A stretch of DNA of 64,000 nucleotides from Flexilinea flocculi (GTDB lineage: Bacteria; Chloroflexota; Anaerolineae; Anaerolineales; Anaerolineaceae): contig NZ_DF968180.1 of the NCBI RefSeq assembly GCF_001192795.1, positions 372,001-436,000 on the forward strand, written 5' to 3'. Positions 1 to 64,000 of the stretch are shown here, one piece after another; positions within the stretch are counted from its first letter, which is position 1; each line of letters begins with the position of its first letter. Under the pieces are notes generated by a model, which was not told where the DNA came from, made no database searches, and saw only the letters and a list, made by a program, of their open reading frames with translations. The translations under genes were made by a program, and so were the position numbers.

Positions 1-1437
1 AATATCCGCATCATCACCCAGCCAGCCGGAAATGCGCGTTCCCAATTGAGACATAACTTCATCATAAATCTGAGATGGCCGCTGATCGATGACCAGTAGG
101 GTTACGAAATATTTCCGCATCTCGCGTGCTATCATCGCAAAAGATGTCTGCGCGGCCATTTCCCTGTTAAGCAGTTTATGAGCTTCTTCAATGGCGATGA
201 CCAGGGGCGTCGGTTGTTTTCCGATACCCCCGTGGAAATCATTGGTTTGTTTTTCCCAGGCTTCGCGAATTTTCCGGGTAAGTATGTTGGTTACGAGCAG
301 ATAATCCAAATCGGATTGATATTTTCCAAAGGATAACACGACGGAACAACCGGATTGCAGCGTTTCAATGATCTGCTGGATACAATTTATCGGCGCCTTT
401 TCGAGGATGTACGGTTTGTTGTACACACGTGCTAATTTGCCCTGCAGGCTTTCGGCAGCCTGTGGGAAGATTTTCGATTCTAACGCCCACGCTTCCAGTG
501 TTCCCTCTCCGCTGCCAGCTTTTAATTCCATAAATGCTTTAAACCATTTTTTTTCTCCGAACGATCGAACCAAAGCAGCCAGTGTATTCGAAGTTGTTTC
601 CCGTAAATTCAATTCACGGGAAAGCATTTCAACATCTTCCGGTAAAATATCCTGCTGTTCGATGACGAGATCAAAATCTGGACGCAATTTCTTTTTGATT
701 TCGGTTCCTATCCCCAGCGTGCAGACTTTTACCTGACTGCCAAGTTTTTCTTTTAAACCGGGAACCCGGATATTGGTATCCGGGGAGGTATCGCCAAAAG
801 AATATTCATCATGCATGTCAAAGATTAATACGGATGCCAGTTTGCTATGAATCAGACCGGCAAGTATTAAACGAGTCAGATAAGATTTGCCTGTTCCGGT
901 TGCGCCAAAAATACCGGAGGAGCGTTTCGTAAATTTTTCCAGATCAATGGCAATCGGATGATTTTGTTCACGAGTCATCCCGATGGTAAATTTCTTTTTA
1001 TCCTTTGGATCTCCAAAGATTTCCCATACGTCGAAGGCGTTGGCGATCCTTACAATAGCATGGTGAGCAGGCAGCGTCTTCACCGGAATCGGATGTGAAT
1101 CGACGGACTGAGAATATTGGGCGTATTCCGCCGTTCCCGGCTCCGGCCCAACCTTCTGCATTAATGACGGAAGTATTTCCAACTCTGTATAGAGGGTTTT
1201 TGCGTTAAGAAGGACAGCGATATCCTGTTGAAGTCTTACTTCATTTTTTTCTTCAGAAAAACGCGGATCGGATGCTTTAAGCCGTAAATCCGTGATTAAT
1301 CCGTAAAATTTATAATTTCCGCTTTGGACAACAACGAATCCGCCTTCCTGAATTGCATCAGCAGGTACTGTCAACCGAACCAGAAATCCTGTTTTTAAGC
1401 TGCCACCAGTAATAAATCCGATTGATTTTTGTTCCAT
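1..1437 (-). CDS. herA: HerA-family ATP-binding protein (3' end outside window)
   Basis: Hexameric DNA-translocating ATPase of the HerA/FtsK class, expected to act with the NurA nuclease in DNA end processing. 479 codons are visible and the reading frame runs off the window edge. The N-terminal ~130 residues look like a HAS-type beta barrel. Walker A GATGTGKS is at residues 178-185, a Walker B stretch (LVIAIEEAHKLL) lies further on, and the late motif DQRPSQIYDEVMSQLGTR is typical of HerA. The start ATG has an AGGAGA ribosome site 5 nt upstream. It heads a minus-strand trio with the HAS-like protein and NurA, although it is the downstream-most gene of the three. Family identity is firm; the biological role is inferred from the NurA neighbour. 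Confidence 0.9.
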   Translation of the reverse strand, partial: MEQKSIGFITGGSLKTGFLVRLTVPADAIQEGGFVVVQSGNYKFYGLITDLRLKASDPRFSEEKNEVRLQQDIAVLLNAKTLYTELEILPSLMQKVGPEPGTAEYAQYSQSVDSHPIPVKTLPAHHAIVRIANAFDVWEIFGDPKDKKKFTIGMTREQNHPIAIDLEKFTKRSSGIFGATGTGKSYLTRLILAGLIHSKLASVLIFDMHDEYSFGDTSPDTNIRVPGLKEKLGSQVKVCTLGIGTEIKKKLRPDFDLVIEQQDILPEDVEMLSRELNLRETTSNTLAALVRSFGEKKWFKAFMELKAGSGEGTLEAWALESKIFPQAAESLQGKLARVYNKPYILEKAPINCIQQIIETLQSGCSVVLSFGKYQSDLDYLLVTNILTRKIREAWEKQTNDFHGGIGKQPTPLVIAIEEAHKLLNREMAAQTSFAMIAREMRKYFVTLLVIDQRPSQIYDEVMSQLGTRISGWLGDDADI

Positions 1438-1535
1438 AGCGTCTCCTGATACTACTGTTCAAGGGCATTCCATGTATCGAAACATTGGAAATCCTGATCA
1501 ATTTGAAAGAAATTTATTGCAGGCAGAATCGATTC

Positions 1536-2156
1536 TTATTCGATCGAAATATCTGCGTCTCCCAGAGCGCTGAGAATCTCAAGCAAACCGGAACTGTCAT
1601 CTTTCATCAGTTCAATAATCTCCATAATTGCGTTTTTAATCCAGACAGGATGATTATTCGCTCTTTGAGCAATCGCAGTTTGCCGGATATGAACAGCCAG
1701 TAATTCAGAAACCGGCACATTCGTAATCCGAAGGATATGGCGTAAATAGCCAAAATTTCCATGTGATGTGAAATCAGCAATTTCAGAGGATGTGCAAAGA
1801 AATATTGAATCCAGCGTTAGCGGTGGTCTCGGCGGAAGAAGATGCGAAAACCCATTCTCGGTTCGATATCCAAGGAATACGATTCGAATTACAATCGGGA
1901 TGTTTCGGTTATAACGATTGTCAACCAGAACTTCATCAGCAATGGAATCCGCTGCTGCAATTTGTCTCAAGAAATCGTCTTGTTCCATTTGCACATCGGT
2001 GACAAGTCCATAGATTTGATAGGAAGATTCGTCCTGTACGGGTATCCGAACGATCGATGCAAATTGCGGCAGTTCTTTTTCCGATGTCCGATAACCTGCC
2101 ACACATTCTCTACTGTTCGCGCTGATTATTCTGCCAAATGGATTTGTTTGATTCAT
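1536..2156 (-). CDS. HAS-barrel-like HerA-associated protein
   Basis: 206-residue protein between the herA-like and nurA-like genes, same strand. The first ~60 residues (GRIISANSRECVAGYR, then a strand pattern ending YGLVTDVQ) resemble the HerA/ATP-synthase (HAS) barrel that begins HerA proteins, here without an ATPase domain. The C-terminal half has no motif I recognise. Start ATG is preceded by AAGGA at 6 nt. A free-standing barrel beside HerA suggests an adaptor or subunit of the same complex; this is inference from position and resemblance. It could instead be an unrelated beta-rich protein. Confidence 0.6.
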   Translation of the reverse strand: MNQTNPFGRIISANSRECVAGYRTSEKELPQFASIVRIPVQDESSYQIYGLVTDVQMEQDDFLRQIAAADSIADEVLVDNRYNRNIPIVIRIVFLGYRTENGFSHLLPPRPPLTLDSIFLCTSSEIADFTSHGNFGYLRHILRITNVPVSELLAVHIRQTAIAQRANNHPVWIKNAIMEIIELMKDDSSGLLEILSALGDADISIE

Positions 2157-2217
2157 ATTTTTCCTTTTTTATTGACCGGCCGAAATTCATACTCAGCAAG
2201 CCTGCATCATCTTAAAC

Positions 2218-2293
2218 CGGCAATTCGAAATTTGGATTTTTTTTCAAATAGAGAAATAAACACAAGGAATTCTTTTCATATTTCGAATTACTA
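2218..2293 (+). repeat. 123-nt family element, hairpin-deleted copy (76 nt)
   Basis: Terminal inverted repeats CAATTCGAAATTTGG and CATATTTCGAATTACT bound a short interior. The internal hairpin is lost except for a trace (CACAAGGAATTCTTTT) of its right arm and flank. Forward orientation. The right end stops 3 nt short of the nurA stop codon. Confidence 0.75.
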
Positions 2294-2296
2294 TGG

Positions 2297-3478
2297 TCAT
2301 GATTCAATTGATATTTTTTTATTCGACATATCTTTCAGCATCAGTTTATTCGACTTTTGAAAAAATGTTTTTTCTTGTTTCGATAAGTTCTGCACCATCA
2401 GATTTGTAATTCGATTTTTTTCTGAAAACTGGATTAAAGCGCTTTCATGTGCACGATGAAGCACATACGGATACGGATTGTCTCTCAGAATTCCAGTCTG
2501 TTCAAGGATACATGCGTGCAGAAGATTGATTGATTCGTAATTCTGAGCAGTCCAGGATGGAATTTCAATTCTGGCAATCACTGGCTGTCGAGTTTTCCCG
2601 ATGTTGAGATAAAAGAAGGATATTTCTATCGAATCTTTGGTTTCTGAACCTATTTTCGAATCTAAATGAAAAAGGGATGATCTTTCACCCGGCTGTAAAA
2701 AAGCAGAAAAAATATCGCTATCGCAAATCAGCGGATAACGGGAGAAACCTGAATGTTCGCTTTGACTTTGGTCATCTGCGAGAATATTGAGCATGCGAAT
2801 CACATAATCAGCTCTCGGGCGATCAATGTATCCTGCCGTTATGATATTTTTCTGCGAAAGCTGCCGGATTGCGGATTGATACTCCTCAAATAGTTTTTTT
2901 TGAATCTGAAAAGACTGACGAATATTGAATATTTCCAGAGGGCCGTCTATTAAAGCAATCACGGGTTTGCCATTATCAATTTGACAGGCTTCCTTTGCAA
3001 GTAATTTTCGTTCGGCGATATCCCTCTGCAGAGCAATCATATTTTCATCGACATCATCGTCGGACTGGTTTTCCGGCTCCGGATGAATTAATGTGGTTTC
3101 CGTCACAACGGATGGAATTTCGGCACTGTGGGTGCGAAAAATAAAAACTGCTGCGTTGATCAGGCCGAAATATACTGCTTCATGACGATTTGGGCTGATC
3201 TGGGATCCGTCTGCTGCAAGAACAGTAATTTCTTGATTGGCTGTCGTATCAACAGAATAACTGCCATCGATCGGTTGACTTGTTGGAATGGCGCATTGTT
3301 TCCCGGGATTCGCGATAAACGCTTTTTGCAAACGATCGATTACAACCCCATCGCTTGCGAGTTTATGGAAGAAATCGCAAGCTTCCTGTAATTGCGCATT
3401 TCGTTCTTTCGTTTGAAGTCCGAGAGATATCTCTGTCTGCAAAATTTGAGGTCTTAATTGTTCAAAATTGACTGGCAT
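2297..3478 (-). CDS. nurA: NurA-domain nuclease
   Basis: 393-residue protein with the NurA signature: a first acidic motif LAADGSQIS (Asp90), a second ALIDGPLEIF (Asp178), a GYIDRPRADYV motif and a C-terminal PYVLHRAHESALI stretch. NurA proteins are Mn-dependent 5'-3' nucleases that work with HerA; HerA-NurA resect DNA ends in archaea and the pair recurs in bacteria. It is the promoter-proximal gene of the minus-strand trio nurA, HAS-like, herA. No ribosome-binding site is visible; a TTGCAT-17-TATAAT promoter ends 6 nt before the ATG, so the mRNA may be leaderless. Family call is confident; substrate and pathway are inferred. Confidence 0.85.
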   Translation of the reverse strand: MPVNFEQLRPQILQTEISLGLQTKERNAQLQEACDFFHKLASDGVVIDRLQKAFIANPGKQCAIPTSQPIDGSYSVDTTANQEITVLAADGSQISPNRHEAVYFGLINAAVFIFRTHSAEIPSVVTETTLIHPEPENQSDDDVDENMIALQRDIAERKLLAKEACQIDNGKPVIALIDGPLEIFNIRQSFQIQKKLFEEYQSAIRQLSQKNIITAGYIDRPRADYVIRMLNILADDQSQSEHSGFSRYPLICDSDIFSAFLQPGERSSLFHLDSKIGSETKDSIEISFFYLNIGKTRQPVIARIEIPSWTAQNYESINLLHACILEQTGILRDNPYPYVLHRAHESALIQFSEKNRITNLMVQNLSKQEKTFFQKSNKLMLKDMSNKKISIES

Positions 3479-3484
3479 GTAGTA

Positions 3485-3513
3485 ATTATATGGAGAGAAT
3501 GTCTGGGATGCAA
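3485..3513 (-). promoter_or_regulatory. nurA promoter, probable leaderless start
   Basis: On the minus strand TTGCAT and TATAAT are separated by exactly 17 nt. The -10 box ends 6 nt before the nurA ATG, placing the expected start site at or next to the A of the ATG. Confidence 0.6.
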
Positions 3514-3520
3514 ATCTGAA

Positions 3521-3548
3521 AATAAAAAAATCAGGAAAAATTCCTGAT
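3521..3548 (-). terminator. rho-independent terminator of tRNA-Val
   Basis: Minus strand: ATCAGGAA and TTCCTGAT form a stem followed by a T-run. It begins 4 nt after the tRNA 3' end. Confidence 0.85.
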
Positions 3549-3552
3549 TCTG

Positions 3553-3626
3553 TGAGCGGTATAGGACTCGAACCTACGGCCTTCGCGATGTCAACGCGAC
3601 GCTCTAACCAACTGAGCTAACCGCTC
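3553..3626 (-). tRNA. tRNA-Val (anticodon GAC)
   Basis: 74-nt cloverleaf on the minus strand: acceptor GAGCGGT pairs with ACCGCTC, D-arm GCTCAGTTGGTTAGAGC, anticodon stem TCGCG/CGCGA with loop TTGACAT giving anticodon GAC (valine, GUC/GUU codons), and T-loop GTTCGAGTC. A 3' CCA is not encoded (ACA follows). It has its own promoter and terminator, so it is a single-gene unit. Confidence 0.95.
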
Positions 3627-3637
3627 AAACAGCATAC

Positions 3638-3666
3638 ATTATATACATAAGTTCAATTCTTGGCAA
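3638..3666 (-). promoter_or_regulatory. promoter of tRNA-Val
   Basis: Minus strand TTGCCA, 17-nt spacer, TATAAT; the -10 box ends 11 nt before the tRNA 5' end. A textbook sigma-70-type arrangement. Confidence 0.75.
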
Positions 3667-3855
3667 GTAAATTCATCAATTTACCTTCGAAATGTGAATT
3701 GACTGTGAATTGACTTAATTGCTTTGCAAAAAGAACACGAAAAGTACAAAAATCTCTTTCGATTTCATGAAATGCTGGTAAAATCGGTTTTAATTTATCG
3801 TCATATAACTTGAATCATCATTGATTTTCCCAAAAATCATATTGTAAAAAAATTA

Positions 3856-3864
3856 TGATATAAT
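3856..3864 (+). promoter_or_regulatory. extended -10 promoter for the rplC operon
   Basis: TGATATAAT matches an extended -10 element; no good -35 is seen at 16-18 nt. It would give a leader of about 200 nt before rplC. The ~190 nt between the tRNA promoter and this box hold nothing else I can name. Confidence 0.45.
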
Positions 3865-3872
3865 ATCTCAGT

Positions 3873-4028
3873 TTGCGCTGATAGATGCCGGCGCAACAAA
3901 TATCGCATATCAAGAATCTGTTCTTTTGCGCACGACACAAATTCCACGGTGACGCATTGACAGGTTGACTGATTGCGGACAAGATGATGCAGCTAAGCCC
4001 ATGCTGGCAATCTTGAAACGAGGTCAAC
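3873..4028 (+). promoter_or_regulatory. structured leader RNA of the ribosomal operon
   Basis: The untranslated leader can form a small hairpin (TTGCGC 3873-3878 with GCGCAA 3891-3896) and a longer three-part stem: GTTGAC 3964-3969 with GTCAAC 4023-4028, CAAGAT 3980-3985 with ATCTTG 4010-4015, and TGCAGC 3988-3993 with GCTGGCA 4003-4009. Position before rplC-rplD suggests feedback control by a ribosomal protein, as L4 does in E. coli; which protein binds here is unknown. Confidence 0.5.
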
Positions 4029-4070
4029 TTGATCTCACGAATATACCTAAAATAAGGGAGAAAACAGAGA

Positions 4071-4700
4071 ATGTTTAAAGGGCTACTCGGCAAGAAAATC
4101 GGCATGACCCAGATTTTCGATGAGAATGGTATCGCAGTACCGATTACCGTCATCGAAGCTGGGCCTTGCTTTGTTACCCAGTTGCGTAATCAGGAAACTG
4201 ATGGGTACACTGCCGTTCAAATTGGTTTTGAAGAAGTTAAGCCAAAACGAGTTTCGAATGGTGAAAAGGGTCACTTAAAGCGGAACAACTTGCCTCCGCT
4301 GCGCTTTTTGCGCGAATTTCGTGTTAAAGATCCACAGGTTTCCGAAGGTGATAAGGTAACTGTGGATTTGTTCGCATTAGGCGAACTGGTCGATGTTGTT
4401 GGTACCAGCAAGGGGCGGGGATTTGCCGGCGGTGTAAAACGTTATAATTTCCGCGGCGGACCAAAAACACATGGTCAGTCTGATCGTCTTCGTGCGCCTG
4501 GTTCGCACGGTTCCGGTACAACACCGGGGCGTGTTTTCAAGGGTTCCCGTGGTCCGGGTCATATGGGCAATGATCGTGTAACGGTACAAAACCTGAAGGT
4601 CGCTTTTGTCGATACAGAACGTAATCTGATCGGTGTTAAGGGCGCAATCCCCGGATCGCGCGGCGGTCTTGTAATGATTAAGGAAGCCTGTAAATCCTGA
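4071..4700 (+). CDS. rplC: 50S ribosomal protein L3
   Basis: 209 residues, normal L3 length, beginning [16 protein letters not shown] and containing the basic central loop around [17 protein letters not shown] that reaches toward the peptidyl-transferase centre. An AAGGGAG site precedes the ATG. It is the first gene of the ribosomal block here; rpsJ, which normally comes before it, is not present upstream. Transcribed with rplD after a 32-nt gap. Confidence 0.97.
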
Positions 4701-4732
4701 ACGGATTTATCGGAATAGGGAGCGTAAGTACT

Positions 4733-5359
4733 ATGATTATCGATGTCAAAAATATGAAGGGTGAAAAAGTCAGCGAAGTTGAACTTCCTGAAGCAATTTT
4801 CGAAGCCCCGATTTACATAGACTTGATGCATCAGGCATATGTTCGTCAAATGGCAAACGCCCGCCTCGGAACACACGAGACCAAAACCCGACATGAAGTT
4901 GCTGGCGGTGGTAAAAAACCGTTCAAACAAAAGGGTACTGGACGAGCTCGACAGGGTTCAATCCGCGCTGCACAGTGGAAGGGCGGCGGCAGGGTTCATA
5001 CCCCGCATATGCGTGACTATACTCAAGCAATGCCTAAGAAAATGCGCCGGGCAGCGCTGCGTTCTGCTTTAAGTGTCAAAGCAGGCGAATCTCAAATCGT
5101 TGTTGTGGATGAATTGAAACTGGTCGAACCGAAAACCCGCCTCATGGCTTTAGCCCTGAATGCACTGGTCGGTTCCAGCAGCGCCTTGATTCTCGTCCCT
5201 GATGTTGAATCAACAGCGGATGTCGTTCGAGCAACCAACAATCTGCCCGATGCAAAAATATTAAGAGCGAATTATTTAAATATCCGCGACTTATTAAGTT
5301 TTGATCATGTCATCCTTCCGGTGGCAGCTATCGAAACGATTAGCGCGTACTTAGGATAA
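4733..5359 (+). CDS. rplD: 50S ribosomal protein L4
   Basis: 208 residues. The extended loop with GTGRARQGS (about residues 68-76) is the L4 tentacle lining the exit tunnel. L4 is the known autogenous repressor of the S10 operon in E. coli, so it is a candidate ligand for the leader structure at 3964-4028 (inference). AGGGAGCG precedes the start; rplW follows after 9 nt. Confidence 0.97.
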   Translation: MIIDVKNMKGEKVSEVELPEAIFEAPIYIDLMHQAYVRQMANARLGTHETKTRHEVAGGGKKPFKQKGTGRARQGSIRAAQWKGGGRVHTPHMRDYTQAMPKKMRRAALRSALSVKAGESQIVVVDELKLVEPKTRLMALALNALVGSSSALILVPDVESTADVVRATNNLPDAKILRANYLNIRDLLSFDHVILPVAAIETISAYLG

Positions 5360-5368
5360 GGAGGAGAA

Positions 5369-5671
5369 ATGTCAACAATTTATGATGTACTCCGCCGTCC
5401 AATGGTGACAGAAAAGACAAATGATTTAGCTTTCAAACTGAATCAATATGTTTTTGAAGTGCAGGTAAATGCAAACCGGACTTTGGTAAAAGAGGCTGTT
5501 GAATCGATTTTTAAAGTCAATGTCGTTAGCGTCAATATTATCAAAACACCGGGTAAGTCAAAGCGGAATACAAAGAGCCGACGTGTCACTCTCAAGAAAC
5601 CTGTTATGAAAAAGGCTATTGTTACATTGGCTGCCGGTGAGAAGATTCCGTTCTTCGAGGGGGTTGAATAA
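5369..5671 (+). CDS. rplW: 50S ribosomal protein L23
   Basis: 100 residues with the L23 opening [13 protein letters not shown] and a basic loop [11 protein letters not shown]23 sits at the tunnel exit and docks SRP and trigger factor. A strong AAGGAGG site lies just upstream. Its stop overlaps the rplB ATG by one base, indicating coupled translation. Confidence 0.96.
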
Positions 5672-6510
5672 TGGCCGTTAAGATTTATAAACCTATTACC
5701 CCGAGTTTGCGTAATATGACCGGTTATACCTTTGAAGAAATTACAAAGAAAAAACCGGAGCGATCCTTAATTGTATTTCGCAAACAACATGCAGGCCGCA
5801 ACAATGATGGACGTATAACAGTTCGTCATCGCGGCGGTGGGGAAAAACGATTTATTCGCATTATCGATACGAAACGCGATAAAATTAACATCCCCGCGAA
5901 AGTTGCTGCCATTGAATATGATCCGAATCGAACAGCCCGCCTGGCTCTTCTTTTCTATGTTGACGGAGCAAAAAGCTATATCTTAGCCCCGATCGGTTTG
6001 AAAGTTGGCGATATGGTTGTGTCTGGTCCGAATTCTGAAATCAGAGTCGGCAACGCAATGCCGATTTCCAACATCCCGGTTGGTTCGACCATTCATAACG
6101 TTGAATTAAAACCTGGCAAAGGCGGACAATTAGTTCGTGCAGCCGGTGCATCCGCTCAACTTCTGGCAAAAGAAGGTGATTATGCTCAGGTTCGTCTTCC
6201 TTCCGGTGAAGTCCGGTTGGTGCAACAGGTTTGTTATGCTACGATCGGTCAAATTGGCAACCTGGATCACAGTAATGTGAAACTGGGAAAAGCCGGACGC
6301 AAACGTCATCTGGGTATTCGCCCGACCGTTCGCGGTACTGCGATGTCCCCGCGCGACCATCCGCATGGTGGTGGTGAAGGACGTCAACCAGTTGGTATGC
6401 CTGGGCCGAAGACCCCTTGGGGTAAACCGGCTTTGGGTTATAAAACCCGAAATAACAAGAAAACGGACAAATATATTGTTCGACGCCGCAATGTCAAGAG
6501 CGGACGTTAG
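5671..6510 (+). CDS. rplB: 50S ribosomal protein L2
   Basis: 279 residues. Early motif [15 protein letters not shown] and the late [14 protein letters not shown] (near residue 225) are L2 hallmarks; the histidines there are close to the peptidyl-transferase centre. Length and order are those of standard bacterial L2. Start overlaps the rplW stop. Confidence 0.97.
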
Positions 6511-6545
6511 TCCTCGGATCAGTCATTTAAGAGAGGTACGAAGAA

Positions 6546-6821
6546 ATGTCAAGATCATTAAAGAAAGGGCCGTTTGTAGACCCGAAACTCTTAAAGAAGG
6601 TTGAAAAAATGAATGACGCCGGCGACAAGAAAGTAATTCGCACTTGGAGCCGCGCCAGTACAATCTTCCCCCAGATGGTAGGTCATACCATCGCCGTACA
6701 TGACGGTCGCCGCCATATTCCGGTTTACATCACCGATAACATGGTGGGTCATCGATTGGGTGAGTTTGCCCCCACCCGTCTGTTCCGTGGTCATGTTTCG
6801 GAAAAATCGACAAAGAGGTAG
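6546..6821 (+). CDS. rpsS: 30S ribosomal protein S19
   Basis: 91 residues starting [16 protein letters not shown] with the conserved [17 protein letters not shown] and [11 protein letters not shown] segments. S19 lies in the 30S head and pairs with S13. GAGAGG lies 8-9 nt upstream; rplV follows after 5 nt. Confidence 0.97.
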
Positions 6822-6826
6822 AAACA

Positions 6827-7168
6827 ATGGCACAAGATGTAATAGCAAAATTAAACAACTGTGGTGTTTCTGCCCAAAAAGTTCGACTGGTGATCAATTT
6901 GGTTCGCGGTAAGCCTGTAAATGCGGCATTGAATATTTTGAAATTTACAAACAAAATTTCAGCAGAGCCGATCTACAAACTGATTGCATCCGCAGCAGCA
7001 AATGCAGAAGAAAATTATGGCCTCGATCGGAATGAAATGTATGTACAAAGCATTTTCTGCGATGAAGCAGCAACTCGCCGCTGGAGATATTTTGGAGCAA
7101 GAGGTCGTTTCAAACCAGTTCTTCGCCGATCATCCCATATTACTGTGGTTCTTCGAGAACGTGAGTAG
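6827..7168 (+). CDS. rplV: 50S ribosomal protein L22
   Basis: 113 residues, the usual size. Contains QKVRLVINLVRGKPVNAAL and the beta-hairpin region GRFKPVLRRSSHITVVL that lines the exit tunnel next to L4. Lies tightly between rpsS and rpsC in the standard order. Confidence 0.96.
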   Translation: MAQDVIAKLNNCGVSAQKVRLVINLVRGKPVNAALNILKFTNKISAEPIYKLIASAAANAEENYGLDRNEMYVQSIFCDEAATRRWRYFGARGRFKPVLRRSSHITVVLRERE

Positions 7169-7209
7169 TGTGAGACCGAAGGAACCAAGGAAGAAATCAG
7201 GAGAAAAAT

Positions 7210-7890
7210 ATGGGTCGTAAAGTACATCCTATCGGATTTCGATTGAATATCAACAAACCCTGGGATGGGCGTTGGTATGCGAAGGGAATTGATTATGTGG
7301 ATCAGCTTCATCAGGATTTAAGAATTCGAGATCTGATTCATGAACAAACCGGAAAAGCAGGCGTTTCAAAAGTTGAAGTCGAACGCTTCCCCGGAAAAGT
7401 AAAAGTCGTGGTGAACACTGCGAAGCCCGGTATCCTCATTGGCCGGAAAGGTGAAACAGTTAAAATTGTTCGCCAGAACCTCGAATCGATGACCGGCAAA
7501 AAAGTGGACTTGGAAATCAAGGAAATCAAATCGCCGGATCTGGATGCATATTTGGTCGCACAGAATATTGCTGGCCAGATTGAACGCCGTGTTGGTTATC
7601 GCCGTGCTATGAAACGTGCAATTCAGCAAGGTTTGCGCCAGGGCGGCCTCGGTGTCAAAGTCCAGGTAAGCGGTCGTTTGAGCGGTGCCGATATGGCGCG
7701 TACCGTTGTCCTGCGTGAAGGCCAGGTACCACTGCAAATGCTTCGTGCAGATATTGATTTTGCGCGTGCTGAAGCCAGCACAACCTACGGCAAAATCGGT
7801 GTAAAAGTGTGGATCTATCGCGGAAACATCCTTTCAATGAGTGAAGAAGTATCTGCAGAATCCACTGAGGGTGTTTACGTCAGTGAATAA
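7210..7890 (+). CDS. rpsC: 30S ribosomal protein S3
   Basis: 226 residues. Opens GRKVHPIGFRLNINKPWDG, has a type-II KH domain with GILIGRKGETVK, and the C-terminal KVWIYRGNIL. S3 helps form the mRNA entry site. A CAGGAGA site is 6-8 nt before the ATG. Confidence 0.97.
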   Translation: MGRKVHPIGFRLNINKPWDGRWYAKGIDYVDQLHQDLRIRDLIHEQTGKAGVSKVEVERFPGKVKVVVNTAKPGILIGRKGETVKIVRQNLESMTGKKVDLEIKEIKSPDLDAYLVAQNIAGQIERRVGYRRAMKRAIQQGLRQGGLGVKVQVSGRLSGADMARTVVLREGQVPLQMLRADIDFARAEASTTYGKIGVKVWIYRGNILSMSEEVSAESTEGVYVSE

Positions 7891-7957
7891 TACTTACACC
7901 GGATGGATATACGGAAATTCCGTGTATTTCGGTTAATCGAAAAAAGAGGTATTGGAT

Positions 7958-8392
7958 ATGTTAATGCCAAAACGTGTGAAGTACCGCAAGCAGCAGCGTG
8001 GCCGTATGCGAGGAAAGGCCTTGCGCGGAGCGGATATCAACTTCGGCGAATTCGGTCTGATGGCTATGGAACCGGGCTGGGTTACCCAAAGACAGATCGA
8101 AGCTGCTCGCCGTACACTGGCGCGTGAGATGAAGCGCCGCGGGAAGGTTTGGATTCGAATCTTTCCGGATAAGCCATATACACACCGCCCGCCAGAGACT
8201 CGTATGGGTAAAGGAAAAGGCAACGTGGAATATTGGGTAGCAGTCGTTAAACCGGGTCGTATTATGTTCGAAATTGGCGGGTTAACTGAGGATGTAGCCT
8301 TAGAGGCTCTCCATCAGGCTTCCTACAAGTTTTCAATTCGGACGAAAGTGATTTCTCGGCACGAACTGGGTACAGGAGAACAACAGCAATGA
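7958..8392 (+). CDS. rplP: 50S ribosomal protein L16
   Basis: 144 residues from ATG 7958 ([19 protein letters not shown]). A TTG two codons earlier is possible, but the GAGG site at 7946-7949 is well spaced for the ATG and L16 proteins begin ML-PKR. Conserved [18 protein letters not shown] is present. Its stop overlaps the rpmC start (ATGA). Confidence 0.96.
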
Positions 8393-8601
8393 AACCAGCA
8401 GAAATCAGAATTTTATCAAGAAAAGAAATTGTGGCAAAGCTGGCTGATTTAAGACAAGAAAGCATGAATCTGCGATTCCAGGTTGTTTCTGGCCAATTGA
8501 CAGATTTCAGCCGTGTCAAAGAAGTTCGCCGTGATATTGCCCGGATGGAGACCATTCTTCGCGAAATGGAATTGAAGAGTCAACAAGAAGGTGAAGCATG
8601 A
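8389..8601 (+). CDS. rpmC: 50S ribosomal protein L29
   Basis: 70 residues, all-helical and charged, with the L29 pattern ELRxExMNLRFQ as [14 protein letters not shown] and [12 protein letters not shown]. Located at the tunnel exit next to L23. Overlaps both neighbours by ATGA junctions, implying translational coupling. Confidence 0.95.
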
Positions 8602-8912
8602 ATGCACGCCGCCGTATAATGGGTATCGTCACTAGTGACAAAATGGATAAAACTGTTGTGGTTGAAATCAGCCGCACTTATCGCCATCCGCTGGTCGGAA
8701 AAATTGTTCATGATTTCAAACGTGTCAAAGCACATGATGAAAAGAATGAATGCAAAATCGGCGATAAAGTTTTACTGGTAGAAAGCGCTCCGCTTTCAAA
8801 AGAAAAACGATGGGTTGTTGAATCCATAATCAAACGTGACGAAAAGAAAGAAATTGTCGAAGAAATCACCGAAGAGCTGGCAGCAGAACTTAAGGAAGGA
8901 GCACAAGAATGA
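8598..8912 (+). CDS. rpsQ: 30S ribosomal protein S17
   Basis: 104 residues; [27 protein letters not shown] is split over the OB-fold core and [12 protein letters not shown] follows. The C-terminus carries an acidic-basic tail ([16 protein letters not shown]) of about 20 residues beyond the usual ~85-residue S17. Overlaps rpmC and rplN by 4 nt each. Confidence 0.96.
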
Positions 8913-9280
8913 TCCAAAAAGAATCCAGACTTAAAGTTGCTGATAATACAGGTGCAAAAGAAATTCTTGTTATACATATCACCGGTGGTTCAGTTCGACG
9001 ATATGGGTATGTTGGCGATATCGTTGTCGGTACAGTCAAGTCCGCAACACCGCATGGTTCGGTTAAAAAGAGCGATATCGTGAAAGCAGTCATCGTCCGT
9101 TGTTCGAAAGAATGGCGACGCGAAGATGGGTCATCCATCCGCTTTGATGACAATGCAGTGGTGATTTTGGATGCAAATGGTACTGATCCAAAAGGTACTC
9201 GTATTTTCGGACCTGTGGCACGTGAGTTACGTGAAAAAGGATTTACGAAAATCGTTTCCCTTGCACCGGAAGCAATCTAA
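8909..9280 (+). CDS. rplN: 50S ribosomal protein L14
   Basis: 123 residues, standard L14: [19 protein letters not shown] at the start, [12 protein letters not shown] in the middle and [16 protein letters not shown] near the end. Part of the 50S face that contacts 16S RNA and release/silencing factors. Confidence 0.97.
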
Positions 9281-9301
9281 TCACGAAAGATGGAGCGAAG
9301 A

Positions 9302-9634
9302 ATGAAACAAAAAATTCGCAAGGGTGATACTGTCGAAATTATCAGCGGCCGCTCTGAAGACAAGAAGAAACGTGGAGAAGTCATTCGTATGATTCCCACC
9401 GAATCTCGCGTTGTTGTCCAGGGTGTTAATATTCGGTCACGACATAAGGGGCAGACTCAAGCAGGACGCCGCCAGATTGATGCCGGCATTGTAAAATTTG
9501 AGGCACCCATTCACATTTCAAATGTGATGCTCGTATGCCCGAAATGTAACAAGGCAACCCGCGTTGGGTTCAGCCGTGAAAATGGTAAATTAAGCCGAAT
9601 CTGCAAAAAATGTAATGCGGATATCGATGCGTAA
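9302..9634 (+). CDS. rplX: 50S ribosomal protein L24
   Basis: 110 residues from ATG 9302 (MKQKIRKGDTVEIISG). A longer reading from ATG 9290 exists, but the GGAG at 9292-9295 sits inside it and is ideally spaced for 9302. KOW motif at the N-terminus. The C-terminus has two CxxC pairs (CPKC and CKKC) making a small zinc ribbon, a common variant of L24. Confidence 0.95.
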   Translation: MKQKIRKGDTVEIISGRSEDKKKRGEVIRMIPTESRVVVQGVNIRSRHKGQTQAGRRQIDAGIVKFEAPIHISNVMLVCPKCNKATRVGFSRENGKLSRICKKCNADIDA

Positions 9635-9652
9635 GTAGCAGGAGAAAAAAAC

Positions 9653-10195
9653 ATGAATCAACTGAAAGAGAAATATCTGAACAATGTTGTTCCTGCTATG
9701 AAGACCGCTTTAAATCTGGACAATCCGATGCAGTATCCCCGTATTGAAAAAATTGTAATCAATATCGGCCTTGGAGAAGCACTGGATAATCCGAAAGCGT
9801 TGGATGCGGCGGTTAATGATCTAACCCAGATCGCTGGGCAAAAACCCGTGATAACAAAAGCCCGTGTCAGTATTGCAAACTTCAAACTGCGTGAAGGGCG
9901 GCAAATCGGTGCTAAAGTTACACTGCGCGGCGAAAAAATGTGGGCTTTTTTGGATCGTGTGATCAATATTGTTCTGCCTCGTGTTCGTGACTTCCGCGGA
10001 ATTTCCGCAGAAGCATTCGACGGCCGCGGCAACTATACACTCGGTTTGAAGGAACAGACATTGTTCCCGGAAATTGATTACGAAAAAGTCGACAAAGTCC
10101 GTGGTATGGAAATTACTATCGTTACTACAGCACAGACGGACGATCAAGCACGCGTAATGCTTGATCTGCTCGGCATGCCTTTCAGGAAGGGTTAA
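9653..10195 (+). CDS. rplE: 50S ribosomal protein L5
   Basis: 180 residues; has [11 protein letters not shown], the [28 protein letters not shown] block and the late [20 protein letters not shown]5 anchors 5S rRNA in the central protuberance. AGCAGGAG upstream. One base separates its stop from the rpsN ATG. Confidence 0.97.
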
Positions 10196-10196
10196 T

Positions 10197-10379
10197 ATGG
10201 CAAAGAAATGCATGAAATATCGTGAAATTCGGCGTGAATACCCGAATCAGGTTCGCAATCGATGTCGACTTTGCGGTCGTCCGCATGGATATATGCGTCG
10301 TTTTGGTTTATGCCGCATTTGCTTCCGCGAACTTGCGCTGAATGGCCAAATTCCCGGCGTTACGAAGTCATCCTGGTAA
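10197..10379 (+). CDS. rpsN: 30S ribosomal protein S14, type Z (zinc-binding)
   Basis: 60 residues from ATG 10197 ([18 protein letters not shown]). Two CxxC pairs (CRLC and CRIC) identify the short zinc-binding form. The upstream in-frame ATG at 10161 lies inside rplE and has no ribosome site. GGAAGG at 10186-10191 serves the chosen start. Confidence 0.95.
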
Positions 10380-10400
10380 TAGACACGGAGGAATAGAATA

Positions 10401-10811
10401 ATGGTAAATGATCCTATTGCCGATATGTTGACTCGAATTCGCAACGCAATGATGGCTGGCCATGCAACGGTTGCGATGCCAAGTTCAAATATCAAAATTG
10501 AAATCGCTCGGATCCTCAAAGAAGAAGGTTATTTGGATTCTTATGAGATTTTAGAGAGCGAAAATGTAGCTCAGCGTGTTCTGCGTGTAAAAATCAAATA
10601 TGCAGGAGAACGCCGTTCACGTCGTCCGGTTATTACCGGAATTGTCCGGGTCAGCCGACCAGGCAGACGTGTTTATACTCGTCGTGATGAGATCCCCTGG
10701 ATTCTTTCCGGTATGGGTATTTCAATTATGTCCACTCCGAAGGGAGTGATGACCGGGCAGCGCGCCCGCCAACTGAACGTCGGCGGCGAAATCCTCTGCA
10801 AGGTCTGGTAG
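10401..10811 (+). CDS. rpsH: 30S ribosomal protein S8
   Basis: 136 residues. MVNDPIADMLTRIRNAMMAGH at the N-terminus (split motif for S8) and the C-terminal STPKGVMTGQRARQLNVGGEI are diagnostic. S8 is a primary 16S binder and the repressor of the spc operon in E. coli; no matching operator was identified here. GGAGG precedes the start. Confidence 0.97.
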   Translation: MVNDPIADMLTRIRNAMMAGHATVAMPSSNIKIEIARILKEEGYLDSYEILESENVAQRVLRVKIKYAGERRSRRPVITGIVRVSRPGRRVYTRRDEIPWILSGMGISIMSTPKGVMTGQRARQLNVGGEILCKVW

Positions 10812-10827
10812 GAAAGGGAGGTTGTAA

Positions 10828-11376
10828 GTGTCTCGTATTGGACGTTTACCCATTACCGTTCCGGCAGGCGTTAAAGTGGACATCAATGGCAGTGAAGTTA
10901 CCGTTAAAGGGCCTAAAGGAGAATTAAAACGAGTTTTTTCTCCGGTTGTAAAGATTGAACAGGAAGGTCCTGTAATTCATATTTCACGTTCCAATGATGA
11001 AGCTTCGGTCCGCGCTCTTCACGGAACCAGCCGGGCGCTGTTAAATAACATGGTGGTTGGTGTGTCAACCGGCTTCACAGTGGTATTGGAAGTCGATGGC
11101 GTTGGATACCGCCCTGAAATGAACGGCAAGAATTTAGTATTGTATGTCGGTTATTCTGCACCGAAAGAAGTTGTTCCTCCTGAAGGAATCAGCTTTGATG
11201 TGGATGCAAAAGCCCGACAGATTAAAGTCATGGGCTTTGACCGCGAACAGGTTGGACAGGTTGCAGCGGATATCCGCTTCATTCGTCCGCCTGAACCGTA
11301 TAAAGGCAAAGGTATTCACTATCTGGGTGAAAAAATCCGCCGCAAAGCCGGTAAGACCGGTAAAGCTAAGAAATAG
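10828..11376 (+). CDS. rplF: 50S ribosomal protein L6
   Basis: 182 residues, GTG start with GGGAGG 6 nt upstream. MSRIGRLPITVPAGVKVDI opens two tandem L6 folds; the conserved RPPEPYKGKGIHYLGEKIRRK closes the protein. Base of the L7/L12 stalk. Confidence 0.96.
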   Translation: MSRIGRLPITVPAGVKVDINGSEVTVKGPKGELKRVFSPVVKIEQEGPVIHISRSNDEASVRALHGTSRALLNNMVVGVSTGFTVVLEVDGVGYRPEMNGKNLVLYVGYSAPKEVVPPEGISFDVDAKARQIKVMGFDREQVGQVAADIRFIRPPEPYKGKGIHYLGEKIRRKAGKTGKAKK

Positions 11377-11385
11377 GGGTGAAGT

Positions 11386-11751
11386 ATGGCGAAATTTTCT
11401 CGAAGTGAGGCTCGTATTCGCCGCCATGCCCGTGTTCGCAAGAACCTGGCCGGAACAGCGGATTGCCCACGTTTGAATGTATTTCGAAGTCTCAATTGCA
11501 TTTATGCGCAGGTCATTGATGATGAAGCAGGAACAACCATTGTCTCAGCTTCCACGATTGATCGCGCCTTAAAAGCTGAATTGGATGGAAAAAATAAGAC
11601 CGAACAGGCGAAACTGGTTGGTAAAGCTGTTGCCGAGCGTGCAAAAGAAAAAGGTATCACTGCGGTTGTTTTTGATCGTGGTGGATTCCGCTACATGGGT
11701 CGTGTAAAAGCCTTAGCGGACGCTGCTCGAGAAGCAGGCCTTGAGTTTTAG
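11386..11751 (+). CDS. rplR: 50S ribosomal protein L18
   Basis: 121 residues. Basic N-terminus with [21 protein letters not shown] region, then [17 protein letters not shown] and [20 protein letters not shown] typical of L18. Binds 5S rRNA with L5. GGGGTG site at 6 nt. Confidence 0.96.
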
Positions 11752-11776
11752 GCAGAAATAGAAGAGGACTAAAACC

Positions 11777-12307
11777 ATGGAACATATGGAATATCAACCA
11801 ATGGATGATCAAATGGATGAGCGCGTTATCGAAATCGCTCGTGTGTCAAAAGTTGTAAAAGGTGGACGTCGATTTCGATATCGTGTTACAGTAGTTGTGG
11901 GTGATAACAAAGGTACCATCGGTCTGGGTATTGGTAAAGCCAATGCCGTTCCGGATGCGATGAAGAAAGCCTCAGATCGGGCACGTAAAAATATGCAGAA
12001 AGTCAATCTTTATAAGACTACAATCCCGCATGAGGTGCTCGGACAAGTTTCCGGTGCACGGGTTCTTTTACGGCCGGCATCAGAAGGAACTGGCGTTATT
12101 TCCGCAGGTGGTGTTCGTGCAGTGCTTGAAGTAGCCGGCGTTCACGACATTTTGACAAAATCTTTAGGCAGTGCAAACATGCTCAATGTTGTCATGGCAA
12201 CTTTCGATGCGCTGCATCAACTGAAAGATGCTCGGGAAGAAGCGATTCTGCGCGGCAAGAACGCAGACGAATTGCTTCCGTACTGGGATCGGAGGCAGCA
12301 TGCCTGA
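11777..12307 (+). CDS. rpsE: 30S ribosomal protein S5
   Basis: 176 residues. After a short acidic N-terminus comes the S5 double-stranded RNA domain (KVVKGGRRFRYRVTVVVGD) and the PHEVLGQVSGARVLLRPASEGTG region (two separate stretches). S5 helps translational fidelity. Overlaps rpmD by 8 nt. Confidence 0.97.
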   Translation: MEHMEYQPMDDQMDERVIEIARVSKVVKGGRRFRYRVTVVVGDNKGTIGLGIGKANAVPDAMKKASDRARKNMQKVNLYKTTIPHEVLGQVSGARVLLRPASEGTGVISAGGVRAVLEVAGVHDILTKSLGSANMLNVVMATFDALHQLKDAREEAILRGKNADELLPYWDRRQHA

Positions 12308-12503
12308 GAATTTAGAACCGAAAAAATTGCAGATCACTTATGTGAAAAGTGCAATTGGTTACTCGAAGAAGCACAAAAAGACGATTAAAGCGTTAGGCTT
12401 TCATCATCTGAATGAGACGGTTGTCCATGATGACACATCATCCATTCGTGGAATGCTTCAAATGGTTAATCATCTGGTAGAGATCGTAGAGCTGGTGGAT
12501 TAA
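12300..12503 (+). CDS. rpmD: 50S ribosomal protein L30
   Basis: 67 residues from ATG 12300 (MPENLEPKKLQITYVKSAIG). A longer frame inside rpsE exists but GGAGG at 12291-12295 fixes this start. HHLNETVVHDD and RGMLQMVNHLVEI are the L30 core. Confidence 0.94.
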   Translation: MPENLEPKKLQITYVKSAIGYSKKHKKTIKALGFHHLNETVVHDDTSSIRGMLQMVNHLVEIVELVD

Positions 12504-12505
12504 TT

Positions 12506-12958
12506 ATGAAATTAAATGAATTAAAACCAAATGAAGGAGCAAAACGCTCCAAAAAACGTGTTGGTCGTGGACCTTCTGCCGGACAGGGTAAAACCGCCGG
12601 TAAAGGTACAAAAGGCCAGCATGTCCGCCAGGGAGCGGGTGGTCATATTTACCTTCAGGGCGGAAATCTTCCCTTTTTCCGGAAATTTCCGTTCATGCGT
12701 GGTGAAGGATTCACTCCGCCAAATCGCGTTGAATTTAATGAAGTGAATCTAAGTGCACTGGAACGATTCGATAACACTGTCGAAATCACACCGGAAGTAC
12801 TTGCGGAAGCCAACCTTCTCAGTAAGAAAAACAACCCCGTTGTTATTCTGGGAAATGGAGAAGTGGATAAAGCTTATAAACTTAAGGTTCACCGCATTAC
12901 CAAGGGAGCTCGCGCAAAAATCGAAGCTGCCGGCGGTAGTGTTGAAATCATCGGTTAA
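12506..12958 (+). CDS. rplO: 50S ribosomal protein L15
   Basis: 150 residues. MKLNELKPNEGAKRSKKRVG, the glycine/arginine-rich GKTAGKGTKGQ tail and PFFRKFPFMRGEGF are L15 features. Starts 2 nt after rpmD. Followed by secY as in most bacteria. Confidence 0.97.
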   Translation: MKLNELKPNEGAKRSKKRVGRGPSAGQGKTAGKGTKGQHVRQGAGGHIYLQGGNLPFFRKFPFMRGEGFTPPNRVEFNEVNLSALERFDNTVEITPEVLAEANLLSKKNNPVVILGNGEVDKAYKLKVHRITKGARAKIEAAGGSVEIIG

Positions 12959-12997
12959 TTCATAACCGAATCAGATTATTAAAGGAGAACGAAAAGC

Positions 12998-14335
12998 ATG
13001 AAGCGATCCCCATGGCGTTATATTTGGAAGTCTATTGATATCCGCAATAAGTTACTTCTGACTCTTGGAATACTGGTGATTTATCGATTCATCGCAAACA
13101 TACCGGTTCCGGGTTTCAACTCGGAAGTTATTAATGCTCTTAACAGCAGCAAATCGGCAGCCGGTGATCTGATCAGTATTCTAAATATGTTATCTGGTGG
13201 AACACTATCTTCATTCTCCATTCTGGCTATGGGTGTATACCCGTACATTACTGCGTCCATCATTCTTCAACTCCTCGGGCCGATCATACCGGCCATCGAG
13301 GAGAAAATGAAGAATGATCCGCGGGAAGGCCGCAAGTGGATGGAAAAATGGACGATGTATCTGACAATTCCGATGGCACTTCTTTCGGCTGTGGGTCAGA
13401 TCGGCTTGTTCAATCAGATCGTTCCTGGTATGGCTGTGTTAAAGAATTACGGATGGTCAGGAAGCAATTTGCTTCCAACCATTGCAAACGTCAGTACCAT
13501 GATTGCCGGTACCATGATCGCAATCTGGCTCGGTCAAATTATTTCTGAATATGGAATCCAACAGCAAGGTCTTTCCTTAATCATCTTCTCGGGTATTGTT
13601 TCACAAATGCCGAGCAACCTGGTTAAGATTTTAGCAGATCAATCCTCTGGATGGTATATGCTGATTATTTCTCTTGCTGTTCTTTTACTGACAGTGTTTG
13701 CGATTGTTTATATTCAACAGGGAACCCGCTTTATCCGCTTAATGATTCCGGGACAGCGTATCAGCTATCGCGGCATTAAATCAGGCGGATCCACAACGCT
13801 TCCTTTGCGTGTGAACAGCGTAGGTATGATCCCATTGATTTTTGCACAGTCAATCATCACATTCCCAGCTTTAATTGCAAGCTTTTTTGTCAATTCTGGT
13901 GCTGCCTGGGTAAAAAACTCCGCAAGTTGGATCCAACAAAACCTGAGCGGCAGTTCTTTTCTTTATGTTTTGCTCTACTTTTTACTGGTTGTAGGATTTA
14001 CGTTCTTCTATACAAGTGTTACATTTATGAACAATGACTACGGAACCAGTCTGAAGAAGCAGGGCGCAGTTGTTCCGGGCAGAGCTACAGGTTCGGAAAC
14101 TCAAAATTATCTGGCGAAAATTCAGAATCGCATTACATTTCCGGGAGCAGTTTTCCTCGGTCTCATCGCGATCTTGCCTTATATTCTGGGCGCAATCCTG
14201 AATACCAGTGCAAATGCGACCATGTTGTTATCCTCAGCCGGTATGTTGATCGTTGTAGGTGTTGTTCGTGACATCATCGATTATCTGCAGAGCGACCTTG
14301 GACAGCATGGTTATGAAGAGAAGTTAATTCGATAA
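12998..14335 (+). CDS. secY: preprotein translocase subunit SecY
   Basis: 445 residues, ten predicted membrane spans. Contains the plug/pore segments near NMLSGGTLSSFSILAMGVYPYI-type sequence (positions ~64-85), the cytoplasmic loop RISYRGIKSGGSTTLPLRVN (residues ~250-270) and a C-terminal FLGLIAILPYILG. Core channel of Sec translocation. AAAGGAGA upstream; adk follows after 24 nt. Confidence 0.97.
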   Translation: MKRSPWRYIWKSIDIRNKLLLTLGILVIYRFIANIPVPGFNSEVINALNSSKSAAGDLISILNMLSGGTLSSFSILAMGVYPYITASIILQLLGPIIPAIEEKMKNDPREGRKWMEKWTMYLTIPMALLSAVGQIGLFNQIVPGMAVLKNYGWSGSNLLPTIANVSTMIAGTMIAIWLGQIISEYGIQQQGLSLIIFSGIVSQMPSNLVKILADQSSGWYMLIISLAVLLLTVFAIVYIQQGTRFIRLMIPGQRISYRGIKSGGSTTLPLRVNSVGMIPLIFAQSIITFPALIASFFVNSGAAWVKNSASWIQQNLSGSSFLYVLLYFLLVVGFTFFYTSVTFMNNDYGTSLKKQGAVVPGRATGSETQNYLAKIQNRITFPGAVFLGLIAILPYILGAILNTSANATMLLSSAGMLIVVGVVRDIIDYLQSDLGQHGYEEKLIR

Positions 14336-14359
14336 TTTTGGGAGATAACTGCATAAATC

Positions 14360-15019
14360 ATGGCGACATTTATTGTTTTACTCGGACCTCCGGGCGCTGG
14401 TAAAGGTACACAGGCTCAGATTATTTCACAAACGATGAATCTGCCTCATATTTCGACAGGCGATTTATTTCGTGAAAACACGAAAAATCAAACTGAGCTG
14501 GGCAAAGAAGCGCAGACCTACATGAATCAAGGTCAGCTGGTCCCCGATTCTTTGACCATTTCCATGGTAAAAGAACGATTATCCAGACCAGACTGTGTTA
14601 ATGGAGCGCTCCTTGACGGGTTTCCCAGGACGTCAGCCCAGGCTGAGGCTTTCGACAAAATGCTTCAGGAAACATTCAACAGCAAGGTCGATTGTGTGCC
14701 ATGCATCGATGTTGAGGCAGATTTTTTGATTGAACGATTATGTGGACGATGGATGTGTCCAAACGGACATGTCTTTCACGTAAAATTCAATCCTCCGATA
14801 ACAACCGGTGTGTGCGATATATGCGGAAGTGCATTATATCAGCGTGACGACGATAAAATTGAAACCGTTTCAAAACGAATCGCTGTCTACGAAGCACAAA
14901 CTGCGCCATTGATACAGTATTATAAAAATCAGAATGTATTGTATACGATTGACGGAACTCAGAAAATTGAGTCGGTCAGTGCTGACATTCTGAATGTCTT
15001 AAAAAAAATCGCAAAATAA
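14360..15019 (+). CDS. adk: adenylate kinase, LID-type with zinc-ligand cluster
   Basis: 219 residues; ATP + AMP to 2 ADP. P-loop GPPGAGKGT at 9-17, NMP-binding STGDLFRE, DGFPRT at 86-91 and YQRDDD after the LID. The LID has Cys133, His137 or His140, Cys152 and Cys155, i.e. a Cys/His/Cys/Cys set in place of the more usual four cysteines; zinc binding is likely but inferred. Standard position between secY and map. Confidence 0.96.
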   Translation: MATFIVLLGPPGAGKGTQAQIISQTMNLPHISTGDLFRENTKNQTELGKEAQTYMNQGQLVPDSLTISMVKERLSRPDCVNGALLDGFPRTSAQAEAFDKMLQETFNSKVDCVPCIDVEADFLIERLCGRWMCPNGHVFHVKFNPPITTGVCDICGSALYQRDDDKIETVSKRIAVYEAQTAPLIQYYKNQNVLYTIDGTQKIESVSADILNVLKKIAK

Positions 15020-15031
15020 TAGGGACAAAAA

Positions 15032-15853
15032 ATGAGTTGGGAACGGCAGGTTAGTATTAAATCCGGGGAAGAACTGAAACTGATGCGAGAAGCTGGCAAG
15101 ATTAATGCTGAGGCATTGAAAGCAGCCAGTGAAGCATGTGTAGCAGGTGCAAGTACCTGGGATGTCAATGCTGCTGCTGAACGTGTGTTGGACAGCTATC
15201 ATGTCATTTCACCATTCAAAGGTGTGCCAGGTCCGATTCCTTTTCCGGCAAGCACTTGTGTCAGCGTCAATCATGTTTTAGTTCATGGTATTCCAAGCAA
15301 AAAAATGATATTGCGCGAAGGTGACATTGTTTCGGTGGATTGCGGGACAATCTATCAAGGATTTGTCGCAGATTCAGCATTCACCATCGGAGTTGGAAAG
15401 ATTTCTGAAGAAGCTCAGCATTTGCTTGAAGTCACCGAAGAATCGTTATATGTCGGGATCCAAAAAATGGTTTCCGGTAATTATACGGGGGATGTATCAG
15501 CTTCCATCCAACAGTTCGTTGAAAATCATGGATTGTATGTAACCAAACAATACACCGGACATGGTGTTGGCCGCAGAATGTGGGAAGCTCCGCAAGTCCC
15601 GAATTACGGCACTGCCGGCCAAGGATTGCTGCTCAAACCTGGAATTACGATTGCAATTGAACCGATGGTATTGATCGGTTCTGACGCAACGAAAGTTTTA
15701 TCCGATGGTTGGGCAGTATCTTCTGAGCGGATGAGCCTGACGGCTCACTTTGAACACACGGTGGCAGTTACAGATAATGGTCCTATGATTACCACTTTAT
15801 TAGAGAATGGCGAAGCGCCGGTTTCTATGAAAAAGCGAGGAGTCTTGTCATAA
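15032..15853 (+). CDS. map: methionine aminopeptidase, type I
   Basis: 273 residues; removes N-terminal Met from new proteins. Metal ligands are visible: DCGTIYQGFVADSAFT (two Asp), GHGVGRRMWEAP (His), AIEPM (Glu) and FEHTVAV (Glu side). Start MSWERQVSIKSGEELKLM, a GGGAC site upstream. The next 97 nt to rpmJ hold no infA, which often sits there. Confidence 0.96.
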   Translation: MSWERQVSIKSGEELKLMREAGKINAEALKAASEACVAGASTWDVNAAAERVLDSYHVISPFKGVPGPIPFPASTCVSVNHVLVHGIPSKKMILREGDIVSVDCGTIYQGFVADSAFTIGVGKISEEAQHLLEVTEESLYVGIQKMVSGNYTGDVSASIQQFVENHGLYVTKQYTGHGVGRRMWEAPQVPNYGTAGQGLLLKPGITIAIEPMVLIGSDATKVLSDGWAVSSERMSLTAHFEHTVAVTDNGPMITTLLENGEAPVSMKKRGVLS

Positions 15854-15950
15854 TATCTTGATCGAATATCAACAGATTTGTTAAAGAAAGAGTATAATTG
15901 GCAGGCTTTAATGTAATTTACGGGTGAAAATCATCCGAGGGAGTGTTAAA

Positions 15951-16064
15951 ATGAAGGTTACTTCATCAATTCGAAAACGATGTGCAAAATGCAAGATCGT
16001 CAAACGGGGAAGCCGTTTGTACGTGATTTGTGAGAACCCAAAGCACAAACAGCGACAGGGATAA
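15951..16064 (+). CDS. rpmJ: 50S ribosomal protein L36
   Basis: 37 codons, [20 protein letters not shown] then [11 protein letters not shown]. The Cys, Cys, Cys, His zinc set of the C+ form is intact. GAGGGAG lies about 9 nt before the ATG. rpsM follows 6 nt later. Confidence 0.95.
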
Positions 16065-16070
16065 TAAAAT

Positions 16071-16460
16071 ATGGCAAGAATTGAAGGTGTCGATCTTCCG
16101 CGTAATAAACGGATTGAAATAGCATTAACCTATATTTATGGGATTGGGCTTACCCGGGCTCAAAAGATCCTTCAGGATACCGGCGTCAATGCTGACGTTC
16201 GTGTCCGTGATCTGTCGGATAATGACGAAAATTTGCTTCGTGAATATATTGCCAAAAACTATATGGTTGAAGGTGATTTACGGCGCGAAGTTCAAATGAA
16301 TATCAAGCGCCTGGTTGAAATTGGCTGCTACCGTGGGTTACGCCACCGTAGAAATTTACCGTCCCGTGGTCAGAGAACTCGGACAAATGCACGCACTGCA
16401 AAAGGACCGAAGAAGACTGTAGCTGGACGTGGCCGCCGTCGTGGAGCAACCAAGAAATAA
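16071..16460 (+). CDS. rpsM: 30S ribosomal protein S13
   Basis: 129 residues. [21 protein letters not shown] region, the helix-hairpin [13 protein letters not shown] and the basic tail [22 protein letters not shown]13 contacts P-site tRNA and forms bridges with the 50S. Followed by a 122-nt gap that carries a hairpin, then rpsK. Confidence 0.97.
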
Positions 16461-16476
16461 TCTGTGTGCTTAATTT

Positions 16477-16533
16477 GCGAATCGTTACAGGTTGGGATTC
16501 CTTTCTTCCCGCGGCTGCCTGTAACATTTTCGC
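16477..16533 (+). promoter_or_regulatory. hairpin between rpsM and rpsK, candidate regulatory RNA
   Basis: GTTACAGG (16484-16491) pairs perfectly with CCTGTAAC (16517-16524), extended across a small internal loop by GCGAA (16477-16481) with TTCGC (16529-16533). No T-run follows, so it is not an ordinary terminator. It lies in the only large gap inside the rpsM-K-D-rpoA group, where S4 feedback control acts in some bacteria; a role here is inference. Confidence 0.5.
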
Positions 16534-16582
16534 ACCTTAAGAGACGGAAAATTTCATTCATAAGGTTATGTAAGAGGATATA

Positions 16583-16987
16583 ATGGCTCAAAATGTACGC
16601 TCATCGCGTCGTACAGCGACTGTACGAAAAGTGAAGCGCACCCTGGGATTAGCTCAGGTGCACATTTTTGCTTCCTTTAACAACACCATCATCACAATTA
16701 CCGATGCAATGGGAAATCCAGTTTGTTGGGGTAGTTCCGGTGCCGTAGGCTATAAAGGATCTCGAAAGAGTACTCCCTTTGCAGCGCGTCTGGCAGCTGA
16801 ACAGGCAATGAAAACCGCACAAACCATGGGTGTTCAGGAAGTTGATTTAATTATTAAAGGACCTGGTCCTGGCCGAGAATCAGCAATTCGTGCCGTCCAG
16901 GGATTGGGGATCAAGGTGCGATCCATTTCTGATATTACACCGGTTCCGCACAACGGATGCAGACCCCCGAAAAAACGCCGCGTTTAA
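16583..16987 (+). CDS. rpsK: 30S ribosomal protein S11
   Basis: 134 residues. [32 protein letters not shown] and the C-terminal [12 protein letters not shown] and [18 protein letters not shown] are the S11 signature blocks. Part of the 30S platform contacting the mRNA exit. AGAGG is about 8 nt upstream. Confidence 0.97.
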
Positions 16988-17005
16988 GATTGAGAGGACT
17001 ATTCA

Positions 17006-17650
17006 ATGGCTAGATATACTGGCTCGGCATGTAAATTGTGCCGGCGAGAAAATGTAAAGTTATTCTTGAAAGGTGAACGTTGTTATACACCGAAATGTTC
17101 TTTTGAGAAACGTGCATACGCTCCGGGCGACCATGGCAAAACTGGAAGCAGCCGCGGAGGTGGCGAAAGAGTATCAGACTATTCTCGTCAATTGCGCGCT
17201 AAACAAAGAGTCCGCAGAGTTTATGGCGTTCTTGAGCGGCAGTTCAGCCGTGTCTATGGAATCGCTGAAAAAACTCCTGGAATAACCGGTTTGAACTTAC
17301 TGCAATTATTGGAAACCCGCTTAGACAATGTCGTCTATCGTTTAGGTTTTGCTGATAACCGGGCATCTGCTCGACAGATGGTGAACCATGGACATTTTAT
17401 GGTGAATGGCATCCATGTTGATATTCCATCCATGATCTTAAAACCTGGTGATCAAATTGCTATCCGTGAAGTTTCCAAAAAAAGGAAAATGTTCCAGGAT
17501 TTTGCAGACTATGCAGAAAAGCGGAACTGTGCTTTATGGCTGGATCGAGATGTGAAAGCACTCAGTGGACGCGTATTACGCCTCCCTGAACGAAGCGAAA
17601 TTGATGGAGATATTACTGAACAGTTGATCGTTGAATACTATTCACGATAA
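17006..17650 (+). CDS. rpsD: 30S ribosomal protein S4, zinc-binding form
   Basis: 214 residues. Cys9, Cys12, Cys26 and Cys31 near the N-terminus form the zinc site of the C+ S4. The S4 RNA-binding motif RLDNVVYRLGFADNRASARQ follows near residue 105. S4 starts 30S assembly and is an autogenous repressor in several bacteria. Confidence 0.97.
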   Translation: MARYTGSACKLCRRENVKLFLKGERCYTPKCSFEKRAYAPGDHGKTGSSRGGGERVSDYSRQLRAKQRVRRVYGVLERQFSRVYGIAEKTPGITGLNLLQLLETRLDNVVYRLGFADNRASARQMVNHGHFMVNGIHVDIPSMILKPGDQIAIREVSKKRKMFQDFADYAEKRNCALWLDRDVKALSGRVLRLPERSEIDGDITEQLIVEYYSR

Positions 17651-17661
17651 AGCAATTTAGG

Positions 17662-17690
17662 CCGATACGCGGGTTTAAGAGGTGTATCGG
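17662..17690 (+). promoter_or_regulatory. hairpin directly upstream of the rpoA ribosome site
   Basis: CCGATAC (17662-17668) pairs with GTATCGG (17684-17690) around a 15-nt loop. The stem ends right before the GAAGGGG ribosome site of rpoA, so it may modulate rpoA translation. No T-run. Confidence 0.4.
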
Positions 17691-17703
17691 GAAGGGGTGT
17701 TAA

Positions 17704-18669
17704 TTGGCTACATTAAGTAATATGGTGACACCAAAAATCGAGCGAGAACGGGAAGCGAGCAATTACGGAAAATTCGTCATCTACCCTCTGGAAAGAGGAT
17801 ACGGTGTAACGCTCGGGAATGCTTTGCGAAGAGTTTTGCTTTCCTCTTTGGAGGGCGTTGCTATTACTTCCATTCGAATAACGGATGTTATGCATGAATT
17901 CAGCGCCATTCCTGGCGTCCGCGAGGATGTCCTTCAGGTGATGCTGCAAATTAAGCAAATCCGTTTATTGATGCACGAAGGCGATGTCTCCCACCTTCAT
18001 CTCGTTGTAAACGGTGAAGGGGAAGTCACAGCTTCCGACATTCAGTGCCCGGCTGAAGTTGAAATCCTTAATCCCGAATTGTATCTGTTCACCGTTGATA
18101 ACCCAAGCGCTCATTTGGAAATTGACATGACAGTCGGAAGAGGACGGGGTTATTTACCGGCAAATGAACGATCTGGCCACTTACAGATCAGTGAATTACC
18201 GGTTGACGCGATATTCAGCCCGATCCGCCGCGTAAATTGGAACGTCGGTTCTGCTCTTTATGGGCAAAGTACGAATTATGACAAATTAGAGTTGGAAATC
18301 TGGACAGATGGTACGATTCAACCTGAACCAGCTTTAGTCATGGCTTCCAAAATATTAATCGAACATCTGCGATATATTTCCGGTATCAGCGAAGATATAC
18401 TGCCGGATATTATCGAAAAAGAGATTCCGAATACGCGTTTAACGAGCGAAACCGCGGAGACTCCCATTGAAAATCTCGATTTATCGGTCAGAGTGTTCAA
18501 TTCATTAAAGCGTACAGGCGTAGCGACAGTTGGTGATGTCCTTGAACTGTTGGATAAAGGTGATGATGCTGTAAAATCCATTCGCAATTTCGGAGAGAAA
18601 AGTCTGGATGAGTTGCGAGAAAAATTACAGGAAAAAGGCTATCTGAAGAAAGATAAGGATACGGAGTAA
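17704..18669 (+). CDS. rpoA: RNA polymerase subunit alpha
   Basis: 321 residues from TTG 17704, which has GAAGGGGTG just upstream; ATG 17722 is the alternative. The N-terminal dimer domain includes LERGYGVTLGNALRRVLLSS (residues ~27-47, split) and the C-terminal domain, after a linker, contains LKRTGVATVGDVLELL and NFGEKSLDELREKL that bind UP elements and regulators. Confidence 0.97.
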   Translation: MATLSNMVTPKIEREREASNYGKFVIYPLERGYGVTLGNALRRVLLSSLEGVAITSIRITDVMHEFSAIPGVREDVLQVMLQIKQIRLLMHEGDVSHLHLVVNGEGEVTASDIQCPAEVEILNPELYLFTVDNPSAHLEIDMTVGRGRGYLPANERSGHLQISELPVDAIFSPIRRVNWNVGSALYGQSTNYDKLELEIWTDGTIQPEPALVMASKILIEHLRYISGISEDILPDIIEKEIPNTRLTSETAETPIENLDLSVRVFNSLKRTGVATVGDVLELLDKGDDAVKSIRNFGEKSLDELREKLQEKGYLKKDKDTE

Positions 18670-18674
18670 ACGAG

Positions 18675-19055
18675 ATGCGACACGGAGTTGCAGGATATAA
18701 ATTAGGAAGAACCACTTCTCAAAGAAAACTTTTGCGAGTAAACCTGGTTCGTCAGCTCTTTGAGCATGAACGGATTACAACGACGCAGGCAAAAGCATTG
18801 TCAATGAGAAATGACGCTGAAAAACTGATCACATTGGCAAAAAAAGGAAATAGGGGAGATCAAATCGCCAAAATGAATGCTTCCAGACTGGCTGCTTCCA
18901 GATTGGGAAATGATCGAGAAATTACCAAAAAACTTTTTAGTGATATTGCCAGTCGTTTTGAAAACCGAAACGGTGGTTATACTCGTATGATCAAGTTGGG
19001 ACCCCGCAAGGGCGATTCAGCGGAAATGGTTATTATTGAATTGGTTAGTGAGTAA
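18675..19055 (+). CDS. rplQ: 50S ribosomal protein L17
   Basis: 126 residues; MRHGVAGYKLGRTTSQRKLL and the late NGGYTRMIKLGPRKGDSAEM are L17 blocks. Five bases after the rpoA stop. Its 3' end lies just before the truA ribosome site. Confidence 0.97.
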   Translation: MRHGVAGYKLGRTTSQRKLLRVNLVRQLFEHERITTTQAKALSMRNDAEKLITLAKKGNRGDQIAKMNASRLAASRLGNDREITKKLFSDIASRFENRNGGYTRMIKLGPRKGDSAEMVIIELVSE

Positions 19056-19077
19056 ATCATCCGAGGGAAGCAATTCC

Positions 19078-19830
19078 TTGGCAGATGATTCTGTACGTTA
19101 CAAATTTACAGTTTCTTACGACGGAACACTCTATTGGGGTTTTCAACGCCAAAAAGGTCATCCTACCATACAAGAAGAACTGGAAAAAGCATTAGCAAAA
19201 CTTGGATGGGAAGAATCGAGTATTATCGGAGCTGGACGGACTGACAGCGGAGTACATGCTGATGGACAGGTTTTTACAGCAAAACTTCGTTGGAATCACA
19301 GCCTTACTTCTCTGATTGCTGCAATCAACTGGCATTTACCAGCTGATATAGCAGTGACCGGAATCGAACCGGTTCCAGATACGTTCCATGCGAGATTTGA
19401 TGCAAGATCACGATCTTATCATTATTATGTCTATCATGATGAGATTCGGGATCCACTGAAAGATCGCTATTTTTGGCGAGTATGGCCAGTGTTGGATTTG
19501 AAAATGTTAAATAGAGCTGCAGCAGAGTTATTAGGTGAACATGATTTTCGTTCATTTGGTTCCCCGCCCCGGAAAGGTGGACGAACGGTTCGCACGGTAA
19601 TGAAAAGCTGCTGGTATGAAATAAGTGCCACCGAACGAGTTTTTGAAGTCGAGGCGAACGCTTTTTTATACCGTATGGTGCGAAGAATGGTTTTTCTTCA
19701 GATTCAGACTGCAGCAGGATGGATGAGTTGGGATTCCTGGAAAAACGCGATCTGGAATGCGGAAGATGCAAAACCAGGGATTGCTCCTGCTAATGGCTTA
19801 AGGTTGCATGCAGTTTCGTATGAACCTTAA
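19078..19830 (+). CDS. truA: tRNA pseudouridine(38-40) synthase TruA
   Basis: 250 residues. I choose TTG 19078, which has GAGGGAAG 7 nt upstream, over an in-frame TTG at 19036 and GTG at 19048 inside rplQ that have no ribosome site. Catalytic Asp56 lies in GAGRTDSGVHADGQV; DARSRSYHYYVY and the FLYRMVRRMV motif are typical. Modifies the anticodon arm of tRNAs. The order rplQ-truA-rplM-rpsI is common in Firmicutes-like and Chloroflexota genomes. Confidence 0.92.
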   Translation: MADDSVRYKFTVSYDGTLYWGFQRQKGHPTIQEELEKALAKLGWEESSIIGAGRTDSGVHADGQVFTAKLRWNHSLTSLIAAINWHLPADIAVTGIEPVPDTFHARFDARSRSYHYYVYHDEIRDPLKDRYFWRVWPVLDLKMLNRAAAELLGEHDFRSFGSPPRKGGRTVRTVMKSCWYEISATERVFEVEANAFLYRMVRRMVFLQIQTAAGWMSWDSWKNAIWNAEDAKPGIAPANGLRLHAVSYEP

Positions 19831-19908
19831 TCCTGAACAAATACTAGCGAGACTGTAAAACTAATAGCAAAGATAGACTAGAAAACTATTTTTGAAAATT
19901 GGAGAAGA

Positions 19909-20340
19909 ATGACTGTGGAAAAGACCTATGTCATTAAAGGTGAACCTGAGAGCGAATGGCTGTTGCTTGACGCAAGCGGACAGAGCATTGGCCGATTGGC
20001 TGCCCAAATAGCAAACTATTTGTTGGGGAAACATAAACCAAATTATACCCCCGGCGTAAAAATGGGAGATTTTGTTGTTGTGATTAATTGTTCTCAACTG
20101 GCTATTTCTCCTAAAAAAATGACGACGAAATTTTATTATCGCCATTCAGGATATCCCGGTGGTTTAACAACTACTTCCCTGAAAGAGATGATGCGGACTT
20201 ATCCGGATCGTGTTATTAAGAGTGCTGTTTGGGGCATGCTTCCACATAACTCACATGGTCGTGAGTTAATGAAGCGTTTGAAATTATTTGCCGGAAATGA
20301 ACATCTCCATGATGCTCAAAATCCGAAACGTGTGAACTAA
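19909..20340 (+). CDS. rplM: 50S ribosomal protein L13
   Basis: 143 residues. LDASGQSIGRLAAQIANYLLGK, YYRHSGYPGGLTT and VWGMLPHNSHGRELMKRLK are L13 hallmarks (each a separate stretch). GGAGAAG 5 nt upstream. Forms a pair with rpsI. Confidence 0.97.
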   Translation: MTVEKTYVIKGEPESEWLLLDASGQSIGRLAAQIANYLLGKHKPNYTPGVKMGDFVVVINCSQLAISPKKMTTKFYYRHSGYPGGLTTTSLKEMMRTYPDRVIKSAVWGMLPHNSHGRELMKRLKLFAGNEHLHDAQNPKRVN

Positions 20341-20351
20341 AGGAGCAAAGA

Positions 20352-20747
20352 ATGGCCGGAAAATACTATGAAGGTGTTGGTCGCCGCAAGGAGAGTGTTG
20401 CTCGAGTTCGTTTGAGTACCGGAACTGGTGACTTTACGGTTAATGACAAGCCTATAGCAAATTACTTCACTCGTTTAGGAGATGTAGAGGCAATATTAGT
20501 TCCGTTTTCAGCGATCAATCAAGATTTGAACGGTTATGATGTTTCCGTACATGTTAATGGCGGCGGCGTAACAGGACAAACGGATGCGGTACAGCTCGGT
20601 TTGGCTCGAGCTATTGTGAAAATGGATGGAACCTTGAAACCGGCACTGAGTCATGCGGGATTGCTAACGCGGGACCCGAGAATCAAGGAACGAAAGAAAC
20701 CAGGTTTGAAGCGGGCTCGAAAGGCTCCAACCTATACAAAACGTTAA
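20352..20747 (+). CDS. rpsI: 30S ribosomal protein S9
   Basis: 131 residues. YEGVGRRKESVARVRL opens it and KKPGLKRARKAPTYTKR closes it, with the C-terminal Arg that touches the P-site tRNA. AAGGAGCAAAG precedes the start. Last gene of the ribosomal block. Confidence 0.97.
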   Translation: MAGKYYEGVGRRKESVARVRLSTGTGDFTVNDKPIANYFTRLGDVEAILVPFSAINQDLNGYDVSVHVNGGGVTGQTDAVQLGLARAIVKMDGTLKPALSHAGLLTRDPRIKERKKPGLKRARKAPTYTKR

Positions 20748-20782
20748 TTTTTGTTTTATATCCTGGTCTGAGATTTATGATG

Positions 20783-20816
20783 AAAAAGGAACCATAAAAA
20801 TGGTTCCTTTTTTTTT
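20783..20816 (+). terminator. rho-independent terminator after rpsI
   Basis: AAAAGGAACCA and TGGTTCCTTTT form a stem around a short A-rich loop, followed by nine or more T residues. Ends the ribosomal block. Confidence 0.92.
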
Positions 20817-20846
20817 GTTTTTCTGTACTAATCGCATTAAATAAAT

Positions 20847-20970
20847 TAGTATTTAGAAATTTGGATGGCATAGCAAATACTGAGAGTAATTTTATTGTTA
20901 TCGTGATTTTCCGCAGCGTTTGAACCACTGCCGAATAATCTTTTTGTATTTAGAATTGTTCGAATTGCTG
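20847..20970 (+). repeat. 123-nt family element, decayed copy (~124 nt)
   Basis: Left end TTTAGAAATTTGGAT and right end TTCGAATTGCTG match the family; spacing between them is full length. The expected hairpin place (20892-20938) keeps only outer TTATT/AATAA and inner CGC/GCG pairing. With the terminator it fills the 259-nt gap before the HAD gene. Confidence 0.55.
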
Positions 20971-21006
20971 TATACTTATTGAGATAAAAAAATGAAAGAG
21001 GTGGAT

Positions 21007-21678
21007 ATGGTCAAGGGGATCATATTTGATTTTAATGGGACGCTGTTTTTCGATACAGATTTACAAGAAGAAGCCTGGCGTGTTCTTTTTAAAAAATACA
21101 AGGGACGCGACTTGGGATTGACTGAATTTCAGGATTTTATTCACGGACGTGTCAATTCTGACATCATGGACTATTTTTTCGGCAATTCTGCATCCCTTGA
21201 AAAACGGATTCAGCTCATGACAGAAAAAGAGCAGACTTACCGTCAAATTGTAAGAACAAAAAACGGTTCGCCTCAATTTGTTAAGGGAGCCGTCGAATTA
21301 TTCGACGAGTTGCAGCGGCGAAATATCAAATTTACGATTGCGACAGCATCAGAAATCAGTAATGTAGAATTTTATTTTGAAGTTTTTCCTTTAAAGAAAT
21401 GGCTTTCCGGACCGGAAGCCATTCTTTACGACAACGGAACGTTTCCCGGGAAACCGGCTCCGGATATTTATCAAAGAGCAGCGGCGCTAATTGGCGAAGA
21501 TCCAAAAGATTGTATGGTTGTGGAAGATTCTCTGTCCGGTTTGCGCGCTGCACAGGACGCCGGAATCGGCAGAATTATTGCAATGCGTCCGGAAAAGGAT
21601 TCCGAAATCATACGCCAGGATCAGAAGATTGAAGCGATTATTGACGATTTTACAGATTTTGCAGAAAGATTTCTATGA
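21007..21678 (+). CDS. HAD-superfamily hydrolase (beta-phosphoglucomutase-like)
   Basis: 223 residues from ATG 21007, preceded by GAGG at 5 nt; ATG 20992 has no site. Motif I is DFNGTL (nucleophile Asp8, with Asn in place of the second Asp), motif II lies in FTIATASEIS, motif III/IV in GKPAPDIYQRAAALIG and MVVEDSLSGLRAAQDAGI. Likely a sugar-phosphate phosphatase or mutase; the substrate is unknown. Overlaps mazG by 4 nt. Confidence 0.8.
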   Translation: MVKGIIFDFNGTLFFDTDLQEEAWRVLFKKYKGRDLGLTEFQDFIHGRVNSDIMDYFFGNSASLEKRIQLMTEKEQTYRQIVRTKNGSPQFVKGAVELFDELQRRNIKFTIATASEISNVEFYFEVFPLKKWLSGPEAILYDNGTFPGKPAPDIYQRAAALIGEDPKDCMVVEDSLSGLRAAQDAGIGRIIAMRPEKDSEIIRQDQKIEAIIDDFTDFAERFL

Positions 21679-22751
21679 ACAAAATAACTTCTATGCTATT
21701 GGATATGCCGGATAATGTAGTTATTGTCGAGGGCGAAAAACTCCTTAGCCTTCGGCATATGCTGGTTCCGCCTCATTTGGAAATAATTATTCGGAATCCG
21801 ACAGATCCGGTAAGAATCTGGGAAATATTATCTGAGGAATATCCTCCGGAGCATCCCCTCGCGATCGTCCTGAGAAACCCGGACACTGAATTGGAATCAA
21901 GACCAATATTACTGAAGGATCTGAAAAATATCGGGGATGAATTGCAAACCGCCGCAGCACTGCAAATCGCGCCGCTTTCCGAGAAAAATTCTTTTGAATA
22001 TTTTCAAAACGTCATCGCAATACTGAGAAGTCCGGGCGGATGTCCATGGGATCGAAAACAGACACATCAATCATTACGAGATGATTTTCTACAGGAAGCG
22101 TACGAACTTCTGGATGGACTGGATAAGAATGATATGGATGCCGTGGCTGAAGAATTGGGCGATGTGTTACTGCATATTGTAATTCAAGCCCAGATTGCTT
22201 TGGAGAACAATGAATTTAACATGGGGGATGTTCTGAGTCATATCAGTGAAAAACTGATCTTCCGGCATCAGCACGTATTCGAAAAAATAGAGGACTTGTC
22301 ACCGGAACAGGTAGTCGAGCGTTGGGAACGGATGAAAAAAGCTGAACGGGAAAAAACGGATAAGAAGCAGGGTCTATTGGATGGGATTTCCAGCACGATG
22401 CCAGCACTTTCCATGGCTTTTTCATATCAGAAACGCGCATCCAAAGTTGGATTTGACTGGGACTCCATTAGCGGCGTATGGGATAAAGTGTTTGAGGAAA
22501 TCGAAGAATTTCGGAATGCTGAAACGCAGGACGAAAAAGCTGATGAACTGGGCGACTTGCTTTTCAGTATTGTTAATCTGGCAAGGTGGACCAAAATCGA
22601 TCCAGAAACTTCGCTGCGGATGGCTAACCTTAAGTTTGCGAAACGAGTACATTATGTAGAGGAGCGAGCCAAAAATCTTGGAAAAGATTTATTTGATATG
22701 CCATTAGAAGAGAAGGACAACTATTGGGATGAGTATAAAACAATCGAGTAA
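21675..22751 (+). CDS. mazG: MazG-family nucleoside triphosphate pyrophosphohydrolase with N-terminal extension
   Basis: 358 residues. Two MazG folds are visible: the first around CPWDRKQTHQSLRDDFLQEA with EELGDVL, the second with VFEEIEEFR and ADELGDLLFSIVNLARW. The preceding ~110 residues are an extra region; YabN-type proteins have a tetrapyrrole-methylase domain there, and this one may be a shrunken remnant of it (weak). House-cleaning hydrolysis of non-canonical NTPs is the usual role. Overlaps neighbours on both sides. Confidence 0.88.
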   Translation: MNKITSMLLDMPDNVVIVEGEKLLSLRHMLVPPHLEIIIRNPTDPVRIWEILSEEYPPEHPLAIVLRNPDTELESRPILLKDLKNIGDELQTAAALQIAPLSEKNSFEYFQNVIAILRSPGGCPWDRKQTHQSLRDDFLQEAYELLDGLDKNDMDAVAEELGDVLLHIVIQAQIALENNEFNMGDVLSHISEKLIFRHQHVFEKIEDLSPEQVVERWERMKKAEREKTDKKQGLLDGISSTMPALSMAFSYQKRASKVGFDWDSISGVWDKVFEEIEEFRNAETQDEKADELGDLLFSIVNLARWTKIDPETSLRMANLKFAKRVHYVEERAKNLGKDLFDMPLEEKDNYWDEYKTIE

Positions 22752-23427
22752 AACTTTTCGGTTAATGCGATTGTTGATGTTATTTTCTCTTACATTGAGT
22801 ATGGTTGGCTTCACTGGATTAGGTTGGCTTTTTTGGTCGTCAAAACAAGCTTGTTTTGAGGTGACAATCCTTTCAAAAACAATTCCAATTACAGTTGATG
22901 GCCGGCTTTGTGAGATGATTACGCCTGAAGTTGACCTCAATCTTTCCTGGCCTGGCAGGATTCCCCTTGGAAAGCCAGGATCAATCGATGTCCATCTAAA
23001 ATCGAATGGAGATATACAATGGACTTGTTCGGATTTGAGTAATTCGTTCGATGTTTTACTCGAATCACGGGTAGAAATTCCGGATTCGTCTTTGCATCCC
23101 TCTGACCGGTTGATTCAAAGTTTTTCTCAATCCTCTGAAATGAATTTTTTTTGGACAGTTGATTTCCATACGATGTCGACGTCGGAATTGTCTTCATTCT
23201 GGCTGAATCTCATCGTGAGAAAAACTGCAGCTGAATTGGATTCGAATGAAAGTATAATTGACATTGAAAATTGGAGCCTGATGACGAAAAGCCTGCCAAT
23301 TTCCATCATTTCTCTCGCAGGCCTTCCTTATCAGTATCTTTTCCAGGTCGCACTCAGTCTTACCTGGTCAGGTCTATTTTTGTTCTTGATTTTCTTATTA
23401 TATGATCAGAGAGGAACAGTTGCTTAA
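22729..23427 (+). CDS. unknown membrane protein with two terminal spans
   Basis: 232 residues starting ATGAGT inside the end of mazG (23-nt overlap). A hydrophobic span at about residues 13-36 and another near 205-225 bracket an extracytoplasmic, beta-rich middle of ~165 residues. I recognise no family. It precedes the ATP-synthase genes on the same strand, but a separate promoter appears to lie between, so a link is not shown. Confidence 0.75.
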   Translation: MSIKQSSKTFRLMRLLMLFSLTLSMVGFTGLGWLFWSSKQACFEVTILSKTIPITVDGRLCEMITPEVDLNLSWPGRIPLGKPGSIDVHLKSNGDIQWTCSDLSNSFDVLLESRVEIPDSSLHPSDRLIQSFSQSSEMNFFWTVDFHTMSTSELSSFWLNLIVRKTAAELDSNESIIDIENWSLMTKSLPISIISLAGLPYQYLFQVALSLTWSGLFLFLIFLLYDQRGTVA

Positions 23428-23480
23428 TAATTTGGTGGAATTGTACTCTATAAATTAGGACATATGACACACATTCACGC

Positions 23481-23489
23481 TGATATAAT
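23481..23489 (+). promoter_or_regulatory. extended -10 promoter of the ATP-synthase F0 genes
   Basis: TGATATAAT, identical to the box before the rplC operon, 32 nt before the atpZ-like ATG. No clear -35. Confidence 0.45.
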
Positions 23490-23521
23490 TAGCAAAAAAA
23501 GGTTTAAGTGTAAAATTGTCA

Positions 23522-23803
23522 ATGTCCGAAAAACCAAAAGGAAACAGTATTTTAAAAGGAGTACCAATTCATGTATTCAAGTGGGCAATTATTTTGTTCA
23601 GTTCGATTGCATTCGTTACATTAGGTATCGCATTTGGTACTTTTTTTATTGGACAAAAACTGGATGCTCGATTTGGAACACACCCCTGGCTTACGTTAGT
23701 GTTGGGATTGATCGGAATGGTAGCCATCCTGAGTTTGACCTTGTTTATCGCTCTGAAATCAGCCAGAGAAATTCGTAATATTATGAATTCGAGAAAGAAG
23801 TAG
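23522..23803 (+). CDS. AtpZ/AtpI-like ATP-synthase accessory protein
   Basis: 93 residues from ATG 23522 (MSEKPKGNSILKG). Two hydrophobic spans with the FFIGQKLDARFGTHPW segment between them fit the AtpZ/AtpI group, which assists c-ring assembly or Mg/Ca transport for the ATP synthase. First gene of the F0 cluster, 10 nt before atpB. No strong ribosome site is visible. Confidence 0.75.
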   Translation: MSEKPKGNSILKGVPIHVFKWAIILFSSIAFVTLGIAFGTFFIGQKLDARFGTHPWLTLVLGLIGMVAILSLTLFIALKSAREIRNIMNSRKK

Positions 23804-23813
23804 GAGGAACTGT

Positions 23814-24833
23814 TTGACAGAAATCGTAAATTCTGAAACTCACCCAGCAGTCCGCAATAAAAAAACAAAACGCTGGTTGATTCCGTTAATCGGATTGATT
23901 CTTCTGAATATCCTTGTGGTGCATTTTTATAAACCGATTGCTCCGGCAATTTCCGTAAAAACGGAAAGTGTATTGTTTGATGTTTTGGATGGCGAAGTAG
24001 TTGAGAAACCCTGGTTTACACTTCCATTGCTGGGAGATGTTTTTCTGACAAATTCTTTATTGTCAGTCGGTATTATTTTTATCGTGATTTTATTATTGGC
24101 GCTTGAAGTTCACAGACAAACCAAAGATGGGCAGATTAAAGCACATGGCATTGTTCTGTTGCTTGAACTTGTCATATCGGCTTTAACGAACATGGCGGAT
24201 GGTTCAGTGGATGGAAAATGGCGTAAGAAGATCTATCCTTTTTATTTATCCATATTCTTATACATCGCCATCGCGAATTTGACAAAATTAATACCATTCT
24301 TTGAATCATTTGGATTCGCTGTTCCGGTTGCGCATGGTGGGCTGCAAGCGCATCCGTGGACGTCCTGGTTTTATGCAGTGACAGCCAATCATGCTGCTGC
24401 AGGCCAACAAGGATATGAGGTCATCAGTTTCTTCCGTGGTGCGGCTACTGATTTAAACTTTACCCTTGCGCTTGCAATTACTGCCGTAATAGCCATTCAG
24501 GTCCTTGGTTTTCAGGCAAAGGGTTTGGACTATTTCAGCAAGTTTATTAACATCAAAGCAGTAATCCGAAATCCCAAGATGGGATTTATCGATTTATTTA
24601 TTGGAATCTTGGAGACGATTGCTGAAATTGCAAAGATTGCTTCTTTTGGATTTCGTCTTTTTGGAAATATGTTTGCCGGTATGGTGCTTTTATTATTCCT
24701 CGGCTACATGATTCCATGGGTTGCAAGTTCGTTTATTATGCTGTATGAAGTATTTATCGGTCTGCTGCAAGCTTTTATTTTTGGAATGCTGACCGTCGTG
24801 TTTATGGGAATGGCAGTTCGGGCTGAAGAGTAA
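23814..24833 (+). CDS. atpB: ATP synthase F0 subunit a
   Basis: 339 residues from TTG 23814, with a perfect AGGAGG 6 nt upstream. Longer than E. coli AtpB (~271) because of an N-terminal extension of ~100 residues including an extra hydrophobic span and a periplasm-side loop. The essential Arg is in FRLFGNMFAGMV near residue 283, and the last helices include LLQAFIFGMLTVVFMGMAV. Forms the proton half-channels with the c-ring. Confidence 0.93.
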   Translation: MTEIVNSETHPAVRNKKTKRWLIPLIGLILLNILVVHFYKPIAPAISVKTESVLFDVLDGEVVEKPWFTLPLLGDVFLTNSLLSVGIIFIVILLLALEVHRQTKDGQIKAHGIVLLLELVISALTNMADGSVDGKWRKKIYPFYLSIFLYIAIANLTKLIPFFESFGFAVPVAHGGLQAHPWTSWFYAVTANHAAAGQQGYEVISFFRGAATDLNFTLALAITAVIAIQVLGFQAKGLDYFSKFINIKAVIRNPKMGFIDLFIGILETIAEIAKIASFGFRLFGNMFAGMVLLLFLGYMIPWVASSFIMLYEVFIGLLQAFIFGMLTVVFMGMAVRAEE

Positions 24834-24870
24834 ACATACCAAAAAATTTGTACTTCGGAGGAAGTAAAAA

Positions 24871-25095
24871 ATGAGTGTTGAAGTTGTAAAGTATTTGTCT
24901 GTGGGGCTGGTGATGTTATCAACGATTGGCGCTGCTTATGCTGTCGGAAAAATCGGAGCGGCTGGTTTGGATGGAATGGCTCGGAATCCTGAGGCTTCCG
25001 GTAGTTTATTGACAGCCATGATTCTTGCCATTGCATTTGCGGAAGCATTAGCCATTTATGCATTGGTGGTCGCATTTTTGATCCTTTTTGCATAA
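24871..25095 (+). CDS. atpE: ATP synthase F0 subunit c
   Basis: 74 residues, two helices joined by the RNP loop at 38-40. The ion-binding carboxylate is Glu58 in FAEALAIY. The Na-type companions (Gln in helix 1, Ser-Thr after the Glu) are missing, so proton coupling is more likely. CGGAGGAAG upstream. Confidence 0.95.
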   Translation: MSVEVVKYLSVGLVMLSTIGAAYAVGKIGAAGLDGMARNPEASGSLLTAMILAIAFAEALAIYALVVAFLILFA

Positions 25096-25116
25096 TGATT
25101 AAATAGAGGTGGAAAT

Positions 25117-25863
25117 TTGGAAGCATTAGGGATTAATGCGGGTAACCTTTTTGTAAATATCATTTGTTTTGGTATTGCTTTTTTGCTGTTAGCCCGTTTT
25201 GTTGTAGGTCCGATTCAAAAGATGATGGATTCAAGAAACCAGATCATTGAAAAAGGGCTTGAAGACGCGAAGATTGCAAGTGAGGCAAAAAAGAGTGCTC
25301 AGGCTGAAGCGGCGCAGATTATTAAAGATGCTCAAGATAAGCATGACGCATTATTGAAAGAAGCTCATGATGAAGTTGCTCAATTGAAGATGGATTATCG
25401 TGAAGCAGTTGATCGTGATGCGGCAAAAGATTTGGATGCCGCCCGTGAAGAGATACTCAAAGAGCGGGATAAAGTCCTGAGAAATTTACGTACTCAAATT
25501 ATTGAGATTTCTCTCAACAGCGCGAAGAAACTGGTCAATGAGTCTTTACTGATTGACGAATCGAAACAGCATATCATTTTAAATGAATTGCTGACAGGTA
25601 TTTCCGACGGTAAGATTGTTAATATCTCAGCTTTCCCGAATAATCAAAAGAATATCGAAGTAACGACAGCGGTTCCTCTCACTGAAGAAGAGCAAAAATT
25701 GGTCAATGATCAGTTATCTAAGAAGTTATCACCTGGAAAAGCTATAACATTTTTAGTTGAACCAAAAATCATTGGAGGAATGATTATCCGCAGTAATGAT
25801 CAATTAATCGATGCTTCGGTAACCGGTAAATCTCAATTATTAAAAGAAGCGCTTTCGAAATAA
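25117..25863 (+). CDS. atpF: ATP synthase subunit b with fused delta-type C-terminal domain
   Basis: 248 residues, TTG start with AGAGGTGG. Residues 10-28 are the membrane anchor, 35-150 a charged coiled coil as in subunit b, and about 178-246 match the C-terminal domain of subunit delta, ending in GGMIIRSNDQLIDASVTGK. Normal b is ~160 residues. The delta N-terminal domain that caps alpha is not evident. A terminator follows at once, and atpH-A-G-D-C are absent, so F1 must be encoded elsewhere. Mycobacteria have a related b-delta fusion. Confidence 0.88.
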   Translation: MEALGINAGNLFVNIICFGIAFLLLARFVVGPIQKMMDSRNQIIEKGLEDAKIASEAKKSAQAEAAQIIKDAQDKHDALLKEAHDEVAQLKMDYREAVDRDAAKDLDAAREEILKERDKVLRNLRTQIIEISLNSAKKLVNESLLIDESKQHIILNELLTGISDGKIVNISAFPNNQKNIEVTTAVPLTEEEQKLVNDQLSKKLSPGKAITFLVEPKIIGGMIIRSNDQLIDASVTGKSQLLKEALSK

Positions 25864-25885
25864 TATTCGAAAAACAAATTGGATT

Positions 25886-25925
25886 AAAAAGGATTGGAAA
25901 GAATTTTTTTCTGATCCTTTTTTTA
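25886..25925 (+). terminator. terminator of the F0 operon
   Basis: AAAAAGGAT (25886-25894) pairs with ATCCTTTTT (25914-25922), then more T. Ends the operon 23 nt after atpF. Confidence 0.8.
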
Positions 25926-25978
25926 TTCTTTTTCAAAAAGCACAGCGTTATTTTTTCTTGATTAAATCGAATAGCCGG

Positions 25979-25997
25979 TTTATATTTCGAATTGCTT
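25979..25997 (+). repeat. right-end fragment of the 123-nt family
   Basis: TTTATATTTCGAATTGCT matches the right terminus; no convincing left end is present upstream. Confidence 0.5.
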
Positions 25998-26024
25998 TTT
26001 CGAAATACCTTTGGGCAAATCTTT

Positions 26025-26030
26025 TATAAT
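26025..26030 (+). promoter_or_regulatory. -10 box seven bases before a lipoprotein ATG
   Basis: TATAAT ends at 26030 and the ATG is at 26038. No ribosome site is seen; a leaderless mRNA is possible. The -35 region is poor. Confidence 0.4.
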
Positions 26031-26037
26031 AATCTTA

Positions 26038-26948
26038 TGATCCTGAAGATATTTAAGTGGTTCATTATCATTAATTCGAAATATGAAAAGAATTCTTTAT
26101 TCGGAAAGTCAATCCATATTTTGAATTGCTGGTTCGTCATATCCGTCTGTATTCTTTCCCTTTCTATTCTTACTTCATGTACGTTGCCAGGGAGAATTCC
26201 TGCGCAAACAGCAATTGGACAGATTGTTTCTACTGTTCATTTTATGGGATCGAGAACACCTTATCCCACTTATACCGGATATCCGACTCAAATCCCCTAT
26301 CCTTCCTATACACCGAAACCGTCGCCGCAGGGAATATGGTTTGAAACGGATACATCTGTTCAAGAGATGTATATGGAAAATGCTCCTTATCCAACTCAAA
26401 CAGCTTATCCGACCCAGCGAGCCTATACCGAAGATGATATGAAGCACAAAATTGTTATGCTGCCTGGAATTTGGGCACGCAATTTGTCCGAATATGGACA
26501 TTGCGAGGATGATTTTTCTGTTAAAATCGGATCAAAAACACCCTATTTTGCTTTTGCAGTCGGCGGTGAAGCGTCAAAAAAACAATTCTTAATTTTGAAT
26601 ATCAGTTTTTACAATTCCTCCGATCATACATTACATATTGATCCTCAACAATTTCAGGTGATCGGAAATTTGAATGGAAAAGAAGTGGTCTATGACTCCC
26701 ACATTCCAGCAGGACAAGCCGCGAGCAATCGCTGGGGAATGGATTTCATCGGCAGCAGAGGAGTACCACCTGGACTTGAAATTGGATCCTATCTGGCATT
26801 TGATGTGGATTATCACGCTGTGAATTGGCGATTGGTTTATCATTCGGATTCTTCGGAACCAAGTGACTGTAATTTTTCTATCGAAATTCCTCAGCCCGAA
26901 TTTGCTATTAAATATTATGAAACGTTAATGAGTACCAGTGGAAAATAA
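26038..26948 (+). CDS. lipoprotein with Pro/Thr/Tyr-rich linker
   Basis: 303 residues from ATG 26038. A hydrophobic stretch ends in the lipobox LSILTSC, so the mature protein is likely lipid-anchored outside the membrane. A tandem linker follows (TPYPTYTGYPTQ, IPYPSYTP and again PYPTQTAYPTQ), then a ~150-residue beta-rich domain. The N-terminal ~20 codons before the signal core are formed by a copy of the 123-nt family element. The true start could be a later TTG just after that element. Paralogous to the next gene. Function unknown. Confidence 0.75.
26069..26131 (-). repeat. 123-nt family element, hairpin-deleted copy inside a coding region (63 nt)
   Basis: AATTCGAAATATGAAAAG on the left and CCATATTTTGAATTGCTG on the right. 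Reverse orientation. Compared with the full copy at 37587-37709 the hairpin is removed with a junction in a short GAA repeat. It overlaps the predicted N-terminus of the lipoprotein. Confidence 0.75.
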
Positions 26949-26950
26949 AC

Positions 26951-27054
26951 CTGTACTTCGAAATATGAAAGGGACTCAATGTTGTTCTTATGGTTTTACG
27001 CTTTGCGTAAAAAAACACAGCAATTTATACTTTTTCTCATATTTTGAATTGCTG
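26951..27054. repeat. 123-nt family element with damaged hairpin (104 nt)
   Basis: Ends CTTCGAAATATGAAAG and CTCATATTTTGAATTGCTG. The core keeps TTTTACGC facing GCGTAAAA, but the outer half of the stem (TTGTTCTTATGG against ACACAGCAA) no longer pairs well. Lies right after the lipoprotein stop. Confidence 0.7.
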
Positions 27055-27135
27055 CACAATCACCTATCGGGTTGTTTCCCGCTATCATCAAATGCCGGAA
27101 AGCAGATTGATTAATTGATCGAAAAAGGATTTCGA

Positions 27136-27900
27136 ATGAAAAAAAAGATCCGATTCTATTGGTTATGGTTGATACTGGCTTTTTCAGCCTGCCAATATGT
27201 AGAAAAAGTACCAGAAATCCCAACTTTAACAAATCTGCCGACATTTACTGAACTCCCGACACTTACACTTCTGCCGACCTATACTTCTTTTCCAGATGAT
27301 TCCGAAAATGTGAATCTCGCAAACACGGTTGATGCTGAAAATTTATCTTTGCGGACTCCTTTACCCACGTATACCGCTTTTCCTACGCTGAGTCCGTATC
27401 CGACTCCAATCGCACAAAATGTATATATCACTGTGACACCGTACAAAACACCAACTGCATTGATTCCATCCGAAATTGAACAGGAATTTCCATGTGGCGG
27501 GAAGATCAGTTTTGCTTTTTCTTATATGAATCCTAAAATTCAGCGGACACTGACGGAAAGATTTCCTGTAGGCAGTTTTTTGCTGTTGCAGGTCAAGCTC
27601 AGAAGTCTGGACGGTTCGACAATTCCACCGCTTCAGAGTGAGTCTTTTCAATTGTACGGTTCTCTATGGGGTAGGGACGTCAGATTTGATCTGGATCGCT
27701 CCAATTCGGATTATGCCAATTCCCGATGGAGTACTCCTGATCTGAACACATCCATCGGGACAAATTCGATTTATACATTTCTCGTTTTTGATATTAATCC
27801 GGAAACACAAAATTTCGAATTGGAATTCTCACCGATTCCGAAGGACAGTGAATCTGCAATTTGTAAACTTAAAATACCTTTACCGAAAGTGATTCGATAA
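27136..27900 (+). CDS. lipoprotein, paralogue of the preceding one
   Basis: 254 residues from ATG 27136 (MKKKIRFYWLWLILAFSAC), with AAGGAT 7 nt upstream; an earlier in-frame start lacks a site. Lipobox LAFSAC gives a lipidated Cys19. A linker of repeats such as LPTLTLLPTYTSFP and LPTYTAFPTLSPYP follows. The C-terminal ~145 residues align by eye with those of the upstream lipoprotein (shared FxLYGxLxGRDV / NSRW / LVFDI pattern). Surface-exposed protein of unknown role. Confidence 0.8.
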   Translation: MKKKIRFYWLWLILAFSACQYVEKVPEIPTLTNLPTFTELPTLTLLPTYTSFPDDSENVNLANTVDAENLSLRTPLPTYTAFPTLSPYPTPIAQNVYITVTPYKTPTALIPSEIEQEFPCGGKISFAFSYMNPKIQRTLTERFPVGSFLLLQVKLRSLDGSTIPPLQSESFQLYGSLWGRDVRFDLDRSNSDYANSRWSTPDLNTSIGTNSIYTFLVFDINPETQNFELEFSPIPKDSESAICKLKIPLPKVIR

Positions 27901-27905
27901 CCAGG

Positions 27906-28028
27906 CGGTAACTTGAAAAATGAGAAGAATTTTTTCATGTAACGATGGTTTTATGCGAAGCATAAAACCATCGTTACATGAAATCATCTCTCTTATCTCA
28001 AAGGGTTTTTCCAAATTTAGAATCACTG
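27906..28028 (-). repeat. 123-nt family element, full length, perfect hairpin
   Basis: Exactly 123 nt, reverse orientation, with diverged ends (ACTTGAAAAATGAG and CCAAATTTAGAATCACTG). The hairpin is 24 bp and perfect: left arm 27933-27956 beginning TTTCATGTAACGATGG, loop GAA, right arm 27960-27983. The stem sequence is unlike the other copies. Confidence 0.8.
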
Positions 28029-28081
28029 ATAAACTGGTTTACCATTGAATCGTATAAGCCCTTAAGTTTTGCCTGAAAAGT

Positions 28082-28645
28082 TTATTTCATATTCTTGTCA
28101 ATTTCCTCGCGTGCACGAGCAATCAAATCACTGGCATCATCAACTCTGGAAACGCGGGATTTTTCTGATGTTGTGGGACTTGCATCATCAATGACACTGC
28201 CGGATTTTTCTTCAATTACTTCGCGGGCTTTTGAAATCAGATCACTTGCATCTTCGACTCGAGAAACGCGAGATTTCTCTGTAACTGCTGATTCCATATC
28301 ATTCGCTTTATTCCCCAGGTTCTTCTCAATCTCTTCACGCGCTCTGGAAATAATATCACTTGCATCATCGACTCTGGAATCGCGGGATTTTTCAGATACA
28401 ACATCTTCAACTTTATCCGTGATATCTTTTATGGAAGGAATGTTAAAGGAGTTTTCCGGTTTAGATGAAGACGTATCAGTGGATGAGGACTTTCTTCTTG
28501 AATCCATTAAGTATCCTACAGCTAATCCACCGATCAGACCATAAACCAGCAACGTGTTCTCGTCAATTCCGGAGACAATGTATCGTAACAGATAACCAAC
28601 TACAATACCGATAATGCAGTAGATCGCTAAAATATTTTTTTTCAT
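28082..28645 (-). CDS. membrane-anchored protein with three ~40-residue repeats
   Basis: 187 residues from ATG 28645, with AGGAG 8 nt upstream (a TTG at 28666 is less likely). Two N-terminal hydrophobic segments (about 4-22 and 32-48, the second glycine-rich) precede a charged cytoplasmic or external tail. The tail contains three copies of a unit built around SRVDDASDLIARAREEI and variants; the DNA shows the same direct repeats. Probably helical. No family recognised. Confidence 0.75.
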   Translation of the reverse strand: MKKNILAIYCIIGIVVGYLLRYIVSGIDENTLLVYGLIGGLAVGYLMDSRRKSSSTDTSSSKPENSFNIPSIKDITDKVEDVVSEKSRDSRVDDASDIISRAREEIEKNLGNKANDMESAVTEKSRVSRVEDASDLISKAREVIEEKSGSVIDDASPTTSEKSRVSRVDDASDLIARAREEIDKNMK

Positions 28646-28725
28646 CCTGTCTGCTCCTGTTCTCAATTAATAATGTAATCGTTATTAAGAATTATAACTT
28701 TAATGGTATGCACTGCCAGCGGATT

Positions 28726-28848
28726 CAACAATTCGAAATTTGGATTGACTTTTCGAATAAAGAAAGGAAATTTGTTGTTCTTCTGGTTTTGCGCTTCGCG
28801 CAAAACCAGAAGAACAACAATAAATAATTACCATATTTCGAATCACTA
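28726..28848 (+). repeat. 123-nt family element, full length, perfect hairpin
   Basis: Exactly 123 nt, forward. Ends CAACAATTCGAAATTTGGAT and ACCATATTTCGAATCACTA. The 23-bp perfect stem is at 28772-28794 and 28798-28820 (left arm begins TTGTTGTTCTTCTGG) with loop TTC. Sits between two divergently transcribed genes with the next copy. Confidence 0.92.
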
Positions 28849-28858
28849 CCAGTGGATT

Positions 28859-28924
28859 CAGCCATTCGAAAAAAACAATTTTTATCTTTTTTCTCAAAAG
28901 GCTTTATCAAATTTCGAATCGCTG
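28859..28924 (-). repeat. 123-nt family element, hairpin-deleted copy (66 nt)
   Basis: CAGCCATTCGAAA and AAATTTCGAATCGCTG ends, 10 nt after the previous element. Its interior in reverse (GCCTTTTGAGAAAAAAG) matches the copy at 37417-37509. These two elements account for most of the 332-nt gap before murJ. Confidence 0.75.
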
Positions 28925-28960
28925 GATTATTGCCGAGTGATTTTTTGCTCTGAAAATTGG

Positions 28961-28969
28961 TGATAGAAT
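28961..28969 (+). promoter_or_regulatory. extended -10 box eight bases before murJ
   Basis: TGATAGAAT ends 8 nt before the murJ ATG; a T-rich hexamer lies 17 nt upstream in place of a -35. No ribosome site, so a leaderless transcript is possible. Confidence 0.35.
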
Positions 28970-28977
28970 GATATCTT

Positions 28978-30561
28978 ATGAATGACTCAAAAGGCTCAGT
29001 ATCATCCCAATTTGCCCGATCAGCTTTAATCCTTGCCATTGCGATGGTTTTTTCTCAGCTTATCGGTCTCCTTTCAAAAAGTCTCATCGGTTCAATTTAT
29101 GGGGCATCAGCAGAAGTTGATGCATTTTTAGCATCCAATCGGCTGACAGAAACGTTATTTAACTTAGTGGCAGGCGGCGCATTAGGCAGCGCTTTTGTTC
29201 CTGCGTTCAGTGCCTTGTTGGATCAAAACGACAAGGGGGACGCATGGAAACTTGCATCCAACGTTGCAAATACGATCACTGCTGTATTGGTTCTATTATG
29301 TTTGTTAGGATTCTTTTTTGCCCCGCAAATTGTCCGGTATATATTAGTCCCCGGATTTTCATTGAACGATCCTGCTCTGCAGCTTTTAACCGTGAAATTA
29401 CTGCGGATTCAACTTCCTTCGGTAGTGATTTTTGGCTTATCCGGTTTGATCATGGGTATTCTTAACGCGAATCAACATTTCTTACTACCTGGATTAGCTC
29501 CGGCAATGTATCAGCTTGGTATCATGTCCGGTGTCATTTTTCTTTCAAAACCACTGGGAATTGAAGGTCTGGCAATCGGAGCATTGTGCGGATCGCTTCT
29601 GCACCTTTTCGTACAATTGCCTCAAATTCTCAAACTCAAGGAGAAACAGTTCCATTTTTCCTTTGGATGGAAAGATCCAAAAGTACGGAATGTCATCCGG
29701 TTGATGATACCGCGTCAAATCGGTGCTTCAGCCGTTCAATTAAATTTTCTGGTGAATAATTATATTGCATCCTATATGGCATCCGGTTCTATTTCAGCTT
29801 TATCCTGGGGGCTGGCTTTAATGCTGATGCCGCAGGCGGCGATTGCTCAATCAGTTGCGACGGTTTCTTTGCCGTTGTTTTCTGTTCAAGCTGCGCGGGG
29901 TGATTTTTCAGAAATGCGAAGTGCACTGGCGTCAACGCTTCGTCTGGTTCTCTTTATCGCTATTCCGGCTTCAGTAGGATTGATCATTTTTGGAGATCCC
30001 ATTGTGCGTTTGATTTTTGAACGCCGTGCTTTTACATCGCAAATGACACAAATGGTCAGTTGGGCATTAATCTGGTATGGCGCCGGTCTGGTTGGACATT
30101 GTATCGTTGAGGTGGTTTCTCGTGCTTTTTATGCAATGCAGGACACAAAAACACCGGTCATAATCCTCTTTTGTGCGATGGTTTTGAATATGGGGATGAG
30201 TATCGGACTGGCATCTGTTTTTCAATCATTCGGCTGGCAGCAACATGGCGGTTTAGCTCTGGCAAATTCCATTGCTACAGCGCTTGAGATGACAGCATTA
30301 TTATATTTTATGCGGCGTAAGCTCCACGGGTTAGAGGGAAAGAAAATCTGGCATGCAGCTCTGTTGAATATAATCGCCGCTGCCATCATGGGCGGAATCA
30401 TGAAAATTTGGCTCAATTTCAGCCGAAATCTGCCTTTGATTGTTGTGGTTTTTGCAGGTGTGGTGATCGCAGTTGTTGTTTATGGTTTCATCGGTTGGAT
30501 AATGAAACTGGAAGAAATTTCGTTGATCAGAAAATTGTTCCGGAGAGGGAAAATTTCGTAA
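28978..30561 (+). CDS. murJ: lipid II flippase MurJ
   Basis: 527 residues, about 14 membrane spans, MATE/MOP-type fold. N-terminal FSQLIGLLSKSLIGSIYGAS and AEVDAFLASNR, LVAGGALGSAFVPAFS and the later FIAIPASVGLIIFGDPIVRLIFERRAF-type region (two stretches) match the MurJ/MviN family. Moves the peptidoglycan precursor lipid II across the membrane. Single-gene unit ended by a terminator. Confidence 0.92.
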   Translation: MNDSKGSVSSQFARSALILAIAMVFSQLIGLLSKSLIGSIYGASAEVDAFLASNRLTETLFNLVAGGALGSAFVPAFSALLDQNDKGDAWKLASNVANTITAVLVLLCLLGFFFAPQIVRYILVPGFSLNDPALQLLTVKLLRIQLPSVVIFGLSGLIMGILNANQHFLLPGLAPAMYQLGIMSGVIFLSKPLGIEGLAIGALCGSLLHLFVQLPQILKLKEKQFHFSFGWKDPKVRNVIRLMIPRQIGASAVQLNFLVNNYIASYMASGSISALSWGLALMLMPQAAIAQSVATVSLPLFSVQAARGDFSEMRSALASTLRLVLFIAIPASVGLIIFGDPIVRLIFERRAFTSQMTQMVSWALIWYGAGLVGHCIVEVVSRAFYAMQDTKTPVIILFCAMVLNMGMSIGLASVFQSFGWQQHGGLALANSIATALEMTALLYFMRRKLHGLEGKKIWHAALLNIIAAAIMGGIMKIWLNFSRNLPLIVVVFAGVVIAVVVYGFIGWIMKLEEISLIRKLFRRGKIS

Positions 30562-30596
30562 AAATAAAAAAAGCTGAATGAGTTCAACTTTTTTCT
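30562..30596 (+). terminator. terminator after murJ
   Basis: AAAAAAGCTGAA and TTCAACTTTTTT pair with one mismatch, then TCTCTC. It starts at the murJ stop. Confidence 0.7.
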
Positions 30597-30646
30597 CTCT
30601 CTTGTTCGACTGGTCATAACAAATTTCAAACAGTTGATCATTATTT

Positions 30647-30684
30647 CAGCAATTCGAAACATGGATTGCCTTTTCGAATTGCTG
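30647..30684. repeat. 123-nt family element, minimal 38-nt form
   Basis: CAGCAATTCGAAA and TTTCGAATTGCTG are perfect 13-nt inverted repeats around a 12-nt middle. The right end abuts the stop codon of the oxidoreductase gene on the minus strand. Confidence 0.85.
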
Positions 30685-32265
30685 TCATTGTTTCTCTGCG
30701 GTTTCATGATAGACTTTTTCCGTATTAATTTGCCAGATATTTTCTTTTGAATTGACGTTATTCAGAATATTTTTAACGGCTTCAAAAGCAGTCGCCATGG
30801 AATGGTCTGAGTTATTATAGCGGTGCTGCCCGTTTCGTCCGATGCAATATAAATTATCGATCGTATTTAGCCAGGTTATTAATTGATCAATCTCCTGATA
30901 CGTATCGAAATATGCGGGATATGCTTTTTCCACATGCTCAATATGGGAATCAAGGACATCTTTTTCATCGATGATATCCATCGTTACCAATTCATGAATG
31001 GCATTTTGAATGAATTGATCATCCGGCATGGTCCATAATTCGTCCCCTTCCGAGCAAAAATACTCCAGTCCAAGACTGATGTTATTTTCAAAATCCTTGA
31101 CCAGATAAGGAGACCAGTTGTTAAAAATTTGGATTCTACCCATTTTGACATCCGGTTCCTGAACATAGATCCAGCAATCCGGAATTCTCTGATATGGTGT
31201 GGCAATCTTAGTGTGATTCTTCAATCGAATCGCCGACAATTGCAGGCCTACGGTAATAAAATTCCGGTAGGGCAGACCATTCGCAATTCTTCGAATTTGC
31301 TGCGGAACTGTACCTTCCATTCCGTTGACCAGGTCCTTTAATGGCATACTGGAGATAAAAAGATCCGCTTCCAACTCCTTTTTCATATTGTTTTCAAGGT
31401 ATGAAAGGGATTGTATTTTGCCATTGATTAATTTCAGGTTGGTCACTTTACAATTTTTGCAAATTGTTCCACCCATCTCGATAATATCTGCCGCGACCAG
31501 TTCCCAGAGCTGTCCTGGTCCCAGTTTTGGATACCAGAATTGTTCAATTAATGAGGTCTCCACTGCCCTTTTAGCTTTTATTGAGTTGGGAAGCAATTTA
31601 GAAAGCATGTCCAGAAGGATTTTACTGATGGATAATCCTTTAACTCTTTGTGCACCCCAATCTGCAGAAATTTTAGACGGATGCCTTCCCCACACTTTTT
31701 CAGTGTAATTTTCAAAAAACATTGCGTATAGTTTTTTTCCAAACCGGTTGATATAGAAATTTTCCAGAGAGTCTTCCGGGATTTTTTTGATTATGGATGA
31801 AAAATAACTGAAACCGGAAAGAATCGTGTTTTTTAAACCCATGTTGATAAAAGTTTGGAGTTTGAGAGATATCGGGTAGTCAAAAAAACGACGCAAATAA
31901 TAAATACGGGAAATTCGGTTGCGAAAGAGCATGACACGGTCTGTCGATTCCGGATCCGGTCCGCCGTCAAAAAGCGGTTTTTGTGTGTTCGTCAGAATAT
32001 CGTCTTTGGAAGGTTTCCCTTGAAGCGGCATGCGATCGAGCCACCAATTCATTACGTTCTGGTCTTTGGAAAAGAAGCGATGACCACCCAGATCCATGCG
32101 ATTTCCGTGATAGCGAACGGTACGGGAAATACCGCCATACTCATCCAGTGCTTCTAAAACAATAACATGATATTTCCCGTTGCTTTGTTTCAGCAATTCA
32201 AACGCTGCAGTCAGACCTGCAGGTCCGGCACCAATAACAACAATCGTCGTTTCTTTGTCTTTCAA
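30685..32265 (-). CDS. FAD-dependent NAD(P)-binding oxidoreductase, amine-oxidase/UGM-like
   Basis: 526 residues from TTG 32265, with AAGGGA 7 nt upstream. N-terminal dinucleotide motif VVIGAGPAGLTAAFELL at about 9-25, then MDLGGHRFFSKDQNV, and a late IGRNGQHRYNNSDHSMATA that closes the FAD site. Such proteins lie between amine oxidases, protoporphyrinogen oxidase and UDP-galactopyranose mutase, and are often found in envelope-glycan loci. It starts 33 nt from a glycosyltransferase-like gene on the same strand. Substrate unknown. Confidence 0.85.
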   Translation of the reverse strand: MKDKETTIVVIGAGPAGLTAAFELLKQSNGKYHVIVLEALDEYGGISRTVRYHGNRMDLGGHRFFSKDQNVMNWWLDRMPLQGKPSKDDILTNTQKPLFDGGPDPESTDRVMLFRNRISRIYYLRRFFDYPISLKLQTFINMGLKNTILSGFSYFSSIIKKIPEDSLENFYINRFGKKLYAMFFENYTEKVWGRHPSKISADWGAQRVKGLSISKILLDMLSKLLPNSIKAKRAVETSLIEQFWYPKLGPGQLWELVAADIIEMGGTICKNCKVTNLKLINGKIQSLSYLENNMKKELEADLFISSMPLKDLVNGMEGTVPQQIRRIANGLPYRNFITVGLQLSAIRLKNHTKIATPYQRIPDCWIYVQEPDVKMGRIQIFNNWSPYLVKDFENNISLGLEYFCSEGDELWTMPDDQFIQNAIHELVTMDIIDEKDVLDSHIEHVEKAYPAYFDTYQEIDQLITWLNTIDNLYCIGRNGQHRYNNSDHSMATAFEAVKNILNNVNSKENIWQINTEKVYHETAEKQ

Positions 32266-32297
32266 GATGATCCCTTATCTATTTTGATATTTAATTT

Positions 32298-34658
32298 CTA
32301 CATTACGATAAAAATACTGCAAACATCAAATAACAGGATGGTTATTCTGAATGCAGAAACAATTATATGCTTGAAACGGTTTTTTGTTTCAACATATGCT
32401 TTCATTAACAATCCGAGAAAACAGATTCCGATGATCAATGTGATCACGATATATCGGAAATCTTGCGTACAGGTGTGTGGATATCGAAAACAAAAAAATA
32501 AGAAGGAGAATACTTGTATGCAATAGACAATGTACAAGAAAGGGATCATCAGATTCTTTTCTTTCAGCGTGTCGATCTTTTTCAACATCGCAAAAATTGA
32601 TCCGAGGATTAACAAGAGGTTAGAGAAAATCAGAATGAAAGCGATTCCTTTTCTTTCAAATTCCCATCCGCCGAAAATGGAAGATTTGATGATTGAAATG
32701 GGAATACTGAAATCGGCAAATTGCTTGTTATCAAACCGAACGAAAAGTGATTGAAAATGTGCCGGATCCAATGAAAATAACCTTTGGACGAACGAATAAT
32801 TGCCGATATATTGCGGGGAAGCTTCGCCCTGATAATAGATCGAATTGATCGGAATGGATAAAACCGTTTGACAACGTATCACCCACCAGCCGGCGGCTAA
32901 TGAAAAAACTGCGATGAAAATAATGCTGTCGATCAGAAACGACGGGAATTTTTTTTCCAGCAGGCACTTTTTAATAAAGATCAATAAGAGAATTGCAGGA
33001 AGAAGCAGGACTCCCGAAGTTTTTGTGACCATTGCCAGACCAGTGAAAAGGGCGGCAAACAGTAAATACTTTTTTGATGAAAATTCGCTCCATCGGATTG
33101 CACAATAAAGTCCGGCAAGCGTGAATAATAACAACAATTCATCGTTGTTTAATGAACCTGAAAGGAAGATCAACTGCGGATGAAAACATAGAACGCTAAA
33201 CGAATAGATGAGACTGCTGTTTTTGATACCCAAAACTCGCAGCAATTTCAGCGAAAGTATTAAGATCAGAATGCCATAAAAAAGGGTTAGAAACTGCAGT
33301 TGTTCAAAAGGTTCTGTGGATAGCAATCCTAAAAAAGCGAGGATTTTCAGATAAACTGCCCCCAACAGATGATGCAGCGGAGGGTGAATGAATTGCCATG
33401 GGTCGGCTGAATTTGGCAATGCTGAATGGGTGAAGATATTAAGAATGTAGCCCAGATGCCCTTCACTGATGTGGTGCCCGATAACATCATGCTGGTGAAC
33501 CTGCCATGGAGACGAAAGGACGTATATGGTCCGGACGATCATACCAAGTCCGAAAAGTATACAGATCAGAATGTTTTCATTGGTATGATTTTGCCTGATA
33601 AGGATGAAAAGGTTGAAAACAAGCAAGGCAATGCTGACGATTAGAAACACAAAAAAAAACGGGCGTTCTGTTCGATCGAGAAGAAACTGGATACCTGCAA
33701 TGCAAACGATGCAGAAAAGAATCCTTTTCCAGTTCGTTTTGCAGAATAAATATAGACCTGCCAGCAGACAAAACTTTCGACATAGAAAAATATATGAAAG
33801 ATAAAACAGAAGCGCGAAAAAGCAAATTCGATAGAAATTGATCTTGAAAGGAATCTCCTGGTTCAGAATGATGCTTTTGATTTGAAGGTAGCTTTCATAG
33901 ATTGCATTGCCAAAATAGAGCGTAATTTCTTGCCCCGGTTTGTCATTTCGAAACCGGAAAATCGGGTTTCCATCATAGTATGGCAGAATAAATTGCTCTC
34001 CAAAATAAAGAACTGCCGGATCGATTTTCTCTTGGGTAATTGTGATGCCAAAAGCTAAATTTTCTTTGGAATTTTCTCCTGTAACAATTCGTATATTCCG
34101 AACATCCGCAATATTTGGATTAAAGACCAGACTGTTTTCCTTAATTGCAAAGGCCGTTTTTGTGTTTTTAATAATGCCATCTGTCTCAGACAACGGGCGA
34201 TTAAGATAGATGACCGTATCGAGAGGGACGTCAATATTTTTTTCATCCGTTGAAATCAACTCAAAGTGGCGAAAGTTGAAGACAAAAATTTCCAGAATGA
34301 TTGAAACAAGGAAACAGAGAACAATTGCGTTGGCCATCCCGAATTTCTTTTTGTACTTTGGATAAATCGACCGGAAGAATAACAATGTTGATAAGAAAAC
34401 CGCAATCCACACAGAAAGAAAGGATAGTTTCAGGTTTGTCGAATCAATTTTCCAGGAAAGCAAATCCCAGTCCGGTAGGGAAAGTGTCTGGATAATTTTA
34501 AGGAGGATCAAGAAAAGGATGGAAAGGATAACATTTACGATGAACATTCGAAAAAAGTATGTCCAAGGCTGTTTTAAGGCTGCAACACGCAGGTGAAAAA
34601 AATATTGAAATGCAGAAAAAAGAATCGCTAATCCGCAGATAATAAAAAGCAGTTTCAT
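32298..34658 (-). CDS. polytopic membrane glycosyltransferase (PMT/GT39-like)
   Basis: 786 residues. The first ~230 include 3-4 spans and an extracytoplasmic beta-rich part; from ~270 on it is a PMT-type multispan protein. Motifs HQHDVIGHHISEGHLGYIL, FIHPPLHHLLGAVYL and SGSLNNDELLLLF resemble GT-C enzymes that use lipid-linked sugars. Probably transcribed with the oxidoreductase downstream. The start has only a weak GGTG site. Confidence 0.75.
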   Translation of the reverse strand: MKLLFIICGLAILFSAFQYFFHLRVAALKQPWTYFFRMFIVNVILSILFLILLKIIQTLSLPDWDLLSWKIDSTNLKLSFLSVWIAVFLSTLLFFRSIYPKYKKKFGMANAIVLCFLVSIILEIFVFNFRHFELISTDEKNIDVPLDTVIYLNRPLSETDGIIKNTKTAFAIKENSLVFNPNIADVRNIRIVTGENSKENLAFGITITQEKIDPAVLYFGEQFILPYYDGNPIFRFRNDKPGQEITLYFGNAIYESYLQIKSIILNQEIPFKINFYRICFFALLFYLSYIFLCRKFCLLAGLYLFCKTNWKRILFCIVCIAGIQFLLDRTERPFFFVFLIVSIALLVFNLFILIRQNHTNENILICILFGLGMIVRTIYVLSSPWQVHQHDVIGHHISEGHLGYILNIFTHSALPNSADPWQFIHPPLHHLLGAVYLKILAFLGLLSTEPFEQLQFLTLFYGILILILSLKLLRVLGIKNSSLIYSFSVLCFHPQLIFLSGSLNNDELLLLFTLAGLYCAIRWSEFSSKKYLLFAALFTGLAMVTKTSGVLLLPAILLLIFIKKCLLEKKFPSFLIDSIIFIAVFSLAAGWWVIRCQTVLSIPINSIYYQGEASPQYIGNYSFVQRLFSLDPAHFQSLFVRFDNKQFADFSIPISIIKSSIFGGWEFERKGIAFILIFSNLLLILGSIFAMLKKIDTLKEKNLMIPFLYIVYCIQVFSFLFFCFRYPHTCTQDFRYIVITLIIGICFLGLLMKAYVETKNRFKHIIVSAFRITILLFDVCSIFIVM

Positions 34659-34776
34659 TGGACACCTGATTGTTTATTTTTTAAATTGATCAACAGCAAT
34701 TTCGAATTTGCAACAGTTTCTCAAACAAAGCGATTAATTCGCACTATTTTATCCTTTTGCGTATGGTAAAAACAAT

Positions 34777-34899
34777 CAGCGATTCGAAATTTGGAAACAC
34801 CTTTTGCAAAAAGAGAGAAAACTTGTTGTTGTGTTATTCTTGCTCGGAGCGCAAGAATAACACAACAACAAATAATTCTTTTCAAATTTTGAATTGCTG
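34777..34899 (+). repeat. 123-nt family element, full length
   Basis: Exactly 123 nt, forward; ends CAGCGATTCGAAATTTGGAA and TTCAAATTTTGAATTGCTG. Stem 34823-34845 with 34849-34871 (left arm begins TTGTTGTTGTGTTATTC), loop GGA, a single T/C mismatch next to the loop. A palindromic scrap CAGCAATTTCGAA lies just upstream at 34694. Confidence 0.92.
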
Positions 34900-34932
34900 T
34901 TACAAACTGTTTGAAATATCGATGAATCACAT

Positions 34933-37305
34933 TTAGTTTACTTCATATTCTATCCACAAATCACCGATTCTTCGTTCTCCGAGTCCAAATACCTCTCCAT
35001 CAGGATTAGCGATTTTAAATCCGATGCGTGTTTTTCCCTGACCCTGAACCGGAAAAGTGATGCTGACTTCAGCTTCTTTCCCGGGTTCAATCCTGGTGTT
35101 GAAATCGAACATTTTCTGCGGATTGTTCAGATTGGAATCTGTCCACAGAATTTTATAATTCTCATGGATAGGACAAGTGCCTATATTTTTCAAAACCCAT
35201 GTTTTTGTCACAATCTGTCCTTTTTGCAGAACAGTTCCGTCAGGAATCGTAATATCCGTAACATATCCGATTTTTTCGATGCAGTCTTTCGGTGAAGTCG
35301 GGTAGTTCAAATCAGCAGCAAGTGAAGCTTTCTTTTGGATGGCAGTTACGTTCGGATTGGAAATTTCCGAATCGCTTACTGCACAGCGGAATCCGATTCG
35401 ATCGGTACTTTCCGGATCTTCGCCTCGCCTGCGGAATACAAAATTACTACTTTCCGGGTCAGTCTCCCATATATTGCCACCTTTGACCGTTCGATTTGTC
35501 CCTGAAAGAGGTCCAACCGGATTTCTTGATTCGGCAGCAATAGTCCAGTTTTCCAGGAAAAAGTCGTTGACCCATTCACTGACGTTGTTGCCCATATCGA
35601 ACAAGCCATAGGGGCTGATATCTTTAATATTTTGACCTGCTGGTTTGAGCTGATCCTGAATGATCAGGTTTTCTGCTGAGGAGAGATCGGGACTTTGATT
35701 TCCCCAGGGGTATAATCGGTGGTCTGTTCCACGGGCTGCTTTTTCCCATTCCGCTTCACTTGGAAGTCGTTTTCCTGCCCATTTGCAATAATCATAGGCA
35801 TTTTGCCAGGAAGCCCCGATGACAGGATAATCCGGATTGATCAGACTCTCTTCCAAAACAACCACTTTCTTACAAGATCCTTCCTGTACACAAGCATCAT
35901 ATTGTTTTTGCGTTACTTCGGTTTGATCGATCCAGAACGCGTCCAGATAAACGTCGTGGAGCGGAAGCAGGTTATTTATGTTATAAAGAAAAGTCTGATT
36001 CATTCCCATTTGAAAGTTACCTTCAGGAACATAGACCATAATGGAACTGTCGTGATTCCATTGAACCGCTGAACCAATCAAGTGACTAATTGGAATACTT
36101 GTCGAAGTCGGGGTTAACGAAGGCGTCAATGTCGGTTCTGGCGAGCTTGTAGGTGTCCAGGCTGCAATAATTGCCTGATCTGTGGCTTTTTGAGATAAAG
36201 ATGTCTGGGTTATATGCAACTGATCGAGTGTCTGAAGATAATCGTTTCTTTTTTTTCTGATTTCAGCATTTTTTGAAATGTTAAAAAAAACCAGGAAACT
36301 GCCAATAATCATCAGCGCAGCCATAAACAATGGAATGGTTTTCAGCAAAAGCTGTTTTATATTGATTTTCTGTCTGGATTGAGTGGATGAGATCTTTTTA
36401 ATTTTTCGTGGTGCGGTGTCAAGCAGTTTTTCAAAATTTGCAGGCTGCGGTTCTTCAGGTTTAGGTATGGTAGGCGAAGCGATTGGATGCGTGCCATTTT
36501 CGGCTTTTTCCTCTAAAACAGTGTCGATTTCTTTTCGGATATCTAAAAACAGATCAATGCAGCTTTTATACGGCGGGAAAGGATCAATGCACAAACATCT
36601 CTTGATGATGGAAATAAGGTTCGATGGGAGTTCATCCGAAAGCTGATCTAATCCCTGTTGATAGTAATCTGCAGTTCGAAGTCGTTTAGGTTCACGATTG
36701 GAATCGTCAGGGTCAATCAAAATAATATTGGTGAAAAGCTCTACAAGAATAATACCCGCAGCATAAAGATCATCTGAAAAATCTGCTTTGTGGTCAGGAG
36801 CCTTATCCGGCTTTTGATAAAGCGAATTTCTTGAATCAAAATCAGTCGGTAGTGATAAAAAAGAGAGGAGAAGGTTCCCCGCATCACTTAACAGAATATG
36901 TGAAGTGTCTAAATTTTCAAAGACGATGTCTTGATCATGCAATGCGGCCAAAACTGCTGTTAATGAATCAGTAAGGATCAATGCCTGATCGAACGGCAGA
37001 GGTCTTCCTGCTTCTTTCAATAAAACTGACAATGAAATACCGGAAATAAAATTCTGACGCAGTAATAAACCGTCTTCTGTGATTTCTGGAAGATATAACG
37101 GAATTGCATTGGAATGCGAAAATTTTGAAAATTGCGCAGATCGATATTGAATTGTATGGAAGAGTCGGGTATCGACTTGATGTTGATCAATTTGAATTCT
37201 TTTAATCAGAAAATCCTGATTATCGGCTGTTGAATGAACTTTCAACAGTTGACCGTTACTATCTTCACCGATTTTTTCTATGAGTTGAAATTTCTGCTGA
37301 TTCAT
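34933..37305 (-). CDS. pseudokinase / FGE-like / NBR1-type Ig fusion protein
   Basis: 790 residues. Residues 5-265 have a Ser/Thr kinase fold: Lys35 is kept (FLIKRI) but the HRDxKxxN loop reads FENLDTSHILL (129-139) and DFG is lost, so it should be inactive. Span 324-342. Linker of SPEPTLTPSLTPTSTS. Residues ~420-642 are an FGE-sulfatase-type fold (FQMGMN, RLPSEAEWEKAARG, YPWGN, NVSEWV, GFRCA); the catalytic Cys of true FGE is absent. Residues ~670-790 resemble the Ig-like domain of NBR1. The two C-terminal domains face outside; likely a sensor or scaffold (inference). Confidence 0.82.
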   Translation of the reverse strand: MNQQKFQLIEKIGEDSNGQLLKVHSTADNQDFLIKRIQIDQHQVDTRLFHTIQYRSAQFSKFSHSNAIPLYLPEITEDGLLLRQNFISGISLSVLLKEAGRPLPFDQALILTDSLTAVLAALHDQDIVFENLDTSHILLSDAGNLLLSFLSLPTDFDSRNSLYQKPDKAPDHKADFSDDLYAAGIILVELFTNIILIDPDDSNREPKRLRTADYYQQGLDQLSDELPSNLISIIKRCLCIDPFPPYKSCIDLFLDIRKEIDTVLEEKAENGTHPIASPTIPKPEEPQPANFEKLLDTAPRKIKKISSTQSRQKINIKQLLLKTIPLFMAALMIIGSFLVFFNISKNAEIRKKRNDYLQTLDQLHITQTSLSQKATDQAIIAAWTPTSSPEPTLTPSLTPTSTSIPISHLIGSAVQWNHDSSIMVYVPEGNFQMGMNQTFLYNINNLLPLHDVYLDAFWIDQTEVTQKQYDACVQEGSCKKVVVLEESLINPDYPVIGASWQNAYDYCKWAGKRLPSEAEWEKAARGTDHRLYPWGNQSPDLSSAENLIIQDQLKPAGQNIKDISPYGLFDMGNNVSEWVNDFFLENWTIAAESRNPVGPLSGTNRTVKGGNIWETDPESSNFVFRRRGEDPESTDRIGFRCAVSDSEISNPNVTAIQKKASLAADLNYPTSPKDCIEKIGYVTDITIPDGTVLQKGQIVTKTWVLKNIGTCPIHENYKILWTDSNLNNPQKMFDFNTRIEPGKEAEVSITFPVQGQGKTRIGFKIANPDGEVFGLGERRIGDLWIEYEVN

Positions 37306-37416
37306 CGCTTTTTAACCGTTTTCAGTTTCTATGTATGCTGTTATTCGGATCAGGATCATTGGTTTTTTCGGCTGGATTATAAAACGCTTTGATTTGACAA
37401 GGGAACCATTTTATTC

Positions 37417-37509
37417 CAACAATTCGAAATTTGGAAAAGCCTTTTGAGAAAAAAGCGAAAACTTTTTGTACACAACAAAAAATAATCCCTCTCATAATTC
37501 GAATCGCTG
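37417..37509 (+). repeat. 123-nt family element with shortened hairpin (93 nt)
   Basis: CAACAATTCGAAATTTGGAA and ATAATTCGAATCGCTG ends. The core is cut to TTTTTGT facing ACAAAAA, 30 nt shorter than full copies. Confidence 0.8.
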
Positions 37510-37586
37510 ATTTTATTCACAGCCACTTCGTTTTTGCATAGAATTATAGTTGATTATTGAAACAGTTTTATATCCTTTCGGTTTGT

Positions 37587-37709
37587 CAGCCATTCGAAAT
37601 ATGGATTGATTTTTCGAATAAAGAAAGAAAATTTGTTGTACTTATGGTTTTACGGCAAGCGCAAAACCATAAGTACAACAATGAATTCTTTTTATATTCC
37701 GAATTGCTG
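37587..37709 (+). repeat. 123-nt family element, full length
   Basis: Exactly 123 nt, forward; ends CAGCCATTCGAAATATGGAT and TTATATTCCGAATTGCTG. Stem 37633-37655 with 37659-37681 (left arm begins TTGTTGTACTTATGG), loop CAA. Two substitutions relative to the copy at 28726 are matched by complementary changes in the other arm; two mismatches lie near the loop. With its neighbours it fills most of the 535-nt gap 37306-37840. Confidence 0.92.
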
Positions 37710-37804
37710 GGTTTTTGTCCAGTGAAAAGAAATTTTAGAAGAGAATTTTGTCATTGGTTTTTTTTATGCAAAGTGCTGAAATAACGCAACAACGAAAAAA
37801 GCTG

Positions 37805-37822
37805 CCAATATTTCGAGTTGTT
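37805..37822 (+). repeat. right-end fragment of the 123-nt family
   Basis: CAATATTTCGAGTTGTTG resembles the right terminus; no left partner. It sits just before the ribosome site of the ABC-F gene. Confidence 0.4.
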
Positions 37823-37840
37823 GAATAATCAGGAGAATTG

Positions 37841-39472
37841 ATGCTTTTACTGGAAGATATTCATAAACGATTTGGGGACCGGATCATATTGAAAAATGTC
37901 AGTTTCCATATTCAACCAGGAGAACGCGCAGCTATCCTTGGCGGCAATGGAAGCGGAAAGTCAACATTGTTCAAGATCATCATTGGCGAAGAAATGGCGG
38001 ATCAAGGAAAGATCCGCTTTTTTCCATCCGATTTGAATTGGTTCTATATGCCTCAAAACCGAGACTTGTCTGATTCGGATACGATTGATGATTTTCTGTT
38101 AAATCAGCATGAATCGATTGAAACCTTACAAAGGAAACTGGAACTGTTATCGATGAAAATGGAAGAAATGCCAGACAATCCAGATTTGCATATCTCTTAT
38201 GATGCAGTGTTAATGGAGCTATCCCGTGCATCTACCAGACAAAAAAATCCTGAACCTCTGTTGGATCTCTTTGGATTGAGCCGGTTTAATCTGCAGACTC
38301 CGATCCAGTTGCTGAGCGGTGGTCAAAGAACCAGACTATTCTTAGCTGCAGCCTATCAATCACAAGCACGCCTCCTTCTGCTCGATGAGCCTACCAATGA
38401 TTTGGACGAGCAAATGTTGAGCTGGCTGGAGAAATACTTTTGTTCATTTTCTGGCGCCATATTATACGTTTCTCATGACAGAGCTTTTATCAATCAAACT
38501 GCAACGAAAATACTGGAACTGGATGCTATAAACCATACCATTAAAGAATATATGGGAAACTATGAGGATTGGCTGGCAAAGAAAAAGTTCGAAAGGGAAT
38601 CCGAATTGGCTGCATGGAATCGACAGCAAACAGAAATTTCACAGTTAAAAGATGCTGCGTTACGAATTCGAAGCTCTACAAAAATGCACCGGGGAGGGAA
38701 AACCGACAGTGGCGACAAATTAGCTGCAGGTTTTTTCATGAATCGCAGCAGAAAAACCATTAAAAGAGCTGTTCAGATTGAAAATCGGTTGAATCAGTTG
38801 ATGACTGAAGATAAAAAAGAGAAGCCTGTACAGCGATGGAAGATGAAGATCGATTTTTTGAATCCTGGATATTCCGGGGACATGGTTTTGTCCCTGCAAA
38901 ACATGTCCGTCGGTTACGATGGAGTACCTTTGATTTCAGACATCAATCTGGATCTGACAAGAGGCCAAACTTGTGTTTTGATTGGTCCCAACGGATGCGG
39001 GAAGACAACATTACTCAAGACAATCACGGGTGAGCTACAGCCAATCAGCGGTATCCTTAAACTGGGCGTAAATATGCGCATAGGTAAAATAGCACAGATA
39101 TTGGACAGATCTCTATTTCAAAGCAATGCGTTAGAGTCGATTCAGAAACTTTCAAAGTTGAATGAGACGGAAGTTCGGAGATTTCTTTCCTATTATCTGT
39201 TTTTTGGAGATGATGTCTATATACCTTCTGAAAGATTATCAAATGGGCAATGCGCCCGGTTAGCTCTGGCTTCATTTGCCGTTCAGGGGAAAAATTTCCT
39301 GGTCATGGATGAGCCATTAAATCATCTCGATATTGAATCAAGAGAACAATTTGGAGAGGCATTGCTACAATTTCAGGGAACTGTGCTGGCTGTAGTCCAT
39401 GACCGATATTTTTCAGATCAGGTTGCAGATATTATCTGGGAAATAAAAGATCATAAAATTTTGGTTTCATAA
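37841..39472 (+). CDS. ABC-F family ATPase
   Basis: 543 residues from ATG 37841 (AGGAG 5 nt upstream; the TTG one codon earlier is less likely). Two ABC cassettes: first P-loop GGNGSGKST with LSGGQRTRL and LLLLDEPTNDLD, second GPNGCGKTT with LSNGQCARLAL and LVMDEPLNHLD. No membrane spans. ABC-F proteins act on the ribosome as translation factors or antibiotic-resistance proteins; which group this belongs to cannot be told here. Confidence 0.9.
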   Translation: MLLLEDIHKRFGDRIILKNVSFHIQPGERAAILGGNGSGKSTLFKIIIGEEMADQGKIRFFPSDLNWFYMPQNRDLSDSDTIDDFLLNQHESIETLQRKLELLSMKMEEMPDNPDLHISYDAVLMELSRASTRQKNPEPLLDLFGLSRFNLQTPIQLLSGGQRTRLFLAAAYQSQARLLLLDEPTNDLDEQMLSWLEKYFCSFSGAILYVSHDRAFINQTATKILELDAINHTIKEYMGNYEDWLAKKKFERESELAAWNRQQTEISQLKDAALRIRSSTKMHRGGKTDSGDKLAAGFFMNRSRKTIKRAVQIENRLNQLMTEDKKEKPVQRWKMKIDFLNPGYSGDMVLSLQNMSVGYDGVPLISDINLDLTRGQTCVLIGPNGCGKTTLLKTITGELQPISGILKLGVNMRIGKIAQILDRSLFQSNALESIQKLSKLNETEVRRFLSYYLFFGDDVYIPSERLSNGQCARLALASFAVQGKNFLVMDEPLNHLDIESREQFGEALLQFQGTVLAVVHDRYFSDQVADIIWEIKDHKILVS

Positions 39473-39543
39473 ACTGATAATCGTTGAAACGAAACAGACC
39501 TTTTTTCGTATATGAGGTGTATCTATTTTGAAAGGAATGTCAC

Positions 39544-40032
39544 ATGAATATTGAAACCATCATTTCGAAGATTAAGAATGCACTGGGTGAAGGGGTGGAC
39601 AAGGTGTCCGATGAAGTTGAAAAAAGTCAGGTTTTCGAAAAATTCGAAGATTCTGATGACAAGGTCGCGAAAATTCTGGATGATGCAGGGAAAGCTTTGA
39701 CCAGCCTGTTTGATACAATCGCGGACAAAGCTGAGCCGATGATCAAAAAGACGAAAGCAAAGATCTATGAAGGGATCTTTGAGGAGTATCGAAAGGATGG
39801 CAGCCCTTATGGAGAAACCCATGAAGGGTTCATGCAATGGGTGGATGAGCATGAGACTGAGATCCGGGAAAAAGTTGATGATGGCATTACCAAAACGCGT
39901 GAAACGATTCTTTCCGGTGTGAAAAAGACTCAGGAATATATCAATCGCGAAGTTTCGAAAAAGGAAAAGCCGTCCGATTCAGTTGTTGATGGATCCTCTG
40001 TGACTGACCAGAAATCATCCGATAAAGAATAA
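39544..40032 (+). CDS. small charged helical protein, unknown
   Basis: 162 residues, Lys/Glu/Asp-rich and predicted helical, with AAAGGA 8 nt upstream. No signal peptide or membrane span. Segments such as IIKSKIKNALGEG-like N-terminus and REKVDDGITKTRETILSGVKK recall small coiled-coil stress proteins, but I recognise no family. Ends with a terminator 50 nt downstream, so it is a separate unit or shares the ABC-F transcript. Confidence 0.7.
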   Translation: MNIETIISKIKNALGEGVDKVSDEVEKSQVFEKFEDSDDKVAKILDDAGKALTSLFDTIADKAEPMIKKTKAKIYEGIFEEYRKDGSPYGETHEGFMQWVDEHETEIREKVDDGITKTRETILSGVKKTQEYINREVSKKEKPSDSVVDGSSVTDQKSSDKE

Positions 40033-40079
40033 AATAATTCGGTTCCTCGAATAAAACGAGAGCTTTCATTATTATGAAT

Positions 40080-40122
40080 AATCTGCGGTTTACATCAGAA
40101 AGTAAACGGCAGATTTTTTTTT
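40080..40122 (+). terminator. terminator after the charged protein gene
   Basis: AATCTGC-GGTTTAC and GTAAACG-GCAGATT form a long stem followed by nine T residues. Confidence 0.9.
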
Positions 40123-40266
40123 GGATTTCTTGTGACCTGAGTAAATGAAGTAAAACAAGAAAAGGAGGTAAATTCTTTCAAAGATTTAAAGAATATTTTA
40201 TATTTCCTAAATGTTTTCTCTGGATTATTACAGACCAGATGGTTTATCAAAAAACTGATTCTATGA

Positions 40267-40304
40267 CAGCCATTCGAAATTCAAGCCCATATTTCAAATT
40301 GATG
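40267..40304. repeat. 123-nt family element, minimal 38-nt form
   Basis: CAGCCATTCGAAAT and ATTTCAAATTGATG inverted repeats, the same 38-nt length as the copy at 30647. The rest of the 601-nt gap 40033-40633 holds a terminator and one promoter; nothing else is seen. Confidence 0.65.
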
Positions 40305-40555
40305 ATAAAAACACCAAGAAGAATCGTTATAATTGTGCTCAATTAAGATCATTTGATTTATTATAAATTTTTGATAGTTGCGGTATATCCGGCTTTTATT
40401 CTCTTCACTGAACGATAACACTGCAAATCCTTACTATTGCAACGGGAAAAAAGTGCAGATTTTCAGTTTCGGAAAAATCGATGTCGATGTAAAATTTACT
40501 GGCAACTTTTTCGTTCGCATCAGCAAATCTGCAATTGTTTGAAGAGATTTTTTTA

Positions 40556-40584
40556 TTGTACATTCGAGATGTTCAATTTATGAT
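40556..40584 (+). promoter_or_regulatory. promoter of the 494-residue glycosyltransferase gene
   Basis: TTGTAC, 17-nt spacer, TATGAT; 49 nt before the ATG. Confidence 0.5.
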
Positions 40585-40633
40585 GTATCATCTGTAATAT
40601 TTCGGTTTCAGAACTCTTTGGGAGCGATATACA

Positions 40634-42118
40634 ATGACTTGTGTTGCAAAGCGAAGTGATAAGGTTTTCTTTTTCCTATTTCCAATCAGTATTTATATAA
40701 TTATCAATTTGATTTTAATAAAAATTCATGAACCTTGGCGTGATGAGGCACTTCAATGGCTGATCGCAGAAAAACTTTCGCCAATTGAAATTATCAGCGA
40801 AATGAAATATCAGGGACATCCTGCTTTATGGTATTTGTTGATTTTTCCGTTGAATCGGTTGGGCTTTCCATATTATTCTGCCAACTTGCTTAGTTTGGGA
40901 TTCATGGTGGTTGGTGTATTTATTTTCTTAATGTACTCACCTTTTCCGATTTATGTAAGGATTATTGGCATTTTTAGTCCAATTTTTCTCTACTTTTATC
41001 CAGTTATCTCTCGCAGTTATTGTTTGATTCCTTCAATTTTATTTTTGATTGCATCCACATATCCGAATCGACATACAAAGACGTTCATCTATGGTTTGTT
41101 GATTGCGTTATTAATTCAAACGCACATTCTGATGTTGGGTATGGCAGTTTTATTAGTGTTATTTTGGATTATTGAATCTATCAGGAATTATTTACAAACA
41201 CAGAATCGGGAAATGTTTTTTTCCCAATGGAAGGGATTATTCCTTCCATTGTTGAGTTTTATTTTTTTATTAATCCAACTATCTGGCGTTAAATCGAGCA
41301 GTTGGTATCATCCTCAAAACAATTCACTCATCAATCTTCTTAATGTGTTATATGTAAAAATAAATGTGATTTTCGATACGATATTTGGTATCGGAAAAAA
41401 TAATGCCTGGTTTCTTCTTTATTGGTTTGTGGTTTTCCTCGTTATTACAGTTGTGGTTGAAAAGAAAAGAAGCATACCAGTTTCATTATTAATTATTATC
41501 GGATCACTGTTTTATCAGTTTTTTGTTTATGCATTTGTTTATGTAGAATCAATTCAGAAAATTATTACCTGTATATTTATACTTCTTTGGGGACTTTGGG
41601 TGGAGTGGGATCGAATTCAAGATAGAATTATCCACTGGCTTTATAGTTCTGTAATCATATTCCTGTCCCTGATGATGATGGCAAAATTGAACCCGGATAT
41701 TGTTCTCGATTATAAGAATTTGTATTCAGATTCAAGAAACATAGCAAATTACATCAATCGAAATGTTCCTGAAGATTCCTTGTTGATAACAAATTCTGAT
41801 CCTGCAGCGAGTGCATTATTGCCATACTTAGATAAACACACGATCATGAATCCAGTAACTGGCGAAAAATTGTCCTATATTCAATGGAATCAAGATCGAT
41901 TACGGATCATTAATGATCAGCAATTATCCGAATGGATCAAAACAAATTTTCCTGAAAAGAGGGAGGTTTATCTCATTTTTCTGGATACGATCCGTAACGA
42001 AAACCATAACGATGGGATTGAACAATTTATTGGAAGCAATAAGCCGATTTATCAAACAAAAGGAATCACGATTACTGACGAAGCTTACGATCTATATAAA
42101 ATTGATGTGAATTGGTGA
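40634..42118 (+). CDS. polytopic membrane protein, GT-C glycosyltransferase-like
   Basis: 494 residues, about ten spans. The first external loop has EPWRDEALQW (Asp37-Glu38) and QGHPALWYLL, the Asp-Glu and His-Pro pattern seen in PMT/ArnT-like enzymes that take sugars from polyprenyl carriers. The C-terminal ~120 residues are an external domain. A GGGAG site is 9 nt upstream. Low GC compared with the ribosomal genes. Acceptor unknown. Confidence 0.7.
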   Translation: MTCVAKRSDKVFFFLFPISIYIIINLILIKIHEPWRDEALQWLIAEKLSPIEIISEMKYQGHPALWYLLIFPLNRLGFPYYSANLLSLGFMVVGVFIFLMYSPFPIYVRIIGIFSPIFLYFYPVISRSYCLIPSILFLIASTYPNRHTKTFIYGLLIALLIQTHILMLGMAVLLVLFWIIESIRNYLQTQNREMFFSQWKGLFLPLLSFIFLLIQLSGVKSSSWYHPQNNSLINLLNVLYVKINVIFDTIFGIGKNNAWFLLYWFVVFLVITVVVEKKRSIPVSLLIIIGSLFYQFFVYAFVYVESIQKIITCIFILLWGLWVEWDRIQDRIIHWLYSSVIIFLSLMMMAKLNPDIVLDYKNLYSDSRNIANYINRNVPEDSLLITNSDPAASALLPYLDKHTIMNPVTGEKLSYIQWNQDRLRIINDQQLSEWIKTNFPEKREVYLIFLDTIRNENHNDGIEQFIGSNKPIYQTKGITITDEAYDLYKIDVNW

Positions 42119-42445
42119 ATGCTTTTAGCAAAATTCATTTCATTTAAAAAGTATCGTTGTCATTAAATCATTTACACGCGTTATGGCCGCTGAAATTTTT
42201 TGGATTTATCGACTAAGATCGATATCCATCAAAAATTTAACGACAGTAAAAAAAGAATCAAAAACAAGAAACCGGACAATATATTATTTGATCCATACAT
42301 ATGAAGCAACAATACCAATTCTCGATGTGTGATTCGAGAAATGCATGTAGCCGATGAATAATTCACTTCATAAAAAAGAGTAATGTGCTCATTCGCAGCA
42401 TGTAAAGACAAAGGGCAATATCTATAGAACACTAAGGAAGGTGTT
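42119..42445. other. 327-nt gap with no feature identified
   Basis: AT-rich. I find no family element, terminator or credible promoter; the only signal is the AAGGAAGGTG ribosome site at its right edge serving the next gene. Confidence 0.5.
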
Positions 42446-44425
42446 ATGGGTGTAAAAACCGAAAAACTTGGAGTTATTTTCACTGTATTGTTTTTCCTCC
42501 TTTTTTTTATCGTTGGAATAATGATTTATGATGATTATGGAGTCAGTGTTGATGAGCTGGTTGAACGTAATACCGGGATAGTCACTTTGAAATATATTCT
42601 TCATGAAAAATTGAGACTTGAATCCTTGCCTGATGAAATTTTACAGGCTGATGATCTCTTATCGTATAAGGATAAAAATTATGGTGTTGTTTTACAGCTT
42701 CCAGTAGTTTTATTTGAATATTTTAATGATTTCCGTTTTGACCTGAGCACAGTTGTAAAAATTCGACATCTTTGGGTTTTTTTGAACTTTTATATCGCGG
42801 CTATATTTTTCTATTTGCTAATTTATGAACGATTTCAACATTGGCTCTACTCGCTGATAGCTGTCGCTTTCCTAGTTCTATCCCCCAGAATATTTGGAGA
42901 AGCTTTTATAAATATAAAAGATTTGTTGTTCTTATCCTGGTTTATTATTTCATTGTATTTTTTTATTCGTTTTGTTTTTTCTCCTAATATCAAAAATGAC
43001 ATCTTCTTGGGAATTACGATAGCACTATCTTCGAATGCTCGAATTATTGGATTCGTTGTGCTGTTCCTTTTCTGCTTATTTCTTTTGATCAAATTAATTC
43101 GAAAAGAGATAACATCGAAACGAGTCTTCTTATTAGTAAGTATTCAATTTTTATTAACAGGATTTCTATGGATCCTTTTTTTGCCGGCATCATGGAATAA
43201 TCCCATTATTTTTTTGATTGGCGTGATTAAGCTTTTTTCTCATTATGTAATGATCCTATCCGAGTTGTATATGGGAAATTATGTTTTCAGCAATCAATTG
43301 CCTTGGCATTATTTATTGGTATGGATAGGAATCTCGACACCAATCTTATATATTTTGTTTTTTCTTTTTGGTCTTACAAATATTATCAATAACGATAAGA
43401 AAAAATTTTCAGAAAAATGTTTTATCGATTTTTCCATGATATTCCTTTTTTTGATACCTATCATAATGTCAATAGTATTGCACTCTACTTTGTATAATGG
43501 ATGGCGGCATTTTTATTTTATTTATATTCCATTTTTATATATCGCTGTTTATGGTTTTGTTTGGATCCAAAACTCGAAAATTCATATTCTAAAGATGCTA
43601 ATTCGTTTTTCAACTATTTTTTCATTGGCAACGACTCTTGTATGGATGATAATGAATCACCCTTATCAATATGTATATTTTAATATTTTTTCAAGCGGAT
43701 ATGTCTCTAAGAATTTTGAGAAAGACTATTGGCGATTATCATCGAAAGAATGCTTGGAATATATCCTTAATCGGGATGAAAACTTACGGATATCGATAAA
43801 TGATTATCAATCATATTTAAGGGTTGGAAAATTAGCGTTCCATATGAAAGATAGTGATCGGATAATAACTTCTTCCTACGTATGGCCGGCGAATTATCTC
43901 ATCGCAAATTATACCAATATAACTGGGAATGAATTGAAATTTCCATTCTATACACCAATCCATCATGTGAAAGTCGATGATATGAAAATTGCTTCTGTCT
44001 ATCAACGCGATCATCAACAAGATTTATGGGGACAGGAAGTTGTGGAAAAAATAAACACAAATGTCAATTCTCATTTAACAGCCAACATGTTTGATGGTGA
44101 CTTAAATTCAAACTGGATGACAGGGAAACTTCAGAACAGCTCCGATTATCTGGACATCGAATTCAAATATCCACTGTTGTTAAATGGACTTACAACGTAT
44201 ATCGGCGAGAATGAAAACGAACGGCCATGGTCTTTACAGATTCTTTCATCCGAAGATGGACTCAACTGGGAACCAGTCGAGATTGTCAATCAGAATTTTA
44301 TCGATTATGAAATAAAAGAAGTGAAAACGAAATATCTGAGGATAAAAAATTCTGAACCCTCAGAAAAATATACGTGGGCTGTTTATGAATTATTGTTTCA
44401 TGGAACGAAATTGGAAGATGGCTAA
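42446..44425 (+). CDS. membrane glycosyltransferase-like protein with C-terminal discoidin (F5/8C) domain
   Basis: 659 residues from ATG 42446 with AAGGAAGG upstream. Residues 1-~420 hold about ten spans; DYGVSVDELVERN (Asp36-Glu37) and RIFGEAFINIKD fit GT-C enzymes. An external region follows, and residues ~538-655 look like an F5/8 type C carbohydrate-binding domain (MFDGDLNSNW, LDIEFKYPLLLNGLTTYIG, WSLQILSSEDGLNWEPV). The fusion suggests glycan binding beside glycan transfer; this is inferred. Confidence 0.75.
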   Translation: MGVKTEKLGVIFTVLFFLLFFIVGIMIYDDYGVSVDELVERNTGIVTLKYILHEKLRLESLPDEILQADDLLSYKDKNYGVVLQLPVVLFEYFNDFRFDLSTVVKIRHLWVFLNFYIAAIFFYLLIYERFQHWLYSLIAVAFLVLSPRIFGEAFINIKDLLFLSWFIISLYFFIRFVFSPNIKNDIFLGITIALSSNARIIGFVVLFLFCLFLLIKLIRKEITSKRVFLLVSIQFLLTGFLWILFLPASWNNPIIFLIGVIKLFSHYVMILSELYMGNYVFSNQLPWHYLLVWIGISTPILYILFFLFGLTNIINNDKKKFSEKCFIDFSMIFLFLIPIIMSIVLHSTLYNGWRHFYFIYIPFLYIAVYGFVWIQNSKIHILKMLIRFSTIFSLATTLVWMIMNHPYQYVYFNIFSSGYVSKNFEKDYWRLSSKECLEYILNRDENLRISINDYQSYLRVGKLAFHMKDSDRIITSSYVWPANYLIANYTNITGNELKFPFYTPIHHVKVDDMKIASVYQRDHQQDLWGQEVVEKINTNVNSHLTANMFDGDLNSNWMTGKLQNSSDYLDIEFKYPLLLNGLTTYIGENENERPWSLQILSSEDGLNWEPVEIVNQNFIDYEIKEVKTKYLRIKNSEPSEKYTWAVYELLFHGTKLEDG

Positions 44426-44465
44426 TTTTTTTTTCACAGTTCGAACCTTTAAAGACTCGAGAGCC

Positions 44466-44810
44466 TCATTCTTTTCCTGAATTATCATTAGTTTCGATCT
44501 GGTTTTTCCGAAATTCTTCGGCAGCTTTCACATAACAGTCCCATAATGCCTGCTTTTCCGGATCCAAATTGATTTTCAAATGAAGCCGTTTTTCTCTGGC
44601 ATCGACCATTTGTAAAATGGAGATCGCTAATTCTTTAGCAACCTCGATCGGCATAAACAAATAGACTTCGTCAACAGTCTTTTTCTCATCCAGAACAGTA
44701 CCAAAATTTGATTTCTCGATATTCGGAGCTACGGTTTTTGCATCCAAAATACAAGTCAGATTTTGAATGCTGAATGCGAAATTGTTCATGTAGGCTGATT
44801 TGTTATTCAT
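44466..44810 (-). CDS. small protein, possibly DUF3467-like
   Basis: 114 residues. The pattern YMNNFAFSIQNLTCILDAKTV followed by FMPIEVAKELAISILQMV (two separate stretches) recalls DUF3467 proteins, weakly. Its ATG lies 3 nt after the yceD-like stop, with GGAAAG upstream, so the two are co-transcribed. No catalytic motif is seen. Confidence 0.65.
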   Translation of the reverse strand: MNNKSAYMNNFAFSIQNLTCILDAKTVAPNIEKSNFGTVLDEKKTVDEVYLFMPIEVAKELAISILQMVDAREKRLHLKINLDPEKQALWDCYVKAAEEFRKNQIETNDNSGKE

Positions 44811-44813
44811 GAT

Positions 44814-45287
44814 TCAACTTTCCTGCGATTGCTGATGCTCACACGTTCCTAAGTTCAGATTTGTACCGCATATTGCGCAGAGACCTTTGCATTCAGGTTT
44901 ACAGATCGGGCATATCGGAATTTCGATCAACAAATATTCTCTGATTAATGGGAGTATGTCCATCACTCCATTTTCCGGAAGATATAAATCCGCATCGGTA
45001 TTCTGGCGCAAATGGAAGGCGAATAATTCGTCAAAATTCGATTCGATTTTTTGCGGAAAAGATTCCAAACATCGTACGCATTCCATTTGAGTTTCGGCAG
45101 TGATATGAATGGATGCTAAAATTCCTTGCTGAACGCGATTGACTCGAACAAGACAATGCACATCTTCAACTTCAAAATCGTCTTCCAGTTTGAGTGAAGG
45201 CGCATCAATATTAAATTCACGATAGGCTCCAACAGCTTCATGAATAAGAAATCCGACATTAATACGAAAAAGATTGTTCCATTTCAT
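44814..45287 (-). CDS. yceD: YceD-family (DUF177) protein
   Basis: 157 residues. The family core MECVRCLESFPQKIESNFDE is followed by a zinc-ribbon-like tail with CPICKPECKGLCAICGTNLN and a last Cys-His pair. YceD proteins affect 23S rRNA accumulation and nearly always precede rpmF; here the next gene is the small protein above and rpmF is not in sight. GAGGTG upstream. Confidence 0.85.
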   Translation of the reverse strand: MKWNNLFRINVGFLIHEAVGAYREFNIDAPSLKLEDDFEVEDVHCLVRVNRVQQGILASIHITAETQMECVRCLESFPQKIESNFDELFAFHLRQNTDADLYLPENGVMDILPLIREYLLIEIPICPICKPECKGLCAICGTNLNLGTCEHQQSQES

Positions 45288-45342
45288 GATTCACCTCTTG
45301 CAAAGGAGATTATAACGCAATTCATAATCGGAACTTAAATTA

Positions 45343-45410
45343 CCGCAATTCGAAATATGGACAAGTTTTCTCGATTGATTCGAAAGGTTTGTAAATATTT
45401 CGAATTGCTG
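45343..45410 (-). repeat. 123-nt family element, hairpin-deleted copy (68 nt)
   Basis: GCAATTCGAAATATGGAC and AATATTTCGAATTGCTG ends. The interior AGTTTTCTCGATTGATTCG equals that of the full copy at 50073 exactly, but the 55-nt hairpin block is missing. Reverse orientation. Confidence 0.88.
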
Positions 45411-45447
45411 GTTAGTGAATTTATTATTCTGAAAATCTGAAGCGTGT

Positions 45448-45453
45448 TATAAA
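45448..45453 (+). promoter_or_regulatory. -10 box seven bases before an ATG
   Basis: TATAAA ends 7 nt before ATG 45461, no ribosome site seen; possible leaderless start. -35 poor. Confidence 0.35.
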
Positions 45454-45460
45454 TATCAGC

Positions 45461-47368
45461 ATGAATGATCATTCGTCAAACATCAGAAGTCAATCCGAAA
45501 AAAGAACTGATAAAGCACAAATAATTTTATTATTCCTCATAATTCTGGAAGGTTTTTTTGCTTTATATACCCTGTTTCGTATTCCATCAGAAACGGAGAA
45601 CGCGATATTTTTTGGCTTTTCGAAAAGCCGATTGCTGTTGATCGTTATAAATATTACGGTTCTTCTGATTCTGATTGGATTATCAATTTCTTTTTTTATC
45701 CCAACAATGAAAAAAATCCGGGATGGTGCAAATGCCTGGATCAAGAATCGAAATCTTTCGTTTTCCCTTTTTGTAATTTTTTGGATTGTTTTTTGGGTCG
45801 GATTGTGGCTTTTCGTTCTTCGGTTTTCGCCAGCTAATCGCTATGACAGTACCGTCGGTTCCATTGTTGATCGTGTCTGGGGACTTCTTTTGTGGGGTAT
45901 GCTGAGCAGCTTGCAGATGATGATATTTATCTATGTGAAGAATCAGCAAAATATGAACGGAATTTCATTACTGCAGATAGCGATTTTATTCACACTTTTC
46001 TTATTTTCCTATTATGGCTTTGCTTCCTATTATGATCAGGTAGACTGGTCATTAAGGATGAATGGTCTGTTCATGATGGTGTTCATTCCTTCGTCGCTTG
46101 CATTGATCTGGTCAGTTGGTTATCGTTTTTACAGATCCTCAAAATGGTCATCCGCCATTAATAAAGTCTTCCTCTGTTTATTGATCGGCTCAGTGGTTTA
46201 TCTGGTATACCGATCTACCGGGCAATGGATGGGACGATGGAATACCCCTTCAAAAGCCTATTGGGATCTTCTGGCTGAATCGTTTCTGAATGGAAGATTG
46301 AATATTATTAATCCTCCAACCACACATGATTTGACTTTATTTCATGGAAAATGGTATGTCCCGAATCCTCCACTGCCCGCGGTGCTGTTAATGCCTTTTG
46401 TACATTGGTATGGTGTCGAAGGAATCAACATGACGGTCGTTTCAGCCTTACTGGGAGCATTTAATGCGGTTCTGGTTTTTCTTGTTCTCCAGAGGGCTTC
46501 TGATCATTCCATGACAAATTGCAGTTTAAATGCGAATCTTTGGATCACGGCGCTGTTTGCAATAGGGACAAACCATTATTGGTTGTCCACGATTGGGCAG
46601 ATGTGGTTTGTCAGTCAGTTGGTCACGATCTTATTTGTTGCCTTCGCATGTCTTTCTGTGATTGAAGGGTGGACAGGATGGATCAGTGGTTTCTTGCTGG
46701 GATTGGCAATCCTTTCCCGCCCCAACGTGTTTCCGATGGCGATTTTTTTGGCAGGCATTTTTCTGTGGAGAAATGCCGCCTTCCCAAAAGTTCCCTGGAA
46801 GAGGTTTCTCCTTTGGGGAGTCAGTGCAGGAATTCCGGTAATTTTTTCAGGCGGATTACTGCTTTTCTACAATTATCTTCGATTTGACGACTGGACCGAT
46901 TTCGGATATGTGACGATTCATGGCGCTGATTGGATTCTTGAAGCCGTGCAAAAATACGGTATGTTTAATTTCCATTTTTTTGAAAACAATCTGGATGTGA
47001 TGATTTTTCGGAGACCCAGACTGGATTTTTCCGGGGAACGATTCTTCTTTCAGCCGGGAATTTCCGGCTACAGCATATTGATTATGACACCTCCATTAAT
47101 ATATCTCTTTCGAAGGTTACAGAAAAACTGGTGGATGATCGGTGCATGGTTTTCCATTCTCCTGACTGTCGGATTGTTGCTTTGTTACCATAATACCGGC
47201 GCTGAACAGATTGGATATCGCTACTTGATGGATGCAATTTTGCCGATAATGTTAATTATTGGAGTCGGAGCAGGCAAAAAACCAGGCGTTTTCTTTAAGA
47301 CTTCGACGATACTCGGTGTCTTTGTAAATTTCTTATCAATTTACTGGTGGTATCTTGGAAGAGTGTAA
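45461..47368 (+). CDS. polytopic membrane protein, glycosyltransferase-like
   Basis: 635 residues, about 13 spans. YWDLLAESFLNGRLNIINPP and HGKWYVPNPPLPAVLLMPFV resemble the first periplasmic loop of GT-C/DUF2029-type mannosyltransferases (long-loop sugar transferases), and a His-rich LSTIGQMWFVSQL follows. N-terminus has ~20 polar residues before the first span. Family assignment by pattern only. Confidence 0.65.
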   Translation: MNDHSSNIRSQSEKRTDKAQIILLFLIILEGFFALYTLFRIPSETENAIFFGFSKSRLLLIVINITVLLILIGLSISFFIPTMKKIRDGANAWIKNRNLSFSLFVIFWIVFWVGLWLFVLRFSPANRYDSTVGSIVDRVWGLLLWGMLSSLQMMIFIYVKNQQNMNGISLLQIAILFTLFLFSYYGFASYYDQVDWSLRMNGLFMMVFIPSSLALIWSVGYRFYRSSKWSSAINKVFLCLLIGSVVYLVYRSTGQWMGRWNTPSKAYWDLLAESFLNGRLNIINPPTTHDLTLFHGKWYVPNPPLPAVLLMPFVHWYGVEGINMTVVSALLGAFNAVLVFLVLQRASDHSMTNCSLNANLWITALFAIGTNHYWLSTIGQMWFVSQLVTILFVAFACLSVIEGWTGWISGFLLGLAILSRPNVFPMAIFLAGIFLWRNAAFPKVPWKRFLLWGVSAGIPVIFSGGLLLFYNYLRFDDWTDFGYVTIHGADWILEAVQKYGMFNFHFFENNLDVMIFRRPRLDFSGERFFFQPGISGYSILIMTPPLIYLFRRLQKNWWMIGAWFSILLTVGLLLCYHNTGAEQIGYRYLMDAILPIMLIIGVGAGKKPGVFFKTSTILGVFVNFLSIYWWYLGRV

Positions 47369-47521
47369 TCTTACTGATTGGATTTATTCCATTCGATTAT
47401 TCAAATTCGACAAATACATATAGATAAGTAATTTATATAGAAAAACTATTTTCTAATTTAAACCAATTTCAAAAATCGTATCCTCGTATGTTAGAAATAA
47501 ACACGCTAGAAATAGATAGTA

Positions 47522-50026
47522 ATGAAAAGCAACAATCTGATAGAAAATGATCGTTCCAGCGATAAAAAAAATCCGACTGTCATTCGTGTTGTTTTGAATG
47601 TTCCAACTAATGACGGTCTTTTTGATTATGAAGTTCCGGAGGAGCTCCAACAAAAAGCGCTGCCTGGCTGTTTGGCTGCAGTCCCTTTTCAAAATGAGTT
47701 AATGCAAGGGATTATCTGGAAAGTGGACGTAATACCCGAAACAGCTTCGCTACGAAAGATAATTCAAGTCATCGATGAAATACCGGTTCTGACAAAACCA
47801 CAGATGATGCTGGCTGAGATTTTATCGGAGCGCTGTCTGGCTCCGCTTTTTGAGTGTGTCAATCTATTGTTGACCGAAAAAATTCGAAAATTATCGCAAA
47901 CACAATTTACACTCATAAAACAAAATCCGCAGATTCCTGGTGCACAACCCACTTTTCTTTCGGAAGCCAAAAAGAGTACAGTTCGTGATCAAGTACTGGC
48001 TGCATTTCCGGATTTAAATGAACCGATTACACCGTTGAAGTTGGATCAGACAGTTGGTAAAAATCGGTGGCGCTATGCAATAAACAACCTGATCTCAGAG
48101 GGCTTTGTCAGGAAAGAAACCGTATTCCATATTTCTGATTACAAACCGAAAATGGTTCGTGCTGCAAAAATAATCAGCGATCCAAATGGAAACGAATGGA
48201 TAAAGCTTTCAAACAGTCCTGAAAGGAATGAAAAAAGAAAAAAAGTTTTGCGTTTGCTTCAGGAACATTCATCAGCAATCCCTCTTCAGAAACTCTACGA
48301 AGAAGCTGAAGCAGAACGATCCGACCTTCTTTATTTGGAGAAAAAGGGACTGATTTCACTCATGGAGATTGAGGTTTGGCGTGATTATGAGTCCAACCTC
48401 GAAGAAAATTATCCTTCGGAACAAATTTCTCTCAATTCTGAACAGATACATGCCTTGAATATCATTGAAGCCGGACTCCAAAATACAAAAGAAAAGAAGC
48501 CGATTCTGTTGCATGGAGTAACCGGTTCCGGGAAAACAGAACTCTATTTACAAGCTGCGGAGAGAACCATCGCAGCAGGAAAGCAAGTATTGGTGCTTGT
48601 TCCGGAAATTTCCTTAACTCCTCAAATATTGAACCGTTTTCAAAAAAGATTTCCGGAACGAACAGGGATTTATCATTCTCGTCTGAGCACAGGTGAACGA
48701 TACGATACCTGGCGTCGCGCTCGCAATGGACAGTTTCAAATCGTCATTGGTCCCAGAAGCGTCCTTTCCATTCCGCTTCAAAATATCGGTTTAATCATCG
48801 TAGATGAATGTCATGATGATTCTTATTACCAGACAGAAGGATTACCCTATTTTTCGGCAGTTCAGGCTGCGGCGGATTATGCAAAATTATGTCATGCGCA
48901 ATTAATTTTAGGGAGCGCAACACCAACAACAGCGCAAATGTATAAAGCCGAGCAAAGCAATTGGAAAATTGTCAAACTTTTCAACCGTGCGACAGGCGTT
49001 CAGCAGCCGATTATCCGGTTGGTGGATATGCGGCAAGAGTTAAAAGCGGGAAATCAGTCTGTTTTCAGCAGACAGCTATCGCAAGAACTGGAGACAACAC
49101 TTTCTCTCAAAAAGCAAAGCATTCTTTTCCTCAATCGGCGCGGATCAGCAAGTTATGTCTTTTGTCATTTTTGCGGTTATGAGTTTCGTTGTCCGAAATG
49201 TGAAATTCCGATGACTTCTCATGCACAGAATTCTCAACTGGTCTGTCATTTCTGCGGTTATTCACAGCTTCAACCGGAACGATGTCCCGCTTGCGGTCAT
49301 GCAGAAATTCGTCATTTTGGAACCGGCGTCGAAGAGATCGAACGGATTCTTACTGTTCAATACCCGGATGCGCGTTTAATTCGAATGGATGCGGAAACGA
49401 CCACAAGAAAAGGTCAACATGAGCAGATGCTGACCGCTTTTGCCAGACATGAAGCGGATATATTAATTGGCACGCAAATGGTGGCGAAGGGCTTGGACTT
49501 TCCCGATGTCCGACTGGTTGGGATGATTCTTGCCGATGTTGGGACAAATTTTCATGACTACCGGGCTGATGAACACGCCTTTCAAATGCTAACGCAAGTC
49601 GCAGGCCGTGCCGGACGTGCACAGGAACAAGGTTTGGCAATTTTACAGACATTCCAACCGGCCAGATACTCTATTCGTGCTGTCGTTAAGGGAGATTTTT
49701 ATGATTTTTATCGTCACGAACTTAAATTTCGTAAGGAAATCGGCTATCCGCCATTTTCGCGCATGATCCGTCTCGAAATTGCTGATCCGGTTTTAGAAAA
49801 AGCGGAATCGAGAGCTTTTCAACTGGCTTCCGATCTGAAAAAATGGATCGATTCTGAAGAGCATCACGCAACAAGAATGATTGGTCCGGCGCCCTGTTTT
49901 TTCCCTCGAATCAATGGGAAGTATCGCTGGCATGTTATTTTACGTGGTCCTGATCCTTTGCCAATTGTCCAAAAAATCAACACAGAAAAAATCCGAGTGG
50001 AAGTAGATCCTCCATCATTATTATGA
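47522..50026 (+). CDS. priA: primosomal protein N' (replication restart helicase PriA)
   Basis: 834 residues. An N-terminal 3'-DNA-binding domain (VPTNDGLFDYEVPEEL), then helicase motif I HGVTGSGKTELYLQ, a DEAH-box variant DECHDDSYYQ, eight zinc-binding cysteines in four CxxC pairs (CHFC, CPKC, CHFC, CPAC), and motif V/VI DILIGTQMVAKGLDFPDV and QVAGRAGRA. Restarts stalled forks. The start ATG has no clear ribosome site. Confidence 0.94.
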   Translation: MKSNNLIENDRSSDKKNPTVIRVVLNVPTNDGLFDYEVPEELQQKALPGCLAAVPFQNELMQGIIWKVDVIPETASLRKIIQVIDEIPVLTKPQMMLAEILSERCLAPLFECVNLLLTEKIRKLSQTQFTLIKQNPQIPGAQPTFLSEAKKSTVRDQVLAAFPDLNEPITPLKLDQTVGKNRWRYAINNLISEGFVRKETVFHISDYKPKMVRAAKIISDPNGNEWIKLSNSPERNEKRKKVLRLLQEHSSAIPLQKLYEEAEAERSDLLYLEKKGLISLMEIEVWRDYESNLEENYPSEQISLNSEQIHALNIIEAGLQNTKEKKPILLHGVTGSGKTELYLQAAERTIAAGKQVLVLVPEISLTPQILNRFQKRFPERTGIYHSRLSTGERYDTWRRARNGQFQIVIGPRSVLSIPLQNIGLIIVDECHDDSYYQTEGLPYFSAVQAAADYAKLCHAQLILGSATPTTAQMYKAEQSNWKIVKLFNRATGVQQPIIRLVDMRQELKAGNQSVFSRQLSQELETTLSLKKQSILFLNRRGSASYVFCHFCGYEFRCPKCEIPMTSHAQNSQLVCHFCGYSQLQPERCPACGHAEIRHFGTGVEEIERILTVQYPDARLIRMDAETTTRKGQHEQMLTAFARHEADILIGTQMVAKGLDFPDVRLVGMILADVGTNFHDYRADEHAFQMLTQVAGRAGRAQEQGLAILQTFQPARYSIRAVVKGDFYDFYRHELKFRKEIGYPPFSRMIRLEIADPVLEKAESRAFQLASDLKKWIDSEEHHATRMIGPAPCFFPRINGKYRWHVILRGPDPLPIVQKINTEKIRVEVDPPSLL

Positions 50027-50072
50027 AAAAACCGTTCTTTTCCTGCAGCGGCAGTAATTTTCACTAATATAT

Positions 50073-50195
50073 CAGCGATTCGAAATATGGAGGGAATTAT
50101 TTATTGTTGCGTTGTTTTTGCGCGGAGCGCAAAAACAACGCAACAATAAGTTTTCTCGATTGATTCGAAAGGTTGGTTCATATTTCGAATTACTG
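50073..50195 (-). repeat. 123-nt family element, full length, perfect hairpin
   Basis: Exactly 123 nt, reverse orientation; ends CAGCGATTCGAAATATGGAG and TTCATATTTCGAATTACTG. Perfect 23-bp stem at 50101-50123 and 50127-50149 (left arm begins TTATTGTTGCGTTG), loop GGA. The matching hairpin-free derivative is at 45343. Confidence 0.93.
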
Positions 50196-50287
50196 CTACT
50201 ATATTGAATCGCTTGTTTGAATGATAAAGTTAATACATATTCGTAATACCAGATTAACCATTCTTTGTTCGTAAGGGAAGGTATGTA

Positions 50288-51541
50288 ATGAAACGAACCA
50301 TTTTCCTTTTTTTATTGATCCTGACAGTTTTGATCTCACCTGTTTCTGCACAGGAAACAGCGGAAAATTTGGAAACTGATTGGAGGATTCTTTTTCAATC
50401 CGATTTTTCTGATCCGAATCAGACTCTTTGGCCAACAGGCTCTGATGTCAGTGATACGACGACGATTGACCGTTCTATTTCCGATTCAACATACCAGTGG
50501 AGTATTCAGTCTGCTGGCGGACAATTTTCTTGGTTGAGTTTCCCTGCGGTTGAAAGGACAGCCGGGTATCAAATTGCTTTCTCAGTGTCCATTCAACTGC
50601 CGTCTTATACCCCGTATGCTTGCGCAGGATTGATGTTAAACAAGCAGGAGGATTCATTCTATTCCTTTCTTCTCTGTAACGACAGCAGCTATGGATTATT
50701 ACAGTATCATGAGGGCACATGGGATCAAAAAATACCGTTTTCACCCCTACAATCATATGAACAGGATCAGAGCTCAACTATTCGGGTTGAAATCAGCAAT
50801 GGCTGGGCTGATTTTTATCTGAACGGATTATTGTTGGATACTTATCCAATGAATGATCAAAATGGAATCAATGGAATCATTGTCCAGCCATTAACTTCTG
50901 ATGTAACTGCAATTTCTTTTCGTGATATCCGTCTGGAAGAAGCGCCTGCAAAAGCCCAGGAGACTGTTTTTGCAGATAATGTGCCGGATTCGATTTCCAG
51001 AATTCTGAAAATGTTGAAAAACAAGGATCGCATTGATGATATTGCCGGTTCGTTCAGTTCCTTTCCGGATCAGGAATTGTCTTTGGCACAAATGGGTTAT
51101 TCAGAGAAAATGGATCTCGGTATCAGTGGACAAGATTATCTGCTTCAATCTGACATTTCCTGGAAATCGGCTTATGAAAAACCGGATTTTACGAACTCGG
51201 GCTGTGGATTCATTTTCCGGAATGAAAACGAATATACTTTTCAGCGCGTTTATCTTAGCCTTGACGGGAATATCTACTTGAGCGCTTTCCGAAATGGCAC
51301 AGAGATTCCGATCATGACCTACAATTATGGAACGTGGAGTCTGCAAGGTGAAGGAACGCTTACACTGGTTGCTGATCAGGCAAAAATATCCATTTTATAC
51401 AATGAAAATTTGCTTGGCACAATTCATAATGCTTCCTGGATGGCTGATGGAAGTACCGGATTGGTTGTGCAGTCAGGAACTAATTTCGATTTTGGAACTT
51501 CCTGTACCTTTAAGAATAATCAAATGTATGTATTGAATTAG
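50288..51541 (+). CDS. secreted protein with two concanavalin-like regions
   Basis: 417 residues. Signal peptide MKRTIFLFLLILTVLISPV with a cut after VSA. Two beta-rich halves (about 30-220 and 265-415) each carry patterns such as CAGLMLNKQEDSFYSFLLC and GCGFIFRNENEYTFQRVYLS, suggesting a duplicated LamG/DUF1080-type jelly-roll. No catalytic residues can be named. GGAAGG upstream. Probably carbohydrate-binding, inferred. Confidence 0.72.
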   Translation: MKRTIFLFLLILTVLISPVSAQETAENLETDWRILFQSDFSDPNQTLWPTGSDVSDTTTIDRSISDSTYQWSIQSAGGQFSWLSFPAVERTAGYQIAFSVSIQLPSYTPYACAGLMLNKQEDSFYSFLLCNDSSYGLLQYHEGTWDQKIPFSPLQSYEQDQSSTIRVEISNGWADFYLNGLLLDTYPMNDQNGINGIIVQPLTSDVTAISFRDIRLEEAPAKAQETVFADNVPDSISRILKMLKNKDRIDDIAGSFSSFPDQELSLAQMGYSEKMDLGISGQDYLLQSDISWKSAYEKPDFTNSGCGFIFRNENEYTFQRVYLSLDGNIYLSAFRNGTEIPIMTYNYGTWSLQGEGTLTLVADQAKISILYNENLLGTIHNASWMADGSTGLVVQSGTNFDFGTSCTFKNNQMYVLN

Positions 51542-51549
51542 GTGGTTTG

Positions 51550-51652
51550 ATATCATTCGAAATCCAGCGAGGATTTTTCATTTTGGTGTTTTTTTTGCTG
51601 AGCACAAAAAGAAATTTACCTCAAATAATCAATTCCAAATTTCGAATCGCAG
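51550..51652. repeat. 123-nt family element, decayed (103 nt)
   Basis: CATTCGAAATCC and CCAAATTTCGAATCGCAG ends. The core keeps only part of the hairpin (TTTTTTGC and GCACAAAAA). The remaining ~190 nt to the next gene carry nothing I can support. Confidence 0.6.
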
Positions 51653-51845
51653 ATTTTTGGCTATTGTCATACAAATATTCATTTATAATAGAATAACGAT
51701 AGCGAAATGATACATGCGGAGAATTCAATCTTGGTTCAGTGGTTTGTTAATTTTGAAACCAATACAAATTCTCAGTCGTAAATGTATCAAAAATATCTGA
51801 TGTCCATTTTCAATCGTAAAAGGCGAAAGCCTTTTGGAGGTCCCT

Positions 51846-52688
51846 ATGACAGTATTTTATCGACCGGACACAATCAAGAAGACTCTTAAAATTTTAGGAA
51901 ACCCTGACCAGAATTGTGTTCCTCTGTATTATCCCCCGAGAGCGAAACATATTTCTCAATGGGAAGGCGATGCCTTGATTGATCTATCCGCATTGGATTT
52001 AAACATCATCAATGTTCGAAAATCTGAGATTTTAATCGGTTCGATGGTTTCTTTGGAGACGCTCGCCAAATCTGATGAAATAAAAAGCCGATGGGATGGC
52101 GTTTTGTCAGAGGCAGCCAGAATCAGTACGACGATGGCAATGCGCAATTTGTCTTCCATAGGCGGTGTCTTGATGAATCCGTTATTTCCTGCAGAAGTTG
52201 TCCTGGTCCTTTTAGCATTGGATGCGCAAGTCGTTCTGCTGCAAAATAACGGGATGGAAACTCGAATTCCTGTGGAAGAATTTTTACTGGATGGTCATCC
52301 GATCCTGCAAAAAGGATGCCTGATCAAAGAAGTAAGTATTCCTCTGAATTCTCGTACACATTGTGTATTCAATCGCGTTGCCTGTACGAAAAGTAATGCC
52401 AGCATCGTCTCGGTTGTGGTTCGCGGGGACTTAACACGGACGAAAGCACACCATTTGCGAATCGCAGTGTTTGGAGCGAATTCATTTCCTAAACGCTATC
52501 ATCAGGCAGAGTTGGCGCTTGTAAACGATTTGATCACGATGGAAGGAATCCAACAGTGCTGTACAAAAATATCTGAAGAAACTGCTCCAGTCAGTGATTT
52601 CCGAGCTGGAGCTGAATATCGGACGGCAATGGCTGAAGTGCTCATTCGAAGATCACTGATCGCTTTGCGTAAAATCGCTGTTGGATAA
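51846..52688 (+). CDS. FAD-domain subunit of a molybdenum hydroxylase (CoxM/XdhB-like), atypical
   Basis: 280 residues from ATG 51846 (GGAGG site 5 nt upstream). ALIDLSALDLNIINVRKSEILIG, MAMRNLSSIGG and the C-terminal YRTAMAEVLIRRSL fit the CO-dehydrogenase flavoprotein fold (separate stretches). The usual AGGTDL FAD loop is replaced by YYPPRAKHIS and the TIGGN loop reads SIGGV, so FAD binding is doubtful. It is 17 nt before the large subunit gene, which makes it a partner of that enzyme. Confidence 0.8.
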   Translation: MTVFYRPDTIKKTLKILGNPDQNCVPLYYPPRAKHISQWEGDALIDLSALDLNIINVRKSEILIGSMVSLETLAKSDEIKSRWDGVLSEAARISTTMAMRNLSSIGGVLMNPLFPAEVVLVLLALDAQVVLLQNNGMETRIPVEEFLLDGHPILQKGCLIKEVSIPLNSRTHCVFNRVACTKSNASIVSVVVRGDLTRTKAHHLRIAVFGANSFPKRYHQAELALVNDLITMEGIQQCCTKISEETAPVSDFRAGAEYRTAMAEVLIRRSLIALRKIAVG

Positions 52689-52705
52689 GAATATCGGAGG
52701 CACGA

Positions 52706-55534
52706 ATGGATATAAATTTTACATTAAATGGGAAAAAGATTACCTGTGAAGCCGAGCCGTCTGACACACTGCTGGATGTTTTGCGCTATCAGGGCTGTTT
52801 CAGCGTAAAACGTTCATGTTATACCGGAGAATGCGGCAACTGCGCGATCCTGATGGACGGGAAATTGCTGCCTTCCTGTGTGCTTCCGGCACCGCAGGCT
52901 GAGGGTCATCAAATTCTGACAGTCGAAGGGCTCTCCGAAGGACAGGATCTTCATCCGATTCAAAAAGCTTTTGTTGAAACAGGTGCAGTGCAATGCGGTT
53001 TTTGTACACCCGGTATGATTCTCGCTACAAAAGCTTTGTTGGATCGCACAAAATATCCTTCATTGGATGATGCAAAGGATGCGTTAGGCGCGATTTTATG
53101 TCGTTGTACTGGTTATTACCAACCGCTCGAAGCGGTGATGCGGGCTGCTGCATATTTACGTGGTGAGGCGGTTCCTCCCTATACGCGGCCTGAAGAATCA
53201 GTGATCGTGAATCCAAAGGATGCCGACCGTTTCCATTGGGTTGGAAAATCTGTTGACAAGCTGGATGCGCCTAAAATGGCGAAAGGCAAACCGGTTTATG
53301 TGGATGATATCGAGTTGCCAGGTATGCTGCATGGCATGCTCATGACCAGCCCTTATGCACATGCACGAATTCGGGATATTGATACATCTGAAGCTGAAGC
53401 GCTTCCAGGTGTGCATTGTGTGCTGACCTATAAGAATGTTAAACGCCAAATTTACGCTTCCGGAGGTCAAACTTATCCCAATCCAAAGCCATGGGATCAG
53501 GTATGTTTAGATAATAAAGTGCGTTTTGTCGGCGATCGTGTGGCAGCCGTTGCTGCTGACAGTGTTGACCTCTGCATGAAGGCGATCGATTTAATAAAAG
53601 TTGACTGGGAAGTACTTCCGGCTGTTTTTGATATGGAAGAAACCATGAAAGATGGCGCTCCTATAATTCATGACGAACCGGATGCGTATGGTGTTGCCGA
53701 TGCTGCCCATAATAAAGCTTTCGTGATCGATGCCGCCTATGGCAATCTGCAAGATGATTTTGCATCGTCTGATCTGGTCGTCGAGCGTGTATATCACACA
53801 CAGCAGGTCCAACAAACACCTTTGGAACCGCATATCGTCATCACCTGGCTTGATGAGAACGATCGTCTGGTTGTGCGCACCAGCACACAGGTTCCGTTTC
53901 ATGTGCGCAGAATCATATCGCCATTAATCGATGTCCCTGTGAAAAATATTCGTGTCATTAAACCTCGGATTGGCGGTGGTTTTGGAGCAAAACAGGAAGT
54001 TTTACTGGAAGATTTATGTTCCTTGTTGACGATACGGACAGGCCGTCCCGTCCGGTTTTATTTCAGCCGGAAAGAAGAATTTCAATCCTCCCGTTCACGG
54101 CATTCGGACAGAATCCGGTTTAAAGTGGGTGTGATGAAATCTGGCCGCATTAAAGCAATTGAAATGGATATGATCGAGAACACCGGCGCTTATGGTGTGC
54201 ATGGTTTCACGGTGTGCAATGTGACGGGAACTCGAGGACTTTCTACCTATCGGGCGGACAGTATGCGGTTTCATGCGGATATCGTTTATACGAACTTGCC
54301 GGTTCCAGGCGCATTCCGCGGATATGGCGGACCCCAGGGTATCTATGCTGTAGAAAGTATCATGGATGAAGTTGCCGAAAAATTGAATATGGATCCGATT
54401 AAATTCCGCATGAAAAATGTCGTTCGACCTGGTGAATCCATCAAAATCATGGATAAACTTGCCGAGTTCGATCCGGTTCCGCAAAAAGTAAATAGTTTTG
54501 GATTGGAAGAGTGTATCGAGCAGGGCAAAAAGGCGATCAATTGGGATCGGAAACGACTCAAACGATTTCATATGGATCCTTTGCGTCCCAATATTCGAAG
54601 AGGCATAGGCATGGCGATCATGATGCACGGTTCTGGAATTGCCGGAATTGATATGGGCGCAGCTTCTATGAAAATCAATGACGATGGCTCCTTCAATTTA
54701 CAGATGGGAGCGACAGATTTGGGAACTGGTTCCGATACAATTCTGGCTCAGATTGCTGCGGAAGTCCTTCAAATTCCTGTTAATAAAATTATTGTCTATT
54801 CCTCCGATACCGATTTTACGCCATTTGATGTTGGAGCATATGCGTCCAGCACTACGTATATTTCAGGAATGGCAGTAAAAAAATGCGCTGAAAAAATTAA
54901 AGAGCAGGTGCTGGAACGCGCATCTGCAATGCTCAAACAGCCAATTGATGTTCTTGTTTTGAGGGACGAAAAAGTCTTTGCGCCGGATGGTTCTTCGGTC
55001 ACGATGGAAGACATCGCGCTGAATAGTTTGCATCGTACCAACCAGCAGCAAATCGCCGCAACAGCATCTCATTTTTCTCCGGAATGTCCGCCGGTATTTG
55101 CGGTGGAATTTGCCGAAGTCGAAGTGGATGTGGAAACAGGGCAGTTGAATGTTGAAAAACTGGTGATGGCTGTCAATCCTGGTACGGTGATAAATCCGGT
55201 AACCGCTATCGGACAACTGGAAGGCGGACAGGCAACCGCTTTGGGGTATGCGGTATGTGAGGAAATGTGTTATGACGGAAAAGGCGACATGCTGAATCCA
55301 AGATTCGGCGATTATCACATTTTGCAAGCTGATGAAATGCCGGAAATGGTTTCCATTATCATTCCGCAAGGTGAACCAACGGGACCATTTGGTGCCAAAG
55401 CATTGGCTGAGATTCCAACGGATGGTGTAGCTCCGGCAGTTGCGAATGCGGTTGCGGATGCGATCGGGGTCAGAATCTCTTCTTTACCGATTGTGCCGGA
55501 AAAAGTCTGGAAAGCGCTGCAAGAGAAAAAATAG
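52706..55534 (+). CDS. xanthine-dehydrogenase-family subunit: [2Fe-2S] domain fused to molybdopterin domain
   Basis: 942 residues. Residues 1-155 bind two [2Fe-2S] clusters: Cys38, 43, 46, 58 (plant-type) and Cys97, 100, 132, 134. From ~165 on is the molybdopterin part with RIGGGFGAKQEVLLED, GAFRGYGGPQ and the catalytic-Glu position Glu902 in AKALAEIP. Such enzymes hydroxylate purines, aldehydes or other heterocycles using water; substrate cannot be named. Small and large subunits are usually separate genes. AGGAGGCACG-type site upstream. A terminator-like hairpin follows. Confidence 0.88.
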   Translation: MDINFTLNGKKITCEAEPSDTLLDVLRYQGCFSVKRSCYTGECGNCAILMDGKLLPSCVLPAPQAEGHQILTVEGLSEGQDLHPIQKAFVETGAVQCGFCTPGMILATKALLDRTKYPSLDDAKDALGAILCRCTGYYQPLEAVMRAAAYLRGEAVPPYTRPEESVIVNPKDADRFHWVGKSVDKLDAPKMAKGKPVYVDDIELPGMLHGMLMTSPYAHARIRDIDTSEAEALPGVHCVLTYKNVKRQIYASGGQTYPNPKPWDQVCLDNKVRFVGDRVAAVAADSVDLCMKAIDLIKVDWEVLPAVFDMEETMKDGAPIIHDEPDAYGVADAAHNKAFVIDAAYGNLQDDFASSDLVVERVYHTQQVQQTPLEPHIVITWLDENDRLVVRTSTQVPFHVRRIISPLIDVPVKNIRVIKPRIGGGFGAKQEVLLEDLCSLLTIRTGRPVRFYFSRKEEFQSSRSRHSDRIRFKVGVMKSGRIKAIEMDMIENTGAYGVHGFTVCNVTGTRGLSTYRADSMRFHADIVYTNLPVPGAFRGYGGPQGIYAVESIMDEVAEKLNMDPIKFRMKNVVRPGESIKIMDKLAEFDPVPQKVNSFGLEECIEQGKKAINWDRKRLKRFHMDPLRPNIRRGIGMAIMMHGSGIAGIDMGAASMKINDDGSFNLQMGATDLGTGSDTILAQIAAEVLQIPVNKIIVYSSDTDFTPFDVGAYASSTTYISGMAVKKCAEKIKEQVLERASAMLKQPIDVLVLRDEKVFAPDGSSVTMEDIALNSLHRTNQQQIAATASHFSPECPPVFAVEFAEVEVDVETGQLNVEKLVMAVNPGTVINPVTAIGQLEGGQATALGYAVCEEMCYDGKGDMLNPRFGDYHILQADEMPEMVSIIIPQGEPTGPFGAKALAEIPTDGVAPAVANAVADAIGVRISSLPIVPEKVWKALQEKK

Positions 55535-55561
55535 ACAACGGCTACACAATGAACTTGATTG

Positions 55562-55593
55562 GAGGAGGGGGTTTTTTATGAAACCCCTTCCTC
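55562..55593 (+). terminator. hairpin after the molybdenum hydroxylase gene
   Basis: GAGGAGGGGGTTT and AAACCCCTTCCTC form a 13-bp stem with one mismatch, loop TTTATG. The following T-run is weak. Confidence 0.6.
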
Positions 55594-55651
55594 TGATTTA
55601 TTAATTCTTTAGATTTTTCCTGTAATTTCAAAAAATTAATTAAATAGTAAT

Positions 55652-55690
55652 GCTATTTTGCTTCTTTATAAAATTGTCAAATTCATCCAC
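55652..55690 (-). pseudogene. remnant resembling the 3' end of the PLD gene
   Basis: On the minus strand this reads like the last codons of the PLD gene 490 nt away (shared CAAATTCATCCA and CTATTTTGCTTCTT on the plus strand). About 38 nt are close, after which similarity ends. Confidence 0.45.
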
Positions 55691-55743
55691 CTGAGTCTCT
55701 CACTTTTTGAAAAAAAATCCAATTTTACGCTCAAATTTGGTAA

Positions 55744-55772
55744 TTTCAGGACACTAATTCGAGATACTCAGG
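55744..55772 (+). repeat. left flank copy of an imperfect direct repeat
   Basis: TTTCAGGACACTAATTCGAG here and TTCCAGGACACTAATTTGAG at 56110-56138 bracket the 119-nt tandem array, both followed by CAGG. Confidence 0.6.
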
Positions 55773-55791
55773 GGTACGCACATGACAAATT

Positions 55792-56106
55792 GTCATTGCG
55801 AGGAAGGCGCCAGCCTGACGAAGCAATCTTTTTTTGTTTGGTACCCTTTACATAATGGGGAAAGGAGATTGCCACGCCTCTACGAGGCTCGCAATGACAG
55901 GATACACACAGTCATTGCGAGGAAGGCGCCAGCCTGACGAAGCAATCTTTTTTTGTTTGGTACCCTTTACATAATGGGGAAAGGAGATTGCCACGCCTCT
56001 ACGAGGCTCGCAATGACAGGATACACACAGTCATTGCGAGGAAGGCGCCCCAGCCTGACGAAGCAATCTCTTTTCGTGTGGCAATCTTTACATAATTGGA
56101 GCAGAT
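55792..56106. repeat. tandem array of 119-nt units, GTCATTGCGAG palindrome type
   Basis: Units begin at 55792, 55911 and 56030; the first two look identical, the third is truncated and diverged. Each unit is a 107-nt imperfect palindrome (GTCATTGCGAG to CTCGCAATGAC, with inner CAATCT/AGATTG) plus a 12-nt spacer. A decayed single copy is at 57378. The gap 55535-56140 is filled by the hairpin, remnant and this array. Similar GTCATTGCGAG repeats are known to me from many unrelated bacteria. Confidence 0.9.
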
Positions 56107-56109
56107 AGA

Positions 56110-56138
56110 TTCCAGGACACTAATTTGAGAAAAACAGG
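56110..56138 (+). repeat. right flank copy of the imperfect direct repeat
   Basis: Pairs with 55744-55772; differs at a few positions. It runs up to the PLD stop codon region. Confidence 0.6.
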
Positions 56139-56140
56139 TT

Positions 56141-57172
56141 CTATTTTGCTTCTTCATATATCTTGTCAAATTCATCCAGAAATGCGTCAACGATTTCTTT
56201 GTTTTGAACAATCAGTATTTGTTCATCATTTTTCGTATCAGCTGAACGCGTGAAGTTATAAGAACCTGCGGATACGACGGATTCATCAAAAATGAAAACT
56301 TTTTCATGCATCAGACTGTCGTCTGATCCATCCATGAAAATCGGGACACCTGCCTTCTCCAAATATCTGGCTTCTCCCCCACTGTCTGAAAATGCTTTTT
56401 CTCCTTCAAAAATGACTTTAATATCCAATCCGTCGTCGTATCGGTCAATCAAGGCATTGCCGAGATCATTGGACGCGAAGGAGTATGCTAAAACATAGAT
56501 ACTCTTTTTCGATGCCTGGATCAGGGAAAGCAGCGAATTACTGATGTTGTCTTCAGGAGCAAACCGAATTAATATTTTTGTTCCATCTTCTAAAGTTATT
56601 GTCGGAGAGGATTTTGTCTTAGGACTGTTTGAGCCAAATTTTTTGCTGATGAACATTTCGTTGAATTCGTTCAGAAAGATAGAATTCATCTCGGAAGAAA
56701 CTATTCGAAACATGAAATTATTGTCATAAAAGAAGCTTCCTGGGGTCATATTGGCTGATCCGCTGATTGTCAGGTCATAATCAATCACAATGAATTTCGC
56801 GTGCATTAATCCATCAGAATTCGATTTCTGAATTTTTATTCCCGATCGAGCCAGGTCTTTCATGACATCGCTGTCGGAATTTTCAGCGTGAATCACAATG
56901 CGAACTTCGACACCGCGTTTGAATGCCTGAATCAGTGCCTGAGCTGTTTTCGTGTCTGTAAAGTTGTATGTTGCTACATATATCCGGCTTTCCGCATTTT
57001 CAATTTCTTCGAGAATCATACTTTGCAGTGTGTCGTCGCGATGTTGTTCGTAAGGGTTATTAAAAAAAACCTCAATCGAACTTTCTGTTCTGTCGGATAT
57101 CGCAATAACATGCAGCATATTGTTCCCAAAAAGACTGATCAACACGGCAGCAAATAAACCAATTTTTCGCAT
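56141..57172 (-). CDS. exported phospholipase-D-superfamily protein
   Basis: 343 residues. N-terminal hydrophobic signal (residues ~4-25). Two HxKxxxxD motifs, His124-Lys126-Asp131 in HAKFIVIDYDLTISGSANMT and His289-Lys291-Asp296 in HEKVFIFDESVVSAGSYNFT, form the PLD active site. Size fits cardiolipin-synthase-like or Nuc/vairin-like exported nucleases; substrate uncertain. GGAAGA about 9 nt upstream. Its 3' end adjoins the tandem array and is partly duplicated at 55652. Confidence 0.85.
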   Translation of the reverse strand: MRKIGLFAAVLISLFGNNMLHVIAISDRTESSIEVFFNNPYEQHRDDTLQSMILEEIENAESRIYVATYNFTDTKTAQALIQAFKRGVEVRIVIHAENSDSDVMKDLARSGIKIQKSNSDGLMHAKFIVIDYDLTISGSANMTPGSFFYDNNFMFRIVSSEMNSIFLNEFNEMFISKKFGSNSPKTKSSPTITLEDGTKILIRFAPEDNISNSLLSLIQASKKSIYVLAYSFASNDLGNALIDRYDDGLDIKVIFEGEKAFSDSGGEARYLEKAGVPIFMDGSDDSLMHEKVFIFDESVVSAGSYNFTRSADTKNDEQILIVQNKEIVDAFLDEFDKIYEEAK

Positions 57173-57248
57173 GGATGAAATCTTCCTTTTCCGTCATCAT
57201 TATTGGTATTGAATTGTATCCGAAACCATGATAAATCTCTATGAACCG

Positions 57249-57268
57249 CAGCACTTCGAAATATTGGA
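57249..57268 (+). repeat. left-end fragment of the 123-nt family
   Basis: CAGCACTTCGAAATATTGGA matches the left terminus; no right end found. Confidence 0.45.
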
Positions 57269-57377
57269 ATTAGGCGAACCGAATAAAAATTGTCCAAAAA
57301 AATTAAGACTTATACCTTAATAAGTGATGTTATCTATGAAATTATTCAATCACAAGTCAAATGGAAGAGATAAAACT

Positions 57378-57454
57378 GTCATAGTGGCGAAGCGATCTCC
57401 TGGCAAATGCGAGAATAGATTGCATCGAAGGACTGACGCTCTTCTCACAATGAC
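57378..57454. repeat. decayed GTCATTGCGAG-type palindrome
   Basis: GTCATAGTGGCGAAGCGATC on the left and CTCACAATGAC on the right, a shorter diverged relative of the tandem units at 55792. With the fragment above it accounts for what can be seen in the gap 57173-57482. Confidence 0.6.
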
Positions 57455-57482
57455 AGATTCATCCATGAGTTATTCATTTTTG

Positions 57483-59621
57483 TTAAGGATTGGCTTCATC
57501 CTCTGCCTGGGAATTACATCGATATAACTGATAAGCGCCACTTTCGGGCGTTTGGAAAAGCTTGCACTGCTCGTGATATATTCCGGATAAGGAATTATCT
57601 TTCTCCCCATTCAATTTCGTTCGGATGAGAAAATAGGGCTCACCTGAATGGATTATCTTCTTTCCTTCAGGTCCGAGAAAATCGCAGGAACATTGCATTT
57701 GATAACAGTCGCAGAGATGATAAAAATAAAAGTCTGCCGGCCAACGAATTATTACAGGTATGTTTTGTCCGTTGATCTTTTTTACGGAATTGAGAAACGA
57801 ATCCGAATTGAGTTTTTTTGAAAGGAAATACGGCTGGGCAAGTGAGTTAATTCTTGTAAGATCTGCATTAGGCATCGCCGAATGAATCTTGACGATGCTC
57901 AACCCAAATGAAATATTCAATCCGATGAAAAATAAAATTCCTGTAAGGATCATTCCAAGATGGTGCGATGAAAAGAAGTCGAATTTGATATTTGATCTCT
58001 TGATTTTTGCTTCCAATTTTTGCATTCGGATATGGATCCACTCGATTTGAAAAAACACTTGAATAATTTCTGAAAGCAGCAGCGCACTGGAAAAAGCGAG
58101 TGCCGGTATCAGCGGCAGAAAGTTTCGATTGAATGGAGAATATCTGAGAATTCCGCAGAGGATAAACGGAATAACGATGATAAATAATGAAAGAACAAGC
58201 GGATCATGAGCTTTCTGGCTGAACTTTCTGTACCAAAGCAGCAGGATCGAACCGATCATCAGAAAGATGAACAAGAAAACTCTGCCGGAGAAAAAACTGG
58301 ATAATAATTCAGAAAAATTGTGGATTACTGTCAGGCTGAAACCGCTTTGCGGTGAATAGGTACCCTCGGATAAATACGTATCCAGAAGTTGATCGTAAAC
58401 TGGAAAATAGAATGCAATTGCGAGGAAGACTCCAAATATTAAAGCAAAACACAAATTCATCTGAGGATGACGAATCAGCGCTCCGAATTTGTATCTTCGA
58501 GGAAGTTTCGCATGAAAAATTTTGCGGCAGCTCCACAGAGAATGTAAGAATGTGGCGATCGCCGTTGCTCCGACAAAAAGTCCATTAAACGGAATTGTAT
58601 AAATTATCAGTGCGGCTGCCAATGCCGCTGCAGGCAGCAGCCAATGACAATCCGGCTTTTCTTGATAGGCGATCATAATATAAATCAAAATACTGATGAA
58701 TAAAAAACTCGGACTGTATCCGCGTATCTGCGTAGTCCAGGCATAAAATGGAACGGTTGTCGTCAGAATCACACCGGCAAGAACTCCGGCAAAAGAGCTG
58801 ATCTTTCCAGCAGCCAACATGGTGAAGAGGATAGTAAAAAATGAAAAAGCAACAGGGATACTTCTTGCGATCCAAGGCTGCAATGCAATTTGGCAGAAAC
58901 TGGAAATTTGAATCATCCTGAAGTAAATCGAGAGTATTAAGTTTAGGAGAATATGATTATTCGGATAGTTGTAAATCGTGGCAGGGAAGAAAGGATTTTT
59001 ATCAAAACAATAATTCAACAATGTGAAAATCTCATCTGCCCATAGCGGCTGACGGATCATCAATCGAAACAATACGATTGAAAATGGAAGGATAGCCGCA
59101 ATTCCGACAACGAAAATTTTCTTTTTATTCCATATTTTTCTTAAAATTAATCGAGTGACCTTATAAAAAACAGGGAAATTGATCAGCAAATACAAACTTA
59201 TCAGGATGAATGAGATGGCAAATAAATAACGGGCGATTCGGCTTCCGATTATCACAGGGTATTCAATATGATATTTTTTTCCTAAGGGATCGCTGTTATC
59301 GGTTGAAGAGAAGCAGATTGTACCATCATCCCAAATGACAAAGCTGCCTGCACCTTCTTCACGCACAATCTGTGTCGTATCGGAAAAATTTCTGCGAATT
59401 TCAATATCATTCTCAAATAGCGTTATAGGAAGTTTTCCGATTGTAATATCGGAATCTCCAATATTAGCCAGATAAGCATATCCTTGATCATGTCGGATCG
59501 ATTCAAGATCTCGATTTTGATACAAGATATTGAATTTTCCGGTTCGGTTGAGGAAGAACAAATAGGAGAATACAATACAAACAACACTGATCCATTTCAT
59601 TAAAGTTTGAATTTTTTTCAT
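57483..59621 (-). CDS. polytopic membrane glycosyltransferase (PMT/GT39-like)
   Basis: 712 residues. After an N-terminal span and a ~110-residue external part come about eleven spans. PLWADEIFTLL (Asp196-Glu197) and IYNYPNNHILLNLILSIY match the first loop of PMT-type transferases. The C-terminal ~90 residues are external and cysteine-rich (CDCYQMQCSCDF). GAGAG upstream. The fifth protein of this kind in the window. Confidence 0.75.
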   Translation of the reverse strand: MKKIQTLMKWISVVCIVFSYLFFLNRTGKFNILYQNRDLESIRHDQGYAYLANIGDSDITIGKLPITLFENDIEIRRNFSDTTQIVREEGAGSFVIWDDGTICFSSTDNSDPLGKKYHIEYPVIIGSRIARYLFAISFILISLYLLINFPVFYKVTRLILRKIWNKKKIFVVGIAAILPFSIVLFRLMIRQPLWADEIFTLLNYCFDKNPFFPATIYNYPNNHILLNLILSIYFRMIQISSFCQIALQPWIARSIPVAFSFFTILFTMLAAGKISSFAGVLAGVILTTTVPFYAWTTQIRGYSPSFLFISILIYIMIAYQEKPDCHWLLPAAALAAALIIYTIPFNGLFVGATAIATFLHSLWSCRKIFHAKLPRRYKFGALIRHPQMNLCFALIFGVFLAIAFYFPVYDQLLDTYLSEGTYSPQSGFSLTVIHNFSELLSSFFSGRVFLFIFLMIGSILLLWYRKFSQKAHDPLVLSLFIIVIPFILCGILRYSPFNRNFLPLIPALAFSSALLLSEIIQVFFQIEWIHIRMQKLEAKIKRSNIKFDFFSSHHLGMILTGILFFIGLNISFGLSIVKIHSAMPNADLTRINSLAQPYFLSKKLNSDSFLNSVKKINGQNIPVIIRWPADFYFYHLCDCYQMQCSCDFLGPEGKKIIHSGEPYFLIRTKLNGEKDNSLSGIYHEQCKLFQTPESGAYQLYRCNSQAEDEANP

Positions 59622-59695
59622 CGTTTCTCTCTAATTTGGATTCGTCCCAAACGGTCAAGGTCGTTTTCCGAATTATATCATCAGGGATTTTTCAT

Positions 59696-59797
59696 CAGCG
59701 ATTTGAAATAGGATCGGGGTCATATATACGTGTTGTTTTTATGTGGAGCGCAAAACCATACGAACAGCAACGATACTTTTCAAATTTCAAATTACTG
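59696..59797. repeat. 123-nt family element, decayed (102 nt)
   Basis: CAGCGATTTGAAATAGGAT and CAAATTTCAAATTACTG ends. The hairpin is lopsided: GTTGTTTTTATGT faces GCGCAAAACCATACG with the left arm shortened. Confidence 0.65.
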
Positions 59798-59830
59798 CAA
59801 CAGAGAGCTTTTTATTTCTTTCTGGCAATG

Positions 59831-59836
59831 TATAAT
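59831..59836 (+). promoter_or_regulatory. -10 box upstream of the acyltransferase gene
   Basis: TGTATAAT 39 nt before the ATG; -35 unclear. Confidence 0.3.
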
Positions 59837-59875
59837 GGGTAAAAACGTGTTTCACATGAATAATTCGGGACAAAA

Positions 59876-60421
59876 ATGAAATCATTTTTTCGACGTTTAA
59901 TTGATAAAATCCGTGGTGAACAAGATCTGGCAGCTCTGGTTCGAAATGGATTGAAAATTGGGAAGAACTTGAATATTCAGAGACGCTGTCTGATCGATCA
60001 ATCTTTTTGCTGGCTTATTTCTATTGGTGATAATGTGAATATCGGTAACAATGTACATATCATAGCGCATGATGTTTCCACAAAAAGGAGCTTGGGTTTT
60101 TCAAAAATCGGTCTGGTAACAATTGGAAATGATACTTTTATCGGGCAAAATTCAACAATTCTTCCTAATGTAAAAATCGGAAAGAATTGTATTATTGGTG
60201 CAGGAAGTGTTGTCACAAAAGATATTCCGGATGATACAGTTTATGCCGAAAATCCAGCTCATTTGATCTGCAATGTTCATGCCTACCTGCAGAAAAACCT
60301 TGAACTGATGAAAAACCGACCGGTTTATGATTTGAACTGGACACATCAAAAGTCGATTTCAGACGATCAGAAGAAACAAATCATAGAAAGTCTGAAAGAT
60401 GGAATTGGATTTTTTGAATGA
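59876..60421 (+). CDS. hexapeptide-repeat acyltransferase
   Basis: 181 residues. Left-handed beta-helix repeats start near residue 44 (ISIGDNVNIGNNVHI, VTIGNDTFIGQNSTI, VKIGKNCIIGAGSVV) and end in the typical IPDDTVYAENPAHLI. LacA/WbbJ-like O-acetyltransferases acetylate sugars or envelope polymers. Fits the surrounding envelope genes. An N-terminal ~40 residues are basic. Donor is presumably acetyl-CoA. Confidence 0.82.
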   Translation: MKSFFRRLIDKIRGEQDLAALVRNGLKIGKNLNIQRRCLIDQSFCWLISIGDNVNIGNNVHIIAHDVSTKRSLGFSKIGLVTIGNDTFIGQNSTILPNVKIGKNCIIGAGSVVTKDIPDDTVYAENPAHLICNVHAYLQKNLELMKNRPVYDLNWTHQKSISDDQKKQIIESLKDGIGFFE

Positions 60422-60482
60422 TCAATTTCAGGCTTTGTTCCATTTTCTCCCCTTTTTCGATAGGTCATCCAAATTATTAATT

Positions 60483-60605
60483 TTGCAATTCGAAAAATGA
60501 ACATATTTATGGAATAGAGGGTGAAAATTTATCGTTGTGATGTTTTTGCGACTCACGCAAAAACATCACAACGATAAAGAATCCTTCCTGTATTTCGAAT
60601 CGCTG
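60483..60605 (+). repeat. 123-nt family element, full length, perfect hairpin
   Basis: Exactly 123 nt, forward; ends GCAATTCGAAAAATGAAC and CTGTATTTCGAATCGCTG. Perfect 23-bp stem at 60528-60550 and 60556-60578 (left arm begins TTTATCGTTGTGATG), five-base loop ACTCA. Confidence 0.92.
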
Positions 60606-60729
60606 AAATGATATTTTTTGTTTGGTAAAATTATGCATTGAATGTCGATTGGATTGAAAAAAAATCCAAATATATTCAGAGGAAACAACTCTGTTTTCCA
60701 AACCTGATTAAAGAGTATAAGGCGGTAAG

Positions 60730-61053
60730 ATGGAAAGTGAAACCATATCTGTTGAGATGTTTAATGAATTTGTGCAGGTTGCTGAATTGGAACTGACACC
60801 GGAAGAATCAAAATCAATTCGTGAAAAAATGAATGAACAATTACGAGTAATCCATGAATTGGAATCCATCCCTTTGGATGAACAGTTAACCCCTGTTATT
60901 CACGGCAATCCTTATCCACGGGATATTCAGGCACCATTAAGAGAGGATATCTGGAAACCGTTTGAAAATACACAAGGAATTATCGATCAAGCGCCTCGTT
61001 CTCAGGACGGGTATATTGTTTCTCCGGATGTTCCGCATCAGAAATTGGGGTAA
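60730..61053 (+). CDS. gatC: Asp-tRNA(Asn)/Glu-tRNA(Gln) amidotransferase subunit C
   Basis: 107 residues. FVQVAELELTPEESKSIREKMNEQL-type start (two stretches) and PREDI-like segment APLREDIWKPF are GatC features. It wraps the GatA-GatB interface. First of gatC-A-B; gatA follows 2 nt later. AAGGCGG upstream. Confidence 0.88.
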   Translation: MESETISVEMFNEFVQVAELELTPEESKSIREKMNEQLRVIHELESIPLDEQLTPVIHGNPYPRDIQAPLREDIWKPFENTQGIIDQAPRSQDGYIVSPDVPHQKLG

Positions 61054-61055
61054 GT

Positions 61056-62645
61056 ATGACAGAATTAATTGAACTTTCTGCAGTTGAACAGGCTGCATTA
61101 ATACGCGAAAAGAAAATTTCTTCGGTTGAACTGCTGGAAGCCACACTGGCTCAGGTTGAAAAAGTGGATGGCAGATCCGGATCACTTGAACCATACGTTG
61201 AACAGCCGGAGGATTTGGAAAAAGTGCATGCTTTCCTGTTAATTGTTCGAGATCATGCGATGGCGAAGGCAAAAGAGGTGGATCGAAAAATTGCAGCTGG
61301 CGAACCAGTCGGAGCGTTAGCCGGTGTTCCATATTCTGCTAAAGATGTCTATTGCACAAAAGGAATTCGAACAACCGCTGCATCCCGAATTCTTGAGGGG
61401 TGGAAACCACCGTATAGCTCAACAGTCATCGAAAAGATGGATCAAGCTGATGCAGTACTGTTTGGAAAAGTAAACCTGGATGAATTCACATTTGGCGGCA
61501 CAACTGAAACGACCGCGTTTAAGCCAACCGTTCGGAATCCATGGGCGCTCGACAGAGTTCCAGGCGGTTCCTCAGGTGGATCTGCGGCAGCAGTATCAGC
61601 CTGTGAAGGCGCCATATCCTTAGGGACCGATACCGGCGGATCGATTCGAGAACCAGCCGCATTTACTGGAATTGTCGGTCTCAAACCGACATACGGACGC
61701 GTATCACGTTATGGCGTCATTCCATTTGCTTCATCGATGGACACGATGGGTCCATTAACAAGGACGGTTTCCGATTCGGCATTTGTGCTAAAAGAAATTG
61801 CAGGCTTTGATCCGCGCGATAATACTACCGTCAGAGTTCCTGTGGACGATTATCTGGCTGATCTTCAAAAAGGCATCAAAGGGCTGAGAATCGGAATATC
61901 GCCGGATTACTTAAAGATTACCTATCTGGATGATCAGGGTAACTATGCCTCTGCGCCTGTAGATCCAGAAATTGAGGCGAGTGTCTGGAAAGCTGCCGAT
62001 CTGTTTCGTGATCTGGGCGCAGAAATTATTGAAGATGTACCAATGTCCAATACGAAGTATTCTGTACCTGCATATTTTGTGATCAGCCGAATTGAAGCGT
62101 ATTCCAACCTTCAACGATTTGATGGCTTGAAATACGGTCACACAACGCAGCAATCGGTGAAAGATATGTATGACCTTTATTATAAAAGCAGGGGGGAAGG
62201 TTTTGGGTATCAGGCAAAACTCCGTTTGCTGACTGGTATGTTTGCGAGTCAGGAAAAATTCTACGAAAAATATTATCGTCGGGCTCAACGGGCTCGTGCC
62301 TTGATGCGCAGAGACTTCGATGAGGCTTTTAATCCTCAAGGGAAATACCGGATCGATGCAATTTTGACACCATCCACACCTTCACCGGCATTTCGATTTG
62401 GAGACGCCGTTGCATCCGACTCATTATTGATTCAATTTGCAGACCAATTTACAACGCCGATGAATTTTGCCGGAACTCCAGGGATCAGCTTCCCCTGCGG
62501 ATTAAGCTCAAGTGGATTGCCTATCGGATTGCAGATTACCGGATACGATTATTGTGAATCAAAAATATTGAGAGCTGCTTTTGCATATGAACAGGCAACA
62601 CTGGATGCAGACTGGCGGAAAATAAAGCCTGTTGTTTTACGATGA
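61056..62645 (+). CDS. gatA: Asp-tRNA(Asn)/Glu-tRNA(Gln) amidotransferase subunit A
   Basis: 529 residues, some 40 longer than usual owing mainly to an insert near residues 37-65. Amidase-signature triad: Lys96 in YSAKDVY, the cis-Ser in GGSSGGSAAA (172-176) and nucleophile Ser196 in GTDTGGSIREPA. Releases ammonia from glutamine or asparagine for GatB. Tight spacing with gatC and gatB. Confidence 0.95.
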   Translation: MTELIELSAVEQAALIREKKISSVELLEATLAQVEKVDGRSGSLEPYVEQPEDLEKVHAFLLIVRDHAMAKAKEVDRKIAAGEPVGALAGVPYSAKDVYCTKGIRTTAASRILEGWKPPYSSTVIEKMDQADAVLFGKVNLDEFTFGGTTETTAFKPTVRNPWALDRVPGGSSGGSAAAVSACEGAISLGTDTGGSIREPAAFTGIVGLKPTYGRVSRYGVIPFASSMDTMGPLTRTVSDSAFVLKEIAGFDPRDNTTVRVPVDDYLADLQKGIKGLRIGISPDYLKITYLDDQGNYASAPVDPEIEASVWKAADLFRDLGAEIIEDVPMSNTKYSVPAYFVISRIEAYSNLQRFDGLKYGHTTQQSVKDMYDLYYKSRGEGFGYQAKLRLLTGMFASQEKFYEKYYRRAQRARALMRRDFDEAFNPQGKYRIDAILTPSTPSPAFRFGDAVASDSLLIQFADQFTTPMNFAGTPGISFPCGLSSSGLPIGLQITGYDYCESKILRAAFAYEQATLDADWRKIKPVVLR

Positions 62646-62658
62646 TGGGGGAATGATC

Positions 62659-64000
62659 ATGACACAAGAATACATTGCAACAATCGGGCTCGAAACTCAT
62701 ATCCAATTGAATACCAATACAAAAGCTTTCTGCAGTTGTAAAGCTGACTCCTGGGGTGATGCTCCAAATACAAATATTTGTCCAATTTGCACGGGTCAAC
62801 CGGGAGCTCTGCCCAGTACCAATCAAGCCATGGTAGAAAAAGCATTAATGCTTTGCCTTGCGATGAACTCTGATATCAACATGGATTCTTTTTTTGACCG
62901 AAAAAATTACTTGTATGCAGACCTTCCGGGTGGATATCAGGTGACCCAGAATGACCGCTCGATAGGACGCGGTGGTTATTTCGATTTTCTGATGGATGAC
63001 GGCAGAGAAGTGCGCTGTCATATTCATAATTTGCATATGGAAGAAGATGCCGGGAAGACAAAGAATGAAGGCAATATCCGCTTAATTGATATGAATCGCT
63101 GCGGTGTCCCGCTGGTCGAGATGGTTACTATGCCGGATCTGCATTCGGCTGATGAAGCTGCCACCTATCTGACACGGCTGCGGCAGTTGCTGCGCTGGTT
63201 GGGCATTTCCGAAGCGAATATGGAAAAGGCACATTTACGCTGCGATGCCAACGTTTCCATTGCCCCGAAAGGATCAACCGAACTGGGGAAAAAATGCGAG
63301 ATCAAGAATATAAATTCCATTGAAGCGGTGCGCATGGCAATCAATTATGAAATTGAACGCCAGATTCGCGAAATCAACGCTGGAAATAAAATCGAACAAT
63401 GGACCATTGAATGGGACAATGATACGCAGGAATTACGGAAAATGCGCTCTAAAGAGACTGCTGCGGATTATCGTTATTTTCGCGAGCCCAACCTGATGCC
63501 AGTTCACATCAGTGAAGAATTCTTAGAATCTATTAAGAACAAAATGCCGGAATTGCCCATTCAAAGAAGGGAACGTTTCATCAGTGAAATGGGACTTCCT
63601 TCTTACGACGCAACGGTGCTGACTGCGGATCGTGATACTTCGGATTTCTTTGAAGCTGTTTGCAATATCTATGATGGTGACAACAAACGGGTGTCCAATT
63701 GGATGATGAATGAGGTCTTGAGAATTACGAATGAGACAGGCTGCGCGGTATCCGAATTAAAGATTACTGCTCAGGACTTAGCGGACATTATTCATATGGT
63801 GGACCAGAAAACGATTAACACAACAACGGGCAAAAATTTAGTCGACATGGTTCAAAGTTCTGGAAAACGTCCGCAACTGCTTGTTGAAGAACATGGACTT
63901 GGCCTTGTCAGCGATGATTCTGCAATTCGAGCGATGTGTACGAAGATTGTATCGGATAATCCGAAAGAAGCAGCTTCTTATCGAAACGGAAAAGAATCTT
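62659..64000 (+). CDS. gatB: Asp-tRNA(Asn)/Glu-tRNA(Gln) amidotransferase subunit B (3' end outside window)
   Basis: 447 codons visible. I choose ATG 62659, 8 nt after GGGGG, over ATG 62653. Zinc site Cys25, Cys27, Cys41, Cys44; YADLPGGYQ- and GRGGYFDF-type motifs, RLIDMNRCGVPLVE and FREPNLMPVHI are GatB blocks. Transfers ammonia to the mischarged tRNA. Confidence 0.95.
   Translation, partial: MTQEYIATIGLETHIQLNTNTKAFCSCKADSWGDAPNTNICPICTGQPGALPSTNQAMVEKALMLCLAMNSDINMDSFFDRKNYLYADLPGGYQVTQNDRSIGRGGYFDFLMDDGREVRCHIHNLHMEEDAGKTKNEGNIRLIDMNRCGVPLVEMVTMPDLHSADEAATYLTRLRQLLRWLGISEANMEKAHLRCDANVSIAPKGSTELGKKCEIKNINSIEAVRMAINYEIERQIREINAGNKIEQWTIEWDNDTQELRKMRSKETAADYRYFREPNLMPVHISEEFLESIKNKMPELPIQRRERFISEMGLPSYDATVLTADRDTSDFFEAVCNIYDGDNKRVSNWMMNEVLRITNETGCAVSELKITAQDLADIIHMVDQKTINTTTGKNLVDMVQSSGKRPQLLVEEHGLGLVSDDSAIRAMCTKIVSDNPKEAASYRNGKES

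Follow-up and report, generated by a model that had tools for sequence, protein, structure and literature searches.

The Correia elements or nemis (CREE) of Neisseria make a TA target duplication. They are a high-copy family of miniature inverted-repeat elements (MITEs) with inverted repeats, full and internally deleted sizes and hairpin-forming transcripts, and their internal deletion of about 105 bp constitutes a named size class, as set out in part of PMC2649163. REPINs, as portrayed in sections of PMC3116915, are mobile units whose hairpin arms often carry compensatory changes. In pneumococcus, BOX, RUP and SPRITE are small stem-loop repeats that cluster and insert into one another, and RUP has been hypothesised to be moved by IS630-Spn1 (excerpts of PMC3049150). 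Type II MITEs such as QMITE1/2 and Chunjie resemble an insertion sequence (IS) at their ends only and have a wide range of sizes with decayed copies, according to portions of a review (PMC10969869) that also gives 711 ERIC copies in Photorhabdus luminescens. Decay-driven size variation in type II MITE families is already known.

The repeats described here were encountered in a stretch of 64,000 nt from Flexilinea flocculi (the window) and are copies of one non-autonomous transposon family of about 123 bp, a MITE. In certain aspects it resembles all of the above systems. Like CREE it is a high-copy MITE of full and internally deleted sizes, but its ends are different, its target duplication is 9 bp long, and its deletion junctions are scattered and do not form one size class. 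Whereas a REPIN is a pair of REP palindromes associated with a tyrosine transposase (RAYT), the Flexilinea MITE has terminal inverted repeats (TIRs), 9-bp duplications and a DDE-like IS. BOX elements contain a variable number of boxB modules, while the hairpin of the Flexilinea MITE appears to be lost by deletion and not added; instead of an internal module with fixed borders, 62 distinct junctions are found among 73 short copies. The family fits the type II MITEs, having ends in common with an IS, a duplication of equal length and no room for a transposase gene. It is a known and mostly ordinary kind of element, in which the hairpin is unusually well kept; compared to type II MITEs in general its density is also high (0.22-0.23 per kb). 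We consider it highly probable that this is a MITE family, probably moved by an IS, that loses its hairpins by independent deletions after insertion, without any insertion of a hairpin module.

The element family and its copies in the window

The genome to which the window belongs (G000) has 3.51 Mb in 3 contigs and was compared throughout with a relative genome (G010). A protein adjoining the element is 89% identical in Flexilinea sp. MO118, and the MO118 contig equals G010:C49. The MITE has TIRs of about 19 bp, an internal hairpin with a stem of about 23 bp, and 9-bp target duplications. Its oriented consensus of 123 bp is made up of an end, a spacer of about 10 nt, the stem of about 23 bp with a 3-nt loop, a spacer of about 27 nt, and the other end. 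Allowing at most one mismatch, the end motif occurs 286 times in the own genome and 339 times in G010, and a reversed control pattern 0 times; letter-shuffled DNA yields 0 end pairs at score 22, versus 223 in real DNA. The motif counts against the reversed control, together with the flanking 9-bp duplications, indicate that the repeats are not due to chance.

Copies were called by an end profile in two sets of stretches, set 1 (809 kb, 226 copies) and set 2 (800 kb, 224 copies), and four 38-nt calls starting inside an element were left out of the counts as caller artefacts. With a score of at least 28 there are 367 copies in both sets, and the above density applies to each genome and to each set. 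Most copies (218) measure 112-130 nt; a further 98 measure 45-98 nt, 23 less than 45 nt and 14 between 99 and 111 nt, while the other 14 are longer. Open reading frames (ORFs) predicted by a simple script hold the midpoints of 49 of these 367 copies; by the same script, 22-93% of each set 1 stretch is coding, with most stretches above 70%. The genomes with matches, 5 of the 61 searched with the own genome included, all belong to the same genus. First-look candidates number 576 in G000, 534 in G010 and 110 in G003, and there are two matches in G008 and one in G002. The only Rfam match in the window at gathering scores is a tRNA. The copies in the window and their associated features are the following.

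2218-2293, minus strand: hairpin-minus copy, 76 nt
26069-26131, plus strand: hairpin-minus copy, 63 nt; flanking 9-mers match at 7 of 9
26951-27054, plus strand: 104-nt copy with a damaged stem
27906-28028, plus strand: full copy; flanking 9-mers match at 7 of 9
28726-28848, minus strand: full copy, in tandem with the copy at 28859
28859-28924, plus strand: hairpin-minus copy, 66 nt, 10 nt from the copy at 28726-28848
30647-30684, no strand assigned: 38-nt copy, little beyond the two ends; flanking 9-mers match at 8 of 9
34777-34899, minus strand: full copy; the place is organised differently in G010
37417-37509, minus strand: 93-nt copy without the hairpin centre; perfect 9-bp duplication ATTTTATTC
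37587-37709, minus strand: full copy, 123 nt
40267-40304, no strand assigned: 38-nt copy-like sequence within a 674-bp block identical in G010
44814-45287 (minus strand, YceD-like) and 45461-47368 (plus strand, ORF): divergent neighbours of the copy at 45343
45343-45410, plus strand: hairpin-minus copy, 68 nt; flanking 9-mers match at 4 of 9
50064-50072: left target duplication of the copy at 50073, CTAATATAT, 8 of 9 match
50073-50195, plus strand: full copy, 123 nt, 46 nt past the end of a PriA-like gene (47522-50026)
50101-50123, plus strand: left arm of the 23-bp hairpin stem of the copy at 50073
50127-50149, plus strand: right arm of that stem; loop GGA at 50124-50126
50196-50204: right target duplication of the copy at 50073, CTACTATAT
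59696-59797, no strand assigned: degraded 102-nt copy
60483-60605, minus strand: full copy

Several other features of the window deserve mention. By calling, 2294-20846 is element-free; SecY and adenylate kinase genes are found there, and such genes sit in a ribosomal protein operon. Three 78-nt repeats with a spacing of 114 nt lie within an ORF at 28092-28397. The block at 39946-40619 (674 bp), mostly between ORFs, is identical in G010, whereas the surrounding contigs differ by about 15%; searches of 12 other genomes of the genus gave no match to it, Rfam gave none at E 1, and it may be either a recent transfer or a conserved RNA. Finally, a tandem repeat of about 119 nt at 55785-56099 (CATTGCGAGGAAGGCGCCAGCCTGACGAAGCAATCT...) is absent from the orthologous place in MO118.

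A probable partner IS and the target duplications

A single, intact IS of 1,632 bp, with an ORF for a DDE-like transposase of 446 aa, is located at L087:821-2452 (G000:C1) between perfect 9-bp duplications GCATTCTGT. Its left end is identical to the MITE consensus at 21 of 21 bases and its right end at 18 of 21, and with blastn the consensus has E-values below 0.01 on the IS at the ends only. Homologues on plasmids of Calothrix sp. PCC 7716 (39%), with ends CAGCAATTCTCATTTT, are flanked by a perfect 9-bp duplication in both of the two copies; the ends of the Calothrix homologue, CAGCAATTC, are similar to those of the MITE and the IS. The duplication length of 9 bp is therefore alike in the MITE copies, the partner IS and both Calothrix homologues. 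A Gloeothece protein annotated as 'ISNCY family transposase' shares 36.6% identity over 95% with the partner transposase, and in other families of the order there are a 42% relative and a short fragment; for the Gloeothece homologue and the 42% relative no end pair with a perfect duplication was found. The Pfam matches of the transposase, PF01609 and PF13808, are below the cut-offs, and NCBIfam gave none at E 0.1. The IS had no match in G010 (a draft, 92% complete), in G003 or in the other genus genomes. As far as can be judged from the sequences, the MITE is probably moved in trans by this IS, whose homologue is annotated ISNCY. A second PF01609 transposase (L086) was considered as partner and rejected, being without the MITE ends.

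In the same region, at L087:780-820, the IS is about 8 nt from the apparent end of a MITE copy, and relatives of the 119-nt repeat (75-82% identity) are found beside it.

The 9-bp duplication is apparent in the MITE copies as a population: in 42 of 171 copies the flanking 9-mers agree at no fewer than 8 positions, while a shuffled-flank control gives 0.001 at 8 or more of 9. For other duplication lengths from 5 to 13, at most 8 of 171 match at n-1 and none stands out. Empty sites are found as well, since 6 of the 54 G000 copies with both flanks orthologous in G010 face an element-free gap of at most 35 nt there, for example G000_C3a:54830. Neighbouring copies are less than 50 nt apart in 11 of 202 pairs, versus about 3 expected, which shows that new insertions arise beside old ones. 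Tandem elements parted by one 9-10-nt duplication were observed at G010_C77:95091-95335 and G000_C3_400:2677-2959; at both loci it looks as if a new copy took the duplication of the resident as its target.

A dense MITE in Chloroflexota is now tied to a probable partner IS with 9-bp duplications. Literature queries found no paper joining Anaerolineae with miniature inverted-repeat, and a Flexilinea/MITE query was swamped by arthropod mites; the literature searched did not contain the MITE family, its probable IS, its density or its record of scattered hairpin deletions.

The hairpin-minus copies

A first-pass annotation had described the 68-nt copy at 45343 as the arms of the 123-nt copy at 50073 minus a 55-nt hairpin block, and this is borne out. 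One gap of 55 nt aligns both (61 of 68 positions match), and they have the ends and AGTTTTCTCGATTGATTCG in common. The block that is absent corresponds to about 50091-50145, that is, the left spacer and all of the stem but the final 4 bases of the right arm; in the 50073 copy this stem is a perfect one. In single-stranded DNA folding, z amounts to -10.3 and -8.2 for the full copies 50073 and 37587, and to -5.7 and -1.3 for the short copies 45343 and 26069. The latter had been regarded as a short version of 37587 with its junction in a GAA microhomology. The relation itself holds, with 37587-37709 in opposite orientation (with one gap of 60 nt, 55 of the 63 positions of 26069-26131 match its reverse complement), but the microhomology does not: a closer full relative, G000:C3:484626-484748 (59 of 63), places the junction in a 6-nt TTCTTT microhomology.

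Among 107 short candidates (45-100 nt, score at least 26), 73 could be oriented and 34 were dropped as unorientable; 143 full copies served as reference. The 73 short copies have 62 distinct junction pairs in consensus coordinates, with parents guessed from relatives and junctions placed without small indels, which may split some pairs. Both arms are lost in 38 copies (at most 6 nt of each left), the left arm is kept in 21, the right in 13 and parts of both in 1, so that in 34 of 73 a remnant longer than 6 nt is left of a single arm.

According to a first alternative, which the annotation had also put forward, the hairpin is a separate module that was inserted into a shorter ancestral element, like boxB in pneumococcal BOX. 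Such a history would predict one common empty junction, and some junction pairs indeed recur (consensus 47/82 is seen four times among the 73 copies and 34/86 twice). This contrasts with the number of distinct junctions and with the frequent remnants of one arm; moreover, 3 of the copies at 47/82 end in a T tract that is also present on the far side of the hairpin. Full copies also have the fresher duplications, matching at 8 or more of 9 in 58 of 143 versus 19 of 73 short copies (p = 0.037), and part of one arm is retained at the locus that differs between the two species (see below). Module insertion is thus largely refuted and seems extremely improbable.

Deletion is the preferred reading, and here the junctions carry information of their own. 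Their microhomology averages 1.29 nt, versus 0.91 nt when deletions of equal length are put at random positions of the same parents (p = 0.006); for the 9 short copies with a full relative of at least 90% identity the values are 2.44 and 1.21 (p = 0.017). The excess is not significant in set 1 alone (43 copies, 1.12 versus 0.86, p = 0.089), and microhomologies of at least 3 nt are found at only 11 of 73 junctions (15%), versus 9.4% in random deletions. Of the excision by replication slippage that had been suggested originally, the loss of the hairpin therefore stands, while the scattered junctions exclude a precise excision; slippage at short repeats is in keeping with the data. Randomly scattered junctions, named beforehand as the result that would speak against the suggestion, are largely what the comparison of short and long copies brought to light, yet the microhomology exceeds that of random deletions.

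On this basis the following course can be proposed. The spreading form would be the copy of about 123 bp with a near-perfect hairpin, which the IS presumably moves in trans, making 9-bp target duplications. After insertion, independent internal deletions would take out the hairpin or one of its arms. The deletions probably arise by strand slippage during replication, when the hairpin folds in the template and short chance repeats on either side are joined; the position of the hairpin, the one-arm remnants and the microhomology all point in this direction. In vitro, polymerases slip on hairpin templates, as reported in parts of PMC4134008.

It could also be imagined that the short copies are a transposition-competent sub-family of their own. 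The 19 of 73 with duplications of at least 8 of 9 would be in accordance with this, as would the 72-nt copy G010_C22:109611, which has a duplication of 9 of 9 and a site that is empty in G000, and the end scores, which equal those of full copies (41.5 versus 41.6). The short copies do not group, however. In the common parts, the nearest neighbour of a short copy is also short in 14 of 65 cases, versus 20.2 expected (18 of 39 versus 14.1 in set 1 alone, p = 0.22), so there is no hairpin-less lineage, and few junctions occur in more than one copy. We regard such a sub-family as unlikely. The hairpin-minus copies seem to be mostly decayed derivatives, older insertions that lost their hairpin many separate times.

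Comparison of the same sites in G000 and G010, proposed at the outset as a search for presence and absence of the hairpin between strains, gave one clear case. Of 412 copies (score at least 24, both sets, both genomes), 128 could be placed in the other genome by orthologous flanks within its fetched DNA; 11 same-position pairs were found, only one being a clean loss in place. Here the full copy G000:C2:154009-154131 (123 nt) corresponds to G010:C11:65913-65985 (73 nt), with equal orientation and insertion point and flanks that are 88 and 87% identical. The 73-nt copy is without 50 nt, the loop and most of the stem, with a 2-nt microhomology at the junction; since part of one arm remains, the direction is that of loss. 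Among 143 possible parents, its own ortholog was the best (93%) and had been picked before the locus was known. Post-insertion internal deletion is hence observed at one locus between two species, and the make-up of the other copies suggests the same for them. Two short copies (62 and 55 nt) are common to both species at the same sites, so that those losses predate the species split.

Other sites are less straightforward. At the 45343 site G010 has a full copy in opposite orientation with conserved flanks, located where contigs C3 and C49 share 27 bases; this locus therefore does not show simple loss. The full copy that G010 has at 50073 differs in its flanks and is bordered by a duplication of its own, AAGAATTCC; it is thus an independent insertion, and the same-position pair at G000_C2_600:19236 also consists of independent insertions with their own duplications. 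A general flipping of the interior at fixed sites was considered and rejected: only 3 of 10 oriented same-position pairs are opposite, in addition to 45343 at its contig edge.

With hundreds of palindrome copies in two related genomes, the family offers a natural record of hairpin-associated deletion, in which junctions, relatives and a mark of insertion age, the target duplication, can be read together.

Maintenance and decay of the stem

Stem pairing was first examined in 61 copies selected for the presence of a stem, a choice that favours pairing. For the 22 pairs of the main helix, 95.7% of cells contain standard pairs, and 19 of the 22 have two-sided changes; the structure as a whole has 159 two-sided cells in these copies, whereas shuffling gives 47.8 and sliding no more than 47. 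In 198 full-length copies not chosen for a stem, the copy's own arms match at 17.3 of 20 pairs, versus 14.2 for arms from two different copies and 9.6 for shuffled sequence. Furthermore, copies with duplications of at least 8 of 9 have fewer stem mismatches (MWU p = 0.0004), in a weak trend that is not monotone (Spearman 0.20); fresh copies thus have a near-perfect stem, older ones a poorer one.

Alternatively, the hairpin might be retained because it serves the host, either as a terminator or as a site of RNA processing, and be lost where it is harmful to promoters. The T-rich tail after the 50073 stem, downstream of the PriA-like gene, is suggestive of such a role, and in set 1 short copies are more often located between divergent genes than hairpin copies (19 of 45 versus 9 of 61, p = 0.0019). 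This promoter-region bias failed to replicate and was rejected: with the test fixed beforehand, the fresh stretches of set 2 gave 8 of 36 versus 14 of 77 (one-sided p = 0.39), with a reverse trend in G000 (2 of 17 versus 9 of 35) and a trend like that of set 1 in G010 (6 of 19 versus 5 of 42). The larger number of stem mismatches in copies with worse duplications also speaks for decay after insertion. A host role is, in our opinion, quite improbable.

Decay after insertion leaves the question of why spreading copies keep their stem by paired changes. As the arms covary within copies, the stem may matter to the spreading element; its upkeep could come from selection during spread or from templated correction between the arms. 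It is tempting, if speculative, to imagine the stem as a working part of transposition, with a perfect cruciform or hairpin that would help the DDE-like IS in excision or target capture; stems would then diversify by paired changes, decay after insertion and disappear by slippage once they are no longer selected. At L127:9002-9124 and L148:2474-2596, G000 and G010 have full copies of equal position and orientation whose stems, each of them self-complementary, are quite dissimilar; this may reflect a paired change in place or two insertions.
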